A DNA stretch of 21,328 nt, from positions 1 through 21,328 of IMG/VR virus record IMGVR_UViG_3300017749_000166; one strand, written 5' to 3'. Numbering within the stretch: position 1 is the first letter of the stretch; the number at the start of each line of letters is the position of its first letter. Position numbers and translations under genes: made by a program. Of the stretch, positions 1-21,328 are shown piece by piece. Below the pieces are notes generated by a model that saw only the letters and a program-made list of their open reading frames with translations, was not told where the DNA came from and searched no databases. The DNA comes from a virus.

Positions 1-28
1 TGGTACTTCAGACTGTATAATAATATTA
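1..28 (+). promoter_or_regulatory. sigma70-type promoter, cut by the window edge
   Basis: A TATAAT -10 box lies at 16-21. The -35 hexamer would fall just outside the window. The bases TGGTAC at 1-6 match the spacer of the complete promoter at 1979-2007, which reads TTGACT followed by TTGGTACC, so the missing -35 is probably TTGACT as well. The predicted start near base 28 leaves a leader of about 28 nt before the ATG at 56. The promoter call rests on the -10 box and the similarity to its sister promoters. Confidence 0.6.
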
Positions 29-34
29 TAACAA

Positions 35-55
35 GGCAATAACAGAGAGGCACAA
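35..55 (+). promoter_or_regulatory. 5' leader with repeated GGCA and Shine-Dalgarno
   Basis: GGCA occurs at 35-38 and 49-52, and the leader ends GAGAGGCACAA before the ATG at 56. The leader of the gene at 969 has the same arrangement: GGCA at 935-938, 949-952 and 962-965, ending GGGCACAA before its ATG. The 14-nt spacing between the first two copies is the same in both leaders. GAGAGG serves as the ribosome-binding site. A role as a binding site for a translational regulator is only inferred. Confidence 0.4.
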
Positions 56-433
56 ATGCAAACACAAATAGACACATACATTGAAAACATTAGAAAAGAC
101 TATGTTGGTTGGAACAATCCAAAAACAGACACAGAAAGAACTGTTAGAGACAACATGGTTAAAGAGTTCTGTGAAAGTATCACAGTAAAACCGGGCAAGA
201 AATACATTAAAGTAATGACAAAGATTGGTACTAGTAATTCAGTACATTCATTCATAGCAAGTAAAGACTTTGTATCTTCTAAAGGTGTAGAGTTTAAAAA
301 AGGTGATATCCTAAAAGCGGCAAGTTGGGCAATACCGGCTTTGAATGCTCCAAGAGGTAACATTTTTGGTGAGTACGTTGTTAAGTGGACAGGTGCTTGT
401 TATATGGACGGTCAAAAAAGATTGATGGTTTAA
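56..433 (+). CDS. conserved-type phage protein of unknown function
   Basis: A 125-residue soluble, mixed-charge protein with no signal peptide or membrane segment. The ATG has a clear Shine-Dalgarno (GAGAGG, 6 nt away) behind the promoter at the window start, so the start is well supported. It is lysine-rich near the N-terminus. The C-terminal half carries a glycine/tryptophan-containing stretch (residues about 88-118, with KWTGACYMDG near the end) that looks like a folded domain. I do not recognise a family with confidence. Its stop overlaps the ATG of the next gene by one base (TAATG), so the two are probably co-translated. Its position before an AAA ATPase and DNA ligase suggests early or middle expression, and I infer nothing about its activity. 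Confidence 0.75.
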   Translation: MQTQIDTYIENIRKDYVGWNNPKTDTERTVRDNMVKEFCESITVKPGKKYIKVMTKIGTSNSVHSFIASKDFVSSKGVEFKKGDILKAASWAIPALNAPRGNIFGEYVVKWTGACYMDGQKRLMV

Positions 434-891
434 TGAGCGAATTAATAGAAAAACAATTGAACAAAATGTACAAACACTTTAATAAAATAACAGGAGAAAA
501 AAAGATGATAAAAGAAGATGTAAAACAAGTAGTAAAATTTGTAAACGCAAAAGTAGATCCAACTCAAATATGGCATGATGCCAAAGATGCGGCAGTTGAG
601 GCAGTTAATGAATACATGAAGGATAAAGAAGAACCTATGTATTGTGGATTTGCAAATGTTAAAATCAGACCTGCAAGAGGCAAATTTGTTTCTTGGTTAA
701 AAAAGCAAGAGATTGGTGATGTTGCATACAATGGTGGTTGGAGAATTTCTTACTACGATATGATGCCATTAGGACATCAATTTAGAGGTACTCAATCATT
801 GGACATCAAAGAAGTGGCTTGTGATGCCTTTGCAAAGGTATTAGAAGAACAGTATGGTTTGAATGTGATAAGTGAAAGTAGAGCAGATTAA
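433..891 (+). CDS. hypothetical phage protein, start uncertain
   Basis: Reads as 152 residues from the ATG at 433, which overlaps the upstream stop as TAATG. A second in-frame ATG at 505 has a much better Shine-Dalgarno (AGGAG at 492-496, about 8 nt away) and would give a 128-residue protein starting MIKEDVKQ. Both are credible: the upper start fits translational coupling, the lower fits ribosome binding. The N-terminal part is lysine-rich and helical. The C-terminal half has a compact segment with PARGKFVSWLKK and YNGGWRISYYD, followed by a helix with DIKEVACDAF. No known catalytic motif is visible. Open frame continues upstream to 385 inside the previous gene but has no ribosome-binding site there. 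Function unknown. Confidence 0.7.
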   Translation: MSELIEKQLNKMYKHFNKITGEKKMIKEDVKQVVKFVNAKVDPTQIWHDAKDAAVEAVNEYMKDKEEPMYCGFANVKIRPARGKFVSWLKKQEIGDVAYNGGWRISYYDMMPLGHQFRGTQSLDIKEVACDAFAKVLEEQYGLNVISESRAD

Positions 892-895
892 GGGG

Positions 896-924
896 TTGAC
901 TTTTTGGTCACTAGAAACTATAAT
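896..924 (+). promoter_or_regulatory. consensus sigma70 promoter for the AAA ATPase gene
   Basis: TTGACT at 896-901, a 17-bp spacer and a perfect TATAAT at 919-924, in the 77-bp gap between two genes. The -35 region contains an inverted repeat, TGAC at 897-900 and GTCA at 907-910, which could bind a repressor or activator. The predicted start near 931 gives a leader of about 38 nt with a GGCA-repeat pattern and a GGG-type ribosome-binding site before the ATG at 969. Confidence 0.85.
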
Positions 925-934
925 AGTAAAATAA

Positions 935-968
935 GGCAAACATAATTAGGCAACATAAAAGGGCACAA
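935..968 (+). promoter_or_regulatory. 5' leader with three GGCA repeats
   Basis: GGCA occurs at 935-938, 949-952 and 962-965, ending GGGCACAA before the ATG at 969. The first two copies are 14 nt apart, exactly as in the leader at 35-55. The shared layout of two otherwise different leaders suggests a common post-transcriptional signal or recent common origin. No partner is known. Confidence 0.4.
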
Positions 969-1973
969 ATGAAAAACACAATTTACGTACTAGAAGGTTC
1001 TTACAGAAACAAAACAATAGAGAACCAAACATTTCAATTAGTAAAATCCTACACACCACATCCTCACAAAGAAGGTGGATTCATTACAGTTAAAATAGAA
1101 GACTTGGAAAAATATCCAGGTGCTACAAAAAAACAAATCAGAATTAATTTAGAGTCTGAAAACAAATTAAGAGATAAAGCACCAGAACAAGCAAAAGCAG
1201 AATCAGATTCTGAAACTGTGGAGAGAATGAGAAAAAGATTTACAATCCTAGACAGTATGACTAAGGCTTGTAAAAAAGGTGATGTGAGAGCAATGATTGT
1301 TTCAGGACCTCCAGGTGTTGGAAAATCGCACGGTGTAGAACAAGTGTTAGATAGATATGGAGTTGTTTCTGCACTTGGTAATACTCAACCCAAATATGAA
1401 ATTGTAAAAGGTGCAATGTCTCCTATAGGCTTATATTGTAAACTTTACAATTTTTCAAATGCAGACAATGTGTTGGTATTTGATGACTGTGATAGTGTGT
1501 TGCTAGATGATTTAAGTTTGAACATATTGAAAGCGGCACTAGATTCCAAACGAACTAGAAAAATTTGTTGGAACACAGATTCCCATATGTTGAGAAGAGA
1601 AGGTGTACCAGATACTTTTGAATTTGCTGGTTCAGTAATCTTTATTACTAATATTAAATTCGATAATGTAAAGAGTAAGAAATTAAGAGATCATCTTGAA
1701 GCATTGGAAAGCAGATGTCATTACATTGATTTGACTATTGATACAATTAGAGAGAAGATTTTGAGAATTAAACAAATTGTTGCTGATGGTATGTTAAAAA
1801 GTTATGCACTACCAAAAGAAACAGAAGATGCCATTGTATCGTTTGTTGATGATAATAAGAGACAGTTAAGAGAAATAAGTCTCAGAACAGTCTTAAAAAT
1901 TGCTGATTTGGCAAAAGCATTTCCGGAAAATTGGTCGGACATGGCAAAAAGTACGGTACTGAAGCCTGTGTAA
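969..1973 (+). CDS. AAA-family ATPase
   Basis: A 334-residue cytoplasmic P-loop ATPase. Walker A is GPPGVGKS at residues 113-120, with K119 as the phosphate-binding lysine. Walker B is VLVFDDCDS with D172/D173. An asparagine-containing strand (SVIFITNIKFD) downstream fits sensor 1, and an arginine in ESRCHYIDL is a candidate arginine finger. The first 90 residues form a separate N-terminal domain rich in lysine and glutamate. The lid region (residues about 255-320) is helical with RQLREISLRTVLKIADLA. It resembles phage AAA proteins more than the gp44 clamp loader, of which I see no diagnostic features. It sits behind its own strong promoter and upstream of DNA ligase, which suggests DNA metabolism or protein remodelling; the substrate is unknown. 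Confidence 0.85.
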   Translation: MKNTIYVLEGSYRNKTIENQTFQLVKSYTPHPHKEGGFITVKIEDLEKYPGATKKQIRINLESENKLRDKAPEQAKAESDSETVERMRKRFTILDSMTKACKKGDVRAMIVSGPPGVGKSHGVEQVLDRYGVVSALGNTQPKYEIVKGAMSPIGLYCKLYNFSNADNVLVFDDCDSVLLDDLSLNILKAALDSKRTRKICWNTDSHMLRREGVPDTFEFAGSVIFITNIKFDNVKSKKLRDHLEALESRCHYIDLTIDTIREKILRIKQIVADGMLKSYALPKETEDAIVSFVDDNKRQLREISLRTVLKIADLAKAFPENWSDMAKSTVLKPV

Positions 1974-1978
1974 AAATG

Positions 1979-2007
1979 TTGACTTTGGTACCAAAAGGTA
2001 ATATAAT
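1979..2007 (+). promoter_or_regulatory. consensus sigma70 promoter for the ligase operon
   Basis: TTGACT at 1979-1984, 17-bp spacer, TATAAT at 2002-2007. The spacer overlaps a perfect 12-bp palindrome, TTTGGTACCAAA, at 1984-1995, a possible operator. The predicted +1, seven bases after the -10 box, is base 2014, the A of an ATG that opens a short frame, so the message may be leaderless. Confidence 0.85.
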
Positions 2008-2013
2008 ATGAAT

Positions 2014-2145
2014 ATGAAAAAGCAAAAAAGAAACAAATTGGAAAGAAAATTAGACGAATACAATCACACAATGGAACTGATTAGAACAGTTGTTCCTATT
2101 GCGGTGTTATGTCTACAAATATACATTTTGGTGAAACTGATATGA
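2014..2145 (+). CDS. small single-span membrane peptide upstream of ligase
   Basis: A 43-residue frame: a basic N-terminus (MKKQKRNKLERK) followed by a hydrophobic helix at residues about 24-43 (IRTVVPIAVLCLQIYILVKL). That pattern predicts a single membrane span with the N-terminus in the cytoplasm. Its stop overlaps the likely ligase ATG at 2142 in an ATGA arrangement, typical of translational coupling. It has no Shine-Dalgarno, but its ATG sits on the predicted +1 of the promoter at 1979-2007. An ATG at 2008 is in frame, but it lies upstream of the predicted transcript start. No family recognised. It may act mainly as a leader peptide that delivers ribosomes to ligase. Confidence 0.6.
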   Translation: MKKQKRNKLERKLDEYNHTMELIRTVVPIAVLCLQIYILVKLI

Positions 2146-3476
2146 GAACACAACCTCAAGAAGTAATTGCTAAACTAGAAGCAGATAACAGTAGATTAGC
2201 AAAAGAAAAAATATTGCTAGAAGCAATGAACGAAGGATTGGATGAATTCTTTGAAGGTTTAAGAATGTGTTTAGATAAGTTATACACATTTGGAGTAAAG
2301 CAAGTACCAACCAAAGATGATGTTATTTCTGCACAAGGTTGCAAATGGGAAGTGTTTAAAGAACTTGCTGAAAAACTTAATAAAAGAGAATTGACAGGTC
2401 ACGCGGCAAGAGATGCCATTAATCTTGTGATGAGTTCTGCAACCGCAGAACAATGGAATGGCTTTTACAGAAGAATTTTAATTAAAGATTTGCGTTGCGG
2501 TGTTTCAGAAAAAACTGTGAACAGTGTAGCAAAAAAGAACAAGTATGGCAAGTACATGGTGCCCGTGTTTACTTGCCAACTTGCCCACGATTCAGCAAAC
2601 CATGAAAAGAAGTTAGTGGGTGAGAAGATGTTAGAAGTAAAACTAGACGGTGTAAGAGTGGTTACTATTGTGTACCCAGATGGTAAAGTTGATATGTTTA
2701 GTAGAAACGGTAAAGAGTTTACAAACTTTGGACACATACAAGAAGAACTTTCAGCAGTTGTTAAAACAAGTCCTCCACCATATCCTGTGGTTTTAGATGG
2801 TGAAGTGATGAGTGAAAACTTTCAAGACCTAATGAAACAGGTACACAGAAAAGAATCGGTGAATGCCAAAGATGCAATATTGAATCTATTTGATTTTCTG
2901 CCATTAGAAGACTTTAAAAAAGGTGTTTGGGACAAAAGCCAAACTGTAAGAACGCAGATGTTAAAAGCATGGTACGAACAGCATAAAACCAATTTAAACG
3001 TCGTTACAGTGCTGGACCATGAAATTGTGAACTTAGACACACCTGAAGGTCAGAAGACGTACACAGAGGTGAATAAAAGGGCCGTAGAGGGAGGATATGA
3101 GGGTATTATGATTAAAGATCTCAATGCTCCTTATGAATGCAAAAGAAGTCATGCATGGTTAAAGTTAAAACCATTTATAGAAGTAAGTTTGGAAGTTAAA
3201 GCAACAGAGGAAGGAACTGGTAGAAATGTTGGTAAATTGGGTGCTTTGATTTGTGAAGGTTTAGATGATGGAAAGAAGATTAAAACAAACGTAGGATCTG
3301 GATTGAGCGATGACAACAGAGATAAGTTTTGGCAAAACAAAGACAAATTGATTGGACAGATTGTAGAAGTAAGGGCAGATGCTATTACAAAGAATCAGGA
3401 CAGTGAAGATGAATACAGTCTAAGATTTCCAAGGTTTATGAGATTTAGAGGATTCGATTTAGGAGAGAAATTGTAA
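2142..3476 (+). CDS. ATP-dependent DNA ligase (T4 gp30-like)
   Basis: Seals nicks in duplex DNA through an enzyme-adenylate, needed for lagging-strand synthesis and repair. Read as 444 residues from the ATG at 2142. An in-frame ATG at 2109 lies within the preceding small gene and lacks a ribosome-binding site, so the ATGA-coupled start is preferred. An N-terminal helical domain includes KDLRCGVSEKTVN, typical of phage ligases. Motif I is KLDG with the adenylated lysine at residue 167. Next come RNGKEF (motif Ia region), VLDGEVM (motif III), YEGIMIK (motif IV) and WLKLKP (motif V), then an OB-fold domain containing RFPRFMRFRG. All nucleotidyltransferase motifs are present and the length is near that of T4 gp30 (487 aa). 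It probably acts with the replication genes outside this window. Confidence 0.95.
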   Translation: MRTQPQEVIAKLEADNSRLAKEKILLEAMNEGLDEFFEGLRMCLDKLYTFGVKQVPTKDDVISAQGCKWEVFKELAEKLNKRELTGHAARDAINLVMSSATAEQWNGFYRRILIKDLRCGVSEKTVNSVAKKNKYGKYMVPVFTCQLAHDSANHEKKLVGEKMLEVKLDGVRVVTIVYPDGKVDMFSRNGKEFTNFGHIQEELSAVVKTSPPPYPVVLDGEVMSENFQDLMKQVHRKESVNAKDAILNLFDFLPLEDFKKGVWDKSQTVRTQMLKAWYEQHKTNLNVVTVLDHEIVNLDTPEGQKTYTEVNKRAVEGGYEGIMIKDLNAPYECKRSHAWLKLKPFIEVSLEVKATEEGTGRNVGKLGALICEGLDDGKKIKTNVGSGLSDDNRDKFWQNKDKLIGQIVEVRADAITKNQDSEDEYSLRFPRFMRFRGFDLGEKL

Positions 3477-3688
3477 TGGAAAAGAAATATGAACATGGAT
3501 ACGAAGAAGCAAAGACTTCCGGCGGTGCAGTTTATGAACTTGGTGTCAAGGCATCAAAAAATGCCAAAGCAATTAGAAGGATCGCAGAACCACTTATGAA
3601 GAAACACTGGCATGACAAGGTTACAAATTTACATAGAATTTATAGAGTAGCAGAGTATTTGCACCAAAGACAAAAAAGAGGAAAATGA
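3476..3688 (+). CDS. small basic protein, unknown function
   Basis: A 70-residue, lysine/arginine-rich, likely all-helical protein. It starts one base inside the ligase stop (TAATG) with AGGAGAG about 8 nt upstream, so translation follows ligase directly. Two helical halves can be seen, GAVYELGVKASKNAKAIRR and a histidine-rich segment with KKHWHDKV and LHRIYRVAEYLHQRQ. The strong positive charge would allow nucleic-acid binding, but no DNA-binding motif is recognisable. Its stop overlaps the next ATG as ATGA. Unknown function. Confidence 0.75.
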   Translation: MEKKYEHGYEEAKTSGGAVYELGVKASKNAKAIRRIAEPLMKKHWHDKVTNLHRIYRVAEYLHQRQKRGK

Positions 3689-4068
3689 CACAAGATAAAG
3701 CACAAAAAGAAATAGAAGAAAATATTAATCATGTGATTAAAACAAGGATTCAACCTGGAGTTGATGCACATGGTGGTGTTGTGAAACTAGAAAATTTTGA
3801 CATGGAAACAGGAACAGTGACCATGTTGATGAGTGGAGCATGTTCTGGTTGTGCCAGTAGCGCCGCAACACTCAAACAAGGCATTGAAAATATGTTGAAA
3901 CATTACATACCTGAAGTTAAATCTGTACAAGGAGTTGATGATCCTAACTTCAACGATCCGTATTTTAAAAAAGAGCCTAACCCATTGGCACCAACTATGT
4001 CATATGAGGAAATGTTGGATGAATTAGAACAAGTTGAAACAAATGACAAAAAAGAGGAAAATGACTGA
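3685..4068 (+). CDS. NifU C-terminal (Nfu-type) iron-sulfur cluster protein
   Basis: Nfu-type proteins hold and pass [4Fe-4S] clusters to apo-enzymes, with two subunits sharing the cluster through a CxxC motif each. This 127-residue protein has the family core at residues 9-85: the GVDAHGGVVKL segment, then SGACSGCASS with C53 and C56, then LKQGIENMLK and PEVKSVQGVDD. It lacks the N-terminal domain of NfuA and the scaffold domain of full NifU. After the core there is an acidic tail of about 40 residues. It overlaps the upstream stop (ATGA) and has GAGGAAA as ribosome-binding site. A phage copy would support maturation of host or phage Fe-S enzymes during infection. The next gene encodes another cysteine-rich mini-protein, and an A-type carrier lies at 13743. 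Confidence 0.9.
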   Translation: MTQDKAQKEIEENINHVIKTRIQPGVDAHGGVVKLENFDMETGTVTMLMSGACSGCASSAATLKQGIENMLKHYIPEVKSVQGVDDPNFNDPYFKKEPNPLAPTMSYEEMLDELEQVETNDKKEEND

Positions 4069-4219
4069 TAACAAACAAGAAGTTCAACCAAAGAAAAAAA
4101 CTTGCCCTTGTGGAAGGTCTCCTATTGCATTGTGCATTGGTTGGCATTCTTTGTCTGAAAGTGAATACAAAGCAAAATTAAAGGCTTGGAACGAGCATCA
4201 TAACAAAAAGGAGAAATAA
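4061..4219 (+). CDS. 52-aa CDGSH-like Cys/His protein, possible [2Fe-2S] or zinc binder
   Basis: Start taken at 4061, which has GAGGAAA directly upstream and overlaps the Nfu-type gene by 8 nt; an upstream in-frame ATG at 4034 lies deep in that gene. The protein has a lysine-rich N-terminus, then C15-P-C17-G-R-S20, then C25-I-G27-W-H29-S, then a charged helix. CDGSH (mitoNEET-type) proteins bind [2Fe-2S] with three Cys and one His in C-x-C-x8-C-x3-H, with Ser after the second Cys and Gly before the His. Here the pattern is C-x-C-x7-C-x3-H with the same Ser and Gly, one residue shorter and without the family proline or aspartate. The similarity plus the Nfu neighbour suggest a cluster-binding mini-protein. 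A small zinc knuckle is the main alternative. Confidence 0.6.
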   Translation: MTDNKQEVQPKKKTCPCGRSPIALCIGWHSLSESEYKAKLKAWNEHHNKKEK

Positions 4220-4458
4220 TGGATATATGGGTGAATCCGAAGATTGAACAAAACTTGAGAAAAGAAGGATGGAATATTCCTGTGAAACCAGAAACAGGTC
4301 CAATATATTACAACGACGTTGAAGTTGGATTTAGCGATAATTTTATAGGATTAAGAATAAGAGATCAACATATAGACGCAATTAAATTTTGTGTTAACAA
4401 TGAGGATAGGTTAAATTTATGTTTATGGAATATACCGGAAACAGTGAAGGTTACGTGA
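4219..4458 (+). CDS. hypothetical protein, 79 aa
   Basis: A soluble 79-residue protein starting at an ATG that shares one base with the previous stop and has AGGAG six bases upstream, so the start is firm. It begins MDIWVNPKIEQNLRKEG and contains alternating short strands (GPIYYNDVEVGF, FIGLRIRDQH) that suggest a small beta-rich fold. No catalytic or metal-binding motif is visible and I recognise no family. Its 3' end overlaps the next gene by 4 nt if that gene uses the GTG at 4455. Confidence 0.7.
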   Translation: MDIWVNPKIEQNLRKEGWNIPVKPETGPIYYNDVEVGFSDNFIGLRIRDQHIDAIKFCVNNEDRLNLCLWNIPETVKVT

Positions 4459-4640
4459 ATCGAAAAAAAAATATAGGATATGAAGTGATTAGACAAAAGC
4501 AATGGGACGGCCCTCCATACAGTTATTCAGTTAAAGTAAATGGAAAATTAAAACGTATGAGCGGATTTGATGAAGAACACATTAAGAACCAATTGTATCC
4601 TAGGAAAGCCAGTATGATAAGAAAGGTAAAAGATGTCTAA
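4455..4640 (+). CDS. hypothetical protein, 61 aa, probable GTG start
   Basis: The most likely start is GTG at 4455: it overlaps the upstream TGA as GTGA and has GAAGG four to five bases upstream. An ATG at 4419 would extend the protein by 12 residues and overlap the previous gene by 40 nt, which is out of character for this region. The product is basic and begins VNRKKNIGYEVIRQKQ, followed by a WDGPPYSYSVKVNGKLKRMSG stretch that looks like a small beta hairpin, then a helical basic tail. No family recognised. Confidence 0.65.
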   Translation: MNRKKNIGYEVIRQKQWDGPPYSYSVKVNGKLKRMSGFDEEHIKNQLYPRKASMIRKVKDV

Positions 4641-4800
4641 AAAGAAGTATGATTCGTATGGACACATGGTGCAATTAGGCAAAGTTTCATCATTGATGCA
4701 GGCATCTGTGGCAATCACTAGACTTATTTTAAAAGAAAAGAAAGCATTGAAAAAATTTGAACAACAAAAATTACTACAAGATATTAAAAAAGATGACTAA
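4633..4800 (+). CDS. small basic protein, 55 aa
   Basis: A 55-residue frame starting at an ATG 8 nt before the upstream stop, with AAAGG about 6 nt away. It begins MSKKKYDSYGHMVQLGKVSS and ends in a lysine-rich amphipathic helix (KEKKALKKFEQQKLLQDIKK). Its stop overlaps the following ATG (ATGACTAA). It sits exactly in an otherwise unexplained 150-nt stretch of a string of overlapping genes, which supports it as a real gene. No family recognised. The basic helical nature allows but does not prove nucleic-acid or membrane-surface binding. Confidence 0.65.
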   Translation: MSKKKYDSYGHMVQLGKVSSLMQASVAITRLILKEKKALKKFEQQKLLQDIKKDD

Positions 4801-5113
4801 AGATATAGAACCTATAAGAGAGAAACTGGACGATAAAATTAAGAAGTTGAACAGTACTAGAGTATTCAAAAAAGTTACTCCACTGCACGACTTGAGTTGG
4901 TATGTGAAATGGGTATCAGTTGTGTTTGTGATTATTGGTTGGATGTTAACATCTATAAACTGGTTTCCATACAGCATTATATTTCAAATGACTGGAGTTG
5001 CTGGTTGGTTATGGGTAGGATTTTTATGGCACGATAGAGCCCTTATTGTGTTGAACAGTATTGGGGTGGCATTATTAGGTGCGGGTTTGTTAAAATATTT
5101 GGCAGGAATGTAA
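4793..5113 (+). CDS. three-helix membrane protein, unknown function
   Basis: A 106-residue protein from the ATG at 4793, which overlaps the preceding stop by 8 nt. An in-frame ATG at 4757 lies inside the preceding gene. A charged N-terminal helix (residues 1-35) is followed by three hydrophobic segments at about 38-56, 60-79 and 83-103, with tryptophans at the ends of the first two (WYVKWVSVVF, GWLWVGFLWHDR). This is an integral inner-membrane protein. It is one of four membrane proteins encoded close together here. It could alter the host membrane during infection, but lacks the features of a recognised holin or transporter. Confidence 0.75.
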   Translation: MTKDIEPIREKLDDKIKKLNSTRVFKKVTPLHDLSWYVKWVSVVFVIIGWMLTSINWFPYSIIFQMTGVAGWLWVGFLWHDRALIVLNSIGVALLGAGLLKYLAGM

Positions 5114-5304
5114 TGAGCAAAGAAGTAGACATAATAAAGAAAGCAATGGCAGACAACAAGAAAGTTTTCTTGAAAGAAATGAAACAATTAAACAATAAAC
5201 TTGATGAGTTGGACAAGCGTCTTACCAAACATATAGATTTTATAGAAAGGGTGTATGGGCCATTATCAACAAGTATCGACAAGTTCAAAAAATTTTTTAG
5301 GTAG
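5113..5304 (+). CDS. short coiled-coil protein, 63 aa
   Basis: A 63-residue charged protein whose ATG overlaps the upstream stop by one base. Residues about 5-45 show heptad-like spacing (IIKKAMADNKKVFLKEM, then LNNKLDELDKRL), predicting a coiled coil. The C-terminus is basic and aromatic (KFKKFF). It lies between two membrane protein genes, so it may associate with them at the membrane, which is inference from position only. No family recognised. Confidence 0.7.
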   Translation: MSKEVDIIKKAMADNKKVFLKEMKQLNNKLDELDKRLTKHIDFIERVYGPLSTSIDKFKKFFR

Positions 5305-5308
5305 CAGT

Positions 5309-5728
5309 ATGATTAATATACAAGATTGTGGATGGTGCAACAAATTAAGGAATTGGGCGATAGATAGTGCCACGATTCTGTTTGACGATAATCATAATGA
5401 TTTGAGAGCATTGCCTAAAACTGTGAGATTACAGATATTAGTTGTGTTAAGTTTTGTGTGGAGCACGGTGTTTACACTTTATTTCTTTTCAATGTCAACT
5501 ATGGTTTGGGGTTGGTCCGGATTGGTGATTGGACATTTAGGAATTATTTTTGCCATGTATGCCACATTCAAACAATTTCATAATGCACGAAAAAAATTTA
5601 TTAATTATAAATTTGATGGTTATCATTCCGCAGGTAGAACAAGAGGATTCATGATTGCCAGAGATAAAAAAGGCAATCCATACAAAATGTATTTTGACCC
5701 TAATGACCCAGGAGGAGAACATGAGTAA
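5309..5728 (+). CDS. two-helix membrane protein with cytoplasmic tail
   Basis: A 139-residue protein from the ATG at 5309, five bases after the preceding stop and preceded by AGG. An in-frame ATG at 5255 would overlap the previous gene by 50 nt and is unlikely. The N-terminus has a CGWC pair at residues 7-10. Two hydrophobic segments follow at about 41-60 and 67-87, forming a hairpin. The last 50 residues are soluble, basic and glycine-rich (GYHSAGRTRGFMIARDKKGNPYKMYFD). The CxxC could bind metal or form a disulfide, but it is isolated. Its 3' end overlaps the next gene by 8 nt. Function unknown. Confidence 0.75.
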   Translation: MINIQDCGWCNKLRNWAIDSATILFDDNHNDLRALPKTVRLQILVVLSFVWSTVFTLYFFSMSTMVWGWSGLVIGHLGIIFAMYATFKQFHNARKKFINYKFDGYHSAGRTRGFMIARDKKGNPYKMYFDPNDPGGEHE

Positions 5729-5903
5729 ATGGATAGTTGTCATAATGTTTCTTGTGGTTATAGCAATGTTCAATAAAGGTATAGAAGTTTTAGGACCAAG
5801 CAACACAAACAGAGATGTGTTGTATGAAGGACCTGTTAAGTCAACAGAAGACAGATGGAAAGCGGCATTCGAATGGCAAAAGAAACGTAAAGGAAATGAA
5901 TAA
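5721..5903 (+). CDS. small N-terminally anchored membrane protein, 60 aa
   Basis: The ATG at 5721 has the best ribosome-binding site in the window (GGAGGAGAAC directly upstream) and overlaps the previous stop by 8 nt; upstream in-frame starts are inside that gene. Residues about 4-18 (WIVVIMFLVVIAMF) form a single hydrophobic segment that looks like an uncleaved anchor. The remaining 42 residues are polar and end in a basic patch (WQKKRKGNE). Function unknown. It stands immediately before the flavodoxin-like oxidoreductase gene. Confidence 0.75.
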   Translation: MSKWIVVIMFLVVIAMFNKGIEVLGPSNTNRDVLYEGPVKSTEDRWKAAFEWQKKRKGNE

Positions 5904-6545
5904 ATGAAGATTTGTATAATATATGGACATCACAATACTAAAAGCAGTTTTAATGCGGCAATCAGAGATACTTTTATTGAAGAAGCCACTTTGTGCGGAC
6001 ACGAAATAGATTTAATTAATCTGTTTGACGAGGAAGTGCAATTACCGTTTTACAATTCGGATGTCAATCCACCACCACAGATTGTATTAGATTATAGAAA
6101 AAGATTAGAAAACAGTGACGTGATGTTCCTTATAGGATCATGCCACAATTTAAGGATGCCAACCATATTAGAAAATTGGGTCGACTGGGTATTGCACCCT
6201 AAATGGTTTTTCAGTTATAGAGCACTGGTGCCTGGCAGTAAGTATTTCAAGAACTATGGATATCCTGTGCCTGGAGCAATGAATGGCAAATTAGGTTTAA
6301 TATCCATCACATATGGTGGACCTATGGTCACTTACTTTAATTTCAGTCTGTTTGATAATATTCCTTACAGAAGAATAAAGAAAGCAGTTTTTAATTTAGG
6401 TGGCATGGTCACCAAGTATATAAGATTTTATTCTGTATTGCCTGGCATGGAGAAAAAAGAATTTGATAATCATATGGATAGAGTAAGAAAACTTGCAAGA
6501 AGTTTAAATCCAGACAAAAAGAAAAAGATTAGTTGGTGGGGATAA
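5904..6545 (+). CDS. flavodoxin-fold NAD(P)H oxidoreductase (quinone reductase type)
   Basis: A 213-residue protein resembling the Flavodoxin_2 group (MdaB, KefF, NQO-like), which binds FMN or FAD and moves electrons from NAD(P)H to quinones or other acceptors. The N-terminus, MKICIIYGHHNTKSSFNAAI, matches the first strand and phosphate loop of these flavoproteins. The segment SDVMFLIGSCHNLRMPTILENWVDWVL corresponds to the second flavin-contacting loop and the conserved NW-D-V-L helix. LGLISITYGGP fits the third loop. Length is normal for the family. The ATG directly follows the previous stop, with AAGGAAA upstream. A phage-borne oxidoreductase next to Fe-S genes suggests redox support of the host cell; the substrate cannot be read from sequence. 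Confidence 0.8.
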   Translation: MKICIIYGHHNTKSSFNAAIRDTFIEEATLCGHEIDLINLFDEEVQLPFYNSDVNPPPQIVLDYRKRLENSDVMFLIGSCHNLRMPTILENWVDWVLHPKWFFSYRALVPGSKYFKNYGYPVPGAMNGKLGLISITYGGPMVTYFNFSLFDNIPYRRIKKAVFNLGGMVTKYIRFYSVLPGMEKKEFDNHMDRVRKLARSLNPDKKKKISWWG

Positions 6546-6715
6546 TGACTGAACAAGAATATCTTGAAACATTTGTTAAAGAACTGCATAACGAGATTGA
6601 ACTAGACAAGCAAAAAGCATTCATGCACAAAAAAATGTATGGGACTTGGACTTCAGAAGAGATTATCAGTGCTATGAAAAACTTATGCCCAGAGGCGTGG
6701 GAAAACTATGATTAA
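6545..6715 (+). CDS. hypothetical acidic protein, 56 aa
   Basis: Begins at the ATG sharing one base with the oxidoreductase stop, with GGTGGGG upstream; an ATG 12 nt earlier is less favoured. It is an acidic, probably helical protein (MTEQEYLETFVKELHNEIELDKQ) ending CPEAWENYD. The stop overlaps the next gene by 8 nt. No family recognised. Confidence 0.7.
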   Translation: MTEQEYLETFVKELHNEIELDKQKAFMHKKMYGTWTSEEIISAMKNLCPEAWENYD

Positions 6716-7409
6716 AAAAGTATCCAGCAGAAAGAAGAAAGAACTTGTAAAAGCAATTAAAAATCCTAACAGATATTTTAAATTAGATTTTGGACGTTAT
6801 GGTGGTGAAGTTGCTATGGGTGAAATCACAAAAGCACAATACGATTATTGGTCAGAAAAAGGTCATGATGAATTCAGTGATTACATGAGTCAATTAGGAT
6901 TTGATATGCTGGTTGCCAATAAAGGTATTCCTAAAGAAGCACAGTTTGATAGAGAATTTTTTGAGTACGAAGATATTTGTCATATGTCAGGACCTGAACT
7001 AGCAAGTAGCCAGACAATGACCATAACGGAATGCGATAAAGATGGTCATTCAATGCAGGATGATGAAGGTAATTTTTTACAAGATAAAGTGATAGATGTA
7101 GATGATTTTGAAAAGCACAAGATAGAAACTTTGTGTTTGGGAGATCACGATTCAGGATCAGAAAGTTGTAAAGACAAATATTTCATGTTTGGTCAGTATT
7201 TTAATAAAGGTACATGGTACACAGAAGAAATTATTACCACAGATCACAGAGGATTGGATCTTAAAAAAATAAAAATCAATTATGAAAATGCAGATGGTTT
7301 CAAAGTATTTTACGATGTTCAGTATGATGGCTATGATTATTATTTGCAAGAAGACTCAACAGGCAAGAGCTCTGCTTTTTATGTGGTAGCGGGAGAAAAT
7401 TTACTATGA
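6708..7409 (+). CDS. hypothetical soluble protein, 233 aa
   Basis: A soluble protein with a short basic N-terminus (MIKKVSSRKKKELVKAIK) and an acidic remainder rich in aspartate, tyrosine and phenylalanine. The middle part has a CDKDGHSMQDDEGNF segment that looks calcium-loop-like but does not match an EF-hand. The C-terminal 90 residues alternate in a beta-like pattern (MFGQYFNKGTWYTEEIITTD, KVFYDVQYDGYDYYL). No signal peptide or membrane helix. It starts 8 nt inside the previous gene and ends in an ATGA overlap with a tiny downstream frame. I cannot assign a function. Confidence 0.75.
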   Translation: MIKKVSSRKKKELVKAIKNPNRYFKLDFGRYGGEVAMGEITKAQYDYWSEKGHDEFSDYMSQLGFDMLVANKGIPKEAQFDREFFEYEDICHMSGPELASSQTMTITECDKDGHSMQDDEGNFLQDKVIDVDDFEKHKIETLCLGDHDSGSESCKDKYFMFGQYFNKGTWYTEEIITTDHRGLDLKKIKINYENADGFKVFYDVQYDGYDYYLQEDSTGKSSAFYVVAGENLL

Positions 7410-7483
7410 TAGAGTTGTTGGTGTTTGCTACAATATTCACGTTGATAGTTTTACTAACTGGAGGTCCTGGTAACAGTGCCTAA
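7406..7483 (+). CDS. 25-aa membrane peptide (tentative)
   Basis: A 26-codon frame starting in an ATGA overlap with the previous stop, with GGGAG about 11 nt upstream. It is almost entirely hydrophobic (MIELLVFATIFTLIVLLTG) and ends with a short polar tail, so it predicts a single membrane-spanning peptide. It fills the only space between two genes, and the GTG of the next gene lies inside it, behind GGAGGT at its 3' end. It may be a real micro-protein or only a translational bridge. Confidence 0.45.
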   Translation: MIELLVFATIFTLIVLLTGGPGNSA

Positions 7484-7718
7484 ATCATACAAAAAATACA
7501 CAATAGATATCAAAGTAGGTGATAAAATCCAAGTGGGAAGATTTAGAAACGTTACCACAATGGTTAAAAATATAACAATAGACGAACATGGACAGCCAAT
7601 TATTCACACCAGCAAAGGAAAGAAAAAATTGTTTAGTTGCAGAATTCACAAACTTACACCCGGAACGAAAACTCCAAAACAAATACTTTTAGAAGTAAAG
7701 AATCATAAAAAAACTTGA
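7476..7718 (+). CDS. small basic protein with beta-barrel-like N-terminus, GTG start
   Basis: An 80-residue protein starting with GTG at 7476, supported by GGAGGT at 7461-7466 about 9 nt upstream. No ATG is available nearby. The N-terminal part, KYTIDIKVGDKIQVGRFRNVTTMVKNI, reads like a small SH3-like beta barrel with the VGDKIQVGRF turn common in such folds, and the tail is lysine-rich. Nucleic-acid or ribosome binding is plausible for a basic barrel but unproven. It is the last gene before an intergenic promoter region. Confidence 0.7.
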   Translation: MPKSYKKYTIDIKVGDKIQVGRFRNVTTMVKNITIDEHGQPIIHTSKGKKKLFSCRIHKLTPGTKTPKQILLEVKNHKKT

Positions 7719-7752
7719 TTTTCCTTTCAAGAGACTATATACCATTTATAGT
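7715..7752 (+). promoter_or_regulatory. weak promoter candidate upstream of the 7756 gene
   Basis: TTGATT at 7715-7720 overlaps the previous stop codon. TATATA at 7736-7741 gives a short 15-bp spacer, and TATAGT at 7747-7752 lies just before the ATG. The downstream gene has no Shine-Dalgarno (TATAGTACC precedes its ATG), so a promoter close to the start codon is expected, but neither -10 candidate is ideal. Confidence 0.35.
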
Positions 7753-7755
7753 ACC

Positions 7756-8598
7756 ATGGAAAAAACAGATATACAAAAGCCAACAATTCAGCAAAGAATA
7801 GATGTAAGGGTAACAGAAATACTGGAACCTGTGGAGATGTGGCTTGACCGTCATGCATTTAATCCAGACAAATTCAATCCCAAAACACTTAAATTGGTTG
7901 ATCTTTTCAAACGTGAAAAAGTAGGTGGTGTCCATGCACGTAAAATTCAAGAAAAGTATGAAGACATATATCAAGAATACAAATTGCTATTGAACCTGCG
8001 TAAAAAGAATATTAAGTTCGAAGAATTAGATGAGGAAGGTACAAACGATTCAGATGAAAGACAATTACTAGAAGCATATGAAACTGTAAATGACGCAACA
8101 ATACTTAAAGGTATAGAAGCATATGATAATATTTTCGAAGCCTGCGATTACATGATTACAATAGCCAATGCAAATCGTAAGCCGAGAAAGAGAAAAGAAA
8201 AATCGCCTGAGAAGTTGGTAGCAAAATTAAAATACAAAATCGAGGATACAAAATTGGACATAAAATCAATCGATCCAACTGAAATTATCTATGCTGAATC
8301 ACTTTGGGTTTACAATACAAAAACTAGGAAATTAGGACATTATAAAGCCAAGGTGCTTGATCCACGTGGAATGAATAGACCGGGCACAGGATTAATGGTT
8401 AAAGGCACAACAATTACAGGCTTTGACGAAGAAACCAGCATACAAAAAACGTTGCGTAAACCTGAACAGCAGTTAAAAGACTTTGCAGATAGCGGCCCTA
8501 TCAAGGTGATTGGGTTTTACGATGGCATTAAAACCATGCCTATTAAACTGAATGGACGTATTAACAATGAAGTTCTATTGTTAAGAGCAGTTAGATAA
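7756..8598 (+). CDS. conserved T4-like marine phage protein, possibly structural
   Basis: A 280-residue soluble protein. The N-terminal 150 residues are helical and charged (EILEPVEMWLDRHAFNPDKF, then KIQEKYEDIYQEYKLLLNL, then DNIFEACDYMITIAN). A basic linker (RKPRKRKEKSPEKLVAKLKYK) follows. The C-terminal domain contains AESLWVYNTKTRKLGHYKA, then KGTTITGFDEETSIQKTLRKPEQQL, and ends NGRINNEVLLLRAVR. From memory, proteins with this WVYNTK...RKPEQ...GRIN...LLR order recur in T4-like cyanophages as conserved proteins of unknown role; I have not verified this. It precedes the fibre-like gene at 8607, consistent with a virion or assembly role, which is inference. Confidence 0.75.
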   Translation: MEKTDIQKPTIQQRIDVRVTEILEPVEMWLDRHAFNPDKFNPKTLKLVDLFKREKVGGVHARKIQEKYEDIYQEYKLLLNLRKKNIKFEELDEEGTNDSDERQLLEAYETVNDATILKGIEAYDNIFEACDYMITIANANRKPRKRKEKSPEKLVAKLKYKIEDTKLDIKSIDPTEIIYAESLWVYNTKTRKLGHYKAKVLDPRGMNRPGTGLMVKGTTITGFDEETSIQKTLRKPEQQLKDFADSGPIKVIGFYDGIKTMPIKLNGRINNEVLLLRAVR

Positions 8599-8601
8599 AT
8601 A
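8594..8601 (+). promoter_or_regulatory. T4-like late promoter motif
   Basis: GATAAATA, matching the NATAAATA form of the T4 late promoter (TATAAATA). It contains the stop codon of the upstream gene. By T4 geometry the +1 falls five bases after the motif plus one, at 8607, which is the A of the next ATG. No Shine-Dalgarno is present, so the transcript would be leaderless. Confidence 0.55.
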
Positions 8602-8606
8602 ACTGT

Positions 8607-9488
8607 ATGAACGACTCAAATGACATCTTACGAATAAAAGACGGGCTTATTAGACTAGGAAATGCTGTAGAATCTCTACAAGCACAAGACAGTTCACAGG
8701 GCGATTTTGTTGGTTTAGACAAAAGTATAGATTTTAAACAAGTTGGAAGAACTACTATTGCAGGCAAAGGATTGCAATGGAGCGGTGATGGTGCAACTAA
8801 AGTATTAAATTTCCAAACAAATCCATCAAGAATTTTTTCAAGTGAACCAATTGACTTGATGAAAGACAGAGAATACATGATTAACAATGCTCCTGTTCTT
8901 TCAGAAAATGCACTAGGGCCAGGTGTAAGAACATCTAATCTTAGACAGGTTGGAATATTAAATGGTTTAACAGTTAATGGCAATATTAACATTGACTCGT
9001 TTGTGTTCTACGACAGTGGAATGAGCAGACTAGGAATTGGAACTGAGGCTATGAATGGTCAATTATCAGTTGGTTCTAATTCAGCAGAATTTGTAGTTGA
9101 ACCTGGAGAACGCACAATAGGTATAGGTGCGTACACAGCCAGCGAATTAAGATTACAAACAGACAACACAGACAGAATTACAATATCAGCAGAAGGCAAT
9201 ATCAAATTAGGCAACCAAGGTGCAAGTGACACCAAAATTAATATGTATGGTAAATTAGGAGTTGGCATAACTCAAATAGATCCAGAGGTGCAAGTAGATG
9301 TAGCAGGTGCAATAAAATTTGCAGGCAGAAAGTTTTTAGTGTCTCAGGATATACCAAACAGCGGTTCGTACTCACAGGGAGACACAATATGGAATTCAAA
9401 TCCAACACCAGGCAACGTAATGGGTTGGGTATGTGTTAAATCAGGGACTCCAGGAGTATGGAAATCATTCGGAAGTATTTCAAACTAA
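8607..9488 (+). CDS. tail-fibre-like virion protein
   Basis: A 293-residue protein rich in Gly, Asn, Ser and Thr with beta-repeat composition. The first 25 residues form a short helix (DILRIKDGLIRLGNAVESLQ). The middle has fibre-type repeats such as NGLTVNGNINIDSF and RLGIGTEAMNGQLSVGSN, then ISAEGNIKLGN and YGKLGVGI, recalling the short beta segments of phage fibre shafts. The last 40 residues (SGSYSQGDTIWNSNPTPG, then GWVCVKSGTPGVWKSFG) form a terminal domain often seen at the end of fibre and collar proteins. It has a late promoter motif upstream and lies near other fibre genes. The exact place in the particle is unknown. Confidence 0.75.
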   Translation: MNDSNDILRIKDGLIRLGNAVESLQAQDSSQGDFVGLDKSIDFKQVGRTTIAGKGLQWSGDGATKVLNFQTNPSRIFSSEPIDLMKDREYMINNAPVLSENALGPGVRTSNLRQVGILNGLTVNGNINIDSFVFYDSGMSRLGIGTEAMNGQLSVGSNSAEFVVEPGERTIGIGAYTASELRLQTDNTDRITISAEGNIKLGNQGASDTKINMYGKLGVGITQIDPEVQVDVAGAIKFAGRKFLVSQDIPNSGSYSQGDTIWNSNPTPGNVMGWVCVKSGTPGVWKSFGSISN

Positions 9489-9784
9489 ACATAAAAAAAC
9501 AAGTTGGCTTATGGGCGTGGATTGGACGTGTGGCTCCACTATCTGCTCTGCTGGTTTTGTGTTTGGTGCTTTTTTATGAGGTCAACACATGGCTTGAAGC
9601 CGCACTAATATTCATTGCATTCTCATTCAGTATCACAGCCTTTGTATGGTGGTGGTGGGTAATTTATGCAGTACGTGATATTTTTACAATGTTAAATTCA
9701 GCGAATAAAAAATTTGAGCAAGTTCTTTTTGAAATTAAAAACATCAAAATGGAAACAAACAAATTGAAAAAACGTAAAAAATAA
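9458..9784 (+). CDS. two-helix membrane protein, possible lysis or membrane function
   Basis: A 108-residue protein overlapping the fibre-like gene by 31 nt. The ATG at 9458 has AGGAG only one base away, which is too close, but no other ATG or GTG near by gives the full hydrophobic region, so the exact start is unsure. Two hydrophobic segments lie at about 25-41 and 46-70, the second with a tryptophan run (AFVWWWWVIYAV). The last 35 residues are basic and coiled-coil-like (KKFEQVLFEIKNIKMETNKLKKRKK). Hairpin topology with a basic cytoplasmic tail is compatible with a holin, but no lysin gene is adjacent, so holin is only one possibility. Confidence 0.65.
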   Translation: MEIIRKYFKLNIKKQVGLWAWIGRVAPLSALLVLCLVLFYEVNTWLEAALIFIAFSFSITAFVWWWWVIYAVRDIFTMLNSANKKFEQVLFEIKNIKMETNKLKKRKK

Positions 9785-9790
9785 ATCTTT

Positions 9791-10393
9791 ATGCTAGTAA
9801 TTGGAAACGGCGAAAGTCGTAAAGGTGTGAACATTGATGATTTGCCAATCGAAAAAGTTGGCTGTAATGCAATCATTAGAGATTACACTGTGCACCATCT
9901 GGTGTGCTGTGATAAAAAGATGGTTGTAGAATCATTAGACAATAAACGTATTTCAAATCAAAACATTTACACAAGAAGTGATTGGAAAAATTTATTCCCA
10001 GGAGTAAAAAATGTTCCTGAATTGTGGTACGAATCAGATGAAAGAATTGATCAACCATGGCATTGGGGCAGTGGCGATTATGCTGTGTTGTTGGCAAGTG
10101 AAATATCTAAGTCAAAGCAGTTGCATCTAATAGGATTTGATTTGTTTGGCTCAGAAGGCAAGGTTAATAACCTGTACAAAGATACCAAAAACTATGTCAA
10201 AGCAGACAGTCATCAAGTAGATCCATCGTATTGGATCTATCATCTAGCCAAAATATTTGAACATTTCACAGATAAAGAATACATAGTGTATTCAGATTAC
10301 GGTATTAAGACTCCAGAATCATGGAAAAGTTTGCAAAATGTCCGTTTGGACAGTTTGGATAATTTAAAAACAAATGTAGAGAATAACCATTGA
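9791..10393 (+). CDS. GNGESR-motif protein, sugar- or nucleotide-binding-like
   Basis: A 200-residue soluble protein. It starts MLVIGNGESRKG, a first strand and tight turn with G5-N-G-E-S-R10. Turns of this kind (GNGxS) begin the Rossmann-like folds of GT42 sialyltransferases and of DUF115/MptE-type proteins. Further strands are VGCNAIIRDY, HHLVCCDKKMVVES, and LHLIGFDLFGSEGKVNNLY, the last with an aspartate that could face the active site. The context is a QueD-like enzyme and a DxD glycosyltransferase, so a role in making or attaching a sugar or nucleotide modification is reasonable but inferred. No Shine-Dalgarno is visible. AATAAATC at 9780-9787 is a near-match to the late motif. Confidence 0.6.
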   Translation: MLVIGNGESRKGVNIDDLPIEKVGCNAIIRDYTVHHLVCCDKKMVVESLDNKRISNQNIYTRSDWKNLFPGVKNVPELWYESDERIDQPWHWGSGDYAVLLASEISKSKQLHLIGFDLFGSEGKVNNLYKDTKNYVKADSHQVDPSYWIYHLAKIFEHFTDKEYIVYSDYGIKTPESWKSLQNVRLDSLDNLKTNVENNH

Positions 10394-10418
10394 CATTTTG
10401 TCTAAATAAAGTTATTAT
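10390..10418 (+). promoter_or_regulatory. sigma70 promoter for the QueD-like gene
   Basis: Perfect TTGACA at 10390-10395, 17-bp spacer, TATTAT at 10413-10418. The -35 overlaps the TGA stop of the previous gene. GACA (10392-10395) and TGTC (10399-10402) form a small dyad. The predicted +1, seven bases after the -10 box, is 10425, the A of the ATG, so the transcript may have no leader. Confidence 0.75.
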
Positions 10419-10424
10419 AAAAAG

Positions 10425-10871
10425 ATGATATATTACAGCACAAAAACATATGGAAATGACAGAGGATTTAGTTGTGCATTTAGACAGCCTAACGCAAGTC
10501 ACAGTCATTGTTCACTAATACATGGTTACAGTTTAGGATTTAAATTTACATTTACATCAGAAAAACTGGATGATAAAAACTGGGTTTATGACTTTGGAAA
10601 TTGTAAATGGATTAAAAAGTTTCTAGAAGACAAATTTGACCACACACTTGCACTAGACAAATCAGATCCGCATTTTGATTATCTTTTTGATATGAAAAAC
10701 AAAGGACTTGCTAATGTCGTTGTAATGGATGGTGTTGGTTGTGAAAAATTTGCAGAACACGTTTATAAATTTGTTGCTCCTGAAGTGGAAAAACAAACAG
10801 ATCAAAGAGTAAGCCTTAAAAGTGTAGAAGTGTTTGAACATGGAGCCAACAGTGCTATATATTCTGCATGA
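10425..10871 (+). CDS. queD: 6-pyruvoyl-tetrahydropterin / 6-carboxy-tetrahydropterin synthase family protein
   Basis: The family converts dihydroneopterin triphosphate in tetrahydropterin or, as QueD, preQ0/queuosine synthesis, using zinc held by three histidines. This 148-residue protein (full family length) has the characteristic HCSLIHGYSLGFKF (residues 28-41), YDFGNCKWIKKFL, FDHTLAL (DH pair), and SVEVFEHGANSAIY near the end. The usual zinc residues differ: the AAH position reads CAF (F19), and HGH reads HGY (Y35). Histidines at 26, 28 and 33 remain, so the metal site may be rearranged or partial. I recall a proteobacterial subgroup with similar SHC...HGYA motifs. No other queuosine gene is in the window. 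It overlaps the glycosyltransferase gene by 4 nt. Confidence 0.8.
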   Translation: MIYYSTKTYGNDRGFSCAFRQPNASHSHCSLIHGYSLGFKFTFTSEKLDDKNWVYDFGNCKWIKKFLEDKFDHTLALDKSDPHFDYLFDMKNKGLANVVVMDGVGCEKFAEHVYKFVAPEVEKQTDQRVSLKSVEVFEHGANSAIYSA

Positions 10872-11575
10872 AGAAATATGTTATTTGTTTAAAACATGGT
10901 AAGAAGTATGGCCCAGAGTATGTGAATACTCTTGCAAAAATGGTCAAAAGAAATTGCACACTTGACTATGAATTTGTTTGCTACACAGAAGATCCAACAG
11001 GAATAGACCTCAACCTAGTAACCATAAGACCTTTGCCCACAGCATACAGAATAGGTGGATGGTGGTTCAAGCCTTTACTTTTTAATCCTGATTCCAATGA
11101 ACGTGGTACGATGTTGTACATAGATTTAGATGTAATAATTTTTAGAAACATTGACAAACTGTTTACACATCTAAAAGATCAATTCCTTGTGCTACGTGAT
11201 TTCAACAGATGGCGTCAAAAAGGTTGGAAGAAATTTAATTCATCTGTGGTGCGTTGGAACACCGGTCAACATCCGCAAATATACAAGAACTTTGTTGCAG
11301 ACACAATGAACATTTCAAGAAGATTTCACGGAGACCAAGATTGGTTGTTTGCACAGGTTAATAAAGACTTTCAATATTTTCCTGATGAATGGATTCAAAG
11401 TTACAAATGGGAAATGAGAGGTATGCCTCCATTAACCAGAGATGCGGCTGGACATAGAAACTTTGTGTCTCCAGGCGTGCCAAAAATAAAACCTGAAACA
11501 TCAATTGCTGTATTTCATGGAGATCCTAATCCTAAAGTTTGTTGTGATCCTTGGTGCAAAGAAAACTGGCGTTGA
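10868..11575 (+). CDS. glycosyltransferase with DxD motif (GT-A fold, GT8-like)
   Basis: A 235-residue cytoplasmic enzyme expected to transfer a sugar from a nucleotide-sugar. It starts MKKYVICLKHGKKYGPEYVNTL, the first strand and helix of a GT-A fold. YIDLDVIIF carries the metal-binding D86-x-D88. NSSVVRWNTGQ is an acceptor-loop region, then GDQDWL at 155-160, then a C-terminal FHGDPNP, where His would bind the diphosphate as in GT8 enzymes. The order and length fit a GT8-like enzyme. It is translated together with the QueD-like gene (ATGA overlap). The acceptor could be phage DNA, virion protein or host surface glycan; I cannot tell. Confidence 0.8.
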   Translation: MKKYVICLKHGKKYGPEYVNTLAKMVKRNCTLDYEFVCYTEDPTGIDLNLVTIRPLPTAYRIGGWWFKPLLFNPDSNERGTMLYIDLDVIIFRNIDKLFTHLKDQFLVLRDFNRWRQKGWKKFNSSVVRWNTGQHPQIYKNFVADTMNISRRFHGDQDWLFAQVNKDFQYFPDEWIQSYKWEMRGMPPLTRDAAGHRNFVSPGVPKIKPETSIAVFHGDPNPKVCCDPWCKENWR

Positions 11576-11600
11576 CGCACACCGAAATATTTGCTATAAT
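11572..11600 (+). promoter_or_regulatory. strong sigma70 promoter with extended -10
   Basis: TTGACG at 11572-11577, 17-bp spacer, TATAAT at 11595-11600 preceded by TGC (extended -10). The -35 overlaps the TGA stop of the glycosyltransferase gene. The predicted +1 is 11606-11607, at the ATG of the UV endonuclease, which has no Shine-Dalgarno. A leaderless transcript is likely. Confidence 0.8.
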
Positions 11601-11605
11601 AAAAT

Positions 11606-12649
11606 ATGATTAGACGTATTGGATTTTGCTGTCAATGGTTTCACCATGATAGAACTCTTAAAAAGAAACAATTAGAAGAAATAGAAAGACCAATGAACAC
11701 ACGTTCAACTACTGTGCGTTGGTTAAATGAACACAAAGACGAAGCAGAAGCAAAACTAGATTTTGTATTCAAACACAACATACAAGGTATTAAAAATTTA
11801 ATCCTTAAAGTTTCAACACTGCCTAAAAGCAGACGTATGTGTAGAATTTCATCTCCCATATTACCGGTGGCAACACAGGCGGACTGGAGATACTATTGGA
11901 CCAAACCCGAGATTATAAAATATTGTGAAAAGCATTTTGCTGAAGCAGGTGACTTGGCAAGATTACACGATGTAAAAGTAAGTTTTCATCCAGGACAATT
12001 CACAGTGTTGGCAAGTGAAACTCCAGACATTGTGGATCGTAGCATAGATGAATTTGAATATCATGTGAACATGGCACGTTGGATGGGATTTGGTAAATCA
12101 TTTCAAGATGGTTGCAAAATTAATGTACACATCTCTGGTAGACAAGGTCCAGAAGGCATTATAAAAGCACTGCCTAGACTGTCGCCTGAAGCAAGAAACT
12201 TGATCACCATTGAGAATGATGAAATGAGTTGGGGACTTGATGCAAGTCTAGAACTAGAAAAACATTGTGCCTTGGTGTTGGACATACATCATCATTGGGT
12301 GCGTACTGGAGAATATCTACAAGCCACAGACGACAGGGTAAAAAGAGTTGTGGACTCATGGCGTGGTGTAAGACCTACCATGCACTATTCTTATTCAAGA
12401 GACGAATGGTTGACTCCTGCTTATCCAGATGGAAAAATGCATGAAGGTTTTCATGACATGGAAACACTTTTATCTAAAGGTTGTAAGAAACAAAAATTGA
12501 GAGCACACAGCGAACGATTACCAAATCGTGCAGTGAATGAATGGGCATTGAGTTTTCTACCGCAACTAGACATACAAGTTGAAGCAAAAATGAAGAATCA
12601 AGCGGCAGAGCAACTCCATAACCAGGCTTTAGAACTAGGATTAGTTTAA
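11606..12649 (+). CDS. uvsE: UV damage endonuclease (UVDE/UvsE family)
   Basis: Cuts DNA 5' to pyrimidine dimers and other lesions, starting repair without glycosylase activity. The 347-residue protein has the family's TIM-barrel signatures in order: IGFCCQWFHHDR at the N-terminus, RISSPILP (from residue 80), SFHPGQFTVLAS (from residue 126), INVHISG, TIENDEMSWG (E203 to E206 area), LVLDIHHHWV, and KLRAHSERLPNRAVNEW near the C-terminus. The His/Asp/Glu residues of these motifs form the metal-ion site. Length is usual for the family. It is driven by its own promoter with the ATG at the predicted +1. A sunlit aquatic phage would gain from such repair. Followed by superoxide dismutase, another damage-related gene. 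Confidence 0.92.
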   Translation: MIRRIGFCCQWFHHDRTLKKKQLEEIERPMNTRSTTVRWLNEHKDEAEAKLDFVFKHNIQGIKNLILKVSTLPKSRRMCRISSPILPVATQADWRYYWTKPEIIKYCEKHFAEAGDLARLHDVKVSFHPGQFTVLASETPDIVDRSIDEFEYHVNMARWMGFGKSFQDGCKINVHISGRQGPEGIIKALPRLSPEARNLITIENDEMSWGLDASLELEKHCALVLDIHHHWVRTGEYLQATDDRVKRVVDSWRGVRPTMHYSYSRDEWLTPAYPDGKMHEGFHDMETLLSKGCKKQKLRAHSERLPNRAVNEWALSFLPQLDIQVEAKMKNQAAEQLHNQALELGLV

Positions 12650-12650
12650 A

Positions 12651-12658
12651 AATAAATA
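12651..12658 (+). promoter_or_regulatory. T4-like late promoter motif
   Basis: AATAAATA, matching NATAAATA, just after the UV endonuclease stop. T4 geometry puts +1 at 12664, one base before the superoxide dismutase ATG at 12665. No Shine-Dalgarno is present. Confidence 0.5.
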
Positions 12659-12664
12659 CATTAT

Positions 12665-13216
12665 ATGAAATATGACCAATTGACAGAAGCGAAGAATCGC
12701 GAAGAAAAACTTGAAGTGGTAAAGTTGCCATACAAATTAACAGAACTATCTCCAGTGTTGTCTAAAAACAATGTGGATTATCATTACAACGTGTTAACAA
12801 AAGCATACGTAAGAAGATTTAATGATAAAGAAGGAGATGCAAATTTTAATTATGGTGGGGCAAAGTTGCACAATCTTTTTTGGAGTCAATTGCAAAAACC
12901 TAAACCAAGTAATAAACCTAGTGGTGCTGTAAAAGAATTAATCAATAAAAACTTTGATTCTTTCGATGCATTTAAAAAAGAAATTTTTAGAATGTCTATG
13001 ACCATTCAAGGTTCGGGTTGGGTGTATTTGGCTAAAAATGGCACAATAAAAACAACGCCAAATCAATCATATAAAACTGATATATTGATGCCAATAGATA
13101 TGTGGGAACATTCTTTTATGGATTACATTCCTGCCAAAGATGCCAAGAAAAAATATATGGATGGCATGATGCGTATTATCAATTGGGACATCATAAATCA
13201 AAGATTAGAATCATAG
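12665..13216 (+). CDS. sod: iron/manganese superoxide dismutase
   Basis: Converts superoxide to oxygen and hydrogen peroxide in the cytoplasm. The 183-residue protein has the family order: VKLPYKLTELSPVLS, then DYHYNVLTKAYV with metal ligand H40 and the gateway Tyr (Y48), then GGAKLHNLFW with ligand H69, then GSGWVYLAK, then IDMWEHSF with ligands D145 and H149, and INWDIINQRL at the end. All four ligands are present. The positions that separate Mn- from Fe-type enzymes look Mn-like: Gly at the position aligned with Gly77 of MnSOD, and Q134 in the TTPNQ segment. The active-site histidine at the HxxxH position is replaced by Leu (L44). It lies behind a late promoter motif. Confidence 0.88.
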   Translation: MKYDQLTEAKNREEKLEVVKLPYKLTELSPVLSKNNVDYHYNVLTKAYVRRFNDKEGDANFNYGGAKLHNLFWSQLQKPKPSNKPSGAVKELINKNFDSFDAFKKEIFRMSMTIQGSGWVYLAKNGTIKTTPNQSYKTDILMPIDMWEHSFMDYIPAKDAKKKYMDGMMRIINWDIINQRLES

Positions 13217-13226
13217 GAGACAAGCA

Positions 13227-13400
13227 ATGATAGATAAAGCACAAAAATGGATTAATGCTAGAATCAAAGAAAGAACAACACTTGATGGTGCTCTTTTAGT
13301 AATAGCAGGTATTTCATTCTTAATATTCAAACCAATAGCAAGTATTGTGGCGTATGGAGCAATTGCCTACGGCGCATGGACTATTTGGAAGTCTGAATAA
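13227..13400 (+). CDS. 57-aa two-span membrane protein
   Basis: A small gene starting at 13227 with AGGAGA and 6 nt spacing, so the start is clear. The N-terminus is basic and amphipathic (KAQKWINARIKERTT), followed by two hydrophobic segments at about 21-34 and 36-52 (GALLVIAGISFLIF; IASIVAYGAIAYGAWTI), ending KSE. It is a small hairpin membrane protein. I have a memory of similar short proteins in T4-like cyanophages, unverified. Its stop lies one base from the stop of the minus-strand gene. A lysis-related or membrane-remodelling role is possible, but unproven. Confidence 0.7.
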   Translation: MIDKAQKWINARIKERTTLDGALLVIAGISFLIFKPIASIVAYGAIAYGAWTIWKSE

Positions 13401-13401
13401 T

Positions 13402-13689
13402 TTACAATTCGTTAATTTTTTTTAAACTCGAGGCGTCCATGTTGAAGATTTTTCTTTGGCGGGCGCCTTGTTCTTGAGCAAACTTTTTAGGATTACACCT
13501 ATTGCACACGTGCTTATAGTAATTGCTCACCCTTTTTTCTTGGATTTGTCCTTTGTGCCTGGTGAACTGATTGTCACAAACATCACACAAAAACAAATAC
13601 AAAGTCCTAGTCCTTTTACAGACGTGTTTTTTGCCCAATTTACTGGTTCTAGTGGAGTGTGATACTTCTGTAAGTTCTTTCAAAAACAT
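13402..13689 (-). CDS. zinc-ribbon-like small protein on the minus strand
   Basis: The only minus-strand gene of the window. The 95-residue basic protein has C35-x2-C38 (FLCDVCDN) and C62-x2-C65 (HVCNRCNP), 23 residues apart, which form a zinc ribbon or treble-clef type site. The N-terminal part (HSTRTSKLGKKHVCKRTRT) is very basic, and so is the tail (KKFAQEQGARQRKIF). Small HNH-type nucleases carry similar C4 sites, but the HNH histidine/asparagine residues are not visible. It may bind DNA or RNA. It has no Shine-Dalgarno; TGTAAATA on its strand (13695-13702) sits 5 nt before the ATG. The open frame, clean zinc motif and fit between neighbours support it over the + strand frames. Confidence 0.75.
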   Translation of the reverse strand: MFLKELTEVSHSTRTSKLGKKHVCKRTRTLYLFLCDVCDNQFTRHKGQIQEKRVSNYYKHVCNRCNPKKFAQEQGARQRKIFNMDASSLKKINEL

Positions 13690-13694
13690 ACTTT

Positions 13695-13702
13695 TATTTA
13701 CA
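13695..13702 (-). promoter_or_regulatory. late-promoter-like motif on the minus strand
   Basis: Read on the minus strand the sequence is TGTAAATA, one mismatch from NATAAATA, with five bases between it and the ATG of the zinc-ribbon gene. The geometry equals that of the + strand late motifs, so a leaderless late transcript is plausible. Confidence 0.35.
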
Positions 13703-13722
13703 TTAGGATTTATGAATTACAC

Positions 13723-13730
13723 CATAAATA
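13723..13730 (+). promoter_or_regulatory. T4-like late promoter motif
   Basis: CATAAATA, matching NATAAATA, in the 53-bp divergent gap between the minus-strand gene and the A-type carrier. Predicted +1 at about 13736 leaves a leader of about 7 nt before the ATG at 13743, too short for a standard Shine-Dalgarno. It would transcribe the carrier and the giant fibre gene together. Confidence 0.5.
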
Positions 13731-13742
13731 CAGATAGCAGAT

Positions 13743-14084
13743 ATGACAGTTTTAACAGTAACCGACAAAGCAAAAGATAAAGTTCAAGAACTTTGTGCTA
13801 AAAATGGCAAATATGCTGTAAGATTAGGTCTTAAAGGCGGTGGTTGTGCAGGCTTCTCATATGATTGGGGATTTGCAGAACAGTCTGAAATAGACAAAGA
13901 AGATGAATTAATAAAGTGCAATGAAGGTAATCTTGTTATAGATACATCTAGTGCATTTTATTTGTTTGGAACGGAACTGGATTATGTTGAAGAAGTTTTT
14001 GGTTCGCATTTTGACATCAAAAATCCAAACACAAAAAGTGCTTGTGGATGTGGCGAAAGCATAAACTTTGATATGAGAGTATAA
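13743..14084 (+). CDS. A-type iron-sulfur carrier (IscA/ErpA/SufA, HesB family)
   Basis: A-type carriers receive Fe-S clusters from a scaffold and pass them to target proteins; the cluster is bound by three cysteines. This 113-residue protein has C35 in the GGGCAGFSY motif and C101 and C103 in SACGCGES, exactly the family set. The rest (LTVTDKAKDKVQEL, LGLKGGG, LVIDTSSAFYLFGTELDYVE) also fits, and the length is normal. It lies behind a late promoter motif and its stop overlaps the ATG of the giant fibre gene by one base, so it is probably co-expressed with the fibre. With the Nfu-type gene at 3685 it gives the phage two Fe-S delivery proteins but no scaffold or cysteine desulfurase in this window. 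Confidence 0.92.
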   Translation: MTVLTVTDKAKDKVQELCAKNGKYAVRLGLKGGGCAGFSYDWGFAEQSEIDKEDELIKCNEGNLVIDTSSAFYLFGTELDYVEEVFGSHFDIKNPNTKSACGCGESINFDMRV

Positions 14085-14090
14085 TGGCAA
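14076..14090 (+). repeat. 15-bp direct repeat, copy 1 (start of giant fibre gene)
   Basis: AGAGTATAATGGCAA, spanning the last codons of the A-type carrier and the first codons of the fibre gene. It is identical to 20726-20740 at the other end of the fibre gene. It encodes RV, stop, and the overlapping MA start at both sites. Confidence 0.8.
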
Positions 14091-17000
14091 AAAATATTAT
14101 TAATGTTGGAATAGAAGGCAATGACGGAACTGGTGATAGTATCAGAGACGCCTTTAGAAAATCCAATGAAAACTTTACAGAACTTTATGCTGTGTTTGGT
14201 CAAGGTGGTCAAATCAGTTTCACAACTTTATCAGACACACCAGACACACTAGGATCAAACAAAGTAGCATCATCAAACGCAGATGGTACTCAACTTTTAA
14301 TGAAAACTATACAGGCTGGTGCAGGTATTGTTGTAGACACATCAAATCAAGACAGAATTACAATTACAAACACAGGTGGTGATGTATCAAGCGATAACAA
14401 TCCAGGTTTAGGTGGCCCGCTTAATGCAAACGGTTTTGCTATTGCAAATGTTGGTCTTGAACAACAAGACGTTTTAGATTACAATGCAGTGCATGGTACT
14501 AACATAACACTAGATGACCTTGTAATTAACAAACAATACGCAGATCAAAATTATATTAAGTCATCCGGCAGTGGTGGAGTTTCAGGACAAATTAGAATAA
14601 GAACTGAACCTGCAAATGGAAATGATTATTCATTAACAATTACAACTTTCCAAAACGGTGACGCAGTTGTTCCTACACACGGATTTGATTCTGGTGCTAA
14701 TGGTTTGCCATTTGTTTATGGCACAACAGGATCACCAGCAGTAAACTTATCTAATCAACAAACAGTTTACATAAGAATAGTAGATGACAACACATTCAGT
14801 TTCCATACAACTCAACAAGAAGCACAAAATGATAACGATGCAACAAGAGTTAAAATTACTGCAAGTGGAGGATCAGGAACACAAACAATCGTAGATGGTG
14901 CGTTTGATTCTAATCTAGCAGGATTCTATTTGAGCACGGAAGCAATGCCAAGAGATTCTATTGTTAGACGTCAAGGTGACACAATGGAAGGAACTTTGTT
15001 CTTAAATGACCACCCAGGTGATTTAGCAGGACAAGGAACTCCAAATTCATCAGATGATTTACAAGCCGCTTCGAAATATTATGTAGACAATACAAGTTAT
15101 GCATCTACTACTAACCTTTTTGTTAGCACAGCAGGTGACGACTCTATGTCAGGTGTACCAGCAGACAAAGTTGGTAGATCAGAAGCATATGCATACGCAA
15201 CAATAAGTGCCGCGGGAAGAAAAGCAGAAGAATTAATTTTAACTTCACCAATTATTCCAGGACCGTATGTACAAACAATTACACACTCTAGTTTCGAAAC
15301 ACCAGCAACTCTTTTAACACAAGGTGTAACCAACAGCAGTGGATTGACAGACGTAAAAGAATTAATTGAATTAAACAAAAATTTTGTAATCAAAGAAGCA
15401 GTTGCCAGTGTGCAAAATCAATTTCCAACTTTTGTTTTTGACGTTGCTATCTGTGAAAGAGATTTAGGATATATTTTAGACGGCATAGTAATTGATGTGT
15501 TGAATAGTATAGATGCAAATGCACAATCAATCATTGCTGGTTATAGATATTACAGTTCAAACAGTGGATTAAAAGCAATTAATCAACAGTCAGCACCTAC
15601 ACTACAAGCAATAGGTTGGGCAAAAACTGTTGTTAATCAAGTAATACAAAACCAAACAGTTGCAACAACTTATCAAAGTGCAGTTGCACAACAATTTGAT
15701 TTCAATAAAACGGTAACAAACGCTTCTGAGATTGCTTCAGTTGGTTCAAAATTCGATATCATCACTGGCATTATACAGAATGGTCCTTTGACTGCACCAG
15801 CAGAATTTGAAGGTAGCACATTTACAATCACTATTGATAATGGCTCACAAGGATATTGTGACCAAGCACAACCTAACAACAAAGATTTATTACCAGGTAA
15901 AGTTATCAGAGGTAAAACTTCTGGTGCATTAGGTAGAATTGTAACCTACACTGTGGGTGGAACATTTGATACTGCAGAAGTTAAATTATTAGAACCATTT
16001 GATTACGACATAGGTGAAGAATTAGAATTTGGAAACTTTGTAAAGAAAACAAACATAGCAATCAGAGTTGAAACTGGAACTTACTTTGAACATTTCCCTA
16101 TCAGATTGCCTGCAAATTGTTCTATCAAAGGAGATGAATTTAGAAGAGTAATCATAAGACCTAAACCAGGTGTGTCACAATCACCTTGGGCAACCACTTT
16201 CTTCTTTAGAGACAGCACATTCGATGGATTAGCATTAATTCCAACAACCAATCCAAATGCTGTAGATTTAATCACGCAAAATAGAAGTTACATTCAAGAC
16301 GAAGTTATTGCCTGGATTGCAGAACAAGTGGCAAACAGTACTGCACCATTCAGTGGTTTTGTTTACAATGCTCAAAAATGTGAACGTGATGTTGGTTTAA
16401 TTTTAGACGCAATCACAAATGATTTAAAATACGGCGGTAATGCTGAAACTTACAGATCGGCTTTTGCATATTGGGAAGGTGCTGTTTCTCAAGTAAACGG
16501 ACAACAGGCACAAACTGCCGCGGCGTTGGATCAAGCAGTTGTGATTGTAAGAGATTACATTTTAACAAATACTGCTTATTCATCTTTACAATCTATAACA
16601 ACACAAATTATTACAGGAACTCCTGGAGAAGCAGGCTCTGGAACAACTGTACAAACATTGATGGGTCAGATTACAACTGTAATTTCAGGTGGACTTTCAT
16701 CATTACCAAATTTAACAGATCCAAGATACGGATATCATTACCTAACAGATCCTACTGATGTAAACAGCACACCTAAGAACAATGATCAGATGGATGGTTT
16801 CTTAATGAACGATGCAACCATTTTAAGAAACATCACAATGCAAGGTCATGGTGGTTTTATGCAGGTGCTTGATCCGGATGGACAAGTTTTAACAAAATCT
16901 CCATACACACAAACAGCATCTTCATTCAGTGCAAGTTTAAACAAACAGGCATTCAGAGGTGGTATGTTTGTAGATGGTTTTTCTGGAAACAGTTTATGTA

Positions 17001-20000
17001 ACGTTATAGGAACAACTAATGCATTTAGAATACAAGTTCAATCAGATCCTGGTCAAGGTTTAAGAATTAGAAGACCACAAACACCTGCACCATTCTTTAT
17101 ACAGGGACAAAGATATCAAATTGATGCTGTAACAAACTACGACAAAGCAAACGGAACAGCAGATTTAATTTTAAACGAAACTTCAAACAGTGGTGTTGGA
17201 TGGGACGGAACATATTCAACTCCATTTACAATTTCAATTCAAACAGCAGGTAATAGATCATTACTTGCAAATGACTACACACAAATAAATGATTTAGGAT
17301 ATGGTTTAGTTGCTACCAACGGTGCATTGTCTGAACAAGTGTCAACTTTCAGTTACTATTGTTACACGGCATATTTTGCAAACAATGGTGGACAAATCAG
17401 ATCATTGAATGGATCAAATGCAAATGGTGTTTATGCACTTGTGGCAGAAGGTAGTGATCCAAATGAAAAAATTGATATCATCACATTGGAAGAACCAATG
17501 GTACAAACAGGTACAATATTTGATGATGGTGCAACATACACAAACGACCAAGATGGATTATTTGTTTACGTTTACGGACTAGAACACATTCCATTACAAG
17601 CAGGTGAAATAGAAATTGATCACGGCGGAGCAACAGGAATCGTAAGATATGAAATTTCAAATGTAGAAAGCACTTCAGCACCTACTCAAGCACATGGTAG
17701 AGATGGAAATGTTTACAAAATAAATTTATCAACAGGTGGAAACAATGACACTTCAACAACAGGATTAAAAACAAATCTATCTGATGGCACAAATGTAACA
17801 ATAAGAGCCAATAGATCATTCGTGTTTGATGACCTATTAGAAATTGCTCCTATCAGACCAAGCACAGCGATTGTGTTTGATGAAAGCACAGCAACAACTT
17901 ATAGATCAATAGCATTCAGTAATCAAGATTCAGTCGGAAACAGTTTAACTGCTACACAGGCTCTGATAACTTTTGACACTCCGTTTGATTATGTTAGATG
18001 TACAGTTAATCAAATTGAGTCACAAAACAACACACACGCAGGCACTGGAACTTCAATGGGTGCTACAATTGGTGACTATGTGATTGCAATCAATAGAATA
18101 ACTGATGTGGCTGACGTTGAAAGATTAAACCGTGGCAATATGATTTTGGCTTGGGATGGTAAAACTCACATTGTACAAAATTACATAGACAGAGGATCTT
18201 ATGCTACAATAGAATTAGCAGATGATTACAACAACAACCAAACACCAATAGGAAACGGAATTCATTCACCAGTTTACAGAGCAGGTGAAACTATAACTTT
18301 AAGAGCAGGTCTAGATGCTGGTGCTCCTGCAAGTTTAACTGTTGAAATTTCTACTTGTAGAGCAACAGGTCATGACTTCTTAGATATTGGTACAGGTGGA
18401 TTTAACACAACAAATTATCCTAATGCAATTTACGGTGCTCCTCAATCACCGAATCAAGCATACGAAGTTTCAGAACGTGGTAAAGGTAGAGTGTTCTGGG
18501 TATCCACTGACCAAGATGGATTCTTTAGAGTAGGAAAATATTTCACAGTTGACCAAGGAACAGGTACAGTTACTTTTGCGGCTTCAATTGCACTTTCTAA
18601 TCTAGATGGAATAGGATTTAAAAGAGGTGTTGTTGTTTCTGAATTCAGTACAGATGATTCAATGGTGGACAATGCATCAGACACAGCACCAACTGAATCT
18701 GCTGTAAGAGGTTATGTTAACAGAAGATTAGGTTGGGATCACAATAATCAATCCATTGCAAATGGAATAGGTGCAGGAGCAGTTGCTAGAGATGGAACGA
18801 CTCCTTTCACAAATGATGTTGGAGCAGGCGGAAACAAATTAATTGATTTAGGTGCACCAACTGTTGGTACAGATGCGGCAAACAAATCATATGTTGACAA
18901 TATATTAGCAGAAAGCGATCAAGTTGAAGACATTAGAAACATTGATACTTCTAATCTTGGTGAGGCTGACATACTTGTATTCAATGGCAAACAAAGAATT
19001 TTTGTAACGAATGTTGTAGGTGGTGCTTTTGCAGACGGTGATACATTCACAGGAAACAATTCAAGTGCAGGTGGAACTATTATAGATGTAGAAGCATTGA
19101 CATTACCAGGTGGCATAGTTTCAACAAGAATTACTTACACACAAGACACAGTTGCAAACTTTAACACAAATGATTTAATTACAACTCCAGGTGGCGTAAG
19201 TGCTCAAGTAATTGATGGTCCTATGAATGAATTAGGAACTGGTATAGAAGTTGCAACATCTGATATTAACATTCATGTAAACAGAACATCTACGGAAACT
19301 GAAATTGATTTCAGAATTAGAGCAGATTCTATTATAAATGCTGATGTGAAAACAGATGCCGCGATTGCTCAAAGCAAATTGGACATGCAGGCGGCTTCTA
19401 CTAGAGCAGATGCTGTCGGTATTACTCAAGCAGAACGTGGACTAGCAAGTTTCAAAGCAACAGAGTTTGATGCAACTAATGGTTGGATAGAATTAAGCAA
19501 CAGCGGTGTGTTGATGAGCAAAATTGAAGTTGTACCTTCTAACACTGCTCTTGCAAACGCAACTGGTAGTACTGCCAATGTAACAGCCACAACTTTTGCA
19601 GACATTATTCAAATTGGTGGCGGTTTACAAGACGCAGATTTCTCAAACACGTTGATACAAGCAGACAACGGCAGTGTATTAGTTAAAACAGGACCAGGTG
19701 CTTATGGTGTAACAGCATTAACACAATCTGGTTCAGCCAATGCAATTAACAAAAATAATTCAGTGGCAAGTCCACTAGGTGGCAACACAGCAACAACTAG
19801 AGTAACCAGTCTTGCAGTAGGCAGTGATAATGTAAACGCAATACTAGATGGTGCAAACTTAAAACTTTACACAGAAGGTGGTGTACTTGCTGTAGACATG
19901 ATTGGTTCAACTGCTAATAATTCTAAAGTTTTATTTGGTGTACAAACAGTTGCAATTGGTTCAACTAAAACAGGTGAGTACAGTGCAAACAATTATGATA

Positions 20001-20734
20001 CTGGAACAACATCAATTATTAATCCTTCATTGGAAGCAGACTACATTTACACAAATGCAATTGAAACAGAAGAAAATGTTGGAACAAATGCAAACTTCTC
20101 AGGTATAGGTTTAGGAGCCAACAGTAACTTTATTAACAATGCAACATTCACAGATGGCAGAATCAGTATGGTTGCAGATGGTGAAGTGGTTGCTGTTGTA
20201 ACAGGAACAACAGGTTCAAACACAGGAGAAATTTTACCAGGAACAAACACAGTTAACATTGGTAGAAATGAAACATCACTGGGTGCAAATGATTTCTTAA
20301 GATTTAACAATGTGTATGCAACAACTTTCAATGGTACAGCAACGCAGGCTCAATATGCTGACTTGGCTGAGAACTATCTTGCAGACAATCAATACGAAGT
20401 AGGAACAGTTTTAATATTTGGTGGAGATGCAGAAGTAACCACAACATCATTAAGAGGCGACACAAGAGTCGCAGGTGTTGTTTCTGAAAATCCAGCACAC
20501 TTGATGAACAGTTCATTACAAGGAGACAATGTTACAGCAGTGGCATTAACAGGAAGAACTCCAATCAAGGTTATTGGTGTAGTACAAAAAGGTGATATGT
20601 TGACAAGTTCAAGCACACAAGGATTTGCAACAAGAACAACTGATCCTAAAGTGGGTACAGTGATAGGTAAAGCATTAGAAAACAAAACAGATGCTGGTGA
20701 AGGTGTCATAGAAGCAGTGGTAGGTAGAGTATAA
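14084..20734 (+). CDS. giant tail-fibre / host-recognition virion protein, 2,216 aa
   Basis: A very long, Gly/Asn/Thr/Ser-rich protein. N-terminus: GNDGTGDSIRDAFRKSNENFTELY, an attachment module shared with the next gene. Visible parts: fibre motifs AASKYYVDN (about 328) and DAANKSYVDN (about 1597); two related blocks containing CERDLGYILD (from 457) and CERDVGLILD (from 766); a beta-helix-like segment with TYFEHFPIRLPANCSIKG (from 666), as in pectate-lyase-like spikes; FWVSTDQDGFFRVGKYFTV (near 1470), common in cyanophage-type fibres; and a C-terminal domain (from about 2080) with TATQAQYADLAENYLAD and the VGTVLIFGG barrel. No signal peptide or membrane helix. It probably forms a trimeric fibre that binds the host. 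Gene starts with weak GAGAG, coupled to the carrier upstream. Confidence 0.88.
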   Translation: MAKNIINVGIEGNDGTGDSIRDAFRKSNENFTELYAVFGQGGQISFTTLSDTPDTLGSNKVASSNADGTQLLMKTIQAGAGIVVDTSNQDRITITNTGGDVSSDNNPGLGGPLNANGFAIANVGLEQQDVLDYNAVHGTNITLDDLVINKQYADQNYIKSSGSGGVSGQIRIRTEPANGNDYSLTITTFQNGDAVVPTHGFDSGANGLPFVYGTTGSPAVNLSNQQTVYIRIVDDNTFSFHTTQQEAQNDNDATRVKITASGGSGTQTIVDGAFDSNLAGFYLSTEAMPRDSIVRRQGDTMEGTLFLNDHPGDLAGQGTPNSSDDLQAASKYYVDNTSYASTTNLFVSTAGDDSMSGVPADKVGRSEAYAYATISAAGRKAEELILTSPIIPGPYVQTITHSSFETPATLLTQGVTNSSGLTDVKELIELNKNFVIKEAVASVQNQFPTFVFDVAICERDLGYILDGIVIDVLNSIDANAQSIIAGYRYYSSNSGLKAINQQSAPTLQAIGWAKTVVNQVIQNQTVATTYQSAVAQQFDFNKTVTNASEIASVGSKFDIITGIIQNGPLTAPAEFEGSTFTITIDNGSQGYCDQAQPNNKDLLPGKVIRGKTSGALGRIVTYTVGGTFDTAEVKLLEPFDYDIGEELEFGNFVKKTNIAIRVETGTYFEHFPIRLPANCSIKGDEFRRVIIRPKPGVSQSPWATTFFFRDSTFDGLALIPTTNPNAVDLITQNRSYIQDEVIAWIAEQVANSTAPFSGFVYNAQKCERDVGLILDAITNDLKYGGNAETYRSAFAYWEGAVSQVNGQQAQTAAALDQAVVIVRDYILTNTAYSSLQSITTQIITGTPGEAGSGTTVQTLMGQITTVISGGLSSLPNLTDPRYGYHYLTDPTDVNSTPKNNDQMDGFLMNDATILRNITMQGHGGFMQVLDPDGQVLTKSPYTQTASSFSASLNKQAFRGGMFVDGFSGNSLCNVIGTTNAFRIQVQSDPGQGLRIRRPQTPAPFFIQGQRYQIDAVTNYDKANGTADLILNETSNSGVGWDGTYSTPFTISIQTAGNRSLLANDYTQINDLGYGLVATNGALSEQVSTFSYYCYTAYFANNGGQIRSLNGSNANGVYALVAEGSDPNEKIDIITLEEPMVQTGTIFDDGATYTNDQDGLFVYVYGLEHIPLQAGEIEIDHGGATGIVRYEISNVESTSAPTQAHGRDGNVYKINLSTGGNNDTSTTGLKTNLSDGTNVTIRANRSFVFDDLLEIAPIRPSTAIVFDESTATTYRSIAFSNQDSVGNSLTATQALITFDTPFDYVRCTVNQIESQNNTHAGTGTSMGATIGDYVIAINRITDVADVERLNRGNMILAWDGKTHIVQNYIDRGSYATIELADDYNNNQTPIGNGIHSPVYRAGETITLRAGLDAGAPASLTVEISTCRATGHDFLDIGTGGFNTTNYPNAIYGAPQSPNQAYEVSERGKGRVFWVSTDQDGFFRVGKYFTVDQGTGTVTFAASIALSNLDGIGFKRGVVVSEFSTDDSMVDNASDTAPTESAVRGYVNRRLGWDHNNQSIANGIGAGAVARDGTTPFTNDVGAGGNKLIDLGAPTVGTDAANKSYVDNILAESDQVEDIRNIDTSNLGEADILVFNGKQRIFVTNVVGGAFADGDTFTGNNSSAGGTIIDVEALTLPGGIVSTRITYTQDTVANFNTNDLITTPGGVSAQVIDGPMNELGTGIEVATSDINIHVNRTSTETEIDFRIRADSIINADVKTDAAIAQSKLDMQAASTRADAVGITQAERGLASFKATEFDATNGWIELSNSGVLMSKIEVVPSNTALANATGSTANVTATTFADIIQIGGGLQDADFSNTLIQADNGSVLVKTGPGAYGVTALTQSGSANAINKNNSVASPLGGNTATTRVTSLAVGSDNVNAILDGANLKLYTEGGVLAVDMIGSTANNSKVLFGVQTVAIGSTKTGEYSANNYDTGTTSIINPSLEADYIYTNAIETEENVGTNANFSGIGLGANSNFINNATFTDGRISMVADGEVVAVVTGTTGSNTGEILPGTNTVNIGRNETSLGANDFLRFNNVYATTFNGTATQAQYADLAENYLADNQYEVGTVLIFGGDAEVTTTSLRGDTRVAGVVSENPAHLMNSSLQGDNVTAVALTGRTPIKVIGVVQKGDMLTSSSTQGFATRTTDPKVGTVIGKALENKTDAGEGVIEAVVGRV

Positions 20735-20740
20735 TGGCAA
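20726..20740 (+). repeat. 15-bp direct repeat, copy 2 (end of giant fibre gene)
   Basis: AGAGTATAATGGCAA, identical to 14076-14090. It covers the RV-stop of the giant fibre and the MA start of the second fibre. The two copies bracket the fibre gene exactly, 6,650 bp apart. Confidence 0.8.
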
Positions 20741-21328
20741 TTAAAGTTATTAATATTGGTTCAAGTGCAAACAAAGGTGATGGTGATCCTTTAAGAACAG
20801 CCTTTACAAAAATTAACGAAAACTTTGCCGCACTTGATCCTACAGGCACAAACACAATTACAGATATAACAGGATCTGTATTTGCAGACGACAGTGCGTT
20901 AATGGTAGATGGTGTCAATGGCAAGATTGTTGGACCTATTGAATCAACATCAATACTTCCAGGTAATGGATTAACTGACATAGGCTCTACTGGAAATAGA
21001 TTTTACAATGCTTGGTTTACTGGACAAGTTGAAACAGACTCAGTGTTGGCTAATATTTTTTACGGACCTTTAACAGGAAACGTAACAGGTGATGTAAGTG
21101 GTACGGCAGGTGCAGTTGCTTTCAGTGGCATAACAGGCAAACCAACAACAGTGGCAGGTTACGGAATTACTGATGCGTTGTCTGGTGCTGTAACAGGTTC
21201 TAACACAGGAACAGTTAACTTCACCGGTGCTACATTAAATTTTGTAAGCACTACATTTAACGGCTTAAACTTTGATGACTTAGGAACGACACCAACCACA
21301 ATAGCAGGATATGGAATTACAGATGCAA
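20734..21328 (+). CDS. second tail-fibre protein, N-terminal part (runs off the window)
   Basis: At least 198 codons without a stop, starting at the ATG that shares one base with the giant fibre's stop. The N-terminus (MAIKVINIGSSANKGDGDPLRTAF, then TKINENFAALD) parallels that of the giant fibre: same VGI/NIG strand, N-x-G-x-GD, R-x-AF and NENF elements, so both probably dock on the same baseplate or fibre-hub partner. The shaft then shows repeats: GKPTTVAGYGITDA and TTPTTIAGYGITDA, a motif widespread in phage fibres, and GPLTGNVTGDVSGTAG. The C-terminus is outside the window. The host-binding part cannot be judged. Confidence 0.85.
   Translation, partial: MAIKVINIGSSANKGDGDPLRTAFTKINENFAALDPTGTNTITDITGSVFADDSALMVDGVNGKIVGPIESTSILPGNGLTDIGSTGNRFYNAWFTGQVETDSVLANIFYGPLTGNVTGDVSGTAGAVAFSGITGKPTTVAGYGITDALSGAVTGSNTGTVNFTGATLNFVSTTFNGLNFDDLGTTPTTIAGYGITDA

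Follow-up and report, generated by a model that had tools for sequence, protein, structure and literature searches.

Promoters and genes of the window

Where transcription begins relative to the start codon is the question raised by the window analysed here, a stretch of 21,328 nucleotides of viral DNA in which three promoters end only a few bases ahead of an ATG. The first-pass annotation proposed that the genes behind them are made from leaderless messages. The promoters themselves were found as it described them, on the plus strand and each with a spacer of 17 nt: TTGACT..TATAAT at 1979-2007, TTGACA..TATTAT at 10390-10418 and TTGACG..TATAAT at 11572-11600. Scored as TTGACA/TATAAT-like hexamers with a spacer of 16-18 nt, all three match sigma70 promoters at 11 of 12 positions. 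The end of the -10 box lies 6 nt from the ATG at 2014, 6 nt from that at 10425 and 5 nt from that at 11606, at or next to the distance of about 6 nt looked for in leaderless genes. The usual spacing to the start point is 6 nt for sigma70 promoters and 5 nt for T4 late promoters. Together with the promoter at 896-924, these three are the top four (11/12) among 80 promoter-like matches in positions 1-20000; the total is not above that of shuffled sequences (75.0 +/- 8.4), so only this top class stands out.

The promoter at 11572 precedes the gene for a UvdE-type UV endonuclease (uvdE, 11606-12649, plus strand; PF03851, phrog_8420) and that at 10390 the gene for a QueD-like 6-pyruvoyl-tetrahydropterin synthase (queD, 10425-10871, plus strand; phrog_2389, PF01242), both predicted to be leaderless. 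The -35 box overlaps the TGA stop of the preceding ORF in both cases (10391-10393 for queD and 11573-11575 for uvdE). Behind the promoter at 1979 lies a small ORF (2008-2145, plus strand; MNMKKQ..., or MKKQ... when read from 2014) with no Pfam or PHROG match. It overlaps as ATGA the start of an ATP-dependent DNA ligase gene (2142-3476, plus strand; phrog_114 and Pfam DNA_ligase_A_M, both scanned from 2109), whose translation is probably coupled to the small ORF.

Inspection by eye agreed with the earlier claim that none of the three genes has a Shine-Dalgarno sequence; a doubtful exception is an AAGG located 9 nt ahead of ATG 2008, an in-frame codon that directly adjoins the -10 box of the 1979 promoter. 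The genes that the first-pass annotation had set against them do have leaders. One encodes an AAA protein (969-1973, plus strand; phrog_1250) behind the sigma70-like promoter at 896-924 (plus strand), and its leader is kept in relatives; the other encodes a DUF7717 protein (56-433, plus strand). The promoter placed at 1-28 for the latter needs correction: the -10 box is TATAAT at 16-21 (plus strand), and the -35 box is cut off by the window edge and lies further upstream in the relatives L167 and L164. By eye, a Shine-Dalgarno sequence (GAGG) stands ahead of the ATG at 56, and the leader before 969 holds only a weak one (AAAGGG).

Distance between promoter and start codon in related phages

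The distance from the -10 box to the ATG, a check proposed in the first-pass annotation, was measured over 245 stretches of DNA from related phages, which overlap in part, counting only ATG-opened ORFs of at least 40 codons as starts. The loci were chosen for carrying relatives of uvdE, queD or the ligase, many of them overlap, and instances are not independent; bacterial genome contigs (L239-L251) and pieces of the window (L001-L002) were excluded from all promoter counts. The distribution was two-peaked, unlike that of random positions, with the next ATG mostly 4-9 or 20-59 nt from the -10 box and a dip between. Among 562 distinct TTGAC..-10 sites, 117 lay 4-8 nt from an ATG (17 expected from random positions), 27 lay at 9-19 nt (39 expected) and 203 at 20-59 nt (107 expected). 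A Shine-Dalgarno core was found at 1 of the 117 ATGs at 4-8 nt versus 104 of the 203 at 20-59 nt (Fisher 2e-25). The short distance occurs in at least one member of 40 of the 102 gene families (4-9 nt), and a single 148-kb relative (G001) has 14 sites at 4-7 nt, none at 8-19 nt and 18 at 20-59 nt.

A strict pattern, TTGACNN{16,18}TATAATN{4,10}ATG, gave 59 matches in 20 records hand-picked from the related loci, with matches in 19 of the 20 and always confined to one strand per record; the reversed control pattern gave one match. The pattern does not itself test for a gene downstream: of the 10 matches in G001, 8 stand at the head of an ORF with 40 codons or more, and one of the remaining two falls on an ATG within the queD leader. 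By eye, 3 of the 59 matches (in G001, G004 and G008) seem to be of this last kind. Start codons found 5-6 nt after strict promoters were ATG in 57 cases, GTG in two and TTG in three, a strong preference for ATG.

Conservation of the promoter position at the three genes

Conservation makes uvdE the clearest leaderless case of the three, and its leaderless reading is well supported by sequence comparison. A promoter matching at least 10 of 12 positions stands 5-6 nt before the ATG in every one of the 30 orthologues that share 70% identity or more. The same layout occurs at 42 of 6290 background ATGs (0.67%) in the window and the G001 stretches. Below 70% identity, where not all relatives need be the same gene, the promoter was found in just 6 of 30, and in phage NCTB the start of uvdE is the last base of the preceding gene. 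The spacing between promoter and ATG is kept while the sequence upstream of the promoter varies among relatives. An AT-rich motif and an ATG could lie close by chance in genomes of this kind (G001 has 35.7% GC), and the number of promoter-like matches does not exceed that of shuffles. The 59 strict matches against one in the control and the 30/30 of uvdE against its background refute this for the class, for which chance is practically out of the question, although single sites may have arisen in this way.

For queD, the proposed layout held in the two closest relatives (L011 and L019) only. The leaders of queD were compared in a listing of 47 with the core motif, of which 43 were aligned and L120, L128, L141 and L150 left out by name; leaders without the core motif fall outside these 47. 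Rfam gave two matches only for the queD leader of L007, both far under their cut-offs, and no match at E up to 0.1 for the window, L007 and L003.

As for the 1979 site, all 16 relatives have an in-frame ATG preceded at 4-7 nt by a promoter-like match scoring 10 or 11 of 12; the strict TTGAC..TATAAT form is present in four. In nine of these relatives there is in addition an in-frame ATG preceded at 5-10 nt by AGGAG or GGAG, in seven of the nine within the promoter spacer. The leaderless reading of the operon of small ORF and ligase is favoured by the promoter and weakened by these Shine-Dalgarno starts.

Such sites, with the AAGG before ATG 2008, suggest that the true starts of these genes might lie elsewhere, upstream or downstream, behind a Shine-Dalgarno sequence. 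A few other counted sites are also likely false starts, namely those in L098, L102 and L234, where the counted ATG at 8-9 nt falls in the queD leader element. Against this, UvdE homologues among the matches listed align from residue 1-4, those cut by contig ends excepted, and in the cultured phage considered below annotators independently chose all nine sites as gene starts. Of the three genes, none but the small ORF could fit such alternative starts, and as an explanation we consider them very unlikely.

A second promoter class resembling T4 late promoters

Late promoters of T4, TATAAATA, are recognised by gp55/gp33/gp45. Octamers of this kind, as ATAAATA or GATAAATA, were found ahead of gene starts in the related phages, where about none are expected from internal ATGs. 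Of 537 ATAAATA sites before an ATG, 77 lie at exactly 5 nt, compared with 5 at 4 nt, 14 at 6 nt and 15 at 7 nt; reversed-motif controls gave 2/657 and 9/1071 at 5 nt. A Shine-Dalgarno sequence accompanies 2 of 111 sites at 4-7 nt versus 118 of 193 at 18-59 nt. The start codon 5 nt after GATAAATA was ATG 33 times, GTG once and TTG never. The peak of each promoter class falls at the spacing expected from its usual start point.

The window itself has ATAAATA at 8595-8601 (plus strand), 5 nt ahead of the ATG of a 293-aa protein (8607-9488, plus strand), and at 12652-12658 (plus strand), 6 nt ahead of the ATG of an Fe/Mn superoxide dismutase (12665-13216, plus strand; PF02777, PF00081). Both genes are predicted to be leaderless and late-type, and all distinct ATAAATA sites counted in their families are at 5-7 nt (41/41 and 23/23, respectively). 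On the minus strand, GTAAATA, one base off ATAAATA, lies at 13695-13701, 5 nt ahead of ATG 13689, and a 95-aa Cys-rich ORF (13402-13689, minus strand) is on this basis a possible member of the class; in a family that resembles its protein by eye, 8 of 9 sites are at 5 nt.

Analysis of HTVC008M, a cultured Pelagibacter phage, revealed 9 of 45 ATAAATA sites at 5 nt, all nine at annotated gene starts, including tape measure, baseplate and CsgF genes. The ATGs of these nine are at 6280, 7562, 19456, 31132, 49760, 75559 and 142360 on the plus strand and at 16007 and 18916 on the minus strand. A Shine-Dalgarno core was found at 2 of its 10 sites 4-7 nt from an ATG, and its distance profile has no sigma70-like peak. 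Its annotation lists a late sigma factor along with a putative transcription factor for late promoters. A phmmer search for relatives of the late sigma factor gave none in G001, itself possibly only part of a genome, and the class is therefore named here by its motif only. No ATAAATA peak at such a distance was present in T4, 121Q or Atu_ph07. Overall, our analysis of sequences indicates that the leaderless design is a property of the phage group, not of three genes alone, and extends to this second promoter class, so that it appears to serve early-type and late-type genes alike.

Proposed explanation for the leaderless starts

We consider it quite probable that in this marine phage group a sizeable minority of promoters start transcription at, or one or two bases from, the A of the start codon. 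As read from sequence, RNA polymerase would make mRNA whose first three bases are AUG, and on this 5'-terminal codon the ribosome would initiate without a Shine-Dalgarno sequence. In the window this would apply to uvdE (11606) and queD (10425) with sigma70-like promoters and to 8607 and the superoxide dismutase (12665) with a T4-late-like promoter. Other promoters of the same phages would give leaders roughly 14-50 nt long, of which about half contain a Shine-Dalgarno sequence. A leaderless promoter would fit into about 35 nt of a gene-dense genome, as is illustrated by the two of three -35 boxes that overlap an upstream stop codon. Read-through RNA would be poorly translated, so that output may follow the gene's own promoter.

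Compaction might be the only cause, with promoters squeezed into gaps and translation coming mainly from longer read-through transcripts, independent of a Shine-Dalgarno sequence or coupled, the nearby -10 box adding little. Genes are indeed packed tightly and are mostly co-directional, with the overlaps at two of three promoters just mentioned, and only 9 terminator-like sites were found versus 10.1 expected by chance. Compaction alone, however, should also produce leaders of 8-19 nt, yet this range is depleted; the peak is narrow and its position differs between the two promoter classes in step with the start point of each, and at uvdE the spacing is constant despite differing upstream sequence. 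We therefore regard compaction alone as improbable.

The first-pass annotation further suggested that leaderless starts could set gene timing during infection, such genes remaining active once initiation factors change. Leaderless mRNAs can depend less on initiation factors (PMC9031893), and a gene for ribosomal protein bS21 is present in many of these phages. The idea was rejected as unsupported because both promoter classes hold leaderless and leadered genes. IF3 was also found in none of the 20 pattern-searched records (G001-G020, mostly fragments), and Atu_ph07 has bS21 but lacks the leaderless peak. Timing is a decidedly improbable use. Phage IF3 was rejected as a cause, having been found in 3 of 25 records (G022, Atu_ph07 and Phosso), none of them among G001-G020.

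HTVC008M and 10 of the 20 related records were found to carry a gene for bS21, but T4, P-SSM2 and 121Q were not. Pattern searches gave no leaderless-type match in Phosso or in Vibrio phage 2.275, although both have bS21; these two phages and Atu_ph07 are inconsistent with bS21 as a sufficient cause. A more speculative proposal, to which we give little weight, is that the phages run two start systems on purpose: phage bS21 would shift host ribosomes toward 5'-terminal AUGs, and leaderless genes would be read only from their own promoters, read-through RNA remaining silent. Within this proposal, bS21 sits by the anti-Shine-Dalgarno. The three phages just named speak against it too.

Comparison with known systems and significance

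The 5-aminolevulinate synthase of G001 (TIGR01821, 543.6 bits against a cut-off of 338.55) and its DNA polymerase, nearest to that of Sinorhizobium phage Phosso (49.7%), hint at an alphaproteobacterial host; the MAG TMED46, with a 78% relative of uvdE on its contig, is unclassified. The major capsid profile PF07068 had no match in G001, the controls being equally silent, and a near-DNA search of the window in named phages gave no match. Leaderless transcripts of Sinorhizobium meliloti, which like the possible host here is an alphaproteobacterium, begin at the first base of AUG and all use AUG; these are 171 experimentally mapped start sites of host genes, whereas the starts here belong to phages and are predicted (PMC3616915). 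The TA-led genes of Zheng et al. 2011 likewise lack a Shine-Dalgarno sequence and carry a -10-like TANNNT signal some 10-12 bp ahead of the start codon; they are described in bacterial and archaeal genomes, while the present cases come from a group of phages and include ones behind a T4-late-like box (PMC3160421). The leaderless mRNA of lambda (PMC3160421; cI is named in PMC9031893) is also from a phage, but comes from a single regulatory gene and not a genome-wide class. That phage transcripts are often leaderless is remarked in passing in another paper (PMC5312081). Kasugamycin leaves leaderless translation in E. coli uninhibited (PMC5230787). Among the matches listed in a literature search, titles and abstract openings held no description of leaderless genes in T4-like, Pelagibacter or marine phages.

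The T4 late promoters share the ATAAATA core with the late-like class. In T4, however, ATAAATA is absent from the 0-11 nt ahead of every counted ATG but present 28 times at 20-59 nt, in contrast to the sharp 5-nt peak here; the bare ATAAATA-N5-ATG occurs twice in T4, neither opening 40 codons. Leaderless and leadered gene classes have also been reported for the Thermus phages phiYS40 and P23-45, which belong to other phage groups and hosts.

To our knowledge, leaderless messages of phages have mostly been described as single cases. The sequences analysed here point to a whole phage group that would use them, under two promoter classes, for genes of DNA repair, metabolism and structure, and for the late-type genes also to cultured HTVC008M. 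Start annotation of such genes would be affected, since gene callers based on Shine-Dalgarno sequences may miss leaderless starts. The group would offer a ready test system for two modes of translation start within one infection, in which the role of phage-encoded bS21 becomes testable.

Promoters and start codons in the window

The window is a linear virus record of 21,328 bp with genes for an ATP-dependent DNA ligase, an AAA protein (phrog_1250), a QueD-like enzyme, a UvdE-type endonuclease and superoxide dismutase. The first-pass annotation placed three sigma70-like promoters directly before ATGs, at 1979-2007 and 2014 (small ORF before the ligase), 10390-10418 and 10425 (queD), and 11572-11600 and 11606 (uvdE). 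All these positions were confirmed, with the correction that the first site has an additional in-frame ATG at 2008 abutting the -10 box. A further promoter, called at 1-28, actually has its -35 box before the window edge, as judged from relatives. At the queD and uvdE sites the TGA stop of the preceding gene (10391-10393 and 11573-11575) shares bases with the -35 TTGAC. Among early leaders, those of 56, 969 and ligase homologues have AGGCAA/AGGCAC repeated up to the ATG.

Sigma70-like promoters

A total of 562 distinct TTGAC..-10 sites were found in 245 sequences (3.33 Mb including overlaps), and for each the distance was measured to the first following ATG that starts an ORF of 40 codons or more. 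As the leaderless claim implied, -10 boxes are in excess over random positions at 4-8 nt (117 observed vs 17 random), in counts drawn from mutually related loci picked by gene content, which counts against this reading, and including false cases at three loci (L098, L102, L234) where the counted ATG lies inside the queD leader element. The remaining counts are 15 vs 17 below 4 nt, 27 vs 39 at 9-19 nt, 203 vs 107 at 20-59 nt, 103 vs 162 at 60-149 nt and 97 vs 219 with no ATG. A Shine-Dalgarno core precedes the ATG in 1 of the 117 sites at 4-8 nt vs 104 of the 203 at 20-59 nt.

Among 102 protein families, 40 have members at 4-9 nt (some of them doubtful, for instance single-member families and the ligase/small-ORF site), 11 at 10-19 nt and 67 at 20-59 nt; 27 have members at 4-9 nt and none at 20-59 nt. 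The strict pattern gave 59 matches in 19 of 20 records, on one strand per record (control, 1), and the start codon 5-6 nt past strict promoters is ATG (57), GTG (2) or TTG (3). In the 148-kb relative G001, 14 sites fall at 4-7 nt and 18 at 20-59 nt, with none in between at 8-19 nt.

Promoter spacers carry TTGGT in 41/203 leadered and ACCAA in 17/131 leaderless sites (background 3.3% and 2.3%), counts that are not independent because the sites are related. Such spacers occur at window positions 1979-2007, 896-924 and 11572-11600 and in relatives, and the 1979 site contains the palindrome TTTGGTACCAAA. The motif is a possible operator.

Conservation at the three sites

Relatives from viral contigs were the best 80 of 461 for UvdE, the best 80 of 264 for QueD and the best 80 of at least 598 for ligase. 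TTGAC-17-TATAAT-(5 or 6)-ATG recurs before uvdE across relatives, despite differing DNA further upstream. The scored promoter is present in 13/13 orthologues of at least 85% identity and 17/17 at 70-85%, always at 5 or 6 nt, against a background of 42 in 6290 ATGs scoring equally well; the predicted leaderless layout of uvdE is therefore kept in 30/30 orthologues of at least 70% identity. The promoter is mostly absent from distant relatives (present in 5/20 at 60-70% and 1/10 below 60%), which counts against the leaderless reading. In NCTB, whose UvdE is the closest among named phages (43%), the uvdE start falls on the last base of the preceding gene.

The queD layout of the window is conserved in its two closest relatives (L011 and L019), and at many other queD loci the gene is preceded by a leader that includes a Shine-Dalgarno. 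The queD leaders of relatives contain a conserved H-type pseudoknot immediately 5' of the Shine-Dalgarno (L007:8169-8224 and 42 others, alignment A1). Both its GAGG/CCTC stems and its loop-tail helix covary, with a score of 0.408 vs at most 0.135 when slid and 66 two-sided cells vs 18.3 shuffled. It resembles preQ1-I riboswitches; no credible Rfam match was found in the loci searched, and by eye the element was not seen upstream of the window queD, predicted leaderless.

Before the ligase, the small ORF has a promoter-like match (10 or 11 of 12) 4-7 nt from an in-frame ATG in 16/16 relatives: strict TTGAC..TATAAT at 6 nt in four (L162, which matches the window, L083, L172 and L022), TTGAC with a weaker -10 at 6-7 nt in seven, and TATAAT at 4-7 nt with a weak -35 in five. 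AGGAG or GGAG also lies 5-10 nt before an in-frame ATG in 9/16, seven of these nine alternatives falling within the promoter spacer. The leaderless claim is therefore ambiguous here.

Late-like promoters

The T4-type late promoter core ATAAATA lies exactly 5 nt before ATG at 77 of 537 sites (5 at 4 nt, 14 at 6 nt, 15 at 7 nt); reversed-motif controls gave 2/657 and 9/1071 at 5 nt. Members at 4-7 nt occur in 31/112 families. Shine-Dalgarno cores precede 2/111 starts at 4-7 nt, 13/59 at 8-17 nt and 118/193 at 18-59 nt. In the window, ATAAATA lies 5 nt before gene 8607 and 6 nt before the superoxide dismutase at 12665, and GTAAATA 5 nt before the ATG at 13689 (- strand). A search of G001, which may be a genome fragment, found no relative of the HTVC008M late sigma factor for this class, which counts against the reading. 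G001 encodes a 5-aminolevulinate synthase (L258:13463-14653; TIGR01821, 543.6 bits) with ATAAATA 5 nt upstream of its start.

In the cultured Pelagibacter phage HTVC008M, 9 of 45 ATAAATA sites are at 5 nt and none at 0-4 or 6 nt. All nine are annotated gene starts, including tape measure, DNA end protector, baseplate, CsgF and a transcriptional regulator; a Shine-Dalgarno core accompanies 2 of the 10 sites at 4-7 nt. The distance profile of sigma70-like sites in this phage is without a peak. T4 has no ATAAATA at 0-11 nt before a counted ATG, and P-SSM2 has two late-like sites at 5 nt and two sigma70-like sites at 6 nt. Atu_ph07 (400 of 490 kb) and 121Q have no late-like site at 5 nt; within 4-9 nt they have one (4 nt) and two (5 and 8 nt) sigma70-like sites. 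Bare ATAAATA-N5-ATG, counted without an ORF test against a reversed control, gave 9 vs 1 in HTVC008M, 6 vs 1 in G001, 5 vs 2 in Atu_ph07, 3 vs 3 in P-SSM2, 2 vs 0 in T4, 1 vs 2 in 121Q, 0 vs 2 in NCTB and 0 vs 0 in both Phosso and Vibrio phage 2.275.

Phage-encoded translation factors

Of 25 tested records, 13 encode ribosomal protein bS21 (10 of the related records G001-G020, plus G023, Atu_ph07 and Phosso), as do HTVC008M (91228-91431) and Vibrio phage 2.275; searches of T4, P-SSM2, 121Q and NCTB did not find it. The G001 gene (91596-91739) lies behind a sigma70-like promoter and a leader, with AGGAGG. Initiation factor IF3 is encoded by Atu_ph07 (256-501), Phosso (382560-382817) and G022 (231596-231844). 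A proposal in PMC9723584 is that phage bS21 gives phage messages an advantage in the late stage of infection. Linking bS21 to leaderless genes is a guess, and a simple link is at odds with Atu_ph07, Phosso and Vibrio phage 2.275.

Proposed mechanism

Genes without leaders are already described, as are individual leaderless phage genes (PMC3160421, PMC9031893). Among the papers listed by literature searches, which largely excluded subscription papers and preprints, none described leaderless genes as a class in T4-like or Pelagibacter phages. Our favoured working account, most likely on the sequence evidence and with 5' ends as predicted, is that a host-type polymerase would initiate at the A of the ATG or an adjoining base, so that the mRNA would lack a leader, and that the ribosome would initiate on its terminal AUG. 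Such a promoter would be compact, about 35 nt sufficing. Read-through RNA from upstream would be expected to be translated poorly, which may make the output of each gene depend on the promoter directly before it.

Follow-up and report, generated by a model that had tools for sequence, protein, structure and literature searches.

A phage clade of Fe/Mn superoxide dismutases with an altered active site and a capsid-targeting-like leader

The sod gene and its phage neighbourhood

The window, the whole 21,328-nt stretch of viral DNA that was analysed, carries a superoxide dismutase (SOD) gene embedded among phage genes, with the following features:

11606–12649, + strand: UvdE-type UV-damage endonuclease (Pfam PF03851, E=7e-35), directly upstream of SOD
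12651–12658, + strand: T4-type late promoter motif AATAAATA, beginning 14 nt ahead of the sod ATG
12665–13216, + strand: Fe/Mn SOD coding sequence of a phage-specific clade, 183 aa (Pfam, phmmer, alignment, tree, AlphaFold2, dN/dS)
12665–12688, + strand: N-terminal leader MKYDQLTE, aa 1–8, predicted capsid-targeting sequence with a predicted cut between E8 and A9
12782–12814, + strand: codons H40–R50, with metal ligand H40, L44 (the His30 position) and gateway Y48
13227–13400, + strand: small hydrophobic protein, 57 aa, shortly 3' of the SOD stop
13743–14084, + strand: IscA/A-type Fe-S carrier (Pfam PF01521, E=3.4e-19), a recurrent downstream neighbour, no leader
14084–20734, + strand: giant tail-fibre protein (phrog_9851, E=3.6e-50), giving phage context

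The sod reading frame starts with ATG and runs for 183 aa without stops. Its product matches Pfam Sod_Fe_C over all profile positions (1–102 of 102; E=3e-20, 72.6 bits against a curated cut-off of 20.9) and Sod_Fe_N (E=2.4e-9, 38 bits against a cut-off of 27), and phmmer comparison with solved Fe/Mn SODs gave E-values as low as 2.9e-22. The AlphaFold2 model is confident (mean pLDDT 93.3, pTM 0.88), and among the PDB matches listed all were Fe/Mn SODs, at a TM-score of about 0.8 (TMq). Compared with close relatives the gene shows a dN/dS of 0.024–0.105 and is under strong purifying selection. A sequence-only reading had proposed a complete Fe/Mn SOD on a phage genome, and the intact frame, both Pfam halves and the SOD fold confirm it.

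Relatives of the window SOD are encoded on 71 viral contigs, at up to 95% identity, and homologues occur in isolates, namely the Pseudomonas jumbo phages PA5oct, MIJ3, Callisto, Paride and others (36% identity) and Vibrio phage 2.275.O (37%). A search of 84,980 species genomes returned ordinary SODs of about 30% identity as the best cellular matches, and no close bacterial homologue, none exceeding 37% on its best segment. Phage isolates gave no DNA-level match to window positions 11000–15000, and the Vibrio-type SOD had no relatives among the viral contigs. The phylogenetic comparison with bacterial SODs that the sequence-only reading had called for groups 53 of 53 phage SODs on the same side of a 100/99-supported branch in a maximum-likelihood tree; the exact place of the two isolate sequences is unsure because both form long branches. 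A phage origin is thus supported by the viral contigs, the separate branch and the isolate homologues. A bacterial region misassembled onto a viral contig, an idea that draws on SOD being a common bacterial gene family with matches in 12 of 14 control genomes, was rejected as extremely improbable given these viral and isolate relatives, the separate branch, the low cellular identity and a gene order that recurs between contigs.

This order runs UvdE, SOD, 57-aa membrane protein, IscA-like protein, giant tail fibre. UvdE is a conserved SOD neighbour in 49 of 70 SOD loci (the window copy carries no leader), the family of the 57-aa hydrophobic protein is found in 30 of 70, and 33 loci carry the IscA-like gene, in most of them about 0.5–0.8 kb downstream of SOD. 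The suggestion that the enzyme protects Fe-S proteins receives circumstantial support from this IscA-like gene, while the companion suggestion, protection of light-stressed host cells, found no support in this analysis.

Several further genes of the region deserve mention. A NifU-like protein (window 3685–4068) accompanies the IscA-like one (13743–14084), placing two Fe-S assembly proteins on one phage fragment, and a 6-pyruvoyl tetrahydropterin synthase/QueD-like protein is encoded at 10425–10871; pterin genes also lie just upstream of SOD in PA5oct and Callisto (folE, plus QueD in PA5oct). Between SOD and IscA, on the minus strand, lies a 95-aa zinc-ribbon-like ORF (13402–13689) with a weak HNH endonuclease match (E 0.0096), possibly the relic of a homing endonuclease; an antisense ORF family occupies this place in 50 of 70 SOD loci.

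Active site and predicted activity

Window residues H40, H69, D145, H149, Y48 and L44 correspond to E. coli SodA H26, H81, D167, H171, Y34 and H30, and all six are invariant in a 22-sequence phage alignment, which bears out the earlier assignment of four metal ligands, a gateway tyrosine and a leucine in place of the second-shell histidine. Across 53 distinct phage SODs the set of three His and one Asp metal ligands is complete in every sequence, and Tyr34, Trp169 and Glu170 are invariant. Leucine replaces His30 in 53/53 of them vs 1/68 cellular SODs, a comparison set skewed to Actinomycetota because of the search pattern. Other substitutions in the phage enzymes are His27 to Tyr/Phe, Lys29 to Val/Ile/Thr/Gln and His31 to Ser/Thr/Tyr, and the alpha-hairpin, between N53 and N62, falls short of that of E. 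coli SodA by about 26 residues. Among the cellular SODs, the single one that has Leu at His30, from a Cellulosilyticum MAG (L198), retains Tyr-Tyr at 173–174.

A low-barrier hydrogen bond links His30 of human MnSOD to Tyr166 of the other subunit, the equivalent of E. coli Tyr174 (PMC8024262). Counted by ungapped spacing from the His ligand, the Tyr174 position holds Met in PA5oct-like SODs, Ser in the L211 SOD and Val in that of 2.275.O. The marine clade has a two-residue insertion that leaves the register uncertain (M/S/T, or Y154, which MAFFT aligns there). Judging from the alignments, this cross-dimer partner of His30 has apparently been lost in phage SODs; for the marine clade the loss is provisional, because the MAFFT gap adjoins the Tyr174 column, and is argued from the ungapped spacing in the PA5oct-like, L211 and 2.275.O proteins. 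The His30–Tyr174 cross-dimer proton relay, which is conserved for activity but is no part of the ligand set, was not found in the phage SODs, whose membership of the Fe/Mn SOD family stands regardless.

The phage SOD is probably an active but altered enzyme. Of two human MnSOD variants, H30V loses nearly all activity (k1 of about 0.005 vs 1.5 nM-1 s-1), while H30N/Y166F keeps some measurable activity and releases product faster (PMC9208312). L44 may lower activity, but the strict purifying selection together with the invariant ligands argues against a dead enzyme.

The proposal that the metal-type positions look Mn-like held in part: the window SOD has G77 (its G65) and the C-terminal Gln146 (its Q134), but Pro takes the place of the Mn-type Gly at the metal-tuning position XD-2, as in 51/53 phage SODs. 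The water-coordinating residue is a C-terminal Gln in the marine clade and His in PA5oct-like and Vibrio SODs; of characterised C-terminal-Gln SODs, 78% prefer Mn (PMC10172142). Because of the XD-2 proline, the predicted metal preference is uncertain, leaning towards Mn.

Late expression and the N-terminal leader

The late promoter motif noticed in the sequence-only reading is real: AATAAATA stands at 12651–12658, and NATAAATA occurs within 50 nt upstream of 31/43 distinct SOD genes vs 13.5% of other ORFs, its first base usually 12–14 nt before the SOD ATG, which supports late expression. The motif ends 5–7 nt before the ATG, both in the window (12651–12665) and in sister loci. With T4 late-promoter geometry, transcription would presumably start at or next to the sod ATG. 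A Shine-Dalgarno-like motif was found in 0/30 SOD genes with a close promoter vs 6/12 without (p=0.0002). Since the predicted start lies near the ATG and the close promoter comes without a Shine-Dalgarno-like motif, the late mRNA of this SOD clade is likely leaderless. The distribution of NATAAATA across other ORFs is bimodal: it peaks at −13 (47 ORFs), with a second, broad group between −25 and −36. Together with the missing Shine-Dalgarno-like motif, this points to leaderless late mRNAs as a class in these phages.

In almost all phage SODs the conserved LPY is preceded by a short extension of variable sequence that ends in phi-x-E, a feature that the sequence-only reading had missed. The Glu (E8 in the window) reaches at least 90% conservation when the alignment is not anchored on that residue. 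Examples, with a slash at the predicted cut, are MKYDQLTE/AK in the window, MRQYIDIVE/TK, MQDMKQWIQLFE/AK and MKIRQIFE/AV; the SOD of a PA5oct-type viral contig has MTDIRQTLDLLE/AK, and that of PA5oct itself (EST35_0261) MNDSIKKYISIAE/AA. The SOD of Vibrio phage 2.275.O showed no leader in the 22-sequence alignment. In the AlphaFold2 model, residues 2–10 of the window SOD form a separate helix of low pLDDT outside the SOD fold. A signal peptide was rejected by inspection, the leader having no hydrophobic core.

The prohead protease gp21 of phage T4 cleaves after L/I-x-E, and T4 internal proteins carry propeptides of 10–19 residues that serve as capsid-targeting sequences (CTS), proposed as a device by which T4-like phages package various proteins (PMC9026906). 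The end of the window leader, L-T-E/A, fits this pattern of gp21 sites. A gp21 gene was found in each of the five large SOD genomes examined, which are three contigs of 243–316 kb, Callisto and Vibrio phage 2.275.O; the window is a fragment of 21 kb. On the three contigs gp23 is encoded as well, with KHLAE/N or KYLAE/A near the T4 site FLTE/AE. Applied to 160 T4 proteins, a profile of the SOD leaders ranked the core proteins gp67, gp22 and gp68 at 4, 5 and 13, and the internal proteins IPI/II/III only at 34, 78 and 87; this ranking lends only partial support to any likeness with the T4 CTS (MKTYQEFIAE).

The same leader type recurs on other phage proteins. Among the non-SOD families on SOD contigs and genomes whose N-termini fit M[KR]phi..phi.X, Glu occupies X in 16/75 vs a background of 5.2% (p=1.4e-6), and in 0/5 on cellular contigs. 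Taken alone, G001, G002 and Callisto each show only weak enrichment, and generic profile or regular-expression searches of the three large genomes gave modest enrichment (Fisher p 0.003–0.03). Leader-bearing examples include MKLTQLFESKK (788 aa), MRFAELVEN, MRLTKLFEA and MKIKEITEA. Two bearers are linked to the head: a 66–73-aa protein encoded between the portal gp20 and gp21, which starts MRYKELKEA (G003), MKLFEFFEA (G002) or MKINDIITEG (Callisto), and a PHROG 'virion structural protein' starting MKTFTQYLSEA, close to T4 MKTYQEFIAEA. In L019 and L029 the SOD leader MKIRQ[LI]FE is matched by MHLRQIFE on an adjacent, unrelated cytidyltransferase. These cytidyltransferase-like genes adjoining SOD (L019 6869–7792, L029 6873–7757) may encode another virion enzyme.

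The L033 SOD carries a fused basic module at its C-terminus (GKSRPGRVKRAGASCKGS...), and modules of this type also terminate leader-bearing proteins in L062, L070 and L071. The module, GKSRPGRVKRAGASCKGSVTSLR..MYHWCANMKSG, is basic, contains Cys and His and sits at the C-terminus of several unrelated phage proteins; one SOD is among its carriers, as is a 66-aa stand-alone leader protein. The module loci are:

L033, 3300–4340
L062, 9276–10076
L070, 66–266
L071, 4330–4986
L067, 2506–3069

The GenBank record of PA5oct (MK797984) carries an 'ESI-MS/MS' note on about 90 of about 445 CDSs, which we read as referring to the phage particle. Proteins so noted include the portal, gp21, the major head protein and the tail sheath, and the counterparts of both head-linked proteins are MS-detected structural proteins: the leader-bearing head-operon protein (82921–83142) and the homologue of the MKTFTQYLSEA protein (126689–127291). 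The SOD, EST35_0261 (172979–173527), also bears the note, labelled 'hypothetical protein' and not 'structural', and the genes immediately around it (heat-shock protein, ClpS, hypotheticals) have none. Carry-over of the SOD into the sample is possible, because the list is not purely structural: the note also marks the soluble enzymes ribonucleotide reductase, thymidylate synthase, DNA ligase and ClpP, as well as FtsH. Leader-like starts were more frequent among MS-detected PA5oct proteins than among the rest (11/89 vs 21/384, p=0.023), as was a second leader pattern (9/89 vs 14/384, p=0.016); the remaining two of four patterns were not significant (p 0.08 and 0.26). Of other isolates, MIJ3 has four structural proteins described in its paper, all taken from major bands only, and the Paride paper covers proteomics of the host but not of the virion.

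A putative virion enzyme, its alternatives and known systems

We regard it as reasonably probable that the SOD is made late, targeted into the capsid, trimmed and co-injected with the DNA. According to this model, sod would be transcribed late in infection, and the amphipathic leader MKYDQLTE would direct its product into the prohead core, where a T4-type gp21 would cut behind L-T-E and so free the SOD of its leader. The mature enzyme would be sealed in the capsid together with the DNA and enter the next host on ejection, clearing superoxide in the first minutes of infection and shielding the incoming DNA as well as Fe-S and radical enzymes. A SOD packaged in the virion would act at the entry stage of the following infection, replacing or adding to a role late in the ongoing one. 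Cleavage, packaging, injection and dismutase activity of the window SOD are all steps that we infer, and the step from leader to packaging is argued by analogy with T4. The fuller reading, to which we give about even chances, is of a phage Fe/Mn SOD lineage with a cleavable capsid-targeting propeptide, injected as a scavenger, with an active site rearranged to do without the His30–Tyr174 relay, and forming one of a larger set of enzymes that share the leader type in jumbo T4-like phages.

An ordinary late cytosolic auxiliary enzyme, protecting the infected cell and its Fe-S enzymes and with the leader a functionless tail, is a less likely account, though one compatible with the late promoter, the adjacent IscA-like and UvdE genes and the other cytosolic enzymes on the PA5oct list; it leaves unexplained why phi-x-E persists in an otherwise variable leader, why virion proteins have the same leader type and why the L033 SOD is fused to its module. 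We consider it doubtful that a catalytically weak SOD fold is packaged as a metal carrier or as a structural or DNA-associated internal protein. The uniform H30-to-L change, the apparent loss of Tyr174, the low k1 of human H30V and the basic module in L033 would fit such a role, but the four ligands, Y34, E170 and W169 are invariant, Gln/His146 is kept, dN/dS is 0.02–0.1, and human H30N/Y166F is still measurably active.

If the packaging model holds, an oxidative burst at phage entry becomes a testable feature of infection, and the leader allows virion-cargo enzymes of jumbo phages to be proposed from sequence alone. The clade is also a natural experiment on the proton relay of MnSOD, in which His30, and apparently its partner, was lost while ligands and Tyr34 were retained under strong selection.

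Phage Fe/Mn SODs are already annotated in databases (sodB of Callisto and MIJ3, 2.275.O, BFVD A0A6J5L7W0); a literature search found no paper on them, and the SodFM family papers searched do not mention viruses or phages. What is new here is the clade-wide active-site signature and the capsid-targeting-like leader. The best viral fold match, A0A6J5L7W0 from an uncultured Caudovirales phage (47% identity, 182 aa), is known by database annotation only. A second BFVD entry from an uncultured Caudovirales phage, A0A6J5L953, is a 'superoxide dismutase' of 501 aa in which about 300 extra residues accompany the SOD.

With the SodFM family (Pfam PF00081/PF02777; SodFM1–5, Sendra et al. 2023) the phage SODs have in common the fold, the four ligands, gateway Tyr34, the Glu170-type dimer bridge residue and a C-terminal Gln (marine clade) or His (PA5oct-like, Vibrio, L211). 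They depart from it in His30 to Leu, the apparent Tyr174 to Met/Ser/Thr/Val, Pro at XD-2, the N-terminal leader and the hairpin shortened relative to SodA. The SODs of PA5oct, MIJ3, Callisto (Arenbergviridae) and Vibrio phage 2.275.O, 35–37% identical to that of the window, share H30L, the PA5oct-like ones also the phi-x-E leader, and Callisto and 2.275.O encode a T4-type gp21; PA5oct-like and Vibrio SODs differ in having His, not Gln, at 146, the leader is absent from the Vibrio copy, and the isolate neighbours (ClpS and a small HSP; topoisomerase subunits) are unlike those in the window.

T4 IPI/II/III likewise have a short N-terminal propeptide ending in L/I-x-E, and a T4-type gp21 is present in related SOD phages; here, however, the cargo would be a metabolic enzyme, the leader sequence differs from the T4 CTS, and processing is predicted. 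Chlorovirus PBCV-1 provides a precedent for the biology, if not for the family: its Cu/Zn SOD (A245R), the product of a late gene, is packaged in the virion and thought to reduce superoxide during infection (PMC7019647). It too is a viral SOD from a late gene, but with an unrelated Cu/Zn fold, a eukaryotic algal host and packaging proven by experiment, where that of the phage SOD is inferred. If our reading is true, phages would use an Fe/Mn SOD much as chloroviruses use a Cu/Zn SOD, as an antioxidant defence carried in the particle.
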